DNA of 64,000 bases, taken from assembly GCA_017794925.1 (NCBI GenBank), contig CP051238.1:3613328-3677327 (forward strand), written 5' to 3'. The DNA comes from Aestuariibacter sp. Its GTDB lineage: Bacteria; Pseudomonadota; Gammaproteobacteria; Enterobacterales; Alteromonadaceae. This document shows, in pieces, positions 1 through 64,000 of the stretch. Every line of letters begins with the position of its first letter. Position 1 is the first letter of the stretch. The translations under genes and the position numbers were made by a program. The notes below the pieces were generated by a model, which saw nothing but the letters and a program-made list of their open reading frames with translations, was not told where the DNA came from and did not search any database.

Positions 1-291
1 TACAATGCAACTGCCGCGCATAGTGCAGAGCAGGCCCGACAACAAGTAGCGCAAGATCCCGGGCTTATCGATCACGTGCTGATTGACCTGCATTTACCGG
101 ATGCCAATGGCTATGAGTTAATCACCTCACTCATGAACCTTGCAGAAGGGTTAACCTTTACCATTATCAGTGGCGCAGAAACTGATGCTGATGCGATCGC
201 GGACTTACCTGTACTACAATCACTACTCAAACCGGTTAGCCGGGAGGATTTGGCCCAGTTATCGATACCCGCGCGCACGATTACAGCATAG
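1..291 (+). CDS. Response-regulator receiver domain, C-terminal fragment (5' end outside window)
   Basis: The frame is open from base 1 to the TAG at 289-291, so this is the 3' end of a gene that begins before the window. The fragment shows the hydrophobic strand ending in VLIDLHLPDANGYEL, the typical phospho-acceptor Asp segment of CheY-like receivers. It is followed by IISGAE and LLKPVS, which match the conserved Thr/Ser and Lys-Pro positions. No output domain follows, so the receiver is C-terminal, as in a hybrid histidine kinase or a stand-alone receiver. The GTG at 76 lies inside the domain and is not the real start. Partner and target cannot be read from here. Confidence 0.75.
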   Translation, partial: YNATAAHSAEQARQQVAQDPGLIDHVLIDLHLPDANGYELITSLMNLAEGLTFTIISGAETDADAIADLPVLQSLLKPVSREDLAQLSIPARTITA

Positions 292-459
292 CGGGAAGTC
301 CGGGTGTAAAAATTTCAGCAACCATGAAATAAGCACCTGCGCCACGCCATAATTAAAACCTAATGCACTGTATTTAAAAGATTATTCAAAAGGCACAGTG
401 TTTGCTTTCTGCTCTGTAATACCAATTCCCACACCGGGTTACAAGAAAAGGAAGCCATT

Positions 460-1020
460 ATGGATATGACTGTGTTACACCGCATGTTTACATCCAACGG
501 AATTAACCGTGTTGTCTTTGTTGCTATGATTACGCTTTGTCTACTGTCGGGATGCGCGAGTACTGCACCTACCCCCTTCCGGCCAACAGGGCCATCACAG
601 CCTTTTGGATACAGTTCGCAGCAAATGAATGAATCGACGTTCAGAATTTTATTTGCAGCGAATGAGCATACCGATTTTACGCAAATAGCCTCTTTTGCTC
701 ACAAACGTGCCGAAATAATCGCAAAAGAACAAGGCTTTGCCTGGTACAGAGTGGTTTCCAGTACGGCCGATAGTTTGCCGGCACGTCAGGCAACCGTACC
801 TGTTCCACCAAAGGACATTTCAATGGTAGAACAGGACGTGACAGAAAAGTTGCCCGAGCAACCTTGTGCAGATCAGCCATGCAAGGCTTCAAAGAAGATA
901 GCGGCGAGTGAAATGCCTGGTACTGACAATGACAATTTACCTACACGGTTTTATACCCTGGTAATACAGGGCGGTGTCGGTCAGGTCGCCCCGGACTCCG
1001 CTGTCTGGCTGGCAGAGTAA
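460..1020 (+). CDS. Envelope lipoprotein, CC0125/CC1285-like
   Basis: This 186-residue protein has an N-terminal hydrophobic segment ending in the lipobox LLSGC (Cys about residue 31), so it should be lipidated and envelope-anchored. The region around residues 65-105 (AHKRAEIIAKEQGF followed by WYRVVSS) resembles small lipoproteins of the CC0125/CC1285 type, in which a helix precedes an FRVV-like strand; this is a recollection of family pattern and not a search result. Four Cys/Pro-rich positions follow in the middle. The start has a good ribosome-binding site (AAGGAAG, 8 nt upstream). It is monocistronic and convergent with the yfbR-like gene. Function is unknown. Confidence 0.7.
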   Translation: MDMTVLHRMFTSNGINRVVFVAMITLCLLSGCASTAPTPFRPTGPSQPFGYSSQQMNESTFRILFAANEHTDFTQIASFAHKRAEIIAKEQGFAWYRVVSSTADSLPARQATVPVPPKDISMVEQDVTEKLPEQPCADQPCKASKKIAASEMPGTDNDNLPTRFYTLVIQGGVGQVAPDSAVWLAE

Positions 1021-1044
1021 CGGCCATTGCAAAACCTGAGCATG

Positions 1045-1689
1045 CTACCCTTTTAAATTAGCCTGGTTAGCATGCTCTACCCAATCCAGGTCTTTTGTTT
1101 GTTCATCTAACGTCCCCTTTGCGTCTTCCAGGAAAACCTTACAGAAATAATCAACACACGGAAAAAGATCACGGTATTTCTTCAGCTGTACTTCCATTTC
1201 TTCCATCGCATTAGAAAACTCGTGATTGGATTTCGCCAGTTCATAATCACATTTTAAATACGCACATAACACATCTGCAGCCTTAGCAAGGCGAACGTGG
1301 ATGTCATTCTTGTCCTGTAAAATTAATGGCTCGTATGTCGCCTGTAATGGCTCAGGTAACGTCTTAATCAGCATTTGTTCGAACCGACGTTCAAGCTTTT
1401 TAATCGCTTGCGTCGTTTCCGGGTCGTGATATTTCACCGGGCTGGGGATATCACTCATTCCTGCAATTTCGCTGCCTTCATGGAAAATTGCCATTGCTGC
1501 AACGCGGTCAGGTTCAATGGCTTCATTGAAAATTTCCTTAGCAATAACGCCCAGCATATGCGCGATCACAGAAGCTTCATAAATATGGGTCGAAAGCATT
1601 TCAGACTGGAACTGCGCCATTAGTGGCCAGCGCTTTACGTTACGTGCGCGTTGCATAAGACCGATAAATGCCGAGTGACTGTTTGCCAT
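1045..1689 (-). CDS. yfbR: YfbR-like HD-domain 5'-deoxynucleotidase
   Basis: This 214-residue protein aligns along its length with E. coli YfbR, a metal-dependent 5'-nucleotidase that dephosphorylates deoxyribonucleoside monophosphates in the cytoplasm. Shared landmarks are RWPLM near residue 20, the first metal His region (LSTHIYEA), the FHEGSE core near residue 70, DIPSPVKYH, and KAADVLCAYLKC around residue 140. The canonical HD pair is HE here (FHEGSE versus YHDASE in E. coli), a conservative change at a metal ligand. The gene is followed convergently by the lipoprotein at 460-1020 and stands alone. Confidence 0.85.
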   Translation of the reverse strand: MANSHSAFIGLMQRARNVKRWPLMAQFQSEMLSTHIYEASVIAHMLGVIAKEIFNEAIEPDRVAAMAIFHEGSEIAGMSDIPSPVKYHDPETTQAIKKLERRFEQMLIKTLPEPLQATYEPLILQDKNDIHVRLAKAADVLCAYLKCDYELAKSNHEFSNAMEEMEVQLKKYRDLFPCVDYFCKVFLEDAKGTLDEQTKDLDWVEHANQANLKG

Positions 1690-1866
1690 TTTATTCTCCT
1701 GATTCTGGCTGATACCGCGATCTTAACTACTATTCCTGAAAATGTCTGCCGCAATCCTGTCCCAGGCTATGTAAAAAATGCACAGGTGCCTGTAATGATA
1801 GCCAGCCTGCAAATATAGATTCAGCATAAAATTAAAAAATAACAATAAATATCAACAACATATAAA

Positions 1867-1894
1867 TTGGCATGTAACTAGCATTAGTTATATT
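1867..1894 (+). promoter_or_regulatory. Candidate sigma-70 promoter for the DUF1328 gene
   Basis: A -35 TTGGCA (1867-1872) and a -10 TATATT (1889-1894) are separated by 16 nt, placing a start near 1901, about 23 nt before the ATG at 1924. The match is by eye only. Confidence 0.45.
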
Positions 1895-1923
1895 GTCCTT
1901 GACTGATAAGAGAAGGAGACAAC

Positions 1924-2100
1924 ATGTTAGGTTGGGCTATTGTATTTTTTGTTATTGCTATTGTTGCTGCAGTATTTGGATTTGGTGGTATCGCAGGTGC
2001 CGCTACGGGCATCGCGCAGTTCCTGTTTTTCCTGTTTGTTGTGCTGCTGGTTATTTCGTTAATTGCAGGTGCTTTACGCGGTAAAACGCCGCGAGTATAA
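1924..2100 (+). CDS. Small DUF1328/YtjA-type membrane protein
   Basis: A 58-residue ORF starting [17 protein letters not shown], preceded by a strong ribosome-binding site (AAGGAG, 7 nt upstream). It contains two hydrophobic helices separated by a glycine-rich turn ([15 protein letters not shown]) and ends in a basic tail (RGKTPRV). This layout and the MLGWA start match the DUF1328 family (YtjA in E. coli), small inner-membrane proteins of unknown role, often stress-associated. It is followed 28 nt later by the small lipoprotein gene at 2129, and both end at the terminator at 2347, so they probably share a transcript. Confidence 0.85.
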
Positions 2101-2128
2101 CCCCCATTAAAATCATACGGAGACGATT

Positions 2129-2329
2129 ATGAAAACGTTAAAATTATTGGATGTACTTAAAATGACAGTGATTGCAGCATTTGCATGTAGTGTAATTGCT
2201 TGTGGTGACGGCGCTGCTGAAGACGCTGGTGAGACAATTGATGAGGTCGTCACTGATACTGGTAACGCTATCGAAGACGCCTGTGAAGATGTGAAAGAAG
2301 GCGTGAACGCTAAAGACGATGATTGTTAA
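2129..2329 (+). CDS. Small acidic lipoprotein, entericidin-like
   Basis: This 66-residue protein has a basic N-terminus, a hydrophobic stretch and the lipobox VIAC (Cys at residue 25). The mature part of about 42 residues is very acidic (repeated D/E) and ends in KDDDC, giving three Cys in the mature chain. Size and layout recall entericidin-type stress lipoproteins, but the mature sequence is more acidic and I do not assign it to that family with confidence. A ribosome-binding site (ACGGAGACG) precedes the ATG. It is probably cotranscribed with the DUF1328 gene just upstream. Confidence 0.7.
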   Translation: MKTLKLLDVLKMTVIAAFACSVIACGDGAAEDAGETIDEVVTDTGNAIEDACEDVKEGVNAKDDDC

Positions 2330-2346
2330 TAATGCATCGTGACAAG

Positions 2347-2377
2347 AGCCCATATCTTGGTGGATATGGGCTTTTTT
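2347..2377 (+). terminator. Rho-independent terminator after the small lipoprotein
   Basis: A perfect 10-bp stem AGCCCATATC / GATATGGGCT with a 6-nt loop is followed by a T run (2372-2377). It closes the DUF1328-lipoprotein transcript. Confidence 0.9.
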
Positions 2378-2409
2378 GTATTTGTAAATAAGTTGATGTT
2401 GTAATGGCG

Positions 2410-3630
2410 TTAGTCGCTCAGTGATACATCAACCCAAACCAATCGATGATCCGAACTTGCCTCTCGATTTTTCACTAAACGAAACAACGGATCAGTTTCA
2501 GAAGGCCAGAACACGCCGCTATTGGTAACCGTCATACCATACCTGGACGGCAATACATAATCCGCTCTGGCGCCCCACTCCGCGGTATACCTTGCGCAGT
2601 ACGTCTCCGCACAGTGTAATTTTCCGCCTTTGCTTTCGGGTACAACGTCACCATTTACCCTGGGGTGTGCCAGCAATTGTTCAATCACACCGGGTCGATG
2701 CTTATCGCCGACATCCGTAGCATTAAAGTCCCCTAACAACACAAATCGCTTATCGGGTGCTAATCCCCCTTTTTTACCAAGATCATCGTATATATAACCT
2801 GCTTTTTCAGGAGATAAGTAATCTGCCATCAAGCGAATTTCATCGTGATTTCGCTTCCCATTTCTGTCTTCAGGGCCATCAAAGGTGGGGGGTGTAGGAT
2901 GCATCGCCAGTACATGAAGCCATTTATCATTGACCATTACCGGAATGTCCCAGTGGGATTTTGAACTAAGTCTCATTCCCTGCCAGGCTGCCTTACTGTA
3001 CCAGCTTTCAGATGTGCCCGGATGCACGGGTTGTTGTGCATCTGGCATATCCTGCCATCGAAATAACTGAAGTGTTCTGACGGCTTCTTTATTAATAGGG
3101 TATTTAGACAACAGGACCATTCCATACTGCCCCGGATAAATGCCGTATCCATAGGCATCTCCGCCCGTTCCCGATGCCTTTCCATCGCCATCCAAATCAA
3201 AAGGACTGGGCTCACCGGTATTAACAGAAGCCGTGTAAATATACTCATATTGAATCGGGTTTTGTCCTTGCTGACTCACTGCCAGAAAATGGTTAATGAA
3301 CTTCTGTGCCGCAGACGGACTCACGCCTTCGGAGTAATCAAATTCATTTAACAACAATATATCCGGCGCAACCCGTTGAATAATCTCTGCGATGTTTCGA
3401 ATTTGTGGCTGCAGGGGATCATCCAGCAGGTTTAGCAAGGTTTTATCCGTGGGTTTTATACCCTGAGAACGGTAATTATTGGCTTCCATACTCACATTGA
3501 ATGTCGCAATACGAATAATGTGATGTTCAGCGTCAACTGTCTGCGATGTATCGGGGATAGCGCATCCAGCGATAAAACAAACCAGTAAAACACAGGCAAA
3601 TGCAAAAGTGAGACGAAGTGTATTTGTCAT
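2410..3630 (-). CDS. Secreted endonuclease/exonuclease/phosphatase-family lipoprotein
   Basis: This 406-residue protein starts with a lipoprotein signal peptide (CFIAGC, Cys about 23). The remainder shows the EEP (DNase I-like) signatures in order: RIATFNVSM, PDILLLNEFDYS with the metal-binding Glu, a central LHVLAMHPTPPT, LLGDFNATD, and the C-terminal SSDHRLVWVDV with the catalytic Asp-His. EEP enzymes cleave phosphodiester bonds in nucleic acids or phospholipid headgroups; the substrate cannot be told here, but the enzyme acts outside the cytoplasm. No ribosome-binding site precedes the ATG: the T run of a terminator-like hairpin ends one base before it. Confidence 0.85.
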   Translation of the reverse strand: MTNTLRLTFAFACVLLVCFIAGCAIPDTSQTVDAEHHIIRIATFNVSMEANNYRSQGIKPTDKTLLNLLDDPLQPQIRNIAEIIQRVAPDILLLNEFDYSEGVSPSAAQKFINHFLAVSQQGQNPIQYEYIYTASVNTGEPSPFDLDGDGKASGTGGDAYGYGIYPGQYGMVLLSKYPINKEAVRTLQLFRWQDMPDAQQPVHPGTSESWYSKAAWQGMRLSSKSHWDIPVMVNDKWLHVLAMHPTPPTFDGPEDRNGKRNHDEIRLMADYLSPEKAGYIYDDLGKKGGLAPDKRFVLLGDFNATDVGDKHRPGVIEQLLAHPRVNGDVVPESKGGKLHCAETYCARYTAEWGARADYVLPSRYGMTVTNSGVFWPSETDPLFRLVKNREASSDHRLVWVDVSLSD

Positions 3631-3700
3631 TAAAAAGGGCCTGAACTGTTGGTTAGGCCCTGGTTCCGGGGAGACTGTTTAACTGTCGTCAGGGCCTTAA
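3631..3700 (-). promoter_or_regulatory. Attenuator-like leader with two mutually exclusive hairpins
   Basis: Read on the minus strand, three complementary segments occur in order: GGCCCTG (3696-3690), CAGGGCCT (3662-3655) and AGGCCCT (3642-3636), the last followed by TTTTTA and the ATG of the EEP gene. Segment 2 can pair with segment 1 or with segment 3. The 2:3 pairing followed by the U run is a classic intrinsic terminator; the 1:2 pairing would prevent it. The hairpin may also simply terminate the upstream operon. Confidence 0.6.
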
Positions 3701-3738
3701 ATAAAGTATTCAGTGTACCCTAACCGTATCAGCAATAG

Positions 3739-4182
3739 CTACGCTTCGCTAATGCGACTCCAGCGCAAAAACAGTCCAAGCGCCATTAACAACAAACTGG
3801 CTGCCACAACAACCGCAACTGGATAAAACAAGTTACCGGCCAGATCCAACTGACTGTATTTAATGATCATGATTAGCCCCTCAAGCACCAACGCAATGAT
3901 CACGACACTGACAAAGCGGGTAATAGTGCGTCGAATGGCATCGAACAGGTTATCTTCTTCACTAAAGCGGTACTCTTTATAAATTCCCACTGCCAACTCA
4001 TAAGTTGCCAGAGCGATAAATAAGTCATTAATGGACTTGATTACCGCTGACACGAAGTCCGTATCTGCATTAAAGCCTTCAACAAAGTGTACCCCCGCAA
4101 GTACAATCATGGTTGCTGATATCACCATAAACAGTCCGGCAAAAAACGTTGCTGATAAGTCTTTAACCCATTTATTTTGCAT
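3739..4182 (-). CDS. Four-helix integral membrane protein, last gene of the MlaA-RND operon
   Basis: This 147-residue protein has four predicted membrane helices (about residues 10-33, 45-65, 88-110 and 118-138) and a short charged cytoplasmic loop (YKEYRFSEEDNLFDAIRR). The arrangement is reminiscent of PsiE-like or other small conserved membrane proteins, but I cannot name a family. Its ATG overlaps the stop of the RND exporter gene by 11 nt (ATGCAAAATAA), so translation is probably coupled and the protein may work with the transporter. Confidence 0.6.
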   Translation of the reverse strand: MQNKWVKDLSATFFAGLFMVISATMIVLAGVHFVEGFNADTDFVSAVIKSINDLFIALATYELAVGIYKEYRFSEEDNLFDAIRRTITRFVSVVIIALVLEGLIMIIKYSQLDLAGNLFYPVAVVVAASLLLMALGLFLRWSRISEA

Positions 4183-6607
4183 GCTGTGCGTCCTCCTGAA
4201 TGGCTGTTGTGTTTTTACCGACCAGCATATTTAGCAGAGCAGGTAATAAGGTTAAATCTGCCAGTAATGCCAATAACATCGCCAACGCAGTCAGTAATCC
4301 AAAATACACACTTGGCAGAAAGTCCGATCCGGCGAACAACGAAAAACCAATAGCAATCAAAGACGTTGTTATTAAAATCGCCATCCCGCTTTCCCTGAAG
4401 GCATGTTGTGTTGCAGATTCAGCCCCCTGCTCTGCTGATTCCTTATAGCTGTGAACAAAATGCAGCGTATCGTCTACCGCTATCCCCATTGCAATAGCGG
4501 CTATCGTGATCGTCATAATATCCAGCGGAATGCCCGCCCAACCGATAATTCCCAGAATTGCCAGCGTCGTAAGTACATTCGGTACCAATGCAATAAGTGC
4601 TAATTTAATTGAGCGAAATATCAGTAAAAAAACGATACCCAACGCCACATAGACAATACCGAGCGTGGTAATTTGCGATTCAAATAGCCTGCCCAAAATG
4701 TCCTGATACAAGACAAACAAACCCGTGAACTGATATTGTTCAGCTGACAGTGATATCGCTTCCATATCCTGATGTAATTGCGACATTAATTGCTCACGAT
4801 CCAGACCTTCTGTTGTATCCTGAATACGCACGGCCATTCGTAATTGTTGGCTTTCTTCGGAAAAATAGGCGCCAACCAGTTGATTAACGACTTTTTGATC
4901 AAGCAGGTAATAGATACTGGATAGCTCGTACTCAGTTAACGGTTTCCCCTCATTCAATTGCTTGGCCAGCTCAGTAAAATTCACTACTGACGTAACGCTC
5001 CCTGTTGCCTCAAATGCGTTTACTGCAGCCTGTGCCAATTGAAGTTGGTTAACCGCATTTGCACTTAGTAGCAAAGATTCATTTGACGGGGGATGCTGGA
5101 TATCAATGATAATATCCAGCGCGGTGGTACCACCGAACTCCTTATCAATATAAGCCAGCTCCTGATGAACCCGGGTATCATCAGCAAAGTAATTAATGAA
5201 TGAGTTTTCAACGTTAAGTCTTGTTATTCCCATTGAAAAAGCAACAAGTAAACTGGTAAATACTGCGAACACCCAAACCGGTTTGTTAACCGACACGTTA
5301 GCAGCCCGGTTAAGCATGCCGGCAAAAATGCCCCACTCTTTACCTTCCTTTTTGGCCTTAAGACACGCCAGACCAGCGGGAAAACCAATAACACTGACAA
5401 GCAACGAGATACTGGTAGCCAGCAGCATCATGGTGCCGAATGACATAACGGGAGCAAGGCCACTGAACAACAGAGCCGCGAAACCCACAGAGGTAGTCAG
5501 AGCGGCAAAAAAACAGGGAGCCAGCTTAGCGTGTAGCATGCTTTTTACCCGGTCGTGTTGATTACTTTCAGGATTTTCACGTGCTATAAAACGATAACTG
5601 CTGATCATATGGATCATGACAGCCAGGGTCAGGATGATCTGTAATGCGACAAAGTTGGCAGATATCACCGTTGCCCTTAAGTCCAGCCACCCAAGTACAC
5701 CAAGTGTAATACCCACACTTACCGCACACGCTGTAAGCGGGAAGATGACCCAGCGCAGGCGTCGATAAAGCAATGCCAGTAATAAAGCAATGACCACCAC
5801 AATAGCGATACCAAACACCACTAAATCACTGGTGATAATGTCAATCAGATGTTGACCGACAACATAAGGGCCACCAAGGTACACATTCGCACGCTCCGTC
5901 ACCGTACTGGTAATTTGATTGATCTGTGCGATTTCCTGTTTTCTTCGTTCTGTCAGAGACTGACGAATCGGATCAGCTTGCTTTTCAAGCGCCTCAAGTT
6001 CGGCTTGCGCCTCTTCAGGTAAATCCTTGCCCATATATCGGGCTTTCAGTTCAGTAATGTCACTTTCGATCTCTGTCAGTTCTTGATTTGCCTTAAATAC
6101 GATTTGAATGGCTGTGGCACTGTTCGCGCTGTTAATTAGCAAATCCGTGAAGATAGGATGGCCAGAGACCAGTGAGCGCATTGTCCCCGGCGTGTATCGC
6201 TGAGCCTGCCAGGTAAGCTGATCAACCTGAGTGTTCCCGGTCAGGTCTGACGCGTTTTTCACCAGCGGAACGTTAATGATTGAAGTAACCGATTCAACAC
6301 GCTTTATATTTTTGAAAGCCTTACTTAAGCTCTGTAAATCATTGAAGGTCTGTTCACTAAATACGTCATAAATGGTTGGCTCGTAAGCCACCAGGATAAA
6401 TTCGTCGGGACTAAAGGTTTGTTGCGCCAATTGCGACTGGATATAAAGCTGATTGTCTTTCGCTAGTAAGGTGTCAGCTGAAGCTGCTATTTTGAATTTT
6501 GGAATGCCGGTAGCCGCGACGGCAAACAGGGCTATCAATGCCATTAACACTATCAACCTAAAGTGAATAATGGAGTATGCAATACGAGACACTATATTAG
6601 TTTTCAT
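4172..6607 (-). CDS. RND-superfamily (MMPL/HpnN-like) exporter
   Basis: This 811-residue inner-membrane protein has the RND internal duplication: a membrane helix at about residues 10-32, a large periplasmic domain, a cluster of five helices near 250-400, then a second helix (about 440-460), a second periplasmic domain and a final five-helix cluster ending near residue 795. Length and layout fit the COG1033 group (MMPL, HpnN-like) that moves lipids or hydrophobic molecules, not the tripartite AcrB type. The ATG at 6607 is preferred over upstream starts because it gives MKTNIVSRIAYS directly before the first helix and overlaps the mlaA stop by 11 nt. Adjacency to mlaA suggests a role in outer-membrane lipid traffic. 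Confidence 0.85.
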   Translation of the reverse strand: MKTNIVSRIAYSIIHFRLIVLMALIALFAVAATGIPKFKIAASADTLLAKDNQLYIQSQLAQQTFSPDEFILVAYEPTIYDVFSEQTFNDLQSLSKAFKNIKRVESVTSIINVPLVKNASDLTGNTQVDQLTWQAQRYTPGTMRSLVSGHPIFTDLLINSANSATAIQIVFKANQELTEIESDITELKARYMGKDLPEEAQAELEALEKQADPIRQSLTERRKQEIAQINQITSTVTERANVYLGGPYVVGQHLIDIITSDLVVFGIAIVVVIALLLALLYRRLRWVIFPLTACAVSVGITLGVLGWLDLRATVISANFVALQIILTLAVMIHMISSYRFIARENPESNQHDRVKSMLHAKLAPCFFAALTTSVGFAALLFSGLAPVMSFGTMMLLATSISLLVSVIGFPAGLACLKAKKEGKEWGIFAGMLNRAANVSVNKPVWVFAVFTSLLVAFSMGITRLNVENSFINYFADDTRVHQELAYIDKEFGGTTALDIIIDIQHPPSNESLLLSANAVNQLQLAQAAVNAFEATGSVTSVVNFTELAKQLNEGKPLTEYELSSIYYLLDQKVVNQLVGAYFSEESQQLRMAVRIQDTTEGLDREQLMSQLHQDMEAISLSAEQYQFTGLFVLYQDILGRLFESQITTLGIVYVALGIVFLLIFRSIKLALIALVPNVLTTLAILGIIGWAGIPLDIMTITIAAIAMGIAVDDTLHFVHSYKESAEQGAESATQHAFRESGMAILITTSLIAIGFSLFAGSDFLPSVYFGLLTALAMLLALLADLTLLPALLNMLVGKNTTAIQEDAQHAK

Positions 6608-7496
6608 TATTTTCCTGCTCGCTCTGGGTTTGTTTTCCAAACCACATATCCCGTTTTTTGGCCTGCAAATATTGATTGCGGAAGAATATATAGGGGTCAT
6701 CGGCTTCGTCATAAAGCGTACGATAGGTGTCAGATTGACTACTGAAATCATCTAGCCCGTCGACAGCGCGCAACTGATAATTGTGCGGTGAATGGGTGAC
6801 ATGATTTACCGGATGAACAAATCCTTCAGTCAGCACGGATACCCCGCTGCGGACATCACTTTGTCCGAATATGGGTAGTACCAGATAAGGCCCAGGCTCT
6901 ACGCCCCAACTGGCCAGTGTGTCACCGATAGTTTGGGGTTGCTTCTCAAGCTCAAACACAGACGTCGCTGGATCAAACAGACCCAGAATACCCACTGTGG
7001 AATTAATTAAAAAGCGGCCAAGATTGCTGCCAGCCTGTTTGACTTCTCCTGCAAACAAATGATTCAGAAGGTTCAATGGCTCGCGAAGGTTGTCAAAGAA
7101 TTTCCCAACCGAATCCCGTGCCGGTGCAGGGACGACAGCCCGATACCCATTTGAGACCGGGGTAAGTACATACTCGTAAGCACCATGGTTAAAAGAAAAC
7201 ATGGCACGATTGAAACCTTCCCACGGATCATAATAGGTAACTGTCGCAGCAGCTTCGTCATTTAGCGACGTTTGTGCCATCGACACAACGGTGGGTTCAA
7301 CGCTAATTTCTCCCTGAGAGGTCGATACCGTTACAGTTTGACCATTTGACATAGCCTCTGTCGCAGACATTGACTCAGCGGGCTTTTCAATAATGAGCGC
7401 AGGCTTTGATCCCGATTTCTCCGGGACCTGCGCACAGCCGCTTACTACCGATAAAATCAAGCCCGTCAGGGCAAAGGTTGAGGCCTTATAATGCAT
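6597..7496 (-). CDS. mlaA: MlaA/VacJ-family outer-membrane lipoprotein
   Basis: This 299-residue protein has the lipobox VVSGC (Cys 21), a variable linker, then the MlaA domain: DPWEGFNRAMFSFN, VPAPARDSVGKFFDNL, EPLNLLNHLFAGE, GRFLINSTVGILGLFDPA, TIGDTLASWGVEPGPYLVLP and FGQSDVRSG. MlaA sits in the inner leaflet of the outer membrane and extracts misplaced phospholipids for the Mla pathway. Here the neighbours are an RND exporter and not mlaBCDEF, so the partner is probably different. The start overlaps the upstream gene stop by 11 nt, and the stop overlaps the RND start by 11 nt. Confidence 0.92.
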   Translation of the reverse strand: MHYKASTFALTGLILSVVSGCAQVPEKSGSKPALIIEKPAESMSATEAMSNGQTVTVSTSQGEISVEPTVVSMAQTSLNDEAAATVTYYDPWEGFNRAMFSFNHGAYEYVLTPVSNGYRAVVPAPARDSVGKFFDNLREPLNLLNHLFAGEVKQAGSNLGRFLINSTVGILGLFDPATSVFELEKQPQTIGDTLASWGVEPGPYLVLPIFGQSDVRSGVSVLTEGFVHPVNHVTHSPHNYQLRAVDGLDDFSSQSDTYRTLYDEADDPYIFFRNQYLQAKKRDMWFGKQTQSEQENNEN

Positions 7497-7857
7497 GTCC
7501 TTGTCCGGTTTTCATGCGATGGTGAAGCAGTATTGCGTTGGCGCGCTCCAACGAATCATCGCGGTTAAATTGCCAGTTGCGTTGCTCAAATTCTCTGGCC
7601 TCACTCAAATAATAAATAATGCGTTTTAAACGCAACGAGTGAACCCGGTTCTGAGCATTAAAGCGCGTCTCTTCAATCGCATCCTCGAGGGACTGAATAG
7701 CGCTACTTTGTTGTGCAGGAACCACTGCGACTAACTCTGTCGTTTGCGCACTGTCCTGTTCCTGTACCCATTCTGTAAGAGGTGTTGATTGACTGGTTGC
7801 CCATACTCCGCTGCAAACCAGTAGAGAACCAAATGCCCATTTCGTTAAATTTTGCAT
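7486..7857 (-). CDS. Small secreted protein, first gene of the MlaA-RND operon
   Basis: This 123-residue protein (from the ATG at 7857; a GTG at 7869 is also in frame) has a signal peptide with probable cleavage after VWA. The mature part has a Gln/Ser-rich linker and two amphipathic helices rich in Arg and Glu (for example RVHSLRLKRIIYYL and EAREFEQRNWQFN). I recognise no family. Its stop codon overlaps the mlaA start by 11 nt (ATGCATTATAA), so it is very likely a periplasmic component or accessory factor of the MlaA-RND system. Confidence 0.65.
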   Translation of the reverse strand: MQNLTKWAFGSLLVCSGVWATSQSTPLTEWVQEQDSAQTTELVAVVPAQQSSAIQSLEDAIEETRFNAQNRVHSLRLKRIIYYLSEAREFEQRNWQFNRDDSLERANAILLHHRMKTGQGHAL

Positions 7858-7924
7858 TGTCGTCACCACATAGTTGGTTTAGCTTGCTTACATACCGGCT
7901 GTCACTTCGCTCCGGCTCCGTATT

Positions 7925-7974
7925 AGCCCTTGAAAAAAGGGCTGACGTTTATTCCCGGACCGCGTGGTCCGATT
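7925..7974. other. Two small hairpins upstream of the MlaA-RND operon
   Basis: AGCCCTT/AAGGGCT (about 7925-7943) and GGACC/GGTCC (about 7957-7970) are short inverted repeats between the small ORF at 7980-8135 and the operon start. Neither has a T run in the operon direction, so they are not clear terminators. Confidence 0.4.
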
Positions 7975-7979
7975 TAGTA

Positions 7980-8135
7980 TTAAGGCAATACCTCTTCACC
8001 CTGAGAGGTTTGATTTGCCTCATTCAGCCTGATTTGATATTCAGTCGGATTAGCCGCCTCTTCATATCGCGCAAACCAATTAAAGAATGCCCGCTCACCT
8101 GGCTGAAATCGTTGTTCGTTATCGGCATTGTCCAT
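7980..8135 (-). CDS. Small hypothetical protein upstream of the MlaA-RND operon
   Basis: A 51-residue ORF begins ATG at 8135 (MDNADNEQRFQPGERAFF) and ends at TAA 7980. The product is acidic and soluble, with an aromatic cluster (FFNWFARYEE) and no signal peptide. The upstream GGGAAC is only a weak ribosome-binding site. The codon pattern is plausible and it lies on the same strand, about 120 nt ahead of the envelope operon. No family is recognised. Confidence 0.4.
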   Translation of the reverse strand: MDNADNEQRFQPGERAFFNWFARYEEAANPTEYQIRLNEANQTSQGEEVLP

Positions 8136-8221
8136 GTTGCTGAGTTCCCGTAATTTGAGTGTGTAAATTTATTATGTAAAACAAAAAAGAGAAGCGCCCG
8201 TCGGCAGCTTCTCGTTATGTA

Positions 8222-8788
8222 TTATTCAGATTCTTCAACCACCAGCTCGTCGTCTACTGCTTCGACGTCAGAAGTATTTTTAGCGATTTCAACCGCCAGG
8301 GCACGAGCACTTTCACTCTCAACGGTCCCTTTCAGCTTCACATGACCCTTGGTCACATCCACATCAATATCCAGACCTGAAATGTCGCTATCCATTAGCA
8401 ATTTGGATTTAACAACAGTCGCAATCTTCGCGTCTTTCAGTTCTTGTGAAACCGGCTTTTCAACGGCTTTTTCGTCGCTGTCGTCCATATTAATAATAGA
8501 AAGCTGATTATCGACTTCAGATACCCCATCAATACCTGCTACCAGTTCTTCAGCCAGCTTTTTATCGATACGGCTGTCTACCTTACCGGTAAGAATGACA
8601 ACGCCATCTTTAACATCGGTGTTGATGTCGAACGAATTCAGATGTGTATTAAACAGTAAAGACGCTTCTGCCTTACCATCAATCCAGGCATCTTTTGCCT
8701 TGTCTTCCCATTCAGTTGAAGCGTGTACAGAGGTTGCAGTTGTAGCAATTAAGCCAGCTGCGATACATGATAGAAGTGAACGTTTCAT
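8222..8788 (-). CDS. Periplasmic protein with two BON domains (OsmY-like)
   Basis: This 188-residue protein has a signal peptide (cleavage after VHA) and two BON repeats, about residues 35-100 and 118-185. Each shows the family pattern: an acidic helix, DVKDGVVILTGKVDS or DVTKGHVKLKGTVES, and a Val-containing final strand. BON proteins such as OsmY and DolP bind membranes and support outer-membrane integrity under stress. A ribosome-binding site (GGAGATATTCC) precedes the start. It is monocistronic. Confidence 0.88.
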   Translation of the reverse strand: MKRSLLSCIAAGLIATTATSVHASTEWEDKAKDAWIDGKAEASLLFNTHLNSFDINTDVKDGVVILTGKVDSRIDKKLAEELVAGIDGVSEVDNQLSIINMDDSDEKAVEKPVSQELKDAKIATVVKSKLLMDSDISGLDIDVDVTKGHVKLKGTVESESARALAVEIAKNTSDVEAVDDELVVEESE

Positions 8789-8984
8789 GGAATATCTCCT
8801 GTTTAGAGTTCACAGACTCTACAGCGAGATTCAGGCCAACATTGCAAGCCATTGTTTTAATTAAAAAACAAATAATTTTATTAGACTAAAGGTCAAGATA
8901 TCTGTAGCTATTTCTCGACACTTTGTAGAAGTTACCGGTGAGAGAATGACCTTTTTGGGTATTAGCCGCTGCTATTGAATAAAA

Positions 8985-9578
8985 TCAGGAAGCCGCTTGT
9001 GGAGAAACGCTGGCAGTTTTAGAGCCTGCACGTTTTTTATTCAGAACCGTCTGAATAGAGGCACAAATATTTTCGCGCTTCTTGAAATAGCTCAGCGCAA
9101 TTAGCGTGTCGTCACTCGGCCAGATAGCCTGCTGAAGTAAGAACTTATCATTCTCAGACAGCTCTCTGGTGTCCAGCTCAATCGCAACCGCCTTTTTATT
9201 GGGCTTCAACACCGTAGGGGAAGCACCTTTTACAATAGACGGAGACACAAATAAAAACTGGCGGGAAATAGGATCTTTTACCACGCCTAGTCTGCCATGG
9301 TAATACAAAATAGCAGGCCAGCCCTCGGCAATACGGCTTTGATAAAAAATTAGAAACGTGAACAACAGCAGCACAATAAACGTCATGCTGACAAAGAACA
9401 TCGACAGACCAGGCGCAACGGTGACCACACCAGCAATAGCGATAACAAATAACATCCAGAAACCAAACACCCGACGCAATACGTACGGCGAAACGCCAGA
9501 CAGTACCTGCGCATGTTTGATTTCCTGAGGTTCAAGTTGGAATAGGCTTACCAACGAATTTGTTTTCACGTCATTCAA
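8985..9578 (-). CDS. Membrane protein of unknown function, two helices
   Basis: This 197-residue protein has two adjacent hydrophobic helices (about 40-60 and 63-83) between a short cytoplasmic N-terminus and a soluble C-terminal domain of about 110 residues that ends in a Ser/Ala tail. The soluble part contains GRLGVVKDPISRQFLFVSPS, suggesting a small beta-rich domain like a PH-type or YcxB-like fold, but this is not firm. It is a single gene, divergent from the dld side. Confidence 0.55.
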   Translation of the reverse strand: MNDVKTNSLVSLFQLEPQEIKHAQVLSGVSPYVLRRVFGFWMLFVIAIAGVVTVAPGLSMFFVSMTFIVLLLFTFLIFYQSRIAEGWPAILYYHGRLGVVKDPISRQFLFVSPSIVKGASPTVLKPNKKAVAIELDTRELSENDKFLLQQAIWPSDDTLIALSYFKKRENICASIQTVLNKKRAGSKTASVSPQAAS

Positions 9579-9908
9579 AATTAAAATCTACTATTGATAG
9601 TGATCTAATCACATGATACCCAATTGTAGTATTATCAAAAAGGTTTAATGTGAACTTTTCGCCGAAAAAACAGCTGCATAAGTCAATTGACCAACAATAC
9701 GTCAAACGCAGTGTAAACGGTGACGAATGTTATACGTTAATACTGTCTCTTTTGATTATAATTACGGCGACATAGCGCCATAATCAACATTTAATTCTGT
9801 ATTTTCTGGCACATTAACAGCGCACCTTATTACCCAGAATTTCGCCAGTATGTTTATGTTGATTGCTGTGCTCAGTGAAAGTTCAACAGATATAAAAGGA
9901 TTACAACA
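9579..9908. other. 330-nt divergent intergenic region before dld
   Basis: AT-rich stretch holding the start of the minus-strand membrane-protein gene and the dld upstream region. A TATAAT lies at 9757-9762 without a good -35. A 41-codon GTG ORF (9650-9775) with an AAGG ribosome-binding site and a hydrophobic C-terminus is the only other thing seen. Confidence 0.4.
9650..9775 (+). CDS. Possible 41-residue membrane peptide (uncertain)
   Basis: GTG start at 9650 with AAAAAGG 7 nt upstream. The peptide has a basic N-terminal half (FSPKKQLHK) and a hydrophobic C-terminus (YTLILSLLIIITAT), so it could be a single-pass micropeptide. There is no family evidence, and it may be chance in an AT-rich intergenic region. 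Confidence 0.2.
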   Translation: MNFSPKKQLHKSIDQQYVKRSVNGDECYTLILSLLIIITAT

Positions 9909-11609
9909 ATGTCAGGACACCCTGTCGTCACATCACTAACGGCGCTGTTAAGCGAAGCATTCGTTCTGACCCGCTCAGAACAAACTGAACACTACCGTTC
10001 CGGATGGCGTTCGGGTCAGGGGGAGGCCCTTGCAGTTGCATTTCCGCAAACGCTATTACAACTTTGGGAAACACTGGAAGTCTGTGTAAAACAAAATTGC
10101 ATTATTATTATGCAAGCGGCCAAGACAGGCTTAACTGAAGGCTCAACACCAAGTGGCCATGATTACGACCGCGATATAATCGTTATCAATACGTTAGCCA
10201 TGAACGACCTGGTGCTACTGGGCAACGGCGAGCAAGTATTGAGCTTCCCTGGTACCACGTTACATCAACTGGAAACCGCACTGAAACCACTGGGGCGAGC
10301 CCCCCACTCCGTGATTGGCTCGTCTTGCCTTGGGGCTTCTGTTATTGGCGGTATTGCCAACAATTCAGGCGGCGCACTGGTAAAACGGGGCCCAGCGTAT
10401 ACTGAGCTGGCTCTCTTTGCCCGGGTAACCGAAAAAGGTGAATTGGAACTGGTCAATCATTTGGATATCCCATTAGGTGATTCGCCCAGAGAAATGTTAC
10501 AAAACCTGCAAACCGGTCAGTTTGATAAGCAATGGTTACCGACCACACGAAAAGCCAGTGCTTCAGATTACGAAGCGCGATTACGCGATATTAACGCAAA
10601 CACGCCAAGTCGCTTTAATGCCGATACCAGCCGCCTTTATGAAGCGAGCGGATGCGCAGGCAAGCTGGCTGTATTTGCTGTAAGACTGGACACGTTTAAA
10701 ACGGCGCGAAAAGAGAAAACCTATTACATAGGTACCAATAATCCGGATGTTCTTACCAACTTGCGACGCGACATTCTGGGCACGTTTAAACACCTCCCTG
10801 AGGTGGGTGAATACATGCACAGAGATATCTTTGACATAGCCAGGGACTATGGGAAGGACACGTTTCTGAGTGTTAAACACCTGGGCACCCAGCGTTTGCC
10901 TAAACTTTTTGCCTTAAAGGGGAGAATTGATGCCGTACTCAACAAACAATCCTGGCTACCCGACTTTCTCTCCGACCGCATAATGCAAGGTATTGCCAAC
11001 TGCTTCCCGTCTCATCTTCCTGCTCGTCTCACAGCCTACCGAGACTTATACGAACATCACCTCATATTAAAAATGAGTGATGACGGCATCACAGAAGCAG
11101 ATACTTATCTCGCCGAGTTTTTTTCGCAGAATCACCAGCAGGGCGACTACTTTTCCTGCTCAGAGGAAGAGGCAGCCAGCGCGTATCTGAATCGCTTTGC
11201 TGCAGCAGGCGCCGCTATTCGCTACCAGTTGTTAAACCAGCAACACGTCGGCGACATGATCGCTTTGGATATTGCGCTAAAGCGAAACGAGACAAACTGG
11301 GTAGAATCACTGCCAGACAGTATTAGTCAACATATCGACCAATCCCTCTATTACGGTCATTTCTTCTGCCATGTGTTTCATCAGGACTACGTATTGAAAA
11401 AAGGTGCAGATGCGAAAGAGGTCAAAGCGGCTATGCTGGCATTGCTGGATAGCAGAGAAGCTAAATACCCCGCTGAACATAATGTCGGGCATTTATATAA
11501 AGCAGAAGATGGACTGGCTGCGTTTTACAGGGAACTGGATCCCACCAATACGTTTAATCCCGGTGTAGGAAAGCTCGACAAACATAAACGTCAGTGTGGG
11601 TGCTGTTAA
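9909..11609 (+). CDS. dld: Quinone-dependent D-lactate dehydrogenase
   Basis: This 566-residue protein matches E. coli Dld (571 residues) throughout. It is a peripheral inner-membrane FAD enzyme that oxidises D-lactate to pyruvate and passes electrons to quinone. Diagnostic segments are AAKTGLTEGSTPSG and GGIANNSGGALVKRGPAY of the PCMH-type FAD domain (residues about 68-180), the membrane-binding central part with many basic residues, and a C-terminus with NPGVGKLDKHKRQCGCC. The C-terminal Cys cluster is typical of this group. A ribosome-binding site (AAAGGA) precedes the ATG. A lactate permease gene lies 33 kb downstream in the window. Confidence 0.95.
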   Translation: MSGHPVVTSLTALLSEAFVLTRSEQTEHYRSGWRSGQGEALAVAFPQTLLQLWETLEVCVKQNCIIIMQAAKTGLTEGSTPSGHDYDRDIIVINTLAMNDLVLLGNGEQVLSFPGTTLHQLETALKPLGRAPHSVIGSSCLGASVIGGIANNSGGALVKRGPAYTELALFARVTEKGELELVNHLDIPLGDSPREMLQNLQTGQFDKQWLPTTRKASASDYEARLRDINANTPSRFNADTSRLYEASGCAGKLAVFAVRLDTFKTARKEKTYYIGTNNPDVLTNLRRDILGTFKHLPEVGEYMHRDIFDIARDYGKDTFLSVKHLGTQRLPKLFALKGRIDAVLNKQSWLPDFLSDRIMQGIANCFPSHLPARLTAYRDLYEHHLILKMSDDGITEADTYLAEFFSQNHQQGDYFSCSEEEAASAYLNRFAAAGAAIRYQLLNQQHVGDMIALDIALKRNETNWVESLPDSISQHIDQSLYYGHFFCHVFHQDYVLKKGADAKEVKAAMLALLDSREAKYPAEHNVGHLYKAEDGLAAFYRELDPTNTFNPGVGKLDKHKRQCGCC

Positions 11610-11705
11610 TGACAAAAATCAGCCCCCTCTGACGATTGAAGGACCAAGTGCGACAATTTGCCGCACGCGCAGCCACATTCTCCACATTACAATGCTCACA
11701 GAAAC

Positions 11706-11765
11706 ATCAGGTAATCACCTAAGTGACTTCTCATTTAGGATAAATATAAGCAATCAGGTTACCTG
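11706..11765 (+). promoter_or_regulatory. Promoter and two palindromes upstream of the copper receptor
   Basis: A -35 GTGACT (11723-11728) and -10 TATAAG (11745-11750), 16 nt apart, give a start near 11757. One palindrome, AGGT-AATC-ACCT (11709-11720), abuts the -35, and another, CAGGT-T-ACCTG (11755-11765), covers the start site. Both are preceded by ATC, so they look like two copies of one operator (ATCAGGT...ACCT). Confidence 0.5.
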
Positions 11766-11794
11766 CTAATTGTACATTTGATCAGGAGAACACG

Positions 11795-14053
11795 TTGCGT
11801 AACCGCCCCTTATCCCCTCTGTTTATTTCAGGTATCACTGCTTTGTCAGTTCAATGTGCAATTGCTGACGCATCCAATGATAACGACATAGAGCATGTGA
11901 AAGTTGATGGACATTCACCCGCTTTACATCAACATGCCCACGGTTTAAGCCAGGAAGAGATCCAAAGTGCACTGGGCTCAACCAGTGACAGTGCTGACTT
12001 GCTGCGAAGTTTGCCCGGCGTTCACGTTAATTCGGCTGGAGGGCTGTCTGGTCTGCCAGCCATACGCGGATTGGCGGATGACCGTTTGCGAATTCAAACC
12101 GATGGTATGGATTTAATCTCATCCTGCCCAAATCACATGAACCCGCCCCTATCCTACCTGTCGCCATCAGCTCTGGCTGACGTAACGGTTTTTGCCACGA
12201 TTACACCTGTCAGTCAGGGTGGAGATAGTATCGGAGGCACAATCAGCGCTATCAGAAAGCGGCCCGAACTCGCCGTGCCTGGTGAAAGCACGTCGGTAAG
12301 CGGAGATGTCGGTGGATACTGGCGCAACAATAATCAGGCACAGGGCATTCAGGCAAATCTTAGCATTGCGAGCGCACAATGGGGTTTACTTTACAGCGGT
12401 AATACAAGTAAAGCTGAGAACTATCATGCGAGTCGCCCTTTTAAAGCAACGCGATCTACAGGCAGGCCAAACCACACGCTAAACCTCGACGAGGTGGGCT
12501 CGACGGCTTATAAAACGCAAAACCACAATCTTGCGTTGCGGTTCCAGCTTGCTACTCATGATTTTGATATTCAGATAAACCACCAGAGCATGCCTTATCA
12601 GCTGTATCCAAACCAGCGAATGGATTTACTGAACAACGATCAGCGAAGTATCAATCTTGCGTGGCGACATCAAACTGACTGGGGAAATGTCATTACGCGT
12701 ATCTACCAAGAGAACATCGATCACTTCATGAACTTTGGCGAAGACAAGCAGCGCTGGTACGGCACGCTAGCCCCAATGGGCACACCATGCAGCCCTATTC
12801 GCTTTATGGGCGACTCGGAAGGCACATGCGCAGATGGTATGCCTATGTACAGTGAATCTGTATTGAAGGCGGCTACCTCAGATATCGAATGGATGCGCAA
12901 CGACAGGGACACCCTTCGATTTGGAGCGGGTCTTCAACGTTACACATTGGACGATTACTGGACCGCGTCAGGCGGAGCCATGGGGCCTGATACGTTTGAG
13001 AACATCGATGACGGACATCGAGACCGCGTATTTGTGTACGTGGAACGTGAACAGAATTTCACATCCTCGATAGCGGCTAATTACGGTGTCAGGGCTGAGA
13101 ACATCAGTTTCAGCACCGGCGGCGTGCAGGGTTACTCCACCATGCCAAATGCACCGGGTATGCAGTATATGCAAGCCCAGCAATTCAATGCAGGTCCGCT
13201 TGAAGACAATCAGTTTAACCTGGATATTACCGCAGCACTCAACTTGATAGTCAACAACGAACTGAACACCGAGCTCGGTATTTCCAGAAAAGTGCGTTCA
13301 CCAAACCTTTATGAAAAATACACCTGGTCCAGCTGGATGATGGCTGCTTCGATGAATAACACGGTCGGAGACGGCAATGGCTACGTGGGCAATGCCAACT
13401 TAAGTGCCGAAACAGCCTACTCATTATCAGCCAGTCTGATCTGGAAACCACAAGGCAATGTGGCTCAAATAACCCTTTCACCCTACTTCACGTATGTCGA
13501 AGACTACATTGATACGGTCGCGGCAAACACCCAGTGGCAACCCGGGCAATTCAATGTGCTTAGCTACGAGAATCAGACTGCCAGACTCTATGGGATTGAT
13601 ATCAGCGCTGGCTACCGTTATGAAACTCATTCACTGGGTAACATAGATATCACAAGTTCAGTAAGCTTCTCGCACACCGAAAACACAGAGACAGGAAGTA
13701 GCCTGTATCAAACACTGCCTTTTTATGGCAACCTCACAGTCAGACACACCTCAGGGCCATGGGAAACTGAACTTAACTGGGAGTTTGCTGCCGCTAAAAC
13801 AGATATTTCTGAGATCCGAAACGAAGTTAAGACGGCTGGCTATGGCATATTGGGTTTGCAAACAGGCTATGTTTCAACACAGTTTCGAATTGATATTGGT
13901 GTTAAAAATCTACTCGATAAGTTTTACTTTGACCCAACGGCCGGTACCTATACCGGTCAGGGAATGACGATGGCATTAAATGGTATTCCCTTTGGCATTG
14001 CAGTACCCGGTATGGGTAGAAATGCCTTTGTCAGTTCAACGGTTTATTTTTGA
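11795..14053 (+). CDS. TonB-dependent copper receptor, OprC/NosA-like
   Basis: This 752-residue outer-membrane protein starts at TTG 11795 behind CAGGAG and has a signal peptide ending near ADA. A His-rich N-terminal segment (HVKVDGHSPALHQHAHG) is followed by the plug (LLRSLPGVHV, LPAIRGLADDRLRI) and a C-terminal barrel ending in a Phe (TVYF). The plug carries CPNHM (Cys111 to Met115) and the barrel carries His310-Phe-Met312. These correspond to the CxxxM and HxM copper-binding motifs described for Pseudomonas OprC, so copper uptake is the likely job. The genes that follow on the same strand are a RegB/RegA-like pair and two PepSY membrane proteins. Confidence 0.88.
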   Translation: MRNRPLSPLFISGITALSVQCAIADASNDNDIEHVKVDGHSPALHQHAHGLSQEEIQSALGSTSDSADLLRSLPGVHVNSAGGLSGLPAIRGLADDRLRIQTDGMDLISSCPNHMNPPLSYLSPSALADVTVFATITPVSQGGDSIGGTISAIRKRPELAVPGESTSVSGDVGGYWRNNNQAQGIQANLSIASAQWGLLYSGNTSKAENYHASRPFKATRSTGRPNHTLNLDEVGSTAYKTQNHNLALRFQLATHDFDIQINHQSMPYQLYPNQRMDLLNNDQRSINLAWRHQTDWGNVITRIYQENIDHFMNFGEDKQRWYGTLAPMGTPCSPIRFMGDSEGTCADGMPMYSESVLKAATSDIEWMRNDRDTLRFGAGLQRYTLDDYWTASGGAMGPDTFENIDDGHRDRVFVYVEREQNFTSSIAANYGVRAENISFSTGGVQGYSTMPNAPGMQYMQAQQFNAGPLEDNQFNLDITAALNLIVNNELNTELGISRKVRSPNLYEKYTWSSWMMAASMNNTVGDGNGYVGNANLSAETAYSLSASLIWKPQGNVAQITLSPYFTYVEDYIDTVAANTQWQPGQFNVLSYENQTARLYGIDISAGYRYETHSLGNIDITSSVSFSHTENTETGSSLYQTLPFYGNLTVRHTSGPWETELNWEFAAAKTDISEIRNEVKTAGYGILGLQTGYVSTQFRIDIGVKNLLDKFYFDPTAGTYTGQGMTMALNGIPFGIAVPGMGRNAFVSSTVYF

Positions 14054-14144
14054 CATTGCGGGCGCACGAGTAACGGCTGCCATCCTTATGCGTTGATGAT
14101 AAGCTAAGTGTTTTACAGTCGACATCGAGGCAATACCACTCACC

Positions 14145-15200
14145 ATGCTCTTGCTGCTTTACTTAGCACTATTTGGAAAACACCGGGCGCCCGTGATGCT
14201 CGTGCTTGCGCTGGTATTGTTTGAGATTATTGTACTCAATACCTCGATAGCGTTAAATGGCGCAGCCAGTAACCCTTTTTCCAGTGTACTGCTGGTACCG
14301 CTCATTCTAGGGTTAATCTGGCTACCGGCTTTTCCCGGCCTGATTGTATTAGTTGTCAGCGTAATAGCTCAAGGCATGCAGCTACTTGCCCCTGTTAGCG
14401 ATCATCACGGTGCCATGATGCAAAGTCATGCTCAGAGTATGATCGTAAGCTTTATAGCAACAAGTTGTCTAATTACTGCCGTTATACACTTTTTTAAATA
14501 CCAATTGAGATTAAAACAAGCGGCTATTCAGCAAATGCGGGAACGTCAGCTGCGCGACGAACAGTTACTGGCAATCGGTACCGCTGCAGCCCAGTTAACA
14601 CATGACGCCGCAACGCCCGTACAAACTATGCAATTGTTAATCGAAGAACTTGAAGACGCCCCGGATTCTCCGGACTTAGCCGAACTGGTCACCCAATTCA
14701 AGATACTCCAAACGTTGCTCGGTAATTGGCGTGAAGTCGCAGACGAAGTGCGGGACGCAAAAGTAAGTATTATCCCCATTCCGGTCATACTCGATAACAC
14801 CAGGCACATTGTTCGACTTAGTCGTCCGGAAGCAAATGTACATTGGCCCGCCATAGATGCCACCATTAAACAAGCAACAATTGAAGCTGATCGCACCCTG
14901 GTTCCGGCACTTGCCAGCATTGTCATTAACGCATGTGACGGGGCAAAACAACATGAAGCCAGTGTAAATATTAATACCAGCATAGCTGATGGACGCTGGG
15001 TATTAACCGTCGACAACCCTCACGATGATGCAATGCCATTCCACAACAACCTGGGCTCAAAAATGATGACCAGCGAGACTGGATTAGGAATGGGTGCGGT
15101 GCTATCAAATGCAACCATAGAAAAATTTAATGGCAACGTACACTGGCAACACAAAGAAAGTCACATATTAACCACGGTAAAGCTTCCAGTATGCAAATGA
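14145..15200 (+). CDS. RegB/PrrB-like sensor histidine kinase
   Basis: This 351-residue kinase has a membrane domain (helices near 16-34, 46-60, 63-81 and 98-117, plus a short N-terminal one), an H-box with His153 (AAQLTHDAATPVQTM) and an ATPase domain (IVINACDGAKQ, TGLGMGAVLSN). Residues 39-45 read GAASNPF, close to the RegB quinone-sensing heptapeptide GGxxNPF. The loop between the last two helices (residues 82-97) should face the periplasm and is rich in His and Met (SDHHGAMMQSHAQSM), which suggests metal binding. The stop overlaps the regulator start by 10 nt. The ATG has only a distant GAGG upstream. Confidence 0.8.
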   Translation: MLLLLYLALFGKHRAPVMLVLALVLFEIIVLNTSIALNGAASNPFSSVLLVPLILGLIWLPAFPGLIVLVVSVIAQGMQLLAPVSDHHGAMMQSHAQSMIVSFIATSCLITAVIHFFKYQLRLKQAAIQQMRERQLRDEQLLAIGTAAAQLTHDAATPVQTMQLLIEELEDAPDSPDLAELVTQFKILQTLLGNWREVADEVRDAKVSIIPIPVILDNTRHIVRLSRPEANVHWPAIDATIKQATIEADRTLVPALASIVINACDGAKQHEASVNINTSIADGRWVLTVDNPHDDAMPFHNNLGSKMMTSETGLGMGAVLSNATIEKFNGNVHWQHKESHILTTVKLPVCK

Positions 15201-15739
15201 CTCCTCCCTCACTTTTGCTGATTGTCGACGACGATGAACACTATACACGTGTTCTGAAACGTCGATTTGAGCAATGCACCGACCTTCAGATAATGTGCTT
15301 TCAGAGAGCATCGGAGGCTTTAACGTTTACCGCCTCCTCCCCCGTTTTTGGCATATTGCTGGATATGATGATGGAGGATGAAACAGGGTTGGATTATGTT
15401 TCTGCTCTTCGAGCAGCATTCAGTCCGGAACACCTGATTATCATGACCGGTTATGCAAGCATCGCCACAACGGTAACTGCAATGAAACGCGGAGCGACAG
15501 ACTATGTTGCCAAACCCATAACATTTAAAGAACTGTTGCAGAAGTTAGCATTAAAAGCTGAAAATGCGGGTGAAGTTGCACCGACATCACCACTCACAGC
15601 TGCGCAGATTGAATGGGAGCACATTCAACGCGTGCTCGCCGACAATCAGGGCAATATTTCCAGAACGGCCGAAGCGCTGGGCATGCACCGGCGCAGTTTG
15701 CAGCGAAAATTACAAAAGCATTCGCCATTAAAACAGTAA
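15191..15739 (+). CDS. RegA/PrrA-family response regulator
   Basis: This 182-residue regulator has a receiver (acidic triad at residues 13-15, phospho-acceptor Asp58 in LLDMMMEDETGLD, Thr in IIMTGY, Lys in VAKPI) joined to a Fis-type HTH (about 138-182). The segments WEHIQRVLADNQGNIS and MHRRSLQRKLQKHSP are typical of RegA/PrrA/ActR, which link redox state to gene expression. With the RegB-like kinase it forms a complete pair inside the copper cluster, so the target is probably the receptor and PepSY genes. Confidence 0.88.
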   Translation: MQMTPPSLLLIVDDDEHYTRVLKRRFEQCTDLQIMCFQRASEALTFTASSPVFGILLDMMMEDETGLDYVSALRAAFSPEHLIIMTGYASIATTVTAMKRGATDYVAKPITFKELLQKLALKAENAGEVAPTSPLTAAQIEWEHIQRVLADNQGNISRTAEALGMHRRSLQRKLQKHSPLKQ

Positions 15740-15746
15740 AAGCACA

Positions 15747-16484
15747 ATGAAAACATTAGCGATAAAATCCAGAACTCTGCATAAATGGCTGATGCGATTC
15801 ATCGGCATCCAAATGTTGATATGGGCAGTTACCGGTCTGTATATGGTGAGTCTGGATATTCATTTCATCCATGGTGAAACGCTGTCAGATGAAAAACACA
15901 CCGCATTTCCCCTTAATGACGCAACCTACCCTATCGCGTCATTGCTTGAACGCTACCCCACTGCAACCGATATTGTCCTGTACAAACGCCTGAATACCCT
16001 GGCCTACCGATTTAAACTAGCTAATAGCAAACAGTGGACGGTGATAGAGGCAACAAAAGGTGGCGTTTTGGGATTATTAACCCAATCCGAAGCAGCTGAG
16101 ATAGCTCTTCATGCCGCAACCACGTCCGGCACGATTGCGTCCACAAAACTCATCGATTTACCTCAGGCGACACCAGCAGAACTAAGCCCACGCTGGCTGC
16201 CAGTCTGGCAAATAAAATTTGATGACCTGGCCGGTACCACGTTTTACATTCAGCAGGCAACGGGGCAAATTGTAACCCGGCGACACACCTACTGGCGGGC
16301 TTTTGACTGGATGTGGCGATTACATATCATGGATTACGATGACGGTGAAAACGTCGCGAGCCCGTTGCTCACCCTGTTGACTATCCTTGCGACGCTGGCC
16401 ATTATCAGCGGCATTATCTTATTGATTAGCAGACTCATACCCGCTCGAAAAATTGCTGTCAATAAAGGAGGTGTGCATGATTAA
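15747..16484 (+). CDS. PepSY-associated membrane protein
   Basis: This 245-residue protein has an N-terminal helix beginning HKWLMRFIGIQMLIWAVTG, a periplasmic PepSY-like domain (about 40-190) and a C-terminal membrane helix preceded by the conserved WRLHIMDYDDGE. The same pattern (HKWL...helix...LH-MDY) occurs in the next gene, so the two are paralogues. Relatives include PepSY membrane proteins that reduce metal-siderophore complexes in the periplasm, such as FpvG. It starts 7 nt after the regA-like stop and overlaps the next gene by 8 nt. Confidence 0.75.
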   Translation: MKTLAIKSRTLHKWLMRFIGIQMLIWAVTGLYMVSLDIHFIHGETLSDEKHTAFPLNDATYPIASLLERYPTATDIVLYKRLNTLAYRFKLANSKQWTVIEATKGGVLGLLTQSEAAEIALHAATTSGTIASTKLIDLPQATPAELSPRWLPVWQIKFDDLAGTTFYIQQATGQIVTRRHTYWRAFDWMWRLHIMDYDDGENVASPLLTLLTILATLAIISGIILLISRLIPARKIAVNKGGVHD

Positions 16485-17472
16485 TCGTGTGGTACTTTCA
16501 GGCTGGCATAAGTGGTTATCGCTATTCGTTGGTATTCAGCTGTTAATTTGGGTGGGAACCGGCATTTATTTTAATCAAATGGATGCGCAGGCTGCGTCGG
16601 GAAACATGTACAGGAAGACCGTCTCACACCGGGGTAACACGCCAACATCCGACTTTATGCCGCTGGAAAAACTGGCCCTCAACGAGCCGGTAGTGTCTGC
16701 AGCACTCATCTGGGTGTCCGGTACGCCGCTGTATCTGGTGAAAACTGAAAACCCGCTGCATAATTACTCCGCACAACAACACACACTGTTTCACGCCGTA
16801 TCGGGGTTACCCTGGTATATTCAGCCTGACGATGTACAACGTATTGCTCAACGTTCATATACAGGGCCCGGTCAGGCGTCAGAAGCTGTTCTGACTCTTC
16901 CGCCGTTTGATTTCGATGGCCGTCAGGAGAATCTATTGTGGAAGGTATCCTTTGACGATGAGGTGCACACTGACGTATATCTGCATGCAGAAACGGGCGC
17001 AGTCATTGCGCACAGTAATGATGACTCGCGTTTAAAGCACCTGATGTTAACGCTGCATTTTATGGATTATGCGAACACAGGCGGCTTCAATCATGCATTA
17101 ATTGTCATCTTTGCGATCGCGACGCTGACACTGGCTGGAAGCGGTGTTTTGCTGGCTTACCGTCGAAATCCCAACCGGGCTGTGCGTAGAAAGCGCGAAA
17201 CAGATGTGCGGGTTATTCATACTGGTGGGTGTGAAACACTTTCCCTACCAGCAAACCAACCGCTGCTTTTTGCGTTAACCCAGGCAGGCTTAAGCGTCTC
17301 GACAGAGTGCGGTGGTGGTGGTACATGTGGTCAGTGTGTTGTACAAACCGACAATACGGTTGCAGTCAGCGACGTTGACCGATATCACCTGACTGAAGAT
17401 GAGTTACAACAAGGAAAACGACTGAGTTGCCAGCATGTTAGCAGCGAATTTACTTCCGTCACTCTCAAATAA
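16477..17472 (+). CDS. PepSY membrane protein fused to an NqrF-like 2Fe-2S domain
   Basis: This 331-residue protein starts at ATG 16477 behind an excellent AAAGGAGG site. Residues 1-240 repeat the PepSY-TM pattern of the upstream gene (HKWLSLFVGIQLLIWVGTG, TLHFMDY, final helix). After a basic linker comes a ferredoxin domain with CGGGGTCGQC (Cys-x5-Cys-x2-Cys) and a fourth Cys in RLSCQHV. This spacing is that of NqrF-type 2Fe-2S domains. The iron-sulfur domain should be cytoplasmic, after the last helix and basic residues, so the protein could carry electrons across the membrane to a periplasmic metal such as Cu(II) or Fe(III). That function is inferred. Confidence 0.8.
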   Translation: MINRVVLSGWHKWLSLFVGIQLLIWVGTGIYFNQMDAQAASGNMYRKTVSHRGNTPTSDFMPLEKLALNEPVVSAALIWVSGTPLYLVKTENPLHNYSAQQHTLFHAVSGLPWYIQPDDVQRIAQRSYTGPGQASEAVLTLPPFDFDGRQENLLWKVSFDDEVHTDVYLHAETGAVIAHSNDDSRLKHLMLTLHFMDYANTGGFNHALIVIFAIATLTLAGSGVLLAYRRNPNRAVRRKRETDVRVIHTGGCETLSLPANQPLLFALTQAGLSVSTECGGGGTCGQCVVQTDNTVAVSDVDRYHLTEDELQQGKRLSCQHVSSEFTSVTLK

Positions 17473-17479
17473 CAGCCAC

Positions 17480-17518
17480 AAAAAAAACCGCACTGACATC
17501 AGTGCGGCTCTTTCGTTT
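17480..17518. terminator. Bidirectional terminator
   Basis: CCGCACTG-ACAT-CAGTGCGG (stem 17488-17507) is preceded by an A run and followed by a T-rich tract. It separates the convergent PepSY-ferredoxin gene and the aromatic-acid permease gene. Confidence 0.85.
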
Positions 17519-17555
17519 TGCTTATAAATCAGTGATAAAAACTCATCACGGTCTG

Positions 17556-18869
17556 CTAGTGCCTGAACCAATACACGGCAATGCCTGCGATGAGTAATGG
17601 CAATGCAAACAACATAAACAAGTCATACATGCCCCAGTGTGCTGCCACCAGATAGCCCGCGACAATCGGAGACAAAATCGCGCCGATTCGCCCCAGTCCC
17701 GCAGCCCAGCCTATTCCTGTTGCCCGAACACTGGTTGGGTAAACACGGGCTGCCATCGCATACATGGCGGTAAACGCGCCTTGTAATAAGAACCCAATGA
17801 TGAAAATTAACGTGTTCAACCAAAATACCGAGGTGGGTTGCCAGTAGGCGACTAGCGCCAAAAATACCGCCGAGCCAATGAAATATATTGCAATGGGTTT
17901 GGCCAGTTTAATTTTAGTCGCGATTAATCCGATAAGTACAATCCCCGCGACAGCGCCCAGATTATATAACGTGAGAGCAGCTATGCCTTGAGAACGCTCA
18001 TAACCACTGTTCACAAATAATGTCGGGATCCACGACATCAAAAAATACAGCGACATAAACCCCATAAAATAAATCAACCAGACGCCCATCGTCTGCATAC
18101 CCAGGTCTTGCTTAAACAAATTCGCAACTGAAATACGTTGCTTTTCAACTGTGTGTTCAGGTAGCTCACTCATTGCAGTACAACCCATGCTGCTCAGAAT
18201 ACGGTTGATTCGATACAACTTGTCGTTTTCATTACCTGCTTGTGTGGCAACAAACTCGATAGACTCCGGCAAATAAAAATACAGCACCACTGTCATCAGT
18301 AACGTAAACAGGCCACCATATACAAATACCATTTCCCAACCAGATGACTCTATAATGGCATTTGCAATGGGGCCCACAATCGTCGCGCCGGCGGCATATC
18401 CCATTACGATAATGGTCACCACCAGATTGCGCATTTTTTCCGGCGCAAACTCAGCACCAATGGTTGCTGAATTAGCGAAGATAATGCCAATCCCCAACCC
18501 CGAGATGGCCCGGATGGCGATCATCCATTCAACAGACTGAGGTATGAACCCTGTCACCACCATTGAAACGCCAATCATAATCGTGGCAATGATCAGGATG
18601 TTTCGTCGTCCTATCTTGTCGGCAAAAGGCGCAAGAAACATAGCGCCTAACGTCATGCCGATCAAAGCGGCACTCAAAATATACCCCTTTTCCGTCGCAG
18701 ATATCCCCCAGTCGGCGGTCAAAGATGGCATGGCGACGGACATCGCCACCACGTCAAAACCATCAACCACATTCAACAGAAATGCAATTGCAAACACAAT
18801 GTACTGGGTAAAAGAGACGGGGGCTCTGTCTATATGATGACGGACAGATTCGACAATGCTGGTACTCAT
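17556..18869 (-). CDS. MFS aromatic acid:H+ symporter (AAHS/PcaK type)
   Basis: This 437-residue, 12-helix transporter carries the AAHS signature in helix 1 (DGFDVVAMSVAMPSL), the MFS motif APFADKIGRRN between helices 2 and 3, and the central and C-terminal motifs SGLGIGIIFANSATI and YPTSVRATGIGWAAGLGRIG. Members import protocatechuate, 4-hydroxybenzoate, gallate or related acids. It borders the ring-cleavage cluster and should provide the inner-membrane step for substrate uptake. Confidence 0.88.
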   Translation of the reverse strand: MSTSIVESVRHHIDRAPVSFTQYIVFAIAFLLNVVDGFDVVAMSVAMPSLTADWGISATEKGYILSAALIGMTLGAMFLAPFADKIGRRNILIIATIMIGVSMVVTGFIPQSVEWMIAIRAISGLGIGIIFANSATIGAEFAPEKMRNLVVTIIVMGYAAGATIVGPIANAIIESSGWEMVFVYGGLFTLLMTVVLYFYLPESIEFVATQAGNENDKLYRINRILSSMGCTAMSELPEHTVEKQRISVANLFKQDLGMQTMGVWLIYFMGFMSLYFLMSWIPTLFVNSGYERSQGIAALTLYNLGAVAGIVLIGLIATKIKLAKPIAIYFIGSAVFLALVAYWQPTSVFWLNTLIFIIGFLLQGAFTAMYAMAARVYPTSVRATGIGWAAGLGRIGAILSPIVAGYLVAAHWGMYDLFMLFALPLLIAGIAVYWFRH

Positions 18870-19084
18870 AACGACTTCCTCGTGCCAGGGGCATTGTTAA
18901 TTAATTCGCAAACAGAAAATAAAGCACTTTCCAATATTGTTACGACTATGTAACACTCCGGTCATGGATACCAATTAAAAAATACGATTCAGCCATAAGA
19001 AAAAGCTAATTTACCCCATAAATACGGGAGACAAAGTAAGCAATTTCTTTTATAAAATTTTATTTGACTACCGAGAAAAGTTTA

Positions 19085-20311
19085 TCAAACTAATTGCGAC
19101 TCGCTTTGCGCTATGAGTTTTATGTGGTCAATCAGCGCTATTTGCGTTTGAGTCAGAACACTGTCTTCACGGTATTGCAACACGATAGTACGCTGCGCAT
19201 TAAACCCCTTTATTTGCTTACTCACCATGGTGCCACTCATCAATTCATGTCGGGCCTGAGCCTCTGACAACAGCATCAGTGCCGGACTATTTTCCAGTAT
19301 CACACGCGAAGCAGACAGAGAATTGCATTCGATCACGTTTTCAGGCGCTGCCACATTGTGTTCGTGAAACAAGGCTTCATAGGTTTTGCGAAGGGGGGAT
19401 GAGGTTCTGGGCAGAATCCACGGGTAAGCCAATAACGCTTCTACTGCCAACTCATTTTTTGTTGCAAGTGGATGATTGCGCGACATAAGCAATACAATTG
19501 ACTCAGTTAAAATTGGCTCTTCCTTAATATCGACTCCATCAGGTAAACGGCGCGACGCACCGACCAGAATATCCAGTTTACCCCGCATTAGATCGTGTAA
19601 AAGGTATTCATAAGATCCTTCAACAATAGAGATTTTGTGACTGGGATACTGGTGTTTAAATTCTGTTGAAGCCTTGGGAATAATATAGCTTCGAGCCATC
19701 GGCATGGCACCAATAGCCGTGTTACCCTTTTCCTTATGCGACATTTTAGCCAGTTCTGCAAAGGCCAGTTCAATCTCCCGCTCCATAACGCCAGCCACCT
19801 GTGCTAACTGAATTGCCACCTTAGTAGGCTTAATACCAAAACTGGTTCGTTCGAATAAATCCACGTTAACTGTTTGTTCCAAATCCCTTGCTGCACGGTG
19901 GATTGTTGGATTTGCTTTGTTTGAGATGGCTGCACCAGCACTAAAGCTACCCGCTTCTGCCACAGCCTTGAGTGCATTCAATTGTGTCATGGTGATATGC
20001 CTTGACACATTTTTAGGCACTTGCCCGAAGTTTTTAAGCATCAAATCAAAAAAACTATCCAGTGAATTGAGTGCACGGCTTACTCTTCGCCACAAGGTCG
20101 CTGCCTCATCTGTCGCCGTAATGCCTTTAGTGGAGCGGTGAAAAAATTTCACCTCGAAATTTCGCTCTAAACATTTAATTGCCTGGCTTATCGCTGGTTG
20201 AGAACGGCCTAACAGCTCTGCTGTTTTAGAAATAGAGCGTATGTCATAAACGGTTAAAAACACCCGCAAATGAAACAGGTTTAAATTACTTGTCGCTTTC
20301 TTTTCCAGCAT
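19085..20311 (-). CDS. LysR-family regulator with two tandem HTH domains
   Basis: This 408-residue protein (from ATG 20311; the frame extends to a TTG at 20356) is about 100 residues longer than usual LysR regulators. It has two successive LysR-type HTH domains: LRVFLTVYDIRSISKTAELL and, about 100 residues later, LNALKAVAEAGSFSAGAAIS. Each ends in the typical LFERT-like motif. A LysR effector-binding domain follows (SIVEGSYEYLLHDLMRGKLD). It is divergent from the TonB receptor gene, and the intergenic region contains the palindrome TGATATCA (20388-20395). A second regulator of the same design lies at 30230-31423. Confidence 0.85.
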   Translation of the reverse strand: MLEKKATSNLNLFHLRVFLTVYDIRSISKTAELLGRSQPAISQAIKCLERNFEVKFFHRSTKGITATDEAATLWRRVSRALNSLDSFFDLMLKNFGQVPKNVSRHITMTQLNALKAVAEAGSFSAGAAISNKANPTIHRAARDLEQTVNVDLFERTSFGIKPTKVAIQLAQVAGVMEREIELAFAELAKMSHKEKGNTAIGAMPMARSYIIPKASTEFKHQYPSHKISIVEGSYEYLLHDLMRGKLDILVGASRRLPDGVDIKEEPILTESIVLLMSRNHPLATKNELAVEALLAYPWILPRTSSPLRKTYEALFHEHNVAAPENVIECNSLSASRVILENSPALMLLSEAQARHELMSGTMVSKQIKGFNAQRTIVLQYREDSVLTQTQIALIDHIKLIAQSESQLV

Positions 20312-20474
20312 ATCTGAAATACCAATACCATCTATCCATAAAGGTAAAATTAGCAATTTCTTATATCAAAAGTCAATTTTCAATTGGTGATATCACTGGC
20401 AGTATTAGATAGTCGTCGTGACACAATATGTTAACAACATAATTACAATAGTTTTAATCGATGAGGGCACAGAG

Positions 20475-22913
20475 ATGAAAACAATTAACATGTCACGTAT
20501 TGCGGTTGCTATTGCAACCGGTTTGGCTTTGCAGTCGGGTGTTGTATTTGCTCAGGAACAAACTGAGGAAAGTGCAAAAACCGGGGCAAGTCAGGCACTT
20601 GACAAAATTACCGTAACAGCACGAAAAGTAACCGAAAATCTGCAAGAAGTACCGGTTTCAGTCACGTCTTTCAATGGCGATGCACTGGAGCGTCGTCAAA
20701 TTACCGGGTCTGATGACATTGGTAAGATTACGCCTAACTTGCAATTTACTAATAATGCACCGTTGGCCGGCAACAATAACTCGTCAGTCATCTTCGTAAG
20801 GGGCGTAGGGCAAATTAGTCCCCGTGCGAACACGGATCCCGGCGTTGGTCTCTACATTGATGACGTCTATATCGGGCAATCAGTGGGTGGCAATATGGAA
20901 CTTCGCGATATTGAAAGCGTTCAGGTTCTGCGTGGTCCACAAGGCACATTGTTTGGCCGTAATACTATTGGTGGCGCCGTACTGATTAATACCCAGGCGC
21001 CCGGCGATGAATTGGGCGGAAAAGTCAGATTTGGCATCGGTGAAGACTCACTCATAGAAGCCTTCGGTGCCATTGATATTCCTATCTCAGACAGCTTACT
21101 GACACGCTTCACCGCGGGAACGAAAAAACAAGACGGTTACGTAAAACGTCTTTATGACGGCCTCGATTTGGGTGACACCAACAACACGACTTTCTCGGCC
21201 AAGGTGTATTATGACCCAAGTGATAAATTTACCGCGAAATTCCTGTACGACTATACCGATGCTGACGAAAACGGCTCAGCATTAGTCTTCGCGGGGTACA
21301 ATAATAACGACGACGTGACCAATACGTCACATGATGCGGGTTGGTTTGGTGCAAGCCAAAGTGTGATTGCAGGTTGTCCCGATGCGTGGATTGCCTACCC
21401 AGGTCCTCCAGGACGTCCGGTTACCACCGCAGAAGGTTCTGCACTGGATGTATCGGGATTACTCACCAGCGGCGGTGGCCCGCGCGGGTACACCGGTGAA
21501 AATACAGATTCACGCTGTGTAAACAGTCAGTGGAATGCTGGCCCGTTTGCGAATAACGGCACAGCCGAAATGGGCAGTTCAATGACCAACTGGGGCGCAT
21601 CACTGAATTTAGAGTATGCATTTACCAATGAATTTACTGCCAAATCCATTACGTCATATCGCAATCTGGAATGGGTAGGTCGACGTGACGCCGACAACAC
21701 GCCTTTCACCATTTTGCATACTGACTTCGATTCTTCCGGCGATCAATTCAGCCAGGAGTTCCAGTTTAACTATGTCACGGACAATCTGACAGCCGTCGCG
21801 GGCGTCTATTACTATGAAGAGGAAGTGACAGATATCCTGACCGTTCAGGTGGGTGATAAGGCGGCTGGTACCAGTTGCGGCGAAGGCACGGATGGTTGTC
21901 ATCTGGACAGTGACAATAACATCACTCAGAACGAGTCTTTTGCTTATTACACCCAGGTCACTTACGACATTACAGAGCAGCTCAGCGCTGCAGTGGGTAT
22001 TCGTCGCACAGAAGAAACGAAAGGCTCTATTCCGGATCAGTTTGATTATGCCAATCCTGAAGCCAAGTACCTTGAAGTGAAGTTGTATGAAGCCGACTTC
22101 TCCGCTACCACAATGTCATTTAATTTAAGCTATCAGATGTCTCGCGACACCATGTTCTACGGGAGTTTTTCTGAAGGCTTTAAAGGAGGTGGCTGGAACT
22201 CTACCTTTAACTTTGCGCTGACCGAGTCAGATTTGGAAGCCGGCCATAAGTTTGACCAGGAAGAGGTGGAAACCATTGAGTTTGGCTTTAAGTCAGATAT
22301 CACCGATAGCTTCCGATTAAATGGGGCAATCTTCAGTTCGGACTATACCGACTTGCAATTTACTTACCGGGTATTTATTGCCCCCTGGTTTTTCAACGCA
22401 GGTAAAGCGTCAATTGACGGTGCCGAGTTAGAGTTTACCTGGGTTCCCCATGATGACTGGGTCATAGAAGGTGGTTTCGGCTATCTGGATTCATCGGTCG
22501 ACGAAGCGGTTGAAATTGAAGTGCCTGGTCGTCCGGTTAACACCGGCGTTGCCGAAGGTAACCAGCTGCCGTTTGCACCGGAATTCCAGGGCAATATAGG
22601 TATTGGCTACTATGCTGAGCTGGACGACTATCTGGTCATGCCGCGCATCGATGTATCGTTTAGCGACAAAGTATACTTTGATGCCAGTAACACGGCATTA
22701 ATTGCACAAATGGACAGCTACAGTACAGTCGATATGTCCGTCACGGTGCAGCCATTTGATGAAATCTGGAAACTCACTGTCGGTGTAAATAACGCAACAG
22801 ATGAAGTCTATAAGGTGTCGGGTAACTCATCACTGGGCTCAGGCAGTGGTTATGCCGAGGCGGCCTATGCGCGTCCTCGAGTCGTCTTTGCCAACTTTAC
22901 TTACGAATTTTAA
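20475..22913 (+). CDS. TonB-dependent receptor in the aromatic catabolic island
   Basis: This 812-residue receptor starts at ATG 20475 (GAGG site nearby) with a signal peptide ending FAQ. The TonB box region (LDKITVTARKV), plug (QEVPVSVTSFNGDAL, FVRGVGQ, GVGLYIDDVYIG, LRGPQGTLFGRNTIGGAV) and a beta-barrel ending in YEF place it in the FepA/FecA-type class most common in alteromonads and sphingomonads. Its position next to the dioxygenase gene, on the same strand, suggests uptake of a lignin-derived aromatic acid, as reported for receptors such as DdvT in Sphingobium. The ligand is inferred. Confidence 0.85.
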   Translation: MKTINMSRIAVAIATGLALQSGVVFAQEQTEESAKTGASQALDKITVTARKVTENLQEVPVSVTSFNGDALERRQITGSDDIGKITPNLQFTNNAPLAGNNNSSVIFVRGVGQISPRANTDPGVGLYIDDVYIGQSVGGNMELRDIESVQVLRGPQGTLFGRNTIGGAVLINTQAPGDELGGKVRFGIGEDSLIEAFGAIDIPISDSLLTRFTAGTKKQDGYVKRLYDGLDLGDTNNTTFSAKVYYDPSDKFTAKFLYDYTDADENGSALVFAGYNNNDDVTNTSHDAGWFGASQSVIAGCPDAWIAYPGPPGRPVTTAEGSALDVSGLLTSGGGPRGYTGENTDSRCVNSQWNAGPFANNGTAEMGSSMTNWGASLNLEYAFTNEFTAKSITSYRNLEWVGRRDADNTPFTILHTDFDSSGDQFSQEFQFNYVTDNLTAVAGVYYYEEEVTDILTVQVGDKAAGTSCGEGTDGCHLDSDNNITQNESFAYYTQVTYDITEQLSAAVGIRRTEETKGSIPDQFDYANPEAKYLEVKLYEADFSATTMSFNLSYQMSRDTMFYGSFSEGFKGGGWNSTFNFALTESDLEAGHKFDQEEVETIEFGFKSDITDSFRLNGAIFSSDYTDLQFTYRVFIAPWFFNAGKASIDGAELEFTWVPHDDWVIEGGFGYLDSSVDEAVEIEVPGRPVNTGVAEGNQLPFAPEFQGNIGIGYYAELDDYLVMPRIDVSFSDKVYFDASNTALIAQMDSYSTVDMSVTVQPFDEIWKLTVGVNNATDEVYKVSGNSSLGSGSGYAEAAYARPRVVFANFTYEF

Positions 22914-23024
22914 CCCGTAACAGGAATGGCCCGGGCACCAGTGAAGTCTTTCGCTGGGGTCATTCCTACCTTTGCCCAACATGAATCGCGTCTATATGAA
23001 CGCATTACATTGCAAGAGGAACAT

Positions 23025-24278
23025 ATGGCTAACATCATAGGTGGCATCGGTGTCTCCCATACCCCTACTATTGGCTTTGCCCAGGACAAAGCGCTTCGGG
23101 AACAACCTGCATGGAAACCTGTTTTTGAGCAGTTTGACCATGTCGGTCGTTATCTCAGCAACAAACAACCCGACGCGTTGGTATTTATTTATAACGACCA
23201 TATTACGTCCTTTTTCTTTGATCATTATTCGCCCTTTGCGCTTGGTGTAGATGACACATTCAGTCCAGCCGATGAAGGCGGCGGAGCGCGTGACTACCCT
23301 CCTATCTCAGGACATCCTGCCCTGGCAAGGCACATAGGGCAATCGTTATTTGCTGACGAATTTGACCTTTCTTTTTTTCAGAAAAAGCCCATTGACCATG
23401 GCTTATTTTCCCCACTTTCGATGATGACAGACCGCGGCTCTCGCTGGGACAAACCGGTCATTCCTCTGCAAGTAGGTGTCCTACAGTTCCCGATACCTAC
23501 CGCAGCCCGTTGTTTCAAACTGGGCAAAGCGTTGCGTCGCGCCATCGAAAGCTACCCGGAAGATATCAACGTCGTCATCGTAGCAACCGGCGGCCTTTCT
23601 CATCAGGTACATGGTGAACGCTGCGGCTTTAATAATCCCGATTGGGATGAACAGTTTCTCGACTTGCTCGAAAGCGATCCTTCGCAACTGGCTTCCATGA
23701 CCCACGCAGACTATGCCCGCTTGGGCGGTCTGGAGGGAGCCGAAGTGATCATGTGGTTGATCATGCGCGGGGCGCTGTCCGAGCAAGTCGATTGTTTACA
23801 CCGTGCCACTTACCTTCCATCCATGACCAATATCGCGACGGTTATTTATAAGGATAAGGGCAAAAGTGCGCCTGAAGAGGTATTAGCACATCAGCAGAAA
23901 ATGGGAGAACAGCTTGCGGGTATCGAACAAATTCCGGGCACCCACCCCTTCACTCTGGCGCAAGCACATCGTGCCTGGCGATTAAATAATTTCCTGCATA
24001 AACTCATTGAACCTGCACACAGGCAGCAGTTTGTTGACTCGCCTGACACCTTATATGAGGCATACGGGTTAACTGAACCGGAAATTGCTCTGCTGAAAGC
24101 GCGGGACTGGATAGGCCTTATTCACTATGGTGTCATTTTCTTCAGTCTGGAGAAAATGGCCGCGGTGCTAGGCATGACCAACATCGACATTTATGCCCAA
24201 ATGAGCGGCAAAACCGTTGAGGAATTCCAGCAATCCCGAAATGCGGCTATTACGTATTCGGTCGCAGACAAAGCCTGA
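23025..24278 (+). CDS. Single-chain extradiol dioxygenase, gallate/protocatechuate type (GalA/DesB-like)
   Basis: This 417-residue protein combines a LigB-type catalytic domain (residues 1 to about 280) with a LigA-like C-terminal domain (about 300-400). Fe(II) ligands expected from DesB are present: His12 in GVSHTP, His59 in YNDHITS, and a Glu in GGLEGAEVIMW. The ATG at 23025 has a GAGGAA site and makes the length match DesB (418). DesB/GalA open gallate at the 4,5 bond. Here LigC and LigI follow the ring cleavage, which are needed only after protocatechuate cleavage, so this enzyme may use protocatechuate as well or instead. Confidence 0.88.
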   Translation: MANIIGGIGVSHTPTIGFAQDKALREQPAWKPVFEQFDHVGRYLSNKQPDALVFIYNDHITSFFFDHYSPFALGVDDTFSPADEGGGARDYPPISGHPALARHIGQSLFADEFDLSFFQKKPIDHGLFSPLSMMTDRGSRWDKPVIPLQVGVLQFPIPTAARCFKLGKALRRAIESYPEDINVVIVATGGLSHQVHGERCGFNNPDWDEQFLDLLESDPSQLASMTHADYARLGGLEGAEVIMWLIMRGALSEQVDCLHRATYLPSMTNIATVIYKDKGKSAPEEVLAHQQKMGEQLAGIEQIPGTHPFTLAQAHRAWRLNNFLHKLIEPAHRQQFVDSPDTLYEAYGLTEPEIALLKARDWIGLIHYGVIFFSLEKMAAVLGMTNIDIYAQMSGKTVEEFQQSRNAAITYSVADKA

Positions 24279-24297
24279 CTGAGCAAAAACTTGCTAT

Positions 24298-24315
24298 CCC
24301 CCGCCGTGACGGGGG
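24298..24315. terminator. GC-rich hairpin between convergent genes
   Basis: CCCCCG-CCGTGA-CGGGGG sits between the dioxygenase and aldo/keto reductase stops. There is no T run on either side, so termination is plausible but not certain. Confidence 0.45.
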
Positions 24316-24330
24316 AGGCTTAGCGACACA

Positions 24331-25317
24331 TTAGAACTCTTCCGTATCTATGTCGCCTTGCGCTGCAGCAGGATACCTTGGCCCTTTTACGGTTTGATAG
24401 TTAATCAGGTCATCTGCGGCAGCTAATATATCACCAGATATCTTAATGGTACTTGCAGCGATATTTTCCACCATGTGGGACTCTATACGCGTGCCGGGTA
24501 GTGCATGAATAAACTCGCCCTGGGCCAATACCCATTTGATAGCGAGTTGCGCAGGCGTACAACCTGCTTGTTCTGCCAATTTAGCAAATTCAACATACAG
24601 CTTTCGATTCGATTGCCAGTTTTCACCCTGAAATCGTGGCATACCACAACGAATATCCTTCGGTTCAAGCTCGCTTATGTCGTTGAAGGTATTGCTCAAA
24701 AAGCCCCGGGCTAACGGGCTAAAACCCACAAACGCGATATTAAGCGATTTACACGCGTCCAGCACGGCAATTTCAGCGTTGCGAGTCCACAAAGAATACT
24801 CCGTTTGCAGCGCAGCAATTGGATACTCCTTATGTGCGCGGGTCAGCGTTTCTGCTGACACTTCCGATAAACCCACCGCGCCAATTTTTCCGGCTTTTAC
24901 AGCCTCTCCTAACGCGCCAACACTTTCTTCCACCGGGACATCCGGGTCAATACGGTGCAGGTAATATAAATCAATGTAATCGGTTTGCAGACTGGTTAAT
25001 GCCGTGTCCAACGTAGCATGAAGAGTCCTGGGGTGGCCATCTATGACCCGCTTACCATTCACGCCAGTCATACCGCACTTACTGGCGAGCAAAATGTCAT
25101 CCCGAAAGCCTTTAACGGCTTTGCCTACAACCACTTCATTAGCGCCAAAACCATACAATGCGGCCGTATCAAAGTGGTCCATCCCTGCGTCATACGCTTT
25201 TTGCATCAGGCTTATGGCGTCACTTTCTGTCAATTTTCCACTGTAGGCATGACTGACGTTCATACAGCCGAAGCCGATATTCCCTACCCGCTTTCCGGCC
25301 AGTTCTCGTTTATTCAT
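24331..25317 (-). CDS. Aldo/keto reductase, last gene of the lig operon
   Basis: This 328-residue protein starts at ATG 25317 behind AAGGAG. It has the AKR landmarks: GFGCMNVSHAYSG at the N-terminus, DHFDTAALYG with the catalytic Asp and Tyr, LLASKCG with the Lys, LYYLHRID with the His, and the NADPH-binding end near LPGTRIESHM. It is closest in layout to AKR13-type oxidoreductases. No step of the protocatechuate 4,5-pathway needs such an enzyme, so it may act on an aromatic aldehyde or a side product. Confidence 0.82.
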   Translation of the reverse strand: MNKRELAGKRVGNIGFGCMNVSHAYSGKLTESDAISLMQKAYDAGMDHFDTAALYGFGANEVVVGKAVKGFRDDILLASKCGMTGVNGKRVIDGHPRTLHATLDTALTSLQTDYIDLYYLHRIDPDVPVEESVGALGEAVKAGKIGAVGLSEVSAETLTRAHKEYPIAALQTEYSLWTRNAEIAVLDACKSLNIAFVGFSPLARGFLSNTFNDISELEPKDIRCGMPRFQGENWQSNRKLYVEFAKLAEQAGCTPAQLAIKWVLAQGEFIHALPGTRIESHMVENIAASTIKISGDILAAADDLINYQTVKGPRYPAAAQGDIDTEEF

Positions 25318-25380
25318 CCTCGCTCTCCTTAACGCAAAACGGCCTGCACCTGGCAAGCCGTTAACTGTAATAGGTTATTC

Positions 25381-26322
25381 TCAGGCAGTCAGTTGCTGCT
25401 CAAGTTCATGTAGCACGCGGTAACAATTCAGCACTTGCCCGACACTCGAGTTAGGTTCCCGCCCTTCCTGAACGGCTGCTACAAACTCACGATCCTGGAG
25501 TTCAATACCGTTCATCGACACATCCACATTAGACACATCAATTGGATTCTCTTTACCATCAACCAGATCATCGTAGCGGGCAATATAAGTACCGTTATCG
25601 CAGATATAGCGGAAGAATGTGCCTAACGGGCCATCGTTATTGAACGACAAAGACAAGGTACAAATCGCGCCATTCTCTGCCTGCAATTGAATAGACATAT
25701 CCATAGCAATACCCAGTTCAGGATGAATTGGGCCCTGAATCGCATTGGCTTTCACTACCGGAGAACCGGCCTGATACGCGAACAAGTCTACCGTGTGGGC
25801 AGCATGGTGCCATAACAGGTGATCAGTCCATGAGCGAGGCTCACCTTTGGCATTGATATTTTTACGGCGGAAGAAATAGGTTTGTACATCCATTTGTTGA
25901 ATATTAAGGTCACCCGCCGTGATCTTATTGTGAACCCATTGATGCGATGGATTAAAGCGACGCGTATGGCCCACCATACACACTTTGCCCGTCTCCTGCT
26001 GGGTCGTTACCACGGCTTCAGAATCTTCCCAACTGTCTGCCAGAGGGATTTCTACCTGCACATGCTTGCCCGCTTTCATACACTGAATTGCCTGAGATGC
26101 ATGCTGTTGGGTCGGCGTACAGAGGATAACCGCATCGGCGTCGCTTTCCAGCGCATCTTCCAGACTGGTATACACATTGGGGATGCCGTATTCATTCGCC
26201 ACTGCCTGGGTTTTCTCAAGTGAGCGTCCCACCAGGCCAACGACCTCAGCCCCGTCGATATTCTGCAAACCGTCCAGGTGTTTAATACCAAAGGCTCCAG
26301 GGCCTACTACAATAATTTTCAT
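25381..26322 (-). CDS. ligC: 4-carboxy-2-hydroxymuconate-6-semialdehyde dehydrogenase
   Basis: This 313-residue Gfo/Idh/MocA protein closely follows Sphingobium LigC (315). It oxidises the hemiacetal of the ring-cleavage product CHMS to 2-pyrone-4,6-dicarboxylate with NAD(P)+. Matching segments are GPGAFGIKHLDGL, AVILCTPTQQHASQAI, GKHVQVEIPLADSW, CMVGHTRRFNPSHQ, MDVQTYFFRRKN and SWTDHLLWHHAAHTVDL. A GGAG site precedes the ATG. It is the fifth gene of the minus-strand lig operon. Confidence 0.93.
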   Translation of the reverse strand: MKIIVVGPGAFGIKHLDGLQNIDGAEVVGLVGRSLEKTQAVANEYGIPNVYTSLEDALESDADAVILCTPTQQHASQAIQCMKAGKHVQVEIPLADSWEDSEAVVTTQQETGKVCMVGHTRRFNPSHQWVHNKITAGDLNIQQMDVQTYFFRRKNINAKGEPRSWTDHLLWHHAAHTVDLFAYQAGSPVVKANAIQGPIHPELGIAMDMSIQLQAENGAICTLSLSFNNDGPLGTFFRYICDNGTYIARYDDLVDGKENPIDVSNVDVSMNGIELQDREFVAAVQEGREPNSSVGQVLNCYRVLHELEQQLTA

Positions 26323-26370
26323 ATTCGTTACTCCACGTGATTCAGGTTACGTGAGCGGCCAGGCCGCTGC

Positions 26371-27264
26371 TTAATCCGCCCAGTACAAGCGCATGGGATT
26401 ATCAATCAGCAATTTCTGCTGAAGCGCTTCGGTAGGGGCAATTAATGGGATCATGTCTACCAGTTTGCCATCGTCCGGCATGTGGCTTTTCATATTCGGA
26501 TGTGGCCAGTCGGTACCCCACAGTACACGGTCAGGGAAACGTTCCACCACGGTTCGGGCAAATGGCACAACGTCGAGATAGCCACCATCGGGACCGCTGA
26601 CTGACAAGCGTTCAGGGCAACTCACCTTCGACCAGAAATTCGGATTCTCTTCCAACAGTTTAAGAAATAAGCCAAATTGCTCCCCCTCTACCGGCTGAGT
26701 TACATCCGGACGCCCCATATGGTCTACTACAACCGTAGTCGGTAGACTTGTGAAAAAGTCATAGAGTTCGGGTAGCTCTGCGGCCTCAAAATAGATGACA
26801 ATGTGCCAACCCAGGCGCTTAATGCGTTCTGCGATCTGTTGCAAGTCGTCAAACGGCAAGGCATCAACCAGTCGCTTCACAAAATTAAAGCGAACGCCGC
26901 GTACGCCTGCCGCATGCAAGGCATCCAGTTCCTCGTCAGTCACACTGGCTTTCACCGTTGCAACACCACGTGCAAGGCCATTGCTATGGTTTAAGGCATC
27001 AACCAATGCGCGGTTATCCGCACCGTGGCAGGTAGCCTGGACAACCACATTACGGGAAAACCCCAGGTAATCGCGCAGTGCCCATAGCTGGTCTTTTGAT
27101 GCATCACAGGGCGTATATTTCCGCTCAGGTGCAAAAGGAAACTGGTCACCGGGCCCAAACACATGACAATGCGCATCGACCGCGCCCTCTGGCGCTTTGT
27201 AGCCGGGAACGGACGGTGATTGATGCCAGTGTAACCAATCGGCATCCGGGGTAAACTGACTCAC
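26371..27264 (-). CDS. ligI: 2-pyrone-4,6-dicarboxylate lactonase
   Basis: This 297-residue amidohydrolase-superfamily protein hydrolyses 2-pyrone-4,6-dicarboxylate to 4-oxalomesaconate. It shows VDAHCHVFGP (His-x-His metal site), a central RFNFVKRLVDAL, VVDHMGRPD, and the Asp in GTDWPHPN near residue 248. The GTG start overlaps the LigJ stop by 4 nt (GTGA), so translation is coupled. Confidence 0.92.
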   Translation of the reverse strand: MSQFTPDADWLHWHQSPSVPGYKAPEGAVDAHCHVFGPGDQFPFAPERKYTPCDASKDQLWALRDYLGFSRNVVVQATCHGADNRALVDALNHSNGLARGVATVKASVTDEELDALHAAGVRGVRFNFVKRLVDALPFDDLQQIAERIKRLGWHIVIYFEAAELPELYDFFTSLPTTVVVDHMGRPDVTQPVEGEQFGLFLKLLEENPNFWSKVSCPERLSVSGPDGGYLDVVPFARTVVERFPDRVLWGTDWPHPNMKSHMPDDGKLVDMIPLIAPTEALQQKLLIDNPMRLYWAD

Positions 27265-28280
27265 AGGCCCATCTCCTTTAATTTGGTGTCCAGTCTGGGA
27301 TAGACGCGACGAGCATTGCCAGAGTATACCGCGGTGCGGTCTTCATCCGACAGGTTAAGCGCATCCACGTAACGTTTTGTGTCATCGAAGTAGTTACCCG
27401 TTTCAGGGTCAATGCCCCTTACTGCACCAATCATTTCGGAACCGAACAGGATGTTTTTGATATCAATAACATCAAACAACAAGTCAATGCCAGGCTGGTG
27501 ATACACGCAAGTATCAAAGTACACGTTTTTCATTACGTGCTCAGACAAGGGTGGCTGTTTCATCATATCAGCCAATCCGCGATACCGGCCCCAGTGGTAA
27601 GGTACAGCACCACCACCATGAGGAATGATAAAACGCAATTCCGGAAAATCTTTAAACAGATCGCCCTGTAGGAATTGCATGAACGCGGTAGTATCGGCAT
27701 TCATATAATGGGCACCTGTGGCATGAAAGTTTTCGTTGCATGAGCCTGATACGTGGATCATAGCAGGCACATCCAGCTCTACCATTTTTTCATAGAAGGG
27801 GTACCAGCTCTTATCGGTGAGCGGTTTCGATGTCCAGTGACCACCCGACGGATCGGGATTCAAATTACACCCCACAAATCCGAGCTCAGTAATACAGCGC
27901 TCTAATTCTTCAACGGAATTTTTAATCGGCACGCCCGGCGACTGGGGTAACTGACACACACCGATAAAGTGTTTAGGGTACAGATCGACCACGCGTTTAA
28001 TAAGATCATTACACGCACTGGTCCATTGCTTTGATACCGCCTCATTGCCCACATGATGCGCCATAGCTGACGCACGAGGTGAGAAAATAGTCATGTCAGA
28101 ACCGCGTTCTAACAACAGTTTAAGCTGGTTTTTCTCGATACTTTCACGAATTTCTTCGTCACTGATAAAAGGCACCTCTGGCAACGCCTTATTGGATTCA
28201 AACGCTTCGATTTGCGCTTTTCGGAAAAGCTGCAGTGGCTCTGGCGCCGTTGTGTAGTGTCCGTGACAATCAATGATCAT
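27261..28280 (-). CDS. ligJ: 4-oxalomesaconate hydratase
   Basis: This 339-residue amidohydrolase-fold protein matches LigJ (340). It adds water to 4-oxalomesaconate to form 4-carboxy-4-hydroxy-2-oxoadipate. Motifs include MIIDCHGHYTTAPEPL, the metal-site His segments in FIIPHGGGAVPYHWGRYRG, NVYFDTCVYHQPGID and ILFGSEMIGAVRGID. GAGGA precedes the ATG. It follows ligU by 20 nt and overlaps ligI by 4 nt. Confidence 0.93.
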   Translation of the reverse strand: MIIDCHGHYTTAPEPLQLFRKAQIEAFESNKALPEVPFISDEEIRESIEKNQLKLLLERGSDMTIFSPRASAMAHHVGNEAVSKQWTSACNDLIKRVVDLYPKHFIGVCQLPQSPGVPIKNSVEELERCITELGFVGCNLNPDPSGGHWTSKPLTDKSWYPFYEKMVELDVPAMIHVSGSCNENFHATGAHYMNADTTAFMQFLQGDLFKDFPELRFIIPHGGGAVPYHWGRYRGLADMMKQPPLSEHVMKNVYFDTCVYHQPGIDLLFDVIDIKNILFGSEMIGAVRGIDPETGNYFDDTKRYVDALNLSDEDRTAVYSGNARRVYPRLDTKLKEMGL

Positions 28281-28300
28281 GGATGAGTCCTCAATCGTTA

Positions 28301-29404
28301 TTATTCTTTACCTGGCTGGCAATGGTTTGGTACCAGAACCTCGCCTCGCATTAATAACCGGGCGGTACGCAGTAGCGCAGCTCGATTTACACTGAACGTT
28401 TGCAGCGACTGAGCGCCGCTGATATCCATTTCTACGGTAAATGCACCGGTAGGATGTTCAATGGTTAAAACCTGATTCTGTGAATGATTACCGGCCAGGT
28501 TGCCAACGTATTCACTGGCAACCGTACCGGGCAACACGCAAGCCGTTGCCACACTCACAGATCCCAGAACACCTATGGCTTCGTGTACCCTATGGGGGAT
28601 AAACGTATGGGTATTCACTGCCCCACCCTGTTTAGGTGCTGAAAGCAGACTCATCTTTGGCACAGTTTTGTTGGTCACATCGCCCAGGTTCATGAGTTTG
28701 CCCGCCTGCACCCGAATAGCGTCTATTTTTGCCTTTACCTCAGTGTTGGCTTCAAGCTCAGCCGGACTTTCGTGGCCAGTTGCTCCCACTGATTCTGCAT
28801 GTAGCATAACAACCGGCATGCCGTTATCGACACAGGTAACAGTGACACCATCGATGTTATCAATGGTATTGCCCGTCGGGAATAATGCGCCGCAGGAGGA
28901 GCCTGCAACATCAAGAAAGTCAATCATGACCGGGGCAGCAGTGCCCGGCACGCCATCAATACTGGCCTCACCTTCGTATTGCACTACGCCATCGGGTGTT
29001 TGCACTCTGGTAACAGCTAATGCGCCGGTGTTTACCATGTGAATTCGTACATCCGTGACATCAGCGTTTGCACTTACGAAGCCCTGCTCTATTGCGTAAG
29101 GCCCAACTCCCGCCAGAATGTTTCCGCAATTCTGTGTATCACTTACCCGAGCTTCATCAACGACAACCTGCAAAAACAGATAATCAACATCAGCATCATC
29201 ACGCCCAGACGGACTAACAATAGCGACTTTGCTGGTTAACGGATGCGCTCCGCCCATACCGTCAATTTGACGTTCATCCGGCGACCCCATCGCAGCCAGC
29301 AAAATGGCATCGCGGGATGTAACATCTGAGGGCAGATCGCTGGCATTAAAGTACAGCCCCTTGGACGTGCCACCGCGCATAACGTAGGCAGGTATGGCTC
29401 TCAC
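28301..29404 (-). CDS. ligU: 4-oxalomesaconate tautomerase (PrpF family)
   Basis: This 367-residue PrpF/GalD-family isomerase interconverts tautomers of 4-oxalomesaconate so that LigJ can act. Diagnostic segments are [13 protein letters not shown] at the N-terminus, [16 protein letters not shown], and [13 protein letters not shown]. GalD of Pseudomonas and LigU of Sphingobium are the named relatives. The GTG start overlaps the ligK stop by 4 nt. Confidence 0.92.
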
Positions 29405-30096
29405 GATTTTTGTTCCTCGCCGTATTTAACATAGCGCAAGCCTTTCTCTGCCAGACGCTCACGCATATTGTAAATATCCAGCCCCAGCTCACCAGCAGCT
29501 AATCGCGCTCGCTTGCTGTCTTCGTTGGCAACGCGCGCTAGCACTTTTTCGTGTACGGCGTCTGCTTCTGTGCGAGCCACCACAACCACACCATCATCGT
29601 CAGCAACAACGATATCGCCCGGATTAATTAACGCACCGGCACACACTACGGGGACATTTACGCTGGCAATAGTTTCTTTCACCGTGCCCTGAGCAAAGAC
29701 GGCGCGGGACCAGACAGGAAATTCCATTTCCGTGAGTGTCGCAATATCACGGACACCGCCGTTGATGATTAGCCCTTTCACACCGCGCGCTTTTAAAGAG
29801 GTGGCCAGTAAATCCCCAAAGAAACCATCTTCACAAGGACTGGTTGGTGTCACCACGAGTACATCACCGGGCTGACATTGCTCTACCGCAACGTGAATCA
29901 TCCAGTTGTCACCCGGGGCAACCTGACAGGTGACTGCCGGTCCGGCGATAGCTGCAGGTCGATAGATTGGCCGCATCGCCTTGTCCAATAACCCCTTACG
30001 ACCTTGTGCTTCATGCACGGTCGCGACTTCTGCGCCCTGATATTTCTCAATTGTTGACAGCGACGGCCTTGGACAGTCTGTTACACAAATTGCCAT
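29401..30096 (-). CDS. ligK: 4-carboxy-4-hydroxy-2-oxoadipate aldolase (RraA-like)
   Basis: This 231-residue RraA-fold metal-dependent aldolase cleaves 4-carboxy-4-hydroxy-2-oxoadipate to pyruvate and oxaloacetate, the last step of the pathway. The start is ATG 30096 ([12 protein letters not shown]) because it gives the family length; the frame runs further upstream but without support. Key parts are [44 protein letters not shown] and INGGVRD, split here by short gaps. It is the first gene of the lig operon and divergent from the second double-HTH LysR gene. Confidence 0.92.
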
Positions 30097-30193
30097 GATG
30101 ATTTTTCCTGCACATCTGTTGTTATACATTGAGTATGCGACAGAGCTCAGAAAAAATAATGTTAGAATAGTGCAATTCGCCATTAATTTTTTC

Positions 30194-30199
30194 TATAAT
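30194..30199 (+). promoter_or_regulatory. Perfect -10 box for the second double-HTH LysR gene
   Basis: A TATAAT at 30194-30199 places a start near 30206, which lies downstream of the earlier in-frame ATG at 30095 and supports the GTG start at 30230. The -35 (TGCAAT at 30171) is poor, as expected for a regulated promoter. Confidence 0.4.
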
Positions 30200-30229
30200 G
30201 AGTTAATAAGGTCAACATTAAGTTCAGAC

Positions 30230-31423
30230 GTGAAGTTAAATATCAGACACCTTCTCAGTGCCCTTGAAATAAGGGAATGCGGAACCGTTACTCAAGCATC
30301 CAGGCAGATTCATTTGTCGCAGTCTGCCCTCACTCAGGCTATTAATAAACTTGAAAGTCAGCTCGACGTTCAACTTTTTGAGCGCACCAATTCGGGGATG
30401 TTTACAACGCCCTCCGGCGAGCTATTTCTTGAACGCGTAAAACGTGCATTCAGCTACCTGGAAGCCGCTGCCCATACCTTGTTTGATACTGATAAAACAA
30501 AGCGAATTGCCTTTTTGCGCAATGTCACAATGCGCCAGCTAACTGCACTTACCACCATCGTGGAATTACAAAATTACACCGCAGCAGCAGTGCGGTTATC
30601 TCTGACGCAGCCTACACTTGGCAAAACAATTAAAGACCTGGAACACCTCACTGAGCAACGTTTGTTTAACCGAATACCCACCGGTGTAGAGCCGACCTGG
30701 CGGGCAAGGCAACTCAGTCGGTTTGCCAGTCTGTTCTTTGCTGAAATTCATCAGGGTGAGGACGAGGTCAATCGACTTAAAGGGCAGCGCTCAGGAAGTG
30801 TAAATGTTGGTAGCCTACCGCTAGCCAGAACCACCATTGTGCCTGATACCGTTACCGCGCTTTTACAAGAGTTTCCGGATGCGAAAGTCAGTATCATTGA
30901 TGGCCCTTACGAAGAACAATTGAATACCTTGTTACATGGCCAGCTCGACATCATTGTCGGCGCCCTACGACATCCCTCGCCCAGCAATGACATTGAACAG
31001 CACCGACTCTTCGATGACAGCCTGAGTGTGGTAGCCCGGGTGGGCCACCCCGCCACGGAACTCTTTACACAAGCCGTGACCCAAACCGATCTTACTCAAT
31101 ACCAATGGATTGCGCCTCGTCAGGGCACCCCTACCCGCGCCGTGTTCAGTCAGTTTTTTGAAGCCAGAGGACTCACGCCACCGAAAGACGTTGTGGAATG
31201 CAGTTCATTGGTTGCAGTACGCGGATTACTGCTGAACAGTGACCGTGTCACTTTATTGCCCGCCAGGCAAGTGGCTGTCGAAGTACAATCAGGTTTGCTG
31301 GCGATAAGTGCAGAACCGTTGCCAGACAGTAAACGTGAAATTGGCTTTACGTTGCGAACAAACTGGAAGCCCACTCCGGTGCAGGCCAGGTTTATAGAAT
31401 TACTCACTCAAATAGCAAAGTAG
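30230..31423 (+). CDS. Second LysR-family regulator with two tandem HTH domains
   Basis: This 397-residue protein (GTG 30230, MKLNIRHLLSALE) also has two LysR HTH domains in tandem: IRECGTVTQASRQIHLSQSA ending in LFERTNSG, and IVELQNYTAAAVRLSLTQPT ending in LFNRIPTG. The effector-binding domain begins near residue 190 (SVNVGSLPLARTTIVP) and parallels the other regulator (SIIDGPYEEQLNTLLHGQLD). It is divergent from ligK and is probably the regulator of the lig operon. An upstream in-frame ATG at 30095 would add 45 residues without domain support. Confidence 0.88.
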   Translation: MKLNIRHLLSALEIRECGTVTQASRQIHLSQSALTQAINKLESQLDVQLFERTNSGMFTTPSGELFLERVKRAFSYLEAAAHTLFDTDKTKRIAFLRNVTMRQLTALTTIVELQNYTAAAVRLSLTQPTLGKTIKDLEHLTEQRLFNRIPTGVEPTWRARQLSRFASLFFAEIHQGEDEVNRLKGQRSGSVNVGSLPLARTTIVPDTVTALLQEFPDAKVSIIDGPYEEQLNTLLHGQLDIIVGALRHPSPSNDIEQHRLFDDSLSVVARVGHPATELFTQAVTQTDLTQYQWIAPRQGTPTRAVFSQFFEARGLTPPKDVVECSSLVAVRGLLLNSDRVTLLPARQVAVEVQSGLLAISAEPLPDSKREIGFTLRTNWKPTPVQARFIELLTQIAK

Positions 31424-31440
31424 TCGCTTTACCCGCGCTG

Positions 31441-32334
31441 TTACACTGCATGTTGTTTACGGTACTCACCCGCTGTGATGCCTTCCTGCTGTTTAAACTG
31501 CCTGCAAAAATAACCCACATCCTTGTACCCCAGCGTTATGGCAATATCATCTATACTCTGCCGGGTGTAAATTAATCGGCGTTTACTTTCATTCATCAGC
31601 CGCTGACGAATGACGTGTTTGGGACTGGTGTTCAGTACGGCCTGACAGATTCTCGCCAGGGTAGACACCGAAATAAACAATTTATCTGCATAGTCCTTCA
31701 CACTTAAATGCTGATGATAGTGAGCTTCAATAAGGGCTCGAAATTTCACCAGTATTTTAGATTCTCTCGAGCTGCTATCACTTTGTAATGACTCAAGTCT
31801 TTGCTGACGACGAATATTGATAAACAACAACTGCAATAAATGAACAATAGCCGTTCGCGAATCGGCTTCGCCACGCTTTATTTCATCATCCAATGACAAC
31901 AATACCTGCTGAAACTGAACGATATATCGCGCATCTGAAAACTCAACAGGCTGAGGTAGCCATAACGCTTCCTGAGCAGACGGCATCTCGCTGTTTATTA
32001 ATAACTCGGCAAGAAAATCGCTGTTTATCGAAAGCACAAACCCTTGGGTATCAGGTTCAAACTGAAAACCGTGTACCACCCCGGGAGGAATCATGACCAG
32101 CCAGTTTCCTGACAGATTAAAGCGAGCATCGTCCAGTTCAACGTTCCATTCCCCGTCAAATACACAAATGATTTGTGCAAGTTTATGATGTCGATGCGGT
32201 TTTATCTCCCAGCCGAGGATTCGGCTACGCGACACTATACTTTCAATATGTACGCTCCCCGGCTCCCACTGCATAAAGGTTTCCCCATACAAATGGTAAA
32301 AAGGAATAAGTTCCTGAGTCACACCAAACACCAT
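31441..32334 (-). CDS. pobR: AraC-family regulator, PobR-like
   Basis: This 297-residue AraC-type regulator has an N-terminal cupin with PHRHHKLAQIICVFDGEW and VMIPPGVVHGFQF and a C-terminal double HTH (DYADKLFISVSTLARICQAV; DIAITLGYKDVGYFCRQFKQ). It is divergent from pobA with 110 nt between them. This arrangement matches the PobR activators that respond to 4-hydroxybenzoate. Confidence 0.82.
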   Translation of the reverse strand: MVFGVTQELIPFYHLYGETFMQWEPGSVHIESIVSRSRILGWEIKPHRHHKLAQIICVFDGEWNVELDDARFNLSGNWLVMIPPGVVHGFQFEPDTQGFVLSINSDFLAELLINSEMPSAQEALWLPQPVEFSDARYIVQFQQVLLSLDDEIKRGEADSRTAIVHLLQLLFINIRRQQRLESLQSDSSSRESKILVKFRALIEAHYHQHLSVKDYADKLFISVSTLARICQAVLNTSPKHVIRQRLMNESKRRLIYTRQSIDDIAITLGYKDVGYFCRQFKQQEGITAGEYRKQHAV

Positions 32335-32429
32335 TACAAAACATTAACATGATTAAAAAGTACAATAACTTGCCAAAAATGTGAATTACTAAAATCACCT
32401 CTCAACGGCAAGATGTCATCATTCAATGA

Positions 32430-33656
<1,227 letters not shown>

Positions 33657-33680
33657 AGTTAACACCAGCGCTGTGAGTTC

Positions 33681-33716
33681 GCATAAAAAACGCCCTGAAT
33701 CGGGCGTTTTTATGCG
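33681..33716. terminator. Bidirectional terminator between pobA and the vWA gene
   Basis: GCATAAAAAACGCCC - loop - GGGCGTTTTTATGC forms a long stem with A and T runs on both sides, serving the convergent genes. Confidence 0.92.
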
Positions 33717-33727
33717 AAATATCAGGA

Positions 33728-34486
33728 TTATTTGTTACGACGGACACGTAACAACATAAATGCGCCTGATGCTAGCAGCAGGCTCAGCGCACCTGGTGCA
33801 GAGGCTGTGGACGGAGGCGTCACTACCGATGTTTCTGCAGAAATTTTGTTAATAACGGCAGTTTCAAAATCAGTAAAAGAGCTTGCAGGTTGCACAAACG
33901 CACCCGGACCACCAATGACATAATCATTGTAGAAGGTCGCCAGTGAAGTTGAGCCAATTGGCAAACCGTTAATAGTAAAGCCTTGCGCTACCGCCGCATC
34001 GCGTGCCGCCGCTGTACTGGTGGTGTTTGAAGTACCGTCGCCAGACACATCAATGACGGTACCAATTGTTGCGTCAAAACCATTGTTCAACAACAGATCA
34101 ACGGCGCGATTAATACCCGTATTGATAGCCGTACCACCACCACCCGGGCGAACAAAATTGTCCAGCAGGTCAGCATAGGTATTCGCTTGCGCTGCACTGG
34201 TTAGCACGGTGAAGGCTTCAAGCGCTGTGGTGTAATAATTAGATGCAAAAAATACAACGTTTACGGCAATACCGTTAGTTGATGCAGCAATGTTTTGTTG
34301 GACACTGGTATCACGAAATGCATTCGCGTAGCCGTCCATTTGTAGAGCATATTCAGCGGAGCTTACGCTGCCGGAAACATCAATTACCAGTGACAATTCC
34401 AGGTCTACCAGTGCAGCATTGGCATGAGAGGCCGCACCGTACATCAGCATTCCAGCTAAAGCGAATCCGAGTTTCTTAAAGTTCAT
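33728..34486 (-). CDS. DUF1194/vWA-domain secreted protein with C-terminal sorting tail
   Basis: This 252-residue protein has a signal peptide (cleavage after ANA), a von Willebrand A-like domain beginning LELSLVIDVSGSVSSAEY (MIDAS Asp-x-Ser-x-Ser) with VIDVSGDGTSN later, and a C-terminal end SAPGALSLLLASGAFMLLRV followed by RRNK. That tail (Pro-containing motif, hydrophobic helix, Arg cluster) is like PEP-CTERM signals processed by exosortase. No exosortase gene is in the window. Confidence 0.78.
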   Translation of the reverse strand: MNFKKLGFALAGMLMYGAASHANAALVDLELSLVIDVSGSVSSAEYALQMDGYANAFRDTSVQQNIAASTNGIAVNVVFFASNYYTTALEAFTVLTSAAQANTYADLLDNFVRPGGGGTAINTGINRAVDLLLNNGFDATIGTVIDVSGDGTSNTTSTAAARDAAVAQGFTINGLPIGSTSLATFYNDYVIGGPGAFVQPASSFTDFETAVINKISAETSVVTPPSTASAPGALSLLLASGAFMLLRVRRNK

Positions 34487-34704
34487 CTTTCTTTCCTTGA
34501 GATATATCTATTTTGAAGTTGTAGTATGTAAACAAAAAACAGAAATTGTCTACAAACCGACGATAAGCAAATGTCAGACCAATAATAAAAACTCAATATT
34601 TACAAAAACCTATAAAACATAATATTTTCCTTATACATGAAATGTAAAAAAACCAGACAAGAGTACAGGGGCGATACATTCACCAATTTATGCGACGCTG
34701 ACTA

Positions 34705-34727
34705 CTGATATTCATATGAATAATCAG
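34705..34727 (+). promoter_or_regulatory. Palindrome upstream of the SDR gene, ArsR-type half-sites
   Basis: ATTCATATGAAT (34710-34721) is flanked by CTGAT and ATCAG. Its TTCATAT/ATATGAA half-sites recur in the palindrome in front of arsR. Confidence 0.4.
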
Positions 34728-34762
34728 TACTATGAAATGAAAATGTATTAGTGGAGCAAGGT

Positions 34763-35542
34763 ATGGATCTGGGAATTAAAGGTAAGCACGCAATTGTATG
34801 TGCCTCCAGCCGAGGACTCGGCAGAGCGTGCGCGCAAGCCCTAGCTGAAGCAGGCGTGAACCTGGTAATCAACGGTTTAAATGAACAACGGCTCGCCCTG
34901 GTGGCAAAAGAAATTGAAGAGTCTACCGGCGTCAGTGTCATTCCCGTGGCCGCGGATGTCAGTACTGAAGAAGGTCAGATGGCCTTGCTTGCGGCCTGCC
35001 CGGAGCCCGATATTCTAGTCAATAACAACGCAGGCCCACCGCTACGAGATTTCCGTGAACTGGATAATCAGGCCATGGTGGATGGCCTGAATATGAACAT
35101 GTTAACGCCTATCAGTTTAATTCAGAAAGTGTTGGATCCGATGGCGAAAAAAGGATTTGGCCGCATAGTCAACATTACCTCGATGACGGTTAAAATGCCT
35201 ATTGCAGGATTGGACTTGTCCAGTGGAGCAAGAGCTGGCCTGACTGCGTTTCTGGCTGGTATCGCACGCACCGTAGCAGACAAAAATGTCACGATAAATA
35301 ATATTCTGCCGGGCTACTTCGCCACAGACCGTCTGGAAGGCGTATTTAAGGCCGGCATGGCGCGCACGGGGCAAGATCGGGATACTGTTGCATCCGAACT
35401 TGCTGCAAAAGTACCTTCCAACAGATTTGGTATCCCGAGTGAGTTTGGCAATACCTGCGCATTTCTTTGTAGCCAGCATGCAGGTTATATCACTGGCCAA
35501 AATATGCTCCTGGACGGCGGCTTGAACCCCAACGCTTTTTAA
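34763..35542 (+). CDS. Atypical short-chain dehydrogenase/reductase
   Basis: This 259-residue Rossmann protein has the SDR cofactor loop (ASSRGLGRACAQALAEAG) and the NNAG-like motif VNNNAGPP. The catalytic YxxxK is absent: the region after the catalytic Ser (NITSMTVKMPIAGLDLSS) reads GARAGLTAFLAG where Tyr and Lys are expected. Related atypical SDRs have Asn-x-x-Arg or similar there. The ATG at 34763 follows an AGCAAGG site. The gene ends 100 nt before arsR on the same strand, and both have similar palindromes upstream. Confidence 0.75.
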   Translation: MDLGIKGKHAIVCASSRGLGRACAQALAEAGVNLVINGLNEQRLALVAKEIEESTGVSVIPVAADVSTEEGQMALLAACPEPDILVNNNAGPPLRDFRELDNQAMVDGLNMNMLTPISLIQKVLDPMAKKGFGRIVNITSMTVKMPIAGLDLSSGARAGLTAFLAGIARTVADKNVTINNILPGYFATDRLEGVFKAGMARTGQDRDTVASELAAKVPSNRFGIPSEFGNTCAFLCSQHAGYITGQNMLLDGGLNPNAF

Positions 35543-35566
35543 CCCCCTGAACCAACAACAGGTGAT

Positions 35567-35589
35567 CAACCCGATAATGAATCGGGTTG
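35567..35589 (+). terminator. Hairpin after the SDR gene, overlapping the arsR -35
   Basis: CAACCCGAT-AATGA-ATCGGGTTG is a perfect 9-bp stem (35567-35589). It has no T run; its right arm contains the start of the arsR -35 TTGACA. Confidence 0.5.
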
Positions 35590-35645
35590 ACATCTGCCCA
35601 CACATATACGATATTTCACATATGTGTTATTTCATATATATGAAA
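35587..35645 (+). promoter_or_regulatory. arsR promoter and operator palindromes
   Basis: TTGACA (35587-35592) and GATATT (35610-35615) are 17 nt apart. CACATATGTG (35617-35626) lies at the expected start site, and TTTCATATATATGAAA (35630-35645), a perfect 16-nt palindrome, touches the arsR ATG. These are the likely sites of ArsR repression. Confidence 0.65.
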
Positions 35646-35646
35646 C

Positions 35647-35979
35647 ATGAGTCCATTAATCTTTTTTAAGTGCCTTGCAGAAGACACGCGCCTGAAGTCT
35701 TTATTAATGATTGCTCAGGTAAATGAAGCCTGTGTGTGCGATTTGATGGAAGCGCTGCAACTTGACCAACCTAAGACGTCGCGTCATCTGGCGGAATTGC
35801 GAAAGTGCGGTCTGTTACAGGACCAACGCAGAGGCAAATGGGTGTATTACCGATTGCATCCTGATATGCCAGCATGGGCATTAACCGTACTACAGGAAAC
35901 GTTACAAAATAACACTGACTATATTCAAGCTGCGCTCCAGCGTATTCAGTGTTGTCAGCAACTAAATGGATGTTGCTGA
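35647..35979 (+). CDS. arsR: ArsR-family arsenic-responsive repressor
   Basis: This 110-residue winged-helix repressor has the ArsR arsenite-binding segment ACVCDLMEALQLDQPKTSRH with Cys29 and Cys31; the third Cys of E. coli ArsR is Met here. Extra Cys occur at residue 9 and at the C-terminus (CCQQLNGCC). GKWVYYRLHP is the wing. It heads an operon with arsC, arsH and acr3. Arsenite would release it from the operator just upstream. Confidence 0.92.
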   Translation: MSPLIFFKCLAEDTRLKSLLMIAQVNEACVCDLMEALQLDQPKTSRHLAELRKCGLLQDQRRGKWVYYRLHPDMPAWALTVLQETLQNNTDYIQAALQRIQCCQQLNGCC

Positions 35980-36008
35980 TCCAGTTCAAATTAATCACCG
36001 AGACCAGT

Positions 36009-36479
36009 ATGAAAATTTTATATATCTGCACCCATAATCGCTGCCGCAGTATTTTGTCTGAAGCTATTACAAACCATCTGGCAAGTGACGTTATCACGGC
36101 TAAAAGCGCAGGCAGTCAGCCAGTAGGTCAGGTTCATCCATTATCACTGAAATATCTGGCTGAAGCCGGTATCGCGACCGATAGGCTGCAAAGCCAATCA
36201 TGGGATGAATTTGAAGCATTCGCGCCTGATGTCGTTGTTACTGTCTGTGATTCTGCGGCAGGCGAAACCTGCCCGGTGTGGTTCGGGAAATCTGTGAAAG
36301 TGCACTGGGGGCTGAGTGACCCGTCAAAGCTAACTGGCAGTGATGACGACATTGCTGACGCTTTCAGAGACACCATTTCACAGATTTCAATGCGGGTAAA
36401 TGCATTAAAAGCTATCGCGGAAAAACCGTATACCCCTGAAAGCTTACGCACAGCACTTCAAGAACTAGGCGCACAATAA
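36009..36479 (+). CDS. arsC: Arsenate reductase, low-molecular-weight phosphatase type
   Basis: This 156-residue protein (ATG 36009, [10 protein letters not shown]) has the Cys-x5-Arg loop CTHNRCRS (nucleophile Cys7), the redox pair Cys80 and Cys88 in [13 protein letters not shown], and the DPS segment WGLSDPSK. It is of the thioredoxin-linked class that reduces arsenate to arsenite for export by Acr3. It overlaps arsH by one base (TAATG). Confidence 0.9.
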
Positions 36480-37198
36480 TGACCATCACTGATACCACTT
36501 TGCCGAATGTAGATACTCAGCAGTTTCAGTTGCCAGATGTAGAAAAGCTCAATGGAGCGCCCTTACCTCATTCTCCCCGCATTTTATTGTTATACGGTTC
36601 ATTACGAGCCCGTTCTTTCAGTCGCCTGGTTGTCGAAGAATCTGCCAGACTGCTATTGGCCATGGGAGCAGAAGTAAAAATCTTTAACCCAGAAGGCCTA
36701 CCGCAAACTGACTCAGGCGAAGACAACCATCCCAAAGTGAGTGAGTTGAGAGAACTAATGATGTGGTCAGAAGGACAGGTCTGGTGTTCTCCTGAGCGAC
36801 ATGGCGCAATGACCAGTATTTTTAAGAGCCAGATTGACTGGGTACCGCTAAACCTGGGCGGGGTAAGACCCACTCAGGGCAAGACACTGGCAGTGATGCA
36901 AGTCTGTGGCGGCTCACAATCCTTCAACGTGGTGAATCAATTGCGTGTTTTGGGGCGGTGGATGCGGATGGTGACCATTCCTAATCAATCCTCCGTGGCA
37001 AAAGCATTTCTGGAGTTTGATGACAACGACCGTATGAAGCCCTCCCCCTATTACAACCGTATCGTAGATGTCATGGAGGAACTGATGAAATTTACCTTGC
37101 TGTTACGTCACAACAAGGACCATTTTGTCGACCGCTATTCAGAGCGTGTGGAATCAGCCGAACAGGTCAGCCAACGCGTAAACCAACGAAATATTTAG
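36479..37198 (+). CDS. arsH: ArsH, NADPH-dependent FMN oxidoreductase
   Basis: This 239-residue flavoprotein is of the ArsH type, which oxidises trivalent methyl- and aromatic arsenicals to less toxic pentavalent forms. It has the FMN-phosphate loop [40 protein letters not shown] and [20 protein letters not shown]. It starts on the last base of the arsC stop. Confidence 0.93.
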
Positions 37199-37226
37199 CC
37201 TGTCAATACAATGAAAGGAATAGAAA

Positions 37227-38243
37227 ATGGGATTATTTGAGCGATACCTTTCCGTTTGGGTAGGCTTGGCGATACTGGCAGGCATTGCAGCAGGTGCAGT
37301 AGTGCCAGGTATTTTCTCGGCTGTCGCCGCATTGGAATATGCACAGGTCAACCTGGTCATTGCGGTACTGATTTGGGTGATGATTTTCCCCATGATGGTA
37401 CAGATAGACTTCACATCCATTAAAGATGTCGGCAACAAGCCCAAAGGGCTCGTATTGACGCTGGTGATCAACTGGCTGATAAAGCCTTTCACAATGGCGT
37501 TGCTGGGCTGGCTGTTTTTTAAAGGCATATTTGCTGACTGGGTTGACCCAACCACAGCGACCGAATATATCGCAGGCATGATTTTACTCGGTGTTGCCCC
37601 CTGCACCGCCATGGTATTTGTGTGGAGTCAGCTCACCAAAGGCGACGCAAATTACACCCTGGTCCAGGTATCCATAAACGATATTATTATGATTTTCGCC
37701 TTTGCGCCTATTGCGGGTTTATTGCTGGGTGTGACTGATATCACGGTACCATGGGACACACTGTTGCTTTCAGTCGTGCTTTACGTACTGATACCGCTGG
37801 TGGCGGGTGCATTAGTACGTAGCAAACTGGATAAGTCCAACGACCACACGGTATTAAATGGTTTTCTCGCGACTATGAAGCCTTGGTCAATTATCGGGTT
37901 GCTGGCCACCGTAGTCCTGTTATTTGGTTTTCAATCCGATACGATTCTGGCCAAGCCCCAGGCCATCGTGTTGATTGCGATTCCGTTATTAATTCAAACC
38001 TATGGGATCTTTGCGCTGGCGTACGTTATTGCCAAACAAATGAAGCTGCCTCATAACATTGCCGCCCCGGCCTGTATGATTGGCACATCTAATTTCTTTG
38101 AACTTGCGGTTGCCGTTGCCATTTCCTTGTTTGGCTTACACTCAGGCGCGGCACTTGCCACGGTAGTCGGTGTACTGGTAGAGGTACCGGTTATGCTGTC
38201 TTTAGTCTGGTTTGCCAACCGTACCCGAAGTTGGTTTGACTAA
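37227..38243 (+). CDS. acr3: Acr3-type arsenite efflux transporter
   Basis: This 338-residue, ten-helix permease exports arsenite from the cytoplasm. ACR3 signatures include [16 protein letters not shown], the essential Cys in [13 protein letters not shown], and the Glu in [17 protein letters not shown]. It ends the ars operon; a weak hairpin follows at about 38250-38275. Confidence 0.93.
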
Positions 38244-38274
38244 CCGCTAAAGCCTGACGCCAGTGCGCGTCGGG

Positions 38275-39339
38275 CTACTCTTGCTCAAACGAAACAACAA
38301 AACGCATTCCCAGTAATACCGTATCTTCAATGCTACGTGACGCGCCAGGTGAACCTATCCACTGAATGTTTGGCTGAACAGACAGGTAGTCGTTCACCGC
38401 AGCAGAATAAGTGAATTCCACCACCGATTCACCGCCAGAAACAGGTCTTTCTGTAAACTCAGACACCCTGGCATATGCCCACGCGATTCCCCAACTATCG
38501 GCTGGCCGGTTTATCACGTTTGCATCAGCTGTCAGGCCAACGGCGTAAAATTCGTCGAAGAAATTAAATGCTGACGCCCCAGCCCCGATTCGCCCGAATA
38601 CGGTCACATCATCGAATACCTGCTCCCCACGCAAATACCATCCGGCATTTCGTTGCCCGGTGCTCACCAGTGTATCCAGATACGTTGTATCGTCAGAATA
38701 CTGCCACCAGCCCAACAGAACCCGAGAGGTATCACTCTGGTACTCATATTCTGCGGTGGTAAGGATAGGCGTTTTATTAGGTTGAGTGCTTGGCTGTCGA
38801 AAATAGAGTGGCGGCGAACCCGGAGCACCATCAGTAAAGGCCAGCTTTACAGTATGATCACCCGTAAAATAAGCAAATTTTGCCGTAACACCTGGCGCCG
38901 GATACGTACCCGGTCCATTAGGACCACTTAAACCAAACACCGATCCCATGCCAAACGCGCTCTGGACAAACAGGTTTGAACTTTCAATAACATCAAAATC
39001 GTAGTTTAAATCGTAAATGCCGAACAATGCAGATACGTGTTCATTGCGATATTCAAGCGCCAGCTTACCCCAGTGTAGACCGGCTGTATTTGCTTCGATA
39101 TTGCTCACGCCCTGCTCATCGCCCACCAAATCCGATGCGGAATTGTTATCGGTGAGCCAAATCTCGGAGTGAAGCTTTATGTTTGGAGTAATAGAATACT
39201 CAATGCCAAAGGCAGAGTAATACAACAACGCCGAGGATTCATCCAAACCACCTTGCACATTGGCAAAACTGTCTACCACGACTTCAGCGTAAATCTCTGT
39301 TTCATTCGGCAGTGCGTCGGTTGAAATTAAATCAATCAA
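38275..39339 (-). pseudogene. OprB-family porin without a signal peptide (probable N-terminal truncation)
   Basis: This 354-residue frame has the carbohydrate-selective porin (OprB) pattern: alternating beta strands, GIEYSITPNIKLHSEIW, LFGIYDLNYDFDV, FGMGSVFGLSG, ALEYEYQSDT-like turns, and a C-terminal strand ending in FEQE. There is no signal peptide: an in-frame TAA lies 18 nt before the TTG at 39339, and neither of the other two frames offers one. Without export the product cannot reach the outer membrane, so the gene is probably broken. The upstream region holds only a hairpin at 39555-39583. A short upstream exon-like start elsewhere is excluded. Confidence 0.65.
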
Positions 39340-39554
39340 ACAGCTACCTGCGTTTTTTTATATGCCTGTTAATACTTCCAGAAGGCCAGACAATCGCTCT
39401 GTGACAATTTTATGCCGGCATCCTAACGGTCTTTCCTTATCATAATTCAGCCGGTGTCGTAATTACCAGCTTGATTGTCCGCAACGCAACAATAATAACA
39501 ATCCAGGAATGACTACAATAACGGCCAAAAAAAGAAGGGAATAGTAGACTTTGG

Positions 39555-39583
39555 GAGAATTGCAGGGCTTTTCGCCCTGCAAT
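39555..39583. terminator. Hairpin after the MFS gene
   Basis: TTGCAGGGC-TTTT-CGCCCTGCAA forms a 9-bp stem just downstream of the MFS stop (39599, minus). There is no T run on the minus strand, so it is a weak terminator. Confidence 0.45.
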
Positions 39584-39598
39584 TAGAGAAATCGAGCG

Positions 39599-40807
39599 TC
39601 AGGCTGGCGCCTTTACAAACTGAATGTTTTGTTGGCGCATGAGTACATAACTTAACGCCCACATCAGAAAACCACCGAAGAACAGCATAGCCGAAGCGTA
39701 GCCCGTTTGGTTAAAGGTGGCCCCGCTTGCCAGCAATGCTCCCCCCACCCAAGGACCAATTGCATTCGCCGTATTGAATGCACACTGAACCAGCGCACCA
39801 ATCATTGCGTGTCCGGTCGGAGAGACTTCCAGTAACATTGACTGAATAACAGCCGCAAGGCCCACACTGGCGCCCAAGCAAAATACCGCAGCATAAAGCA
39901 GCCAGATATTATGAGCAGCCTGCACATATAAGATGGCAATAATGACACTACATAACAACGCAATACCGGTTGTGCTGACCGGTGATTTATCCGCCAGTTT
40001 GCCACACGCCCAGTTGCCGATTGTAGTCCCGATACCAAACATCATCATGGCAATGGAAATAGTGTATTCCGGCGTTTCAGTTACCACCAGTATCGTGTCG
40101 GCCAGGTACGTGTAAATACAAAACACACCGCCAAAGCCAATGAAAATAATCCCTGAAATCGACCATACCAATTTGTTTTTAAGCACCCCAAACTCGTCTT
40201 TAAGACTTGTCGGGTTAGTCACCGGGCGGCTTGGCACAAGTTTATAAACCAGTATCGTTGCAATGAACGCCAGTACGGCAACCACCGCCATACACAGACG
40301 CCAGCTCAGATATTGCCCAACCAGTGTTGCCATTGGGACACCAACAATGGTTGCTATCGTTAAACCGGAAAACACAAATGACATATAGCTGGCGCGCTTA
40401 CCCACCGGCGCCATACTGGCGGCAACCAGTAGTGAGGTCGCAAAATAGGCACCGTGCGGCATACCTGACAGAACACGGTAAAACACCATTTCTGGTAACG
40501 ACGTCGCGATTGCGCTCAAACCATTTGCGACACACATCATACCGGTAAATAACATTAGCGCTGTGCGGCGATTCATTTTGTTGGTCAGCAACATAAACAA
40601 GGGCGCACCGATCACTACACCAATGGCATAGCCACTGATCACGTACCCCGCGGCAGACGGCGTTACGTCAAACGATGCAGCAATCAACGGCAGCATCGAC
40701 ATGGAAGCAAATTCTGTCAAACCAAGAATAAATGTCCCCAGGGCCATAATAAATATGGGCCAGAACGTGGACGACTTAGCAGACCCTTGTGGTGCAGTCA
40801 CAGACAT
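39599..40807 (-). CDS. MFS exporter, DHA1 AraJ/YdhP-like
   Basis: This 402-residue, 12-helix protein starts at ATG 40807 behind AAGAGG. It has the motifs TEFASMSMLPLIAASFDVT, SGYAIGVVIGAPL, NRRTALMLF and YRVLSGMPHGAYFATSLL of the DHA1 group that includes AraJ and YdhP, which export small molecules or drugs. The gene is preceded by a structured RNA leader of about 195 nt, so it is likely regulated after transcription starts. Confidence 0.88.
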   Translation of the reverse strand: MSVTAPQGSAKSSTFWPIFIMALGTFILGLTEFASMSMLPLIAASFDVTPSAAGYVISGYAIGVVIGAPLFMLLTNKMNRRTALMLFTGMMCVANGLSAIATSLPEMVFYRVLSGMPHGAYFATSLLVAASMAPVGKRASYMSFVFSGLTIATIVGVPMATLVGQYLSWRLCMAVVAVLAFIATILVYKLVPSRPVTNPTSLKDEFGVLKNKLVWSISGIIFIGFGGVFCIYTYLADTILVVTETPEYTISIAMMMFGIGTTIGNWACGKLADKSPVSTTGIALLCSVIIAILYVQAAHNIWLLYAAVFCLGASVGLAAVIQSMLLEVSPTGHAMIGALVQCAFNTANAIGPWVGGALLASGATFNQTGYASAMLFFGGFLMWALSYVLMRQQNIQFVKAPA

Positions 40808-41003
40808 GAAACCTCTTAATAAAAACTGATAAAAACAACAGACAGCCACCCCGAAAACTTTCAAAAGCGAAAATTCAGGGTAGCTACTTAACCTTGTAGG
40901 GAAACCAGCAGTCCTGCTGGTAAAGTCGGCAAGCTCATTAGAATTGTAGGTAGAGGGAACGACCTGCCGATGTGTAATTTGTTTTATGCTGCATTACAGC
41001 ATT
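40808..41003 (-). promoter_or_regulatory. Structured 5' leader of the MFS gene
   Basis: On the minus strand a TATAAT (41015-41010) gives a start near 41003. The leader can form, in order, a hairpin ATGCTG/CAGCAT (41002-40986), a stem CGGCA/TGCCG enclosing AGGT/ACCT (40969-40927), ACCAGCAG/CTGCTGGT (40921-40904), and a 12-bp stem AGCUACCCUGAA/UUCGGGGUGGCU with two U-G pairs (40885-40844), followed by GTCTGTTGTTTTT. The last stem plus T-rich tract looks like a conditional terminator. No known riboswitch class is recognised. Confidence 0.55.
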
Positions 41004-41078
41004 TGTGCCATTATACGCGACATTGGGCAAAAGTATAAAGCCTAATCATCGCGATAATATGTTTTTTCGCCCTGCTAT

Positions 41079-41450
41079 TTATGCTTGGGGTAAATACTCT
41101 GAGCCAGCGGCGGCGGTAAAAGCCATTTCAACCAACCACTCAGGATCGGCCAACTCCACTTTCACACATGCCCTGCTTGGTGCTGTGCCTTCATCAAACC
41201 AGTTATCCCAAACCTGATTCAATCGTTCTACGTTCTCAAAGTCAGTGATATAGATAGTTACCGTTAAGATACGTCCTTTATCGCTGCCAATCATGGCCAG
41301 CATATCTTCTGCCTGCTTAAATACCTGCTCGACCTGACCCTCGATATCCGTAATGCCCTCACATTCCGGTACTTCTACAAAGTTGGCAATACCGTTAAAT
41401 ACCGTAATTTCTGACCAACGACGCGTGGGATTAATGCGATGAATTTTCAT
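41079..41450 (-). CDS. RidA/YjgF-family protein
   Basis: This 123-residue protein (ATG 41450, AGGATGG site) belongs to the RidA family, which hydrolyses reactive enamine/imine intermediates. It shows DIEGQVEQVFKQAEDMLA, the VTIYITDFENVERLNQVWDNWF stretch (split over two motifs) and the Arg in APSRACVKVELADPEWLVE. RidA trimers are cytoplasmic. It is divergent from the hydrolase at 41566. Confidence 0.88.
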   Translation of the reverse strand: MKIHRINPTRRWSEITVFNGIANFVEVPECEGITDIEGQVEQVFKQAEDMLAMIGSDKGRILTVTIYITDFENVERLNQVWDNWFDEGTAPSRACVKVELADPEWLVEMAFTAAAGSEYLPQA

Positions 41451-41565
41451 AACCATCCTAATTAAATTGAGTGCGCGCAGTATACAGACAAGCAGACAAC
41501 GATGCATCGACATCAATAACGCTCACTTGGTATAGTAGACAGTACATAAACTAGGATTTAAAAAC

Positions 41566-42210
41566 ATGAACGTCGTTGTTATTCCCGTTACCCCCTTTGC
41601 GCAAAACTGTTCTCTTATCTGGGATTCCGCCTCTATGGAGGGCGCGCTGGTTGATCCGGGTGGTGATGTGGAAAAGATCCAGCAAGCAGTCTCCAGCCAC
41701 GGCGTGAACATCAAAAAGATCATTCTTACTCATGGTCACCTGGATCATGTGGGGGGCACACTGGCTGTTGCTAAGCACTACGACGCCCCTATTGTTGGCC
41801 CCCATACCGGCGATAAGTTCTGGCTGGATGCCCTCATGCAACAAAGTCAGATGTTTGGTTTTCCGCCATCGACGCCGTTTAATCCTGATCAGTGGTTAAA
41901 CGAAGGCGATACTATTTCGGTTGGTAACCTGACGCTGGATGTACTGCACTGCCCTGGGCATACACCTGGCCACGTCGCATTGGTAGAACGCACCAGCAAT
42001 CAGGTAATAGTGGGTGACATTTTATTCGCTGGGTCAATTGGCCGCACTGACTTTCCTCAGGGTAACCATGCACAATTGCTGGAAGCCATTCGTACAAAAC
42101 TGTTTACTCTCCCCGATGAAATGAAAGTCTATCCGGGTCACGGCCCGACCACAACCATCGGTAAAGAGCGTACCACCAACCCCTTTGTCGCCGACAGCAA
42201 ATACGGCTAG
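41566..42210 (+). CDS. Metallo-beta-lactamase-fold hydrolase, YcbL-like (glyoxalase II-type)
   Basis: This 214-residue enzyme has the metal-binding THGHLDH motif, LHCPGHTPGHVAL, and the Asp and final His of GDILFAGSIGRTDF and YPGHGPTTTIGKER. These fit the YcbL group, cytoplasmic thioesterases related to glyoxalase II that act on glutathione thioesters. It is monocistronic. Confidence 0.88.
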   Translation: MNVVVIPVTPFAQNCSLIWDSASMEGALVDPGGDVEKIQQAVSSHGVNIKKIILTHGHLDHVGGTLAVAKHYDAPIVGPHTGDKFWLDALMQQSQMFGFPPSTPFNPDQWLNEGDTISVGNLTLDVLHCPGHTPGHVALVERTSNQVIVGDILFAGSIGRTDFPQGNHAQLLEAIRTKLFTLPDEMKVYPGHGPTTTIGKERTTNPFVADSKYG

Positions 42211-42338
42211 CAAACAGAACGACGCGTTGTATCCATAGGAAATCCCGATAGTTAACAAAAAAATAACTATTTGATTAGACCCGCACCGTACTCCACCATT
42301 TCGTTGGCCAATGTAAGACAACGAAAAGGAAAAATACG

Positions 42339-43274
42339 ATGAAGGCTTTGCTTAAGTGTGCTCTGTTGCTCGTCATCAGTGCCAGTGGACTATCAACAGC
42401 GTTTGCCCAACAGCCTCAGGGCATTTCAATGAAAAATACCGAAGCACAGGCGTTTCTCGGCTCGCCCATTCGTCTGTATCCGGACAATACAGATATGCAA
42501 ACTAGTGACCGCGAACAATGGGGGCATCTGTCTCTGTCACTCCCAGGCGGCTTCACCAGCAACCAGTATTTAATTCGCAATGTAACAAACCCTTCACTGT
42601 ACGCTTTTTTGCCTGAGCCCGGCACATCTACGGGTACCGCCGTTATTGTGGCCCCGGGTGGTGCGTTTCTGTCGCTGGCAGTGCAAACAGAGGGCGCAGA
42701 CATCGCCCGGGCGCTCAATAAACGCGGCATTACCGCATTTGTTTTAACCTATACCCTCAACAAAACACCTCGCGATATACCTGGCTACCAGAAAATAGTC
42801 GCCGATGTATTTGGCGCTAAGGCGCGTGGAGAAGAGCCTGATATCTTTGTGCCACAAGCTCCTAAAGATGCCTTAACGGCACTGCACTACGTGAAAACAC
42901 ATGCCAGTAAATACAATGTGGATCCGGCAAAAATAGGCTTCTTGGGTTTCTCTGCAGGTGCCATGACCTCAATATCAGCGTCAATCGCAGACACCGACAA
43001 CCGCCCTGCTTTTCTGGGATACGTTTACGGTCCCATGAATGCCATTGAAGTACCGGCCAATGCCCCGCCGCTGTTCGCCGCCATCGCGCTGGATGATGGC
43101 TTATTTGGGCGTATGGGACTGGAACTCGTGGGGGCATGGCAAAAACAAAACCTGCCGGTTGAACTGCACGCTTATGAAAAAGGCGAGCATGGTTTTGGCG
43201 CCGGACGACCCGGCACCACCAGTATGGGCATGATAGACCAGTTTGTGGCCTGGTTGGCAACGCACAACATGTAG
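42339..43274 (+). CDS. Secreted alpha/beta-hydrolase (esterase-like)
   Basis: This 311-residue protein has a signal peptide (cleavage after AFA) and an alpha/beta-hydrolase fold: oxyanion region VAPGGAFLSLAVQTEG, nucleophile elbow GFSAG, Asp in IALDDGLFG, and the His in KGEHGFG. The layout is that of BD-FAE or acetyl-xylan-esterase-like carbohydrate esterases. The substrate is not determined. A ribosome-binding site AAAGGA precedes the start. Confidence 0.82.
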   Translation: MKALLKCALLLVISASGLSTAFAQQPQGISMKNTEAQAFLGSPIRLYPDNTDMQTSDREQWGHLSLSLPGGFTSNQYLIRNVTNPSLYAFLPEPGTSTGTAVIVAPGGAFLSLAVQTEGADIARALNKRGITAFVLTYTLNKTPRDIPGYQKIVADVFGAKARGEEPDIFVPQAPKDALTALHYVKTHASKYNVDPAKIGFLGFSAGAMTSISASIADTDNRPAFLGYVYGPMNAIEVPANAPPLFAAIALDDGLFGRMGLELVGAWQKQNLPVELHAYEKGEHGFGAGRPGTTSMGMIDQFVAWLATHNM

Positions 43275-43298
43275 TTACCAGCCCTACCAAGCTGAAAC

Positions 43299-44924
43299 TT
43301 AACGCAGGGCCGTTGCTAACACTGCTCCCATCGTGCCGGCTAACACCGCATATAACAGCAGTACCACGGCGGTCCGTTTCAGAATATTCCCGTCCTGGTG
43401 CTGCAAGCCAAGAATAGCCGTGACTGCCACTATGTTGTTTATACACACCATATTACCCATTGCTGCGCCAACATTTTGCAGAGCCATGGTAACGGCAATC
43501 GGCAATCCCAACTCAGTGGCAATGGTATATTGAATGCCCGAAAACGTGAGATTGGAAATAGTCGCAGAACCAGAAAAGAATGAGCCCAATGCCCCGAGGA
43601 CCGGTGCAAAGAAACTCCAATTATCACCTGCCAGCGCAGCCAAATGCTGTCCTATGAGTGATACAGAAGACGTTTCGCCACCTAGCATCATCATATTCAC
43701 AAACACCAATGCGCCGAGCAATGCGAAAAACGGACTTTTCATCCGCGAAGCTGTTTGCACACAAATCACTGACATACGTTCTCTGAAAGTACTGACGCCG
43801 TAGCTGTATACACTCACCACCGCAATAACAATGAAAGGCAAAATCGACGGCACATACAAAACACTGTGTCGCCACTGAGTAGCGGTGTCCAGAATGCCAT
43901 CTAAAGTTACAACCAGACTGGCACTCACGGTAAGCTGACCTAGCGCACCTAAGGATACCGAGATGTTAGGCTCAGAGGCTTGTAATAGTCCTTTTAATCC
44001 TAAATCCGGCAAGCGTGTCAGTACCAATAACAAAATGGTGCCCCATAATGGAAATGTCGCCTTCAACAGCTCACCAACAGATGGCGCAGGTCTTTCTTCA
44101 CTGCTCGCTGCTGTAGCGTCCTTTTCAGCATCTTGACCCGTTAATCCCACGCCAAACCAGGCAAGTAGTAATGACAACAACAAGCCAATAAAGCCGCCCA
44201 ACAAGGATGGAAATTCTACGCTGAAAAAACTCAGCGCCAGGTAAGGCAGAGTGCAGGCACAGGTTGCCAGCACAACAAAAACGCTGTTGCGAATAATTTG
44301 TTGCCAGGAAGGCAACACTAGCCTTAGCGCAATAAATACAATGACCGGTGCAACAATAGTGTTGATAATAGCCGCATACTTGGCTGACGCCATTAGCGTC
44401 GTTTCGGGCAAGGATAATAGGGAAAGACCAAACCACACCGGGGTCCCCATCGCACCGAATGTCACCGGAATAGTGTTAAGCACCAGGCAAAACACGGCTA
44501 CACGCAAAGGCGCAAAGCCCAGGCCGCATAAAACGGGCGCGGCTATCGCTGCCGGTGTGCCAAATCCACTGGCTCCCTCTATGAGAAAGGCAAAGGCCCA
44601 CCCAACAATCATTAGCTGTGCCACGGGGTTTGAACTAACGCTATTCAAAGCACGTTTGAGGATGTCCAGCGCGCCGGTGACGTCCATACTTTTAAACAAA
44701 AAAATAGCGCCAGCGATTATGACCAGAGGCGTTAACGCGAGCAGTAATCCACTGATTACATTGGCGTTAATCAGTGTGGCGGACTGCTGCCCGAGCAATA
44801 ATACCAAGCTGTAAGCGATGCAGGCACACAGTGGCAATGCCTTGCTCGATGCCATGCTATTGGGTTTAACCATTAGGAAAATCAGTAACAGCAGCGGCGC
44901 ATATGCCGCAAAAAGAGTGAGCAT
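43299..44924 (-). CDS. lldP: L-lactate permease family transporter
   Basis: This 541-residue protein has about 13-14 helices and the LctP/LldP signatures GASGFGTPAAIAAPVL, NTIPVTFGAMGTPVWFGL and, at the C-terminus, NVGAAMGNMVCINNIVAV. The family imports lactate and glycolate with protons. Together with dld in the same window it gives uptake and oxidation of lactate, although the two genes are far apart. Confidence 0.9.
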   Translation of the reverse strand: MLTLFAAYAPLLLLIFLMVKPNSMASSKALPLCACIAYSLVLLLGQQSATLINANVISGLLLALTPLVIIAGAIFLFKSMDVTGALDILKRALNSVSSNPVAQLMIVGWAFAFLIEGASGFGTPAAIAAPVLCGLGFAPLRVAVFCLVLNTIPVTFGAMGTPVWFGLSLLSLPETTLMASAKYAAIINTIVAPVIVFIALRLVLPSWQQIIRNSVFVVLATCACTLPYLALSFFSVEFPSLLGGFIGLLLSLLLAWFGVGLTGQDAEKDATAASSEERPAPSVGELLKATFPLWGTILLLVLTRLPDLGLKGLLQASEPNISVSLGALGQLTVSASLVVTLDGILDTATQWRHSVLYVPSILPFIVIAVVSVYSYGVSTFRERMSVICVQTASRMKSPFFALLGALVFVNMMMLGGETSSVSLIGQHLAALAGDNWSFFAPVLGALGSFFSGSATISNLTFSGIQYTIATELGLPIAVTMALQNVGAAMGNMVCINNIVAVTAILGLQHQDGNILKRTAVVLLLYAVLAGTMGAVLATALR

Positions 44925-45022
44925 TTAAAGAGGCTTTCCGTGCAATAGGTGTGGTACTACTGTAAAACAAACACCGAAAACATTGAATGGGCCGTCTTTG
45001 ATGCAGCACAAGTTAGTCTGTA

Positions 45023-46051
45023 TTATTCCGGCTCGTTTGCTATGGATGTTTGCCGCATTTGCAGTGGGGTCTGATTAAACCACCGGTTAAATGCCCGGGA
45101 AAAATTACCCGTATGCTGAAACCCAAGCCGATAACTGATTTCGCCAAACGGTAAATTACCCGCCCTGACCCACTGTTTCGCCTGCTTTTTTCGTAATGCA
45201 TCCAGCACTAGTTTAAACGACGTTTGTTTTTCTGACAGCCTGCGTTGCAGCGTACGTAAGCTGAGTCCCAGTTCATCAGCTGCTCGCTGTGCCGAAAGCT
45301 GTCCTAACGGCAAGTGACTCAAAAACAGTGACTCTAACCGGGCCCTCAAGTCCGCCCTGTCCAATCTGGCGACATAATCGGCCACCAGCAGATCGTTTTG
45401 AATAGCTAACTCAGGACTGGCAGTAAGTAACGGCTTGCACATAGCCTCACTGGGGAAAATAATACGATCTGCTGTCGCATTAAAGTACACCGTGCATTTA
45501 AACAAACGTTGCCAGGGTGTGATGTCATCTGGAATGGGGCGACTCAGCCATACTTGTTCAGGTCTGAAATCAGGACGGTATATATGTCTGGCCGTCAGCA
45601 CACAGGTACCAATGAAAGCGTCCGTCTCAGCAGCACACCAATCGGGAACACCGGCATCACGCTGCATTGTAATTTCAACGTTATCGCCGTCATTGTGAAT
45701 GCTGAGATCGCCGTAATCCGCAAACATCCGAAAATTGTCAGATAATCTGACAAACCCTTCTCGCATGGTATTACTTGCCCAAATAGCAAAGCCAAGCGCG
45801 TGCCACGACGTCGGCCTGACAAAACTGGCTACCGTTAAACCCAGTGCAGGGTCCTTGGTCAGATTACCTGCCAGTCGCCATAATCGATTGAGTTTAGTCA
45901 GTTCACATCGAGCCTCCGGCAGTGCAATCTGTGCTGGCTCAATACCTACGCGCTTTAATAATGCTGTACCGTCGATACCATAGGCATCGAGTGCCCGGCT
46001 AATGACCAGTGGCCAACTGCCAATCACACTGAAACCTGATTCTGTCATCAT
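45023..46051 (-). CDS. AraC-family regulator with Arabinose_bd N-terminal domain
   Basis: This 342-residue regulator has an N-terminal ligand domain of the type fused to AraC HTHs in OruR/ArgR-like proteins (residues 1-210) and a C-terminal double HTH (RAADELGLSLRTLQRRLSEK, GEISYRLGFQHTGNFSRAFN). It is divergent from the acyl-CoA ligase gene, which is probably its target. Two adjacent Met codons make the start 46051 or 46048. Confidence 0.85.
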   Translation of the reverse strand: MMTESGFSVIGSWPLVISRALDAYGIDGTALLKRVGIEPAQIALPEARCELTKLNRLWRLAGNLTKDPALGLTVASFVRPTSWHALGFAIWASNTMREGFVRLSDNFRMFADYGDLSIHNDGDNVEITMQRDAGVPDWCAAETDAFIGTCVLTARHIYRPDFRPEQVWLSRPIPDDITPWQRLFKCTVYFNATADRIIFPSEAMCKPLLTASPELAIQNDLLVADYVARLDRADLRARLESLFLSHLPLGQLSAQRAADELGLSLRTLQRRLSEKQTSFKLVLDALRKKQAKQWVRAGNLPFGEISYRLGFQHTGNFSRAFNRWFNQTPLQMRQTSIANEPE

Positions 46052-46241
46052 AACTAATTGTTTTATATTTTATTTATTCAATAGCAGTGCAGCCAACACT
46101 GGAATCCAGAGCCCTTATTTATCTTTACACGCCAATTAATAATCTTAGTGCGCCACACAATTGCCATACTACACTTTATTAACAACAATGAAACATCTCA
46201 TTACCTTTTTTACTATGCAGCCAATAACAACGGAGATGTGT

Positions 46242-47897
46242 ATGCCAACAAAAATTTTAAGCGGTGCCGATAACGCAACGTCTTTCCCTTTACTTATTAA
46301 ACATATTTTTGCTTCGGCAGGCAGGTTTGAACCAGACAATCAAATTATCTATCGGGGAGAGCAACACTTCAGCTATACCGATTTCACCCGACGAGTACAG
46401 CAACTGGCGAACGCATTAAAAGCAGCGGGCGTAAAAGAAGGAGATACCGTTGCCGTGATGGACTGGGACAGCCACCGTTATCTGGAGTGCTACTTTGCCG
46501 TGCCTATGCTTGGGGCGGTACTGCACCACGTCAATATCCGCCTTTCGCCGGAACAAGTGGCTTATACAATGAATCATGCAGAAGATGCACTGGTACTGGT
46601 TCACGACGACTTTATGCCACTGGCGGATCAATTAGCACCTCATCTTGTAACAGTACAAGGGTATATTCGCCTGACAGACGATACCAACACCACGTCTCCG
46701 GCTACACAAAATATTGAACCCATTGGCGAATATGAAGCACTCATTGCAGCAAACAGTGATGTCTGTGTATTCCCGGATTTTGACGAAAACAGCATTGCTA
46801 CGACCTTTTACACCACAGGAACGACCGGCAACCCTAAAGGCGTGTATTTCAGCCACCGACAGTTGGTATTACACACGATGAACCTGGTGGGTATGTTGGG
46901 CAGCTATGAAGGACTGCCATTACTTCGCTCAAATTCAGTTTATATGCCAATTACCCCTATGTTTCATGTTCATGCCTGGGGTGTGCCTTATGCCGCGGTA
47001 ATGTTGAATGCAACACAAATTTATCCGGGACGATATGAGCCAAATATGCTGGTTGATTTAATTCAGCGTTACCACGTGGATTTTTCACATTGTGTCCCGA
47101 CCATTCTGCAAATGCTGCTTGGCTGTGAAAAAGGCCAGCAAGCGCGTTTCGACAACTGGAAAATACTGATCGGCGGCAGTGCACTGCCCATAGGTCTCGC
47201 ACAAGCAGCCGCAGACAAGGGCGCAGATATATATTCCGCGTATGGCATGTCTGAAACCTGCCCCCTTCTTACCGTTACGCACTTAAACAAGGCCCAACGT
47301 GCGTTACCTGCAAATGAGCAATTAGCCTATCGAATACTGACCGGCGTACCCTCAAATATGGTAGACCTGTCAATTTCAGAACCAGATGGCAGCGCGGTAG
47401 CACACGATGGCGACGCCGTAGGAGAAATTACCGTTCAAACCCCGTGGCTTACTCAAGGTTACTTTAAGGAAGAAGAAAAGCAGGAAGAATTGTGGGAGGG
47501 AGGACGCTTACATACCGGTGATGTGGCCAGTATCCGTCCCGACGGATTTGTCGAAATAAAAGACCGCATCAAAGACGTTATCAAGACCGGCGGTGAATGG
47601 CTGTCATCTATCGAACTGGAAAACCTAATAAGTCAGCACCCAGAGGTCGCTGCCGTTGCGGTTGTCGGTATTGCTGACAAGAAGTGGGGCGAACGTCCAT
47701 TCGCGATGATTGTGCCGAAATCACAAAACCTGACCGGTGAAGCCATCCAGCATCATCTTTCCCAGTTTGTGAAATCAGGTCGCATATCAAAATGGGCCGT
47801 GCCGGAGAGATTCGCCATGGTCGACGATATTCCCAAAACCTCAGTGGGTAAGATCAATAAAAAGGAAATCAGAGCCAGTTTATCAGGTAACGATTAG
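46242..47897 (+). CDS. Medium/long-chain acyl-CoA ligase, AlkK-like
   Basis: This 551-residue enzyme (ATG 46242, ACGGAG site; upstream ATGs are less supported) activates fatty acids to acyl-CoA with ATP. It has the ANL P-loop FYTTGTTGNPKGV, the A5 motif YSAYGMSETCP, the A8 hinge GEWLSSIELENL after DRIKDVIKTG, and the catalytic Lys in SVGKINKKEIR. Length and helix pattern match AlkK. It faces the AraC regulator, which suggests fatty-acid or alkane-responsive control. Confidence 0.9.
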   Translation: MPTKILSGADNATSFPLLIKHIFASAGRFEPDNQIIYRGEQHFSYTDFTRRVQQLANALKAAGVKEGDTVAVMDWDSHRYLECYFAVPMLGAVLHHVNIRLSPEQVAYTMNHAEDALVLVHDDFMPLADQLAPHLVTVQGYIRLTDDTNTTSPATQNIEPIGEYEALIAANSDVCVFPDFDENSIATTFYTTGTTGNPKGVYFSHRQLVLHTMNLVGMLGSYEGLPLLRSNSVYMPITPMFHVHAWGVPYAAVMLNATQIYPGRYEPNMLVDLIQRYHVDFSHCVPTILQMLLGCEKGQQARFDNWKILIGGSALPIGLAQAAADKGADIYSAYGMSETCPLLTVTHLNKAQRALPANEQLAYRILTGVPSNMVDLSISEPDGSAVAHDGDAVGEITVQTPWLTQGYFKEEEKQEELWEGGRLHTGDVASIRPDGFVEIKDRIKDVIKTGGEWLSSIELENLISQHPEVAAVAVVGIADKKWGERPFAMIVPKSQNLTGEAIQHHLSQFVKSGRISKWAVPERFAMVDDIPKTSVGKINKKEIRASLSGND

Positions 47898-47954
47898 TTG
47901 TTTATTCAGGATGTGTCGCAGACCAGGTTCATACCTGGTCTGTTCATGCAGGTT

Positions 47955-48821
47955 CTAGTTTTTATAACCCGGTGCAATGGCCAGGTTCTCAACATTATTG
48001 AGGGTAAAGCGATTCTGTAACCACAATTGATACTCCGCGCCTTTGAGCGTTGCACGCTCAGTACAATCAACGTTCCACCGTCGTAACAGGTAACCCGCCA
48101 TAGCAGCACGCACATTAATTAGCAACTGGCTGTTTTCCATGCCGTAGTCCATTTCGATGGCCGTGGGAAATGACACATTTTTGGGATGCGGCACCAATTG
48201 CAATGGCAGCACGCGTTGCCATTCGGTATCGTGCTCTGCCCGTTCGTGACTATCAGGGGTGGATTTAATCGTGACTTTACTAATACGTGTTAAAACGAAA
48301 TCGCGAAAACTGTTGCTTTTGCGGTCGTAAGCACGCACATGCCAGCGCAAGCCGTTATCAACAATACTGTGCGGCACTAACTCTCGTGCATTAGAACCAC
48401 TGCTTAATGACGTATAGATAATACTTACCGCTTTGTTATTCAGCATGGCCTGAACCAGTCTGGCTACAATAAAAATATCAGGAATATTCAGGCTGGATGG
48501 GGCTTCAACCGGGAAATGCATATCACCAATAGCATCAAAGCCATCGGATATATTATTTGCCAGTTTGGTTAGTGTGCGTTGCGCGTCATGCTCGAATAAA
48601 GGCTTAAACTGCGCAGTCTGATAATAACGCTTGCCACTGGAATCATAGCTTAAGTTCTCTGGCGCTAAGTCCTTATACAGGTTGAAATCGCGCGAACCGG
48701 CTGATAACCCTACTTCAAAGCGGTTGATGAGATCCTGACGGTAAATAGCACCTTTGAACAACAGGCAGAAATCGATGTACGCCAATCGCTGACGTTGCGC
48801 AAAACTAATACTGTCCAGCAT
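47955..48821 (-). CDS. WYL-domain transcriptional regulator, BrxR/CapW-like
   Basis: This 288-residue protein has an N-terminal winged helix (QRLAYIDFCLLFKGAIYRQD), a central WYL domain (VSIIYTSLSSGSNARELVPH, LRWHVRAYDRKS) and a C-terminal WCX-like extension. That three-part order and the HVRAYDRKSNSFRDF segment recall BrxR/CapW regulators that control phage-defence loci. No BREX, CBASS or other defence genes are adjacent: the neighbours are a glycine-zipper protein and an acyl-CoA ligase. A 7-bp inverted repeat (GCTAGTG/CACTAGC, about 48852 and 48907) flanks its promoter region. Confidence 0.75.
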   Translation of the reverse strand: MLDSISFAQRQRLAYIDFCLLFKGAIYRQDLINRFEVGLSAGSRDFNLYKDLAPENLSYDSSGKRYYQTAQFKPLFEHDAQRTLTKLANNISDGFDAIGDMHFPVEAPSSLNIPDIFIVARLVQAMLNNKAVSIIYTSLSSGSNARELVPHSIVDNGLRWHVRAYDRKSNSFRDFVLTRISKVTIKSTPDSHERAEHDTEWQRVLPLQLVPHPKNVSFPTAIEMDYGMENSQLLINVRAAMAGYLLRRWNVDCTERATLKGAEYQLWLQNRFTLNNVENLAIAPGYKN

Positions 48822-48942
48822 CTTCCCTAAGCCAAAAATAATACAATTCTGCTAGTGTGGTTTATTTTAATTCGGGTGTAAAGACACAATCGACGAAGTG
48901 CAGACCACTAGCTAATATACTTTATCAGGACTCGTGACCCTT

Positions 48943-49107
48943 TTACCTGGACTTTTTATTTTTAGCCGCAGTGAAAAAAGCCGCGCCAAGTGCCACGCCA
49001 ACACCGATGCCCAGAGCGACATTATCTAACGCAACACTCAGTGCCACGCCAATAGCAATGGCAGCTCCAATACCAGCGGTTGCGTTATTCCTATTTTTTG
49101 AGTCCAT
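48943..49107 (-). CDS. Small glycine-zipper membrane protein
   Basis: A 54-residue ORF (ATG 49107, AAGGAA site) starts MDSKNRNNATAGIGAAIAIG and contains two membrane-length segments of Gly/Ala/Val repeats (GIGAAIAIGVALSVAL and GIGVGVALGAAFF) with a basic tail (AAKNKKSR). Small proteins of this composition are common in bacteria and often form helical hairpins. Function is unknown. Confidence 0.6.
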   Translation of the reverse strand: MDSKNRNNATAGIGAAIAIGVALSVALDNVALGIGVGVALGAAFFTAAKNKKSR

Positions 49108-49377
49108 TTTTACTATTCCTTATTTTTGCGACACGGCCTATTGCGGCTAACGCAAGTTAACCTAACGCGCTCAACACTAGCATGCAAAATTGGATAGATT
49201 CAAATTATCCGTGTTCCTGGTGCTTTAACGACAAATACAGAAATTCGGCGAAAGTTTAGCCAGCCACCCTTTACTCTTCGCGCCTTAACCTTTATATTGC
49301 GCGCCGTGCACGAGTCCCCTCGCCTGCGTATTACAGCAACAAACACCAATCTATTTATCAAGTCCGGAAGTACAGTT

Positions 49378-50976
49378 TTGATTACCACTGCCAACATCAC
49401 TATGCAATTTGGCTCAGCGCCATTATTTGAAAATATATCTGCCAAGTTTGGCAACGGCAATCGCTATGGCCTGATTGGCGCAAATGGCTGTGGTAAATCC
49501 ACATTCATGAAAATTCTAAGCGGTAAACTTACCCCCACCGCAGGTAATGTATCGCTGGCACCGGGCACCAAACTGGGGATCCTGAATCAGGACCAGTTTG
49601 CCTTTGAAGAGATGAGCGTAGTCGATGCAGTGATCATGGGCGACCGGGAGTTGTGGGAAGTAAAACAACGCCGCGACGAAATCTATGCGAAAGCGGATAT
49701 GACCGAAGAAGAAGGCATGGAAGTAGCCGATTTGGAAGTCCAGTTTGCCGAGATGGACGGTTACACGGCAGAATCTCGTGCTGGCGATATATTAATTGCG
49801 GCCGGCATTGAGGAAAGTTACCACTTTGGCCTGATGCGTGAAGTCGCCCCAGGCCGAAAAGTACGAGTGTTACTGGCACAGGCGCTGTTTGCAGACCCGG
49901 ACGTATTGTTGTTGGATGAACCAACCAACAACCTGGATATATATACTATCCATTGGTTGGCGGAAGAACTGAATAAACGCAAATCCACCATGATCATTAT
50001 TTCGCACGATCGTCACTTCCTGAACTCAGTATGTACGCACATGGCCGACATCGATTACGGCGAACTGCGTATTTATCCCGGCAATTACGACGCGTTTGTA
50101 GAAGCAGCCGCTTTGGTTCAAGAACAGCTTCATCATGAAAACGCAAAAAAGAGTGCAGAAATTGAAGAGCTTCAAAGCTTTGTGGCACGCTTTTCCGCTA
50201 ACGCTTCTAAAGCGAAGCAAGCAACATCCCGCGCAAAACGCCTGGAGAAGATTGAACTGGCTGACATAAAAGCATCCAGCCGACGTAAACCTTACATCCA
50301 GTTTAAACAGCATAAAAAATTGCACCGCCTGGCTATCACCTTGGAAGACCTGGGCCATAGCTACACCGATACACCGTTATTCAGCGGCGCAAACCTGTTG
50401 CTGGAAGCGGGTTCAAAGCTGGCTATTATTGGTGAAAACGGCGCAGGAAAAACGACCCTGTTAAAATGCCTGTTAAATGACGAAACCGCCAAAGAGGGTA
50501 CCGTAAAATGGGCCGAAAATGCAGCGGTTGGCTATGTGCCGCAAGACAGTTCAAAAGACTTTGCCAACGACATGACCATGTTTGAATGGATGTCTCAATG
50601 GCGCCAGCCAAAACACGACGATCTGCAGGTAAAAGCCATGTTAGGCCGTTTGTTGTTTGGTTCTGATGACTTCAACAAAAAGGTCAGCGTGTGTTCCGGT
50701 GGTGAGAAGAACCGCTTGCTGTTCGGTAAAATCATGCTGCAGGATATTAACGTACTGGTGATGGATGAGCCGACTAACCACCTTGATATGGAGTCAATTG
50801 AGGCGCTGAATATTGCATTGTTAGCATTCGAAGGCACCGTTATTTTTGTGAGTCACGACCGGGAATTTGTCAGTTCACTGGCTACACAGGTAATTGAAAT
50901 AAAAGACCAAAAGCTCACCCATTTCGATGGTACGTATGAAGAGTTCGAGGCGCATTTAAGTGCTATGCACAGTTAA
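49378..50976 (+). CDS. ybiT: ABC-F ATPase YbiT
   Basis: This 532-residue protein has two ABC domains in one chain and no membrane part. The TTG at 49378 (behind GGAAG) gives the same N-terminus as E. coli YbiT ([12 protein letters not shown]), so the longer frame is not used. Walker A motifs are GANGCGKST and GENGAGKTT. The first ABC signature is degenerate (VAPGRKVR for LSGGE), the second is CSGGEKNR. Both Walker B motifs read DEPTN-LD. ABC-F proteins act on ribosomes and modulate translation. Confidence 0.94.
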
Positions 50977-51003
50977 TTGTCAACTAACAAATACAATCTG
51001 CAA

Positions 51004-51028
51004 AGAGCGCCACAAGGCGCTCTTTTTT
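51004..51028 (+). terminator. Rho-independent terminator after ybiT
   Basis: AGAGCGCC-ACAA-GGCGCTCT (51004-51023) is followed by a T run (51023-51028). Confidence 0.93.
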
Positions 51029-51148
51029 ATTCGCATGTCAAACCTGTACATTGTAAAACGACACTTGAGCCCAACAAAAACCTGTTTGCAAGATTTAGCT
51101 GATTAGATTAAAAATAATACAAACTGACTTACTTTGTATGTTGTAGGG

Positions 51149-52024
51149 ATGAAAAACACCAAAGCGTTACAGGCATTTGTAACCGTTGTGAAATACGGTA
51201 GTTTTAACGCGGGCGCCGAACGCCTGAGCTGTTCAGCAACATCGGTAAGTCGGTTGGTAAAGGAATTTGAACAATACATTGGCCAACCGCTATTACTCCG
51301 AACCACCCGAAACGTCGCCCTGAATGATGCGGGCAAACGCTTGTTCCCACAATGTGAAGCTATCATAGAGTCAATAAGTACACTCAATGAAATGGCACAA
51401 CTGCCGCTTGAAAATGTTGAGGGTGAGCTTCGGGTAGCCTGTACAACCACGTTTGCTCAAAAGCGATTGATTCCATTACTTCCCGACTTTGTTGAGCAAT
51501 ACCCAAAACTGACCATCCATTGGCTGCTTAGCGATGATCGCATCGATTTATCGGCACAAGGAGCGGATATTTCGATTCGCGTAACACGTCTTGACGATTC
51601 ATCTATGGTTGCCCGTCACCTGGCTAACTGTGAGATCTGGTTGGTTGCGGCCCCGTCACTACTCAAGAAGTTCGGCATGCCAACACAGTTAAGCGATATT
51701 GCAACTATGCCCTGCGCTATTTGTACTGTTCCCCGCTTTAAGAATTATTGGCCACTGCAACCCGAACAACACGTACAAGGCCCGGTGTGGACTGACTGTG
51801 GAGATGCGTCGCGTGAGGTGGCCGTTGCGGGTCTGGGCGTTGCCTTTTTGCCCGATTATATGGTTGAAGATGCCGTTAACAGTGGGCAGTTAGTCAGGCT
51901 CTTCCCCGATCAGGCCATTCTAACGTTTGACATTGCGCTGCTGTTCCCAGGCAAGTCACAAATATCGCCGGCTGCCCGGGCGTTCGGCGACTTCTTAATC
52001 AGTCGATTTTCCATACAAAAATAA
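51149..52024 (+). CDS. LysR-family regulator
   Basis: This 291-residue regulator of standard LysR length has one N-terminal HTH (GSFNAGAERLSCSATSVSRL) followed by LLLRTTRNVALNDAG and a substrate-binding domain. The ATG 51149 is preferred over the in-frame TTG at 51134 because it begins MKNTKALQAF, typical of LysR N-termini. A GGG just before the ATG is a poor ribosome-binding site. No neighbouring gene suggests a target. Confidence 0.88.
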   Translation: MKNTKALQAFVTVVKYGSFNAGAERLSCSATSVSRLVKEFEQYIGQPLLLRTTRNVALNDAGKRLFPQCEAIIESISTLNEMAQLPLENVEGELRVACTTTFAQKRLIPLLPDFVEQYPKLTIHWLLSDDRIDLSAQGADISIRVTRLDDSSMVARHLANCEIWLVAAPSLLKKFGMPTQLSDIATMPCAICTVPRFKNYWPLQPEQHVQGPVWTDCGDASREVAVAGLGVAFLPDYMVEDAVNSGQLVRLFPDQAILTFDIALLFPGKSQISPAARAFGDFLISRFSIQK

Positions 52025-52025
52025 C

Positions 52026-52049
52026 AAAGCCGGGTATTCACCCGGCTTT
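52026..52049. terminator. Terminator between convergent genes
   Basis: AAAGCCGGGT-ATTC-ACCCGGCTTT is a 10-bp stem with A and T ends serving both directions. Confidence 0.85.
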
Positions 52050-52067
52050 AACTCATACTGCACATTT

Positions 52068-54539
52068 CTAATTGGGCAGATAGCCTGCAATATTCACACG
52101 CCCCATGTTGTGGAACCGGGATGTTTGTTGAATTTGCTGCTGCACCTGCTTATCGTCGGATTCCGACACGTAGTACTGAACGGCAGGGATATCACTTAAC
52201 AGTTCATCCATCATGGTATACAGATGGTCATACATAAAGGCTTTTAGCCCCCGTTCAATGACCCTTTCACACGCGCCATAGTCAGCGGTACCACGTTCAT
52301 GTTTAAATTTGGCACAGCTCGGGCTGTTAAAGCGGATAATATCCATTGACATTTTGTTAACCAGATCGGCAATCAACGTAGGTTCAAGATACGGGACTTG
52401 AAAGGCTTCATCGTGGAACAAATCAAACTCTTCTTCAAACACGCCCAGCGATAGCTCAATAAAGGTTTCGCCGATAACCGTCTCTCCGTTTGGTAGTACT
52501 TCATTGGGTGCTTTCACCACCACGCGGACACCTTCCATGATAAAACTGTTAGGTGAGCCAACCAATGGTACTAAATCAACGGGATTGGGATCTTCAACCT
52601 GATAGAAAAACGGGTTTAAATTGCGATACATGCCAATTTCCACCGTTTGCCCTTTCAAATAATCGAGGCCGGGATGAATCTCGGTTAACACACTGCCATC
52701 GAAGGTTTGCGTGCTGTCACCAAATTCCTTGGTCCCCAACTGAGCTTCGGTAAACGTGAACGTTTTATTTAAAATAAACGACTGACCTTTCGCGTACATC
52801 AAGTGATTTAGCCATGTTGAGGTATATCCGTGATTCGACGACACCGTATTACCGTAATTGTCCAACGAATAGAATAAGTCGCTGTACATTGGCGTACCCT
52901 GCACCACGTATCTTGACACCGGTACCCCGCGGCTTTCCGTTACCAATGGCGTAAAAGTCGAACCATATTGTATTGTCAGACCGGATTCTGGCGCTGTTTT
53001 GATTCTTTCAAAGGTGTGATGCATCTCTATGCCCGTGCTTTTTATATCCACCAGTTCCAGAGGTTGCAAAGCACGTTCAAGGGTTTCTGCCAGCATGGTA
53101 TCGGGTGAGTTCGCGTTAAAGGTGTCGTTGACCGCCTTTTCCATTTTGGGCGAAAAGTGACGTACGATATCTTTGGCGGTCTGGTTCAGGAACGTTTCAG
53201 CACATGCGCCAACACTGGCGTTTTCAGTAGGCTGAACCAACTTTAATACGCCCAGCGTTGCATCGTCCACTTCAATTTGCGAGGTATCATTTGTGGGAGA
53301 GAAGATCCCATAAACCGGTGATACACCGCGGCGCGCAGTGGAATCCACTGTATTGGCGGTAATCGATGTATGACAAACAGCAAATTCGCTTAACCAGTCC
53401 CGATCATCAACCTGAGACTGCGGGATATCCGCCCTGGGCCGTCCTATACAACGATTTTCATTACGCCACTCAATACTCATGTCCTGCAAATGAATATCAA
53501 CATCGCCGCGAAAGTCGTGCAATTCAACATCGGCCCGAATAAGTCCTTCGTTCTTAGAAGCACTGGCAAGCGCGGATAATTCAATATCATGCGTATTGCC
53601 AATCGCGCCGCTTACGGGTTCCCCCTCCATCGTATTCACACACAATTTAAAATGTTTGGGAAGCGGGGGCTTTTTCACACACGAACGATTACACACTGCA
53701 GCTGCGGCGCCACTTGCCCTGCACCCTTCAAACGCAGCGTACGTTGCTGACGCAATGGCGAAGGCTTCGGCATACGCCGGAAACTCCAGAATATTTGAAA
53801 ACCGATTGTCGTCGAGCTTATCCAGCTCTATACACGCTTCTAACTCTGTACGAGTGGTCGTTGGAATTGCCTGAACGGCCTCGTCCAGCTCATTGGTAAA
53901 GTAGGCATGACTAGGTACGGGAAATGTTTCAGATACATTGTGTTCAAGTCCCGTTGGATTACCCTCACCGTCACCACCAATACCAAACCCAGTGAGCTGA
54001 TAATTGAGGCCATCATTAATTGACGGCACGCCGGTAAAGCCCGTCAGGTTATCTTGCGTAGTTTCTACCACAACCACTTTTTCACGCGCAATAACAATGC
54101 CGGTGTCCATATGAATCAATTCTGCGGTGATATTTGCCAGCGGATATTGCTTGGTAAGATTGAGTGGGTATTCCAGAAACGCTCCTGCTTCGCCGTAAGG
54201 GTCAGATGGGTCACCGGAGGGAATAAACACGGTATAAGCCGTGCCAGGATCCAAAAAGGTAACGTCGTAACCATTAACATAGACAATCAGATTTTCGGCC
54301 AGTAAATCATCATGAACATCTTTAAACTCTATACCTACTGCCAGAGTACTACTGGCCTGATCATACAATGCGTGATTGTCGTGAATTGACATTGTTGAGC
54401 CTAGCAGGGGAAAACGCCCGTAAGCGCCTTCAGACAAGGCTATTATCTCTTCATCTGTCAGCGCGGCATTCACGCTGCCGGTAAATGCGAAAACGACTAT
54501 CCAAAACGCACTTACTAATTTCGTTGTAATTTTGCACAT
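52068..54539 (-). CDS. Large secreted protein of unknown family
   Basis: This 823-residue protein has a signal peptide (cleavage after VNA) and AAGGAG before its ATG. The mature chain is acidic and has several Cys clusters (ELEAC, EGCRAS, CNRSC, RCIGRP, VCHTS), so disulfides outside the cytoplasm are likely. The C-terminal third has alternating beta-like segments (GLTIQYGSTFTPL, GVFEEEFDLFHDEA) and ends in a Gln-rich stretch (DDKQVQQQIQQTS). I do not recognise any domain. It is a single gene, convergent with the LysR gene. Confidence 0.6.
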   Translation of the reverse strand: MCKITTKLVSAFWIVVFAFTGSVNAALTDEEIIALSEGAYGRFPLLGSTMSIHDNHALYDQASSTLAVGIEFKDVHDDLLAENLIVYVNGYDVTFLDPGTAYTVFIPSGDPSDPYGEAGAFLEYPLNLTKQYPLANITAELIHMDTGIVIAREKVVVVETTQDNLTGFTGVPSINDGLNYQLTGFGIGGDGEGNPTGLEHNVSETFPVPSHAYFTNELDEAVQAIPTTTRTELEACIELDKLDDNRFSNILEFPAYAEAFAIASATYAAFEGCRASGAAAAVCNRSCVKKPPLPKHFKLCVNTMEGEPVSGAIGNTHDIELSALASASKNEGLIRADVELHDFRGDVDIHLQDMSIEWRNENRCIGRPRADIPQSQVDDRDWLSEFAVCHTSITANTVDSTARRGVSPVYGIFSPTNDTSQIEVDDATLGVLKLVQPTENASVGACAETFLNQTAKDIVRHFSPKMEKAVNDTFNANSPDTMLAETLERALQPLELVDIKSTGIEMHHTFERIKTAPESGLTIQYGSTFTPLVTESRGVPVSRYVVQGTPMYSDLFYSLDNYGNTVSSNHGYTSTWLNHLMYAKGQSFILNKTFTFTEAQLGTKEFGDSTQTFDGSVLTEIHPGLDYLKGQTVEIGMYRNLNPFFYQVEDPNPVDLVPLVGSPNSFIMEGVRVVVKAPNEVLPNGETVIGETFIELSLGVFEEEFDLFHDEAFQVPYLEPTLIADLVNKMSMDIIRFNSPSCAKFKHERGTADYGACERVIERGLKAFMYDHLYTMMDELLSDIPAVQYYVSESDDKQVQQQIQQTSRFHNMGRVNIAGYLPN

Positions 54540-54912
54540 AACACTCTCCTTATTCTTATGAAAATAAGTGTAGTGAAGGTATGTTCACAAAATAATCGAT
54601 AGTTTCGACATGCTTTATGTTGTAAAACGGGATAATCTGTAGCAGCAACGAGGAATATTGCACCTCAAGCTTATGGCCTACGGAAAACCGCGTGGTGAGC
54701 TTTATTATTTATTAACCATTATTTTTGGGTTTATACGCTATAGTTAATGAAAGTATTGTGGTTGTTGAACGTGTAATAGCTTGATCATCATTCATCACCT
54801 TGCCGTTCATCCTTGCCATTTCTTTTATTCAAACGTGACCAGATTTTGTCCCAACAATCTCAACGGTAAACGCGGAAAGTAACAAAACCCTAAAAACAAA
54901 ATGAAGTGAATT
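54540..54912. other. 373-nt divergent intergenic region
   Basis: Lies between the unknown secreted protein gene and the HDOD gene. It holds short AT-rich tracts and no ORF of note; a clear promoter was not identified by eye. Confidence 0.4.
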
Positions 54913-55755
54913 ATGAACGTAGCAGACATAGTGCAGCAGGCAGAATCCGTATTTGTGCTACCTGACTCAGTGACTCAGTTAAAAGCGTGTATCGAAGACC
55001 CTACATCCAGTGTGGGCGATGTCGCAGACATTATTGCGTTCGACCCATCACTCACCTCCCAGCTTCTTAAAATTGCCAACAGCGCTATCTACCAGTTCCC
55101 GCAACCAATCGATACCATTACCAAAGCCATACAGGTCATTGGCACAAAAGCCACTTATGACATAGTGCTGTCTTATGGTGTATCTCATACATTTAAAGAG
55201 ATCGATGCTTCCGTGATCGACATGAATCGCTTCTGGGAGCAATGTGTAAGTTGTGCATTGTTAAGCAAGCACCTCGCAGAATTAAAGCGTATTCGGGGTT
55301 CAGAAAAACTATTCGTAGCCGGCCTGCTCCATAACGTTGGTGAATTGGTTATGGTTAAACTGTACCCGGAGAAAGCCAGACAGTGCGCTATGTTAACCCT
55401 ACGTGACACACCGGCAGCATTGCAGCGTAAACACCTGGGTTTTACCTATGCGACATTATCTGCTGCATTAATCGAGCACTGGGGGTTACCAGAAAGCATT
55501 TCTACCCCCATTTCGCATATTCATGATGATGCCGACAGTCAGGACATATCGTGCCAGATCATCAAGTTAAGTTATGCACTGTCACTCGACAATGTAAACG
55601 CCGATATTTACGCAGAGCAATCCCATGTCTCGAGTGAGTTAGTCGCAAAATTAGGTCTAAACGATGACGACATGGCAGCTGCGCTGGAAGAGACCAGTTT
55701 TCAGGTGTTAAGTGTTATTCACTTATTTAACCCCAACGCATCTAATGTCTTCTAG
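54913..55755 (+). CDS. HDOD-domain signalling protein
   Basis: This 280-residue protein consists mostly of an HDOD domain: VSVFVLPDSV-like start, DPSLTSQLLKIANSAIYQFPQP, AIQVIGTKATYDIVLSYGV, a central FVAGLLHNVGELV and IEHWGLPESISTPISHIHD. HDOD proteins are regulatory relatives of HD phosphohydrolases that often act in cyclic-di-GMP or other signalling. No other domain follows. It is a single gene with a terminator at 55790-55813. Confidence 0.88.
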   Translation: MNVADIVQQAESVFVLPDSVTQLKACIEDPTSSVGDVADIIAFDPSLTSQLLKIANSAIYQFPQPIDTITKAIQVIGTKATYDIVLSYGVSHTFKEIDASVIDMNRFWEQCVSCALLSKHLAELKRIRGSEKLFVAGLLHNVGELVMVKLYPEKARQCAMLTLRDTPAALQRKHLGFTYATLSAALIEHWGLPESISTPISHIHDDADSQDISCQIIKLSYALSLDNVNADIYAEQSHVSSELVAKLGLNDDDMAAALEETSFQVLSVIHLFNPNASNVF

Positions 55756-55789
55756 GGCCTGCAAACACCAGGTTATGCAACAGACAAAA

Positions 55790-55813
55790 AAAGCCCCGCC
55801 GAAGCGGGGCTTT
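55790..55813. terminator. Bidirectional terminator
   Basis: AAAGCCCCGC-CGAA-GCGGGGCTTT with flanking A and T runs lies between the HDOD gene and the convergent collagen-like lipoprotein gene. Confidence 0.92.
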
Positions 55814-55829
55814 TACTTGCTATCGTGAT

Positions 55830-57920
55830 TTACCAAAGGTACGCAGGAATAACCGCGACAGACTCTGGTTTGGTGTAGCTGAAACCATAGTCAGCTGGGA
55901 TATCGCCGCTCTCGCGATTCAAAATATTGTCCCAACGCATGATCATATCGTTAGACTTCTCAGCCACATAGACATGTCCATTACTCAGCATGATATCTAC
56001 CGGATTACCCAGCATAGTTGCAGGTCCCGAGATTGACACTGACATATCAGTCAGACCATTAGCCATCCCCGCTCCTGGCAGGACATATAATTTACCGTCG
56101 GTTGCATCAGCCGCACTACCGACATCAGACACAACCAGGCTGTCACTTTGTACGTCGTAATCGATACCGTGAATGTTGGTAGGTGCCGTTACAGCGACCC
56201 CCGCCATGGCCGGAGTGATCAGCCGATCTTCACCCGCAATTTCCGTTGTGCCAGACATCAGTTTTGCTGTGACCTGGTCAAATACCGCAATAGTACCGTT
56301 GGTCAGCGCTACAAAGGCTCTGTCTGTTGCCGCGTCATAATCTACATCCCATGGACGCGCGCCATTAGCCGGAATGAGTTTAAGCAACGGCATAACATCG
56401 CCTTCTGCACAGCCAGAAAATATGAATATACCAGGGGCCGTGGCATCCAGTTCAGCCACAAAAATAAGCCCGTGTTCGGAGTTTACATCCAGACCTTTTG
56501 GTGTCACCAGACCGGTATTTGCCCCCATGATCATCCTGTCTTGCATCATTGAGTACATTTCACCGTCGCGATGTTTAGCGATTCGACTACCAATTAATAC
56601 CCCACCCATCGACGTCGTCGGATCATCAAACGTTGCATAAGCATCACCTTGCAGATCATAAGTCACACTTTCGATACTCATGCCGAAGTTGAAGTCTTTG
56701 GTTTGGGCATTAAGCACAGCACTGAATTGCGCCACTTCACCCGTTGTTGCCCCTGCCGTTGAAGGGTTAGACGATACCGCAACACCAAGCAAGGACGTTG
56801 TATTCAATGCGTTATCTGAAATATCGTACATCATTGGCATCGGCATCACTTCTGCCAACGACTCAGGCTTAACAGAAGCAGACGCTAAATCCGGCGCCAT
56901 GTCTCCACTCATGCCCGAATAGATATTGCTAAACACAAGAACAGCATCGTTGGACTTCTCTGCAACGCGCAATGTTGTGCCGGTTAAAATGATGTCTACC
57001 GGATTGCCCAGCATTGACATAGGACCGCCAATTTGTCGCATTGGCTCAACCATACCATCGGCCATACTGGCTCCCGACAAAACGAAAATCTGGCCGTCGT
57101 CAGCCACACTGGCTGACCCCACATCTGACACGATTAAACGATCGGTACTAACATCATATACAATGCCATGCAGATTCACTGATATCTGATTACCATCAGC
57201 GTCAGATGGGACGATTGAACGCATTACCGTGGGTGCAAAGCCCATTGCCATCACCTGATCATAAACGGCAACGGTGCCATCTGTGAGTGCCGCGTACATG
57301 CGATCATTCACCGCATCATAAGTGACATCCCAGGGTTTTGCTGACAACATAATCTCCGCAACAGGCATGGCATTACCTGCGGCATTGGAACCAAATACGC
57401 TAATTTGCTGGCCATTAAAATCGGCGACAAAGACTAAACCGCTGCTCTGGTCGAAGTGAATCCCTTTCGGATTGACCAGTCCGGTTGATTCACCGGTAAT
57501 TTCTCTGTCCTTAGACGCCATGAACATACCACCACTTCGAGATGTTGCACGGCACACGGCGCGTAAACTGCCATTGGTCGCATCACCAGCCTGATACAAG
57601 TTGCCTAAACCATCTAACGCAATACCTTCATTATTGCCCGTAGTAAATGTGCTTAGGTAAGCTCTGCTTTGATCAACCGTATCAACAGTGCCCGCATTTT
57701 CAGCGCCATTGTTAGCTACTAAAAACAGGCCCTGTGGAAACGACGGCGCGCCGTTTACGCCATCAGTGCCATCAGTGCCGTTAGCACCGTCGGCACCATC
57801 CATGCCTGCCGGGCCCTGTGGACCAGTATCACCATCATCAACACAGCCGGCCAGCGCAAAGGCAAGTGAGGCCGCTAACACCGTTTTTCCAAACATAGAA
57901 ACTTTTTTTGAATGAGTCAT
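55830..57920 (-). CDS. Collagen-like, beta-propeller lipoprotein with duplicated half
   Basis: This 696-residue protein has the lipobox LAGC near residue 26, then a collagen-like Gly-x-y run (about 10 triplets, starting GDTGPQGPAG) and a long beta-propeller part of NHL/YncE-like blades. The propeller consists of two homologous halves: segments GLVNPKGIHFDQSSGLVFVA and AKPWDVTYDAVNDRMYAALT in the first recur as GLVTPKGLDVNSEHGLIFVA and ARPWDVDYDAATDRAFVALT in the second. The repeats GNPVDIILTGTTLRVAEKSND and GNPVDIMLSNGHVYVAEKSND differ only slightly. It is anchored in the envelope; the ligand is unknown. Confidence 0.82.
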   Translation of the reverse strand: MTHSKKVSMFGKTVLAASLAFALAGCVDDGDTGPQGPAGMDGADGANGTDGTDGVNGAPSFPQGLFLVANNGAENAGTVDTVDQSRAYLSTFTTGNNEGIALDGLGNLYQAGDATNGSLRAVCRATSRSGGMFMASKDREITGESTGLVNPKGIHFDQSSGLVFVADFNGQQISVFGSNAAGNAMPVAEIMLSAKPWDVTYDAVNDRMYAALTDGTVAVYDQVMAMGFAPTVMRSIVPSDADGNQISVNLHGIVYDVSTDRLIVSDVGSASVADDGQIFVLSGASMADGMVEPMRQIGGPMSMLGNPVDIILTGTTLRVAEKSNDAVLVFSNIYSGMSGDMAPDLASASVKPESLAEVMPMPMMYDISDNALNTTSLLGVAVSSNPSTAGATTGEVAQFSAVLNAQTKDFNFGMSIESVTYDLQGDAYATFDDPTTSMGGVLIGSRIAKHRDGEMYSMMQDRMIMGANTGLVTPKGLDVNSEHGLIFVAELDATAPGIFIFSGCAEGDVMPLLKLIPANGARPWDVDYDAATDRAFVALTNGTIAVFDQVTAKLMSGTTEIAGEDRLITPAMAGVAVTAPTNIHGIDYDVQSDSLVVSDVGSAADATDGKLYVLPGAGMANGLTDMSVSISGPATMLGNPVDIMLSNGHVYVAEKSNDMIMRWDNILNRESGDIPADYGFSYTKPESVAVIPAYLW

Positions 57921-58234
57921 TAGAGTTATTCTCCGTCAATCACAATTAGCAATAGTCGACGCCAAGATATAAAACGACATAAATCAGCTATCACTTGGAA
58001 TAACGATCGAGGGTGCTCTGGTGGATGCAAACAATTAATGAAAATAAATACATTTCTTTATATTATTGATTAACGCACTGAATTTTATATAAATAAGATT
58101 TAAATTATTTTTTATTTATATGAAGAAAAGCAATCATCTTCAGGCAAAATGACTACAAAAGCATAAAGCCATGGTAGGCTGAGACAAGATAAACAAATCA
58201 TTGATTTGATAGATTGGGAAACGAGGTAAGGGCC
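57921..58234. other. 314-nt AT-rich divergent intergenic region
   Basis: Between the collagen-like lipoprotein and the BamE-like lipoprotein genes. Very AT-rich centre (about 58035-58130), no ORF or clear promoter seen. Confidence 0.4.
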
Positions 58235-58852
58235 GTGTTGATTAATAAACCTGTTAGACAGTGTGCGTTTCTATTCATTGTTGCCATCGCATTGATCAGC
58301 TGTGCTATTCCTATCCCGACAACCTCTCAAGGCAGAGACTTCAACAGAATCACCGAACTACAGATTCAGTATGGTGTCACGACCAAACAAGACATACTCG
58401 AGCTGATGGGGAAACCCAATATGACTACAGGCGAATCTACAAGCCGACCCAGTATTACCTATATGTTTTTCGATCGGAAAGCCAAGGCCTTATCACCGGA
58501 TCAGGTCGCCAGTCGCCTGCAGAGCTTCTATTTTGATAAGAGTGGCAAACTCACGGGCATGGAATATTTAAGCTCGTTTATCGACGACAGTACCTACTTT
58601 GATATCAACAATGCACAGAAAATTAAGCTGGGAGACACCAAATCCCGCGTCATCGAAGTAATGGGGCTTCCCTCTGGCGAGCATCCATTCCCTGCCCCAG
58701 AAGGTAGTTTTAGCTATGTCATGGCATATCGGTATCCGGTTACCCACTATGTCGACATGACCTACCCCAACATCACGTACAACGTGTTCGTCGCCTTCAA
58801 CAAAAGCAACCGTGTTGCTAAGGTTGAAGTGATGAAGCCAGGCGACTATTGA
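58235..58852 (+). CDS. Lipoprotein with two BamE/SmpA-like repeats
   Basis: This 205-residue protein (GTG 58235, GAGGT site 8 nt upstream; a TTG at 58214 is less likely) has a lipobox ALISC. The mature part has two repeats of the BamE/OmlA pattern: YGVTTKQDILELMGKPN ... SFYFDKSGKLTGMEYL and IKLGDTKSRVIEVMGLPSG ... NVFVAFNKSNRVAKVEVM. BamE is a small outer-membrane lipoprotein of the BAM complex, but a two-repeat form has no assigned partner. Confidence 0.65.
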   Translation: MLINKPVRQCAFLFIVAIALISCAIPIPTTSQGRDFNRITELQIQYGVTTKQDILELMGKPNMTTGESTSRPSITYMFFDRKAKALSPDQVASRLQSFYFDKSGKLTGMEYLSSFIDDSTYFDINNAQKIKLGDTKSRVIEVMGLPSGEHPFPAPEGSFSYVMAYRYPVTHYVDMTYPNITYNVFVAFNKSNRVAKVEVMKPGDY

Positions 58853-58918
58853 TACCCGTCGTGAGATCAACGGGTCTTTAAGGTCATAGACCGGAATAAT
58901 AATTTTTCCTATTTGCAA

Positions 58919-58948
58919 TTGGCACTAGTTATACGAAAGGCGTATAAT
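58919..58948 (+). promoter_or_regulatory. Promoter of the propeller-GGDEF gene with internal palindrome
   Basis: TTGGCA (58919-58924) and TATAAT (58943-58948) are 18 nt apart. TTATACG-AAAGG-CGTATAA (58929-58947) is an inverted repeat overlapping the -10 and may be a repressor site. Confidence 0.6.
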
Positions 58949-59018
58949 CTTCCGCCATTGTTGTCTGCGCCAATCGAGCCAGCTAACGCCGCCTTTGTAG
59001 TATGTTTGGTGCAATAGT

Positions 59019-62000
59019 TTGTTTACGAAAAGCCTTTCTCTGCCACGATTTGTTTCGGTGACGCTACTGTTGATATGTAGTGTGTTTTCCCATGCCCGCG
59101 CAAACGATTGGGACTCGCTTTCTCAGCCGATTTTTTACTCACCTTTAGGTTCATCACCGGCAATCGAAGGCCCGGTCGATTCCATTATTGAAGACCAACG
59201 CGGATTAATGTGGTTGTCTACCGCAAACGGGTTATGGCGTTGGGACTCACACTTTCTTACCAAAGTGCATTTTAGTTTTCCCAATGAAAGTGCAGTTCTC
59301 CCACAAATCCAGCAGACATTTAAAGATAAACAAAACCGCATTTGGGTAGGAACCAATCTGGGATTTTACCAGCTGAATCATTTACGCAATGAACTTGTTC
59401 CTGTTGCCGCAGCACAATTTTCGGATATATCGATACAAAACATCGTATCATCGCTGGTAAACGATGAGGACATACTGGTACTGGCCGGCGATCGCGCACT
59501 GTTTCAGTTTGATATAGATACCGGATTGCTGACACCTATTCCATTACCCGGGGCCCCCCGTATTTACGCTATCCATATCGACGCCTCGAATACGCTCTGG
59601 GTTGGCTCCGATAAAGGCTTGTTTTTCGCTAATCCAGAACAAGGGAAGTTTCATCATCTACAAATAGCCAGCACGTTTCCCAATACTATTCGCATTAGTG
59701 CCATCGACACCATTAGCAATGGCAGTCTTGTTATTGGCACAGCACAAAATGGCCTATTCATAAAACAGACCGATAACAACTTTGACGCGATTCCTTTAAA
59801 GGGCGAAGCCTATTCTGCCTGGATTTATAATATGGTTGAAGAGCGTGACAATGTACTGTTACTGGGCACATTCGGCCATGGCTTGGTAGAAGTCGATCTC
59901 ACGACTAACAGGCAGCGACACTTTCCATTTAACCGCTTGCACCCTTCCGGATTAAGCGACAGTGATATTTGGTGCCTATACAAGGACAGCAGAGGACTGG
60001 TTTGGATTGGCGCTGGTGATACACTGAACGTTTTCGATGCAAGAAATACCACTGTAAAGCACTTATTAGGAGGATTGGACATACCTAACGGTCTGCCAGC
60101 TCCTAAAGTACATGCCGTGGTGACGTTACCAGACTCAGACTCGCTGGTCATTGCTAACGGCAATCATGGATTAGTCAAGCTTACGTCAAATTCCGGCGTA
60201 ACAGAAAACTGGTGGCAATCGATCGGCGACACGGTAGAAACCCTGTATACCAACGCAGACGGTACACTCTTTGCTTCTTCAAATTTTGCCACGGTTTCAC
60301 TGTCCTCTTCCAATAGGCAAGTACACCCCATAGCATTGCCAGGCCGCCCTGCTACCGCTTTTACCGGCGCATTTTCCGACACAGGTGATACTCTGTGGAT
60401 CGGTGGACCAGATGGACTATGGAAACAACCTAAGTCCAATCCTGAATCAGCAACACAAATACTCGATGATACCATTCAGGACAAACGGGTTTCTGCCCTG
60501 CTTGCAACCCATGACACGTTGTGGATTGGCACCTGGCGAGGGTTGTATTCCATACCGCTTACAAAAAGTAATGACGCATTGACGATTACTGCCGCATCAC
60601 ATTCAGCGCTTCAACAGCAGTTTGTTTCAGACATTTTTACCGACAGTCTGGGACAGGTCTGGGTAGCAAGCAGCAGCGCAGGCTTATTTGTCCAATCTAC
60701 ACAATCTGAATGGCACCAAATCACCGATGCCAACGATTTGCCCGGTAACTCCATCGCTTCTATTGCTGGAGAGAGTGGCGAGCAAATATGGGTAGGTTCG
60801 TCCCGCGGTATCGCGTCGATATCCATACACAGTAAACAAGTACAAAAAGTAGTCACTGGCAGACAGGCCATTAACAGCCCCTACTCTCGTGGTGCCGCAA
60901 CCACAACCAGTAAGGGGGACATCGTGTTTGGTGGGAAAAATGGCCTAACTCTCATTACCCCTTCACGCTCGGGCTTATCTGATGAATCCCTGGCATTTGT
61001 CTTTACTAACGCTAATGTCCTTACCCAACAAGATGAACTTCGGCAACTAAGAGCCGAACAACCGCTACTCACATTCGAACCGCTGCCAAAACGCGTCATG
61101 TTTGAGTTTGTAGCACTGGATTTTCTTTCCCCTGAAAAAGTCCAGTATCGTTATCGCGTAGCCGGACTGGATGACAGTTGGACAGAGCTCGATGCGGATC
61201 ACCGTAGCGTAACACTGACAAGTCTGCCGCCGGGCCACTATAAGATTGATATTGAATATGCCTACGATGGTAAAAATTGGCGTAACAACACGTTAAGTCA
61301 GCGTTTTACCGTTCTACCTGCCTGGCATCAGACCACGGCAGCGAGACTGGCGAGCATTTTACTTCTCATTGGCGCTATATACCTACTGCATAAATTAGGC
61401 TTACGTCATTATCAATACCGGCAGCGCATGCTGGAACAAAAGGTGGAAGAGCGTACTGCCGAGTTGGTTACTGCGAATCAAAAACTAAGTGAACAAGCTT
61501 CTGCATTGGAAAAAGCCAGTCTAACCGATTCACTGACCGGCCTGAACAATCGCCGCTTTCTGACACAAAATATTAAAAGGGACCTTCGTCGCGTGCAGCG
61601 ATACTACACGGATTGTGAAAATAACGGGGTTCGCCCCACTTACGATGTAGATCTGTTGTTTTTAGTTATCGACCTGGATCACTTTAAGCGGATCAATGAC
61701 ACCTACGGCCACCAGGCAGGCGATGCCGTATTGGTGGAAACACGATACCGGCTGAGCCGTATTTTCCGCGATACAGACTATTTAATCCGCTGGGGCGGTG
61801 AAGAGTTTTTGGCGGTTGTACACAACTCTTCTCGTAGCGAAGCCCATATCGTGGCAGAGCGTGTCGTAGCAGAAATAAACGGTACCGAGTTTCACGTAAA
61901 CGATCATATAAAACTCAGCGTCAGCTGTTCGGTGGGTTTTGCGCCCTACCCGCTCCAGCAACAGCATTACGATTTTTTCGACTGGCACACAACGGTGGCC

Positions 62001-62159
62001 ATAGCGGATGCGGCCTTGTATGAATCCAAAAACCGCAGTCGGGACACCTGGACGGGTATCACAGCCATAAAAGAACACGCGTCAGAAGAGACACTTGCGT
62101 TGATTCAACAGCAGCCATCCCGGGTATTTGATTTCGCCGAAACCGTAATTCGCCCTTAA
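59019..62159 (+). CDS. Two-propeller periplasmic sensor with C-terminal GGDEF diguanylate cyclase
   Basis: This 1046-residue protein starts at TTG 59019 (the frame is closed by a TAG at 58998 and no better start exists; the ribosome-binding site is weak). A signal peptide leads to about 14 regulator-propeller repeats (DQRGLMWLSTANGLW, DKQNRIWVGTNLGFYQL and similar), a Y_Y_Y domain (YRYRVAGLDDSWTELD), one membrane helix (about 780-800), a short coiled-coil and a GGDEF domain with the active-site GGEEF and DSLTGLNNRRFL. It should sense a periplasmic signal and make cyclic di-GMP. Confidence 0.9.
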   Translation: MFTKSLSLPRFVSVTLLLICSVFSHARANDWDSLSQPIFYSPLGSSPAIEGPVDSIIEDQRGLMWLSTANGLWRWDSHFLTKVHFSFPNESAVLPQIQQTFKDKQNRIWVGTNLGFYQLNHLRNELVPVAAAQFSDISIQNIVSSLVNDEDILVLAGDRALFQFDIDTGLLTPIPLPGAPRIYAIHIDASNTLWVGSDKGLFFANPEQGKFHHLQIASTFPNTIRISAIDTISNGSLVIGTAQNGLFIKQTDNNFDAIPLKGEAYSAWIYNMVEERDNVLLLGTFGHGLVEVDLTTNRQRHFPFNRLHPSGLSDSDIWCLYKDSRGLVWIGAGDTLNVFDARNTTVKHLLGGLDIPNGLPAPKVHAVVTLPDSDSLVIANGNHGLVKLTSNSGVTENWWQSIGDTVETLYTNADGTLFASSNFATVSLSSSNRQVHPIALPGRPATAFTGAFSDTGDTLWIGGPDGLWKQPKSNPESATQILDDTIQDKRVSALLATHDTLWIGTWRGLYSIPLTKSNDALTITAASHSALQQQFVSDIFTDSLGQVWVASSSAGLFVQSTQSEWHQITDANDLPGNSIASIAGESGEQIWVGSSRGIASISIHSKQVQKVVTGRQAINSPYSRGAATTTSKGDIVFGGKNGLTLITPSRSGLSDESLAFVFTNANVLTQQDELRQLRAEQPLLTFEPLPKRVMFEFVALDFLSPEKVQYRYRVAGLDDSWTELDADHRSVTLTSLPPGHYKIDIEYAYDGKNWRNNTLSQRFTVLPAWHQTTAARLASILLLIGAIYLLHKLGLRHYQYRQRMLEQKVEERTAELVTANQKLSEQASALEKASLTDSLTGLNNRRFLTQNIKRDLRRVQRYYTDCENNGVRPTYDVDLLFLVIDLDHFKRINDTYGHQAGDAVLVETRYRLSRIFRDTDYLIRWGGEEFLAVVHNSSRSEAHIVAERVVAEINGTEFHVNDHIKLSVSCSVGFAPYPLQQQHYDFFDWHTTVAIADAALYESKNRSRDTWTGITAIKEHASEETLALIQQQPSRVFDFAETVIRP

Positions 62160-62225
62160 CCAAAAACACGCGCCCTCCGAATCACATGTATACTAATCAA
62201 TTACAGCAGCGATACTGATAATCCC

Positions 62226-62747
62226 ATGTCAAAGCCACTTAGCTACTTATCCCATTACCCTCAGCACCTGCAGGATCAAATTCAACAAATGCTCGATGCA
62301 AATCAGTTAGGTGACTGGCTGCGGTCCCGTTACCGGGGCGTGCACAACGTGAATAACGATAAAGAGTTACGTGACTACGCCCTTTACATAAAAAATCAGT
62401 ACATGAAAAAAACACAGCCGCTGAGCAAAGTTGTGTACGACAATAAAATTCACGTTGTTAACCATGCATTGGGATTGCATTCCTATGTATCCAGAGTGCA
62501 AGGCGGTAAACTAAAAAGTAAGAATGAACTGCGAGTAAGTGATTTATTCAAAAACACGCCCGAACCATTTTTAAATATGATTGTGGTTCACGAACTGGCG
62601 CATTTAAAAGAAAAAGATCACAACAAAGCGTTTTATCAGTTATGCAAACATATGCTGCCTGACTACCACCAAATTGAATTCGACGTGCGGGTATACCTGA
62701 CCGAACTCGACCACAGTGGTTACGTATTTACCCCACCTTCAGCTTAG
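62226..62747 (+). CDS. YgjP-like zinc metallopeptidase-fold protein
   Basis: This 173-residue protein has the zinc motif HELAHLKEKDH, with the third ligand as in the YgjP (DUF45) family, and GLHSYVSRVQGGKLKSK before it. The family is cytoplasmic with unclear substrate. It is followed 8 nt later by yacL, so the two are likely cotranscribed. Confidence 0.8.
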   Translation: MSKPLSYLSHYPQHLQDQIQQMLDANQLGDWLRSRYRGVHNVNNDKELRDYALYIKNQYMKKTQPLSKVVYDNKIHVVNHALGLHSYVSRVQGGKLKSKNELRVSDLFKNTPEPFLNMIVVHELAHLKEKDHNKAFYQLCKHMLPDYHQIEFDVRVYLTELDHSGYVFTPPSA

Positions 62748-62755
62748 GTTTAACC

Positions 62756-63103
62756 ATGGACTTTGATTTTATCACCGACGTAACCGGCCAGCCTTTGGCC
62801 AAGTGCGATATAGAAACCGAAGCTTTCGGAGATTGGCTGAGCCATGACATTGGCACGGATAAAGCCGCTATCTCAGCCTTGCTAAACATGCTTCAACAAC
62901 TGTTGGACCGGCAAATTATCGACTATGAGTACACCGGAAAGATATACCACATCCAAATAACGGAAGACGAAGTAGATTTGTTTTTAAATAACAGTGAACT
63001 GTCTCATAGCGAGTTTGAAGACGATACCTTTGACGGCCCGGTTGCCGGCTGCGGATTGGTGGAATTCAAACATTTGCTGGAAAGCTGGTTATCTTTCATT
63101 TGA
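62756..63103 (+). CDS. yacL: UPF0231/YacL-like protein
   Basis: This 115-residue acidic protein follows E. coli YacL from its start (MDFDFITDVTGQPLAKC versus MDYEFLRDITG) through the central EYTGKIYHIQITEDEVDLF. Function is unknown. It lies between the YgjP-like gene and an RbgA/YlqF GTPase gene. Confidence 0.82.
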   Translation: MDFDFITDVTGQPLAKCDIETEAFGDWLSHDIGTDKAAISALLNMLQQLLDRQIIDYEYTGKIYHIQITEDEVDLFLNNSELSHSEFEDDTFDGPVAGCGLVEFKHLLESWLSFI

Positions 63104-63167
63104 TAACCGGCATTATCATCGCAAATAAAGTAAACTAGCGGCAATTTAGCGTCAAAGGACAGCAAAC

Positions 63168-64000
63168 GTGGCATTACAATGGTTTCCGGGGCATATGCAC
63201 AAAGCCCTGAAAGAAATAAAAGAGTCTGTCAGTAAGGTTGATATTCTTATTGAAGTACTCGATGCACGCATACCCTATTCCAGTGAAAACCCGGAAATTG
63301 CAAAAATTCGGGGCGAAACACCGTGCCTTAAAATTCTCAATAAATTTGACCTGGCCGACCCGGAGTTAACCGCACACTGGCAGGCTCACCTGGAAAGTGA
63401 GCGCGGAGTAACTACCATTACTACCACCAGCGATAACCCAGCAGCCAGTCGTCAAATTATGTCGATGGTGCGCGAGATTTGTGCCAGTAAAGAAGCGTCT
63501 GCAAAATCCATCAACGCCATGATCACGGGTATCCCTAACGTTGGAAAATCAACGTTAATTAATATCCTCGCCGAGCGAATTATTGCCAAAACCGGGAACG
63601 AACCGGCGGTAACAAAAAGCCAGCAGCGCATTAATTTAGGCAGTGGTATTGTTTTGTTCGACACGCCCGGTGTGCTCTGGCCAAAGCTGGAAAACCCCAA
63701 TTCTATTTATCGTCTGGCCGCATCAGGCGCGGTAAAAAATACCGCCATGGAATTCGACGACGTGGGTTTTTACGCTGCGGATTATTTAATTAAAGCGTAC
63801 CCCGAGTTGATGCAGGAACGCTTTAAGCTTGACGAGCTCCCACCGACAGAACTGGAATTTCTCGAAGCCGCCGCAAAGAAACGCGGCGCGATCATGAGCG
63901 GTGGCCGGGTAAATCTGCATAAAATTTGTGAAATCCTGCTCACTGAATTGCAAGCCGGTAAATTGGGGCGCATCACGCTTGAAACGCCTGAAATGATCAC
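63168..64000 (+). CDS. rbgA: Circularly permuted ribosome-biogenesis GTPase RbgA/YlqF (3' end outside window)
   Basis: The frame starts at GTG 63168 (AAAGGA 8 nt upstream) and runs off the window after 277 codons. The N-terminus MALQWFPGHMHKALKEI is typical of YlqF/RbgA. The permuted G motifs occur in the order G4 (LNKFDLAD), G1 (GIPNVGKST) and G3 (DTPGVLW). RbgA-type GTPases act late in large-subunit assembly. The last residues seen are TLETPEMI; about 30-40 residues are probably missing. Confidence 0.9.
   Translation, partial: MALQWFPGHMHKALKEIKESVSKVDILIEVLDARIPYSSENPEIAKIRGETPCLKILNKFDLADPELTAHWQAHLESERGVTTITTTSDNPAASRQIMSMVREICASKEASAKSINAMITGIPNVGKSTLINILAERIIAKTGNEPAVTKSQQRINLGSGIVLFDTPGVLWPKLENPNSIYRLAASGAVKNTAMEFDDVGFYAADYLIKAYPELMQERFKLDELPPTELEFLEAAAKKRGAIMSGGRVNLHKICEILLTELQAGKLGRITLETPEMI

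Follow-up and report, generated by a model that had tools for sequence, protein, structure and literature searches.

In Bordetella pertussis, the CruR-CrtA-CrpH operon has been proposed to supply copper for respiration and to reduce copper in the periplasm (PMC12914433, PMC13038864; all papers are cited here from partial text). CrpH belongs with FoxB among the PepSY_TM proteins, and the electron donor of FoxB is an open question according to the CrpH paper (PMC13038864). The control of respiration and denitrification by the RegBA system is well established (PMC8191878, PMC4064962). Copper uptake over bacterial outer membranes and its control are both poorly known. The locus compared with these systems lies in a 64-kb stretch of DNA from a marine bacterium (the window) and encodes an OprC-like receptor, a RegB/RegA-type pair and two PepSY proteins. 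Taken together, the evidence somewhat favours a copper-acquisition unit controlled by how oxidised or reduced the respiratory chain is.

Layout of the cluster and its recurrence

Five ORFs, all on the + strand, span 11795-17472 in the order receptor, kinase, regulator, PepSY-1 and PepSY-ferredoxin (Table 1). They are separated by 91 bp, a 10-bp overlap, 7 bp and an 8-bp overlap, which bears out the preliminary description of five consecutive same-strand genes with short gaps or overlaps. The family names of the first three denote relationships, not assignments, because their scores lie below the curated cut-offs: the receptor reaches 104 bits with the TonB-copper model TIGR01778 (cut-off 472), the kinase 51 bits with the RegB model NF033792 (350) and the regulator 137 bits with the RegA model NF033791 (250). 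Profile searches found a Plug domain in the receptor (45.7 bits) and Response_reg (68 bits) and HTH_8 (47.6 bits) domains in the regulator. The more likely start of PepSY-ferredoxin is the ATG at 16477, preceded by AAAGGAGGTGTGC, rather than the TTG at 16453. The sequence has 15 terminator-like hairpins, among them the one 3' of the last gene, and shuffled sequences have scarcely fewer (mean 10.7, sd 3.8).

Table 1. Coordinates of the genes, motifs and sites discussed, in window positions
Feature	Position	Strand	Remarks
D-lactate dehydrogenase gene (dld)	9909..11609	+	NF008387, 899 bits vs cut-off 391
15-bp palindrome, candidate binding site of the RegA-like regulator	11650..11664		145 bp before receptor start
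OprC-like TonB-dependent receptor	11795..14053	+	752 aa, TTG start
CxxxM (C111, M115), receptor plug	12125..12139	+	invariant in 21/21 triad receptors; aligns with OprC CxxxM
HxM (H310, M312), receptor barrel	12722..12730	+	invariant in 21/21 triad receptors; aligns with OprC HxM
Short RegB-like sensor kinase	14145..15200	+	351 aa
GAASNPF in kinase	14259..14279	+	counterpart of RegB quinone motif GGXXNPF, one change
RegA-like response regulator	15191..15739	+	182 aa; receiver and Fis-type HTH
PepSY-1	15747..16484	+	245 aa; half-length PepSY_TM protein
PepSY-ferredoxin	16477..17472	+	half-length PepSY_TM protein with C-terminal [2Fe-2S] domain
Four [2Fe-2S] cysteines (C278, C284, C287, C318)	17308..17430	+	numbering from ATG 16477; invariant in 10/10 receptor-linked homologues
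Terminator-like hairpin	17488..17507	+	3' of last gene; pattern match only

With the kinase as the query, the receptor-kinase-regulator triad was found in 20/20 named loci, from Alteromonas, Marisediminitalea, Salinimonas, Idiomarina, Paraglaciecola and Shewanella. This recurrence is therefore more than chance, and an absence of synteny, which was to have refuted the proposal, is excluded for the triad. The synteny expected in several genera is less general for the PepSY genes, found in only 10 of the 20 loci, one set being damaged. The gene dld, which ends 185 bp upstream of the receptor, stands at the head of the cluster in 10/10 PepSY-bearing named loci and is placed elsewhere in other genomes; its membership is uncertain and it is possibly an ancestral flank. 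In eight of the ten PepSY-bearing triad loci, the PepSY pair lies with dld upstream of the palindromic box, and no box within one mismatch was found 5' of dld in those eight. Beside the triad, the pair is found in two arrangements of the genes. In the tree, every receptor-linked pair falls on a single branch, and one insertion may explain them all.

Palindromic box and the RegB/RegA-type pair

RegA/PrrA/RoxR regulators bind a GCG-type palindromic box. The palindrome upstream of the receptor, GCGACAATTTGCCGC, is a new finding here and a putative site of the RegA-like regulator. Exact matches to GCGRCANNNTGYCGC number one in the window (the 11650-11664 site) and three in the genome; with up to one mismatch, the genome of the window has 62 matches vs 56 for the reversed control, so such matches are no commoner. 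Near the receptor start, the box was present in 21/21 triad loci (14 exact, 6 with one mismatch and 1 with two). A survey of 256 genomes of the order yielded 41 with an OprC-like receptor. The exact box preceded the receptor in 36/36 of those with a RegB-type kinase and in 0/5 of those without, counts that ignore kinship, the five kinase-less genomes coming from two genera. In the same survey, 0/164 gene-body control windows had a box within one mismatch. The strict box occurs 52 times in 60 kinase-bearing genomes vs 5 times for the reversed pattern, and seven of its sites are located 243-370 bp before RegB matches. Unlinked boxes were also found 5' of PepSY_TM genes in three genomes (G749, G009 and G161), each of which has the strict box exactly twice: before the receptor and before the PepSY gene. 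A common control site in the DNA appears to tie OprC-like receptors to a RegB-type switch in many related bacteria. As the presence of the box follows that of the RegB-type kinase, the idea that such receptors are under respiratory redox control can be tested directly.

The quinone heptapeptide of RegB is GGXXNPF (PMC8191878). All 24 short kinases have GAA[ST]NPF, in which one of the five fixed residues is altered, and 7 of the 11 longer RegB-type kinases have GGXXNAF. In the alignment, the redox-box cysteine, in a column read as the RegB Cys-265 position, is absent from 24/24 short kinases and present in 11/11 longer ones. The N-terminal stretch of the longer kinases is missing from the short kinase, whose hydropathy profile has some four or five segments instead of the six N-terminal membrane helices of RegB. 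Judged by its sequence, the kinase of the cluster is a RegB in shortened form, with no redox cysteine. The proposed RegB/RegA-type control stands in that the box 5' of the receptor tracks the presence of the kinase, and is to be amended as to the kinase itself, which lacks both the cysteine and the N-terminal stretch.

Receptor and PepSY proteins

All four OprC copper-site ligand positions are kept in the window receptor and in 21/21 receptors of the linked loci, in agreement with the OprC-type receptor that had been claimed; copper transport itself is predicted from this likeness. Among the 21 linked receptors, a single Cys and a number of Met never vary, in contrast to the published description of CrtA as a family with no conserved Cys or Met and distinct from OprC (PMC12914433). 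Across the order, HxM is kept in 41/41 OprC-like receptors and CxxxM in only 12/41, the copper-site Cys being replaced by Gly in the other 29. For this reason, boxed receptors need not all serve copper.

PepSY_TM scores are 29.6 bits for PepSY-1 and 36.9 bits for PepSY-ferredoxin (cut-off 28.8). The NqrF-like 2Fe-2S domain reported earlier in the latter matches Fer2 at 36.6 bits (cut-off 21) and has four cysteines that are invariant in the receptor-linked homologues; positive charges would place it on the cytosolic side. Histidines at both membrane faces are conserved in 11/11 PepSY-1 proteins (H12 and H193) and in 14/14 second PepSY proteins (H12 and H195, numbering from 16474). Each window protein has one PepSY unit and two helices, whereas the FoxB/CrpH build is a single chain with two such units and four or more helices; both halves form one chain in locus L039. 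Confidence in the structure models is modest (pLDDT 69.6 and 72.4), and the fold match with FoxB (7abw) is weak (Z 5.1, rmsd 10.5, 159 aligned, rank 33).

The domain search found Fer2 alone in the window PepSY-ferredoxin, without FAD or NAD domains, and [2Fe-2S], FAD and NAD domains together in the relatives of L024, L028 and L039. Many relatives of the pair are located in RND-efflux loci, after the pump genes and before CopC/CopD (Pfam-checked in L024), and those beside RND-pump, CopC and CopD genes bear Fer2, FAD and NAD domains. In four loci, the PepSY-1 relative extends the pump reading frame (Pfam-checked in L024), which suggests one electron route for copper import and export. The joining of PepSY_TM helices to a ferredoxin, and to FAD/NAD in relatives, offers an answer as to where PepSY_TM metal reductases get their electrons.

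A proposed copper-acquisition route, its rivals and the known systems

The cluster most likely combines quinone-linked control of copper uptake with outward electron delivery that would reduce copper. The short kinase would read the quinone pool through its quinone-type motif, the pool presumably shifting to a more reduced state on failure of copper-dependent respiratory enzymes, and signal to the RegA-like regulator, which may bind the box and control, in whichever direction, the receptor together with the genes that follow it in this genome, the regulator's own included. Copper would be imported through the CxxxM-HxM site in a TonB-driven manner. PepSY-1 and PepSY-ferredoxin could pair as one FoxB/CrpH-like unit, in which cytosolic electrons would enter the [2Fe-2S] domain, cross two putative hemes, each half contributing one His at either membrane face, and convert Cu(II) in the periplasm to Cu(I). 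The copper might then serve cuproenzymes such as heme-copper oxidases, or N2O reductase where nosR has the box. More tentatively, with a chance somewhat below even, Alteromonas, Idiomarina, Shewanella and kin would share a widespread regulon for copper acquisition, in which a short RegB sensor, built for the purpose and encoded next to the receptor, meters import by the quinone pool and not by copper itself; one lineage would have added a split PepSY-heme-ferredoxin wire for copper reduction, and sister lineages would link that wire, together with an NAD(P)H module of its own, to copper-type efflux pumps.

The cluster could instead be a NosA-like unit that supplies copper to N2O reductase or to further low-oxygen enzymes within a RegBA respiratory regulon, quinone-pool control then answering to oxygen and not to copper shortage. 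The established respiratory role of RegBA agrees with this, as do boxes before nosR in 4/20 fetched unlinked sites (NCBIfam models identified three, and L228 was recognised from its likeness to L224) and, in L217, before a TonB-copper receptor scoring over the cut-off. However, the regulator site appears nearly unique in the window genome and the short kinase adjoins the receptor, both pointing to a dedicated loop; the low-oxygen arm is thereby unlikely. It is quite improbable that the pair serves copper (or silver) defence, that is, metal export or detoxification, borrowed beside the receptor to keep periplasmic copper manageable: its relatives in RND-pump loci, the PepSY-1 that runs on from the pump frame and an SO_0444-family Cu/Zn efflux gene adjoining the triad-only locus L048 fit such a role, but the cluster in the window has no efflux gene and the receptor's box precedes unlinked PepSY_TM genes in three genomes.

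Similarly improbable is uptake of iron, zinc, heme or a metal chelate, with the pair as a ferric-type reductase. The low TIGR01778 score, the matches of heme and ZnuD models to linked receptors and the missing copper-site Cys elsewhere in the order would suit it, and among the PepSY_TM enzymes characterised so far, the majority are ferrisiderophore reductases (PMC13038864); against it, window-type receptors keep the four OprC ligand positions without exception. That the PepSY pair is a chance neighbour without a role in the receptor's work is very improbable, since it is kept beside the triad in two gene orders and unlinked PepSY_TM genes in G749, G009 and G161 share the box, although half of the triad loci lack it and the linked pairs are a single branch. 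Against the preferred reading, copper acquisition, counts the observation that loss of CrtA in Bordetella does not mimic loss of CrpH (PMC13038864).

With OprC/NosA (PMC8610252), the window receptor shares the CxxxM-HxM ligand positions and a similar plug and barrel over most of its length; it differs in falling under the TIGR01778 cut-off and in its genetic tie to a RegB/RegA-type pair. FoxB (7abw; PMC13038864) has in common the PepSY_TM family and His at both membrane faces, whereas the window pair is split into two proteins and carries the presumably cytosolic [2Fe-2S] domain. This domain resembles that of NqrF from Na+-NQR in sequence and fold, as do FAD and NAD domains in the relatives; unlike in NqrF, it is joined to PepSY_TM helices, and the window copy has no FAD/NAD part. 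Sensor helices, a near-identical quinone motif, the H-box and a Fis-type regulator are shared with RegB/RegA (PrrBA, ActSR, RoxSR; PMC8191878), from which the window kinase departs by its shorter N-terminus, the missing redox-box cysteine and its local position beside a candidate target. In Methylomonas sp. DH-1, RegA raises the expression of a TonB-dependent receptor (PMC13274454), a comparable tie that also speaks for the iron reading; that system concerns iron, a siderophore receptor and a global RegBA, and the part of its description used here mentions no OprC-like receptor or PepSY protein.

The closest published system is Bordetella CrtA-CrpH (2026). The preliminary description knew of no operon with this combination, and its novelty has to be narrowed, as the 2026 papers (PMC12914433, PMC13038864) already couple a copper TonB transporter to a PepSY_TM protein. 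The logic is the same, and the receptor, the regulator and the build of the reductase differ: the CruR upstream ORF in Bordetella is replaced here by a two-component system, and CrpH, one full-length chain with no [2Fe-2S] domain named in the text drawn on, by a split pair with such a domain.

Conserved loci and the putative copper site of the receptor

The preliminary description had suggested a copper uptake and reduction role for a receptor, a RegBA pair and PepSY-ferredoxin proteins. The five ORFs it named are present on the + strand at the coordinates listed in the table and are tightly spaced; for the PepSY-ferredoxin gene, the most likely start is ATG 16477, which is preceded by a strong ribosome site. 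The receptor, a TonB plug protein, shows a relationship to TIGR01778 but scores far below the cut-off of that model. RegB and RegA are the models closest to the kinase and the regulator, both of which score under the cut-offs. Both membrane proteins belong to PepSY_TM, and the second carries Fer2. The D-lactate dehydrogenase gene dld ends 185 bp 5' of the receptor gene. The promoter scan gave 10 sites against a mean of 14.8 in shuffled sequences, fewer than expected, and no promoter was therefore assigned.

Coordinates of the cluster, its surroundings and features of related loci
Feature	Location	Strand	Remarks
dld	window 9909-11609	+	
Box	window 11650-11664		sequence GCGACAATTTGCCGC
OprC-like receptor	window 11795-14053	+	
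Kinase	window 14145-15200	+	
Regulator	window 15191-15739	+	
PepSY-1	window 15747-16484	+	
PepSY-ferredoxin	window 16477-17472	+	
LysR-family protein	window 19085-20356	-	two HTH_1 stretches matched; second HTH-like region precedes substrate domain
RND pump-PepSY-1 fusion	L024:7152-11012	-	ACR_tran 802 bits, Pfam
RND pump-PepSY-1 fusions	L026:6025-9858, L027:8105-11938, L030:5979-9833		ORF length and PepSY-1 match
TonB-copper receptor	L217:3-1760 (G513)	-	over TIGR01778 cut-off; box 37 bp upstream
Two other, unrelated-looking TonB receptors	L221:1868-3601, L227:1459-3198		strict box ~60 bp upstream

With three aligned kinases as the query, the named genomes yielded 20 loci, in Alteromonas, Aestuariibacter, Marisediminitalea, Salinimonas, Paraglaciecola, Idiomarina, Shewanella and MAGs. 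Several of these are near-identical to each other, and four pairs of fetched loci are from the same genome (L021 and L047, L025 and L045, L118 and L049, L132 and L053). Conserved synteny across several genera, proposed earlier as a check, was found for the triad of receptor, kinase and regulator, which lie on one strand in the same order in 20/20 loci. It did not extend to the PepSY genes throughout, these being present in 10 triad loci and absent from the other 10. All PepSY-bearing loci also contain dld, and two gene orders occur among them. L041 and L042 share that of the window, dld-receptor-kinase-regulator-PepSY-PepSY; the remaining eight, including L058 with its damaged or misassembled PepSY genes, have dld-PepSY-PepSY-receptor-kinase-regulator. 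Triad-only locus L048 adjoins an SO_0444-family Cu/Zn efflux gene (441.7 bits, cut-off 300), and in L049 a similar ORF occupies the same place.

The best solved relative of the window receptor is OprC of Pseudomonas aeruginosa; a profile of 13 linked receptors aligned with it across most of its length (152 bits). According to the excerpted text of PMC8610252, OprC binds copper via CxxxM-HxM. Its counterparts in the window receptor are C111, M115, H310 and M312, positions invariant in all 21 triad-locus receptors, where the CxxxM and HxM halves each align with those of OprC. The window genome has one receptor of the OprC-like type (at E 1e-5). In the order-wide set, drawn from 256 genomes, HxM is kept in 41/41 receptors, and the Cys of CxxxM in only 12; Gly stands instead in the other 29, a substitution that argues against a pure copper reading. 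OprC without this Cys loses Cu(II) loading and retains silver binding (excerpt of PMC8610252). GxxxM-HxM receptors (L120, L124, L125 and further genomes) often face longer RegB-type kinases, with an exact palindromic box present.

The kinase is a RegB relative with GAASNPF at the place of the RegB quinone motif, which is given as GGXXNPF in the excerpt of PMC8191878. It is short, lacking the N-terminal stretch of the longer RegB-type kinases, and a cysteine present in 11/11 of the longer kinases occurs in 0/24 short forms (one genome counted twice). Among 49 RegB-model matches in the window genome, none besides the cluster kinase reaches the sensor region of the model. With a short sensor that lacks this cysteine and is the sole sensor-region match of the genome, the pair has the appearance of a RegBA that is local and specialised. 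The kinase also has a His/Met-rich loop, HHxxMMxxHA, which was considered as a copper sensor and rejected: it is clear in most PepSY-bearing loci and degenerate in triad-only loci, and a related His/Met loop is present in the longer RegB-type kinases.

The palindromic box and its candidate regulon

Among the new elements of the analysis, the link between box, kinase and receptor stands out as the strongest and the one most open to testing. All 21 triad loci carry the pattern GCGRCANNNTGYCGC close to the receptor start (exact in 14, with one mismatch in 6 and two in 1), and in 13 of the 14 exact-box loci the exact match is unique within the locus. In a wider test of 256 genomes of the order, 41 were matched by the receptor profile and 60 by the kinase profile. 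Triad loci were the source of both the receptor profile and the box pattern, and these loci included three of the 41 (G000, G749, G942). In 20/41 receptor genomes the receptor and kinase genes are no more than 5 kb apart, as same-strand triads in 5 and with a longer RegB-type kinase on the opposite strand in 15. An exact box falls between -350 and +90 relative to the receptor start as called in 36/41 genomes. Start codons were called as the first of each ORF, which leaves a few boxes just inside the ORF as called, including those of nosR in L219 and L231. The 36 genomes are exactly those with a kinase; the best matches in the five without one (no kinase-profile match at E 1e-25) have 3 or 4 mismatches. 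Fisher's test of this co-occurrence gave 1.3e-6, relatedness being ignored; the kinase-less genomes are confined to two genera and thus represent few independent losses. None of the 164 gene-body control windows came within one mismatch of the box.

In the window genome, the relaxed box pattern has three exact matches in 4.7 Mb, and matches with up to one mismatch are about as frequent as those of the reversed control (62 against 56). The regulon there may therefore be limited to the cluster alone.

Across the 60 kinase-bearing genomes there are 52 occurrences of the strict box GCGACAWNWTGTCGC and 5 of the reversed pattern. Of these sites, 23 are 5' of receptors and 7 lie, by coordinates only, 243-370 bp before RegB matches, as would be predicted for autoregulation. 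Twenty of the remaining 22 were examined (the G783 and G617 sites were left out). A PepSY_TM gene is found 3' of the box in three (G749, G009, G161), a NosR gene in four, a TonB-copper receptor over the cut-off in one, other TonB receptors in two, and a solute-binding-like protein, an FAD oxidoreductase and a transglutaminase-like protein in one each; seven are without a clear target gene. The PepSY_TM score in L215 is 27.7, just below the cut-off of 28.8, and the NosR scores of 794-865, measured on incomplete stretches, are below the cut-off of 1000. The nosR-like genes with the box at their start are those of L219, L224, L228 and L231 (G647, G812, G800, G838).

The box form GCGACANNNTGTCGC occurs only twice in each of G749, G009 and G161, before the receptor and before the PepSY gene, and the G749 and G009 triads have no adjoining PepSY genes. 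The shared box thus links PepSY proteins with the receptor without reliance on gene order. The boxed TonB-copper receptor of L217 would extend the RegA-type link to canonical OprC/NosA, and the nosR boxes suggest N2O reduction within the same candidate regulon.

The PepSY pair, its pump-associated relatives and dld

PepSY-1 and PepSY-ferredoxin each comprise one PepSY unit flanked by two helices, each helix being preceded by an invariant His (11/11 PepSY-1, 14/14 second proteins). In FoxB, two His pairs hold two hemes, and the His of CrpH are placed alike, the periplasmic two being needed (excerpt of PMC13038864). By analogy, the pair would jointly supply two FoxB-like His pairs for two hemes; the fold match between FoxB and PepSY-1 is weak, so we infer the pairing of the two halves. 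A sequence search with the PepSY-1 profile recovered no solved structure of a relative, and PepSY-1 gave no Foldseek match at E 0.001 or better and none in PHROGs. A strongly positive stretch after the second helix of PepSY-ferredoxin would place the [2Fe-2S] domain in the cytosol. The four Cys of this domain are invariant in 10/10 receptor-linked homologues, and its fold matches the NqrF ferredoxin domain (E 5.7e-6; Z 12.4). PepSY-1-type proteins were found in 12/370 genomes (class-wide search, E 1e-12). In the tree, receptor-linked PepSY-1 proteins group together as a single branch (support 97/92), consistent with one recruitment.

In same-genus relatives, the PepSY pair comes after RND-pump genes, whose adaptor and outer-membrane labels are guesses from gene order and size. 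The second PepSY protein has 588-624 aa in 11/14 of these loci. Pfam found FAD and NAD domains in that of L024, the sole pump-locus protein tested, as well as in two proteins from other loci, L028 and L039; L039 has both PepSY halves and all domains on one chain. CopC and CopD follow the pair in L024, the one locus where these and ACR_tran were Pfam-checked. In four loci PepSY-1 is in frame with the RND pump (1278-1287 aa), with the PepSY-ferredoxin partner next.

The window PepSY-ferredoxin is without the FAD/NAD part and must therefore receive its electrons from another protein. Position alone makes Dld a candidate, the appeal being that dld comes first in the cluster under both gene orders and that in L045 its ORF overlaps the PepSY-1 ORF as called. 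As the Fer2 donor it was rejected, since dld elsewhere has another neighbourhood and the Fer2-only pump loci L022 and L023 are without it. In other same-genus genomes, the dld homologue occupies another conserved setting, next to an 858-aa ORF, which we take to be ClpB-like, in seven of the eight loci L069-L076 (L069, L070, L072-L076; L071 is incomplete), and it adjoins a LysR-like gene in L077. Possibly dld is an ancestral flank of the cluster.

On its other side, the cluster adjoins a region (window 17556-29404) with an MFS transporter, a LysR regulator, a TonB receptor, a LigAB-type ring-opening dioxygenase, two amidohydrolases, PrpF, an aldo/keto reductase and a Gfo/Idh/MocA oxidoreductase; it looks like an aromatic-acid catabolic cluster.

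Proposed mechanism and known systems

Gene order, protein families, ligand positions, the box, its co-occurrence with the kinase and the domain chain in relatives are direct observations. In the mechanism judged most likely, faltering copper-dependent respiration would leave the quinone pool more reduced, which is the presumed signal. The kinase would relay the quinone state to the regulator, which would probably raise expression of the receptor operon. The receptor would then admit its putative metal, copper, into the periplasm, and the PepSY pair would pass cytosolic electrons from its donor through [2Fe-2S] and the predicted hemes to Cu(II).

Among the titles and abstract openings listed by searches of open-licence PMC, none linked RegBA to OprC-type receptors or to PepSY proteins, or copper to PepSY-ferredoxin. 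RegBA is described as driving a TonB receptor for iron in the excerpt of PMC13274454. In the CruR-CrtA-CrpH system of Bordetella (2026), a copper TonB transporter, a PepSY_TM protein and respiration are coupled, as given in excerpts of PMC12914433 and PMC13038864. Compared with this system, as far as those excerpts describe it, the cluster has another receptor family, another regulator type and another build of the reductase.
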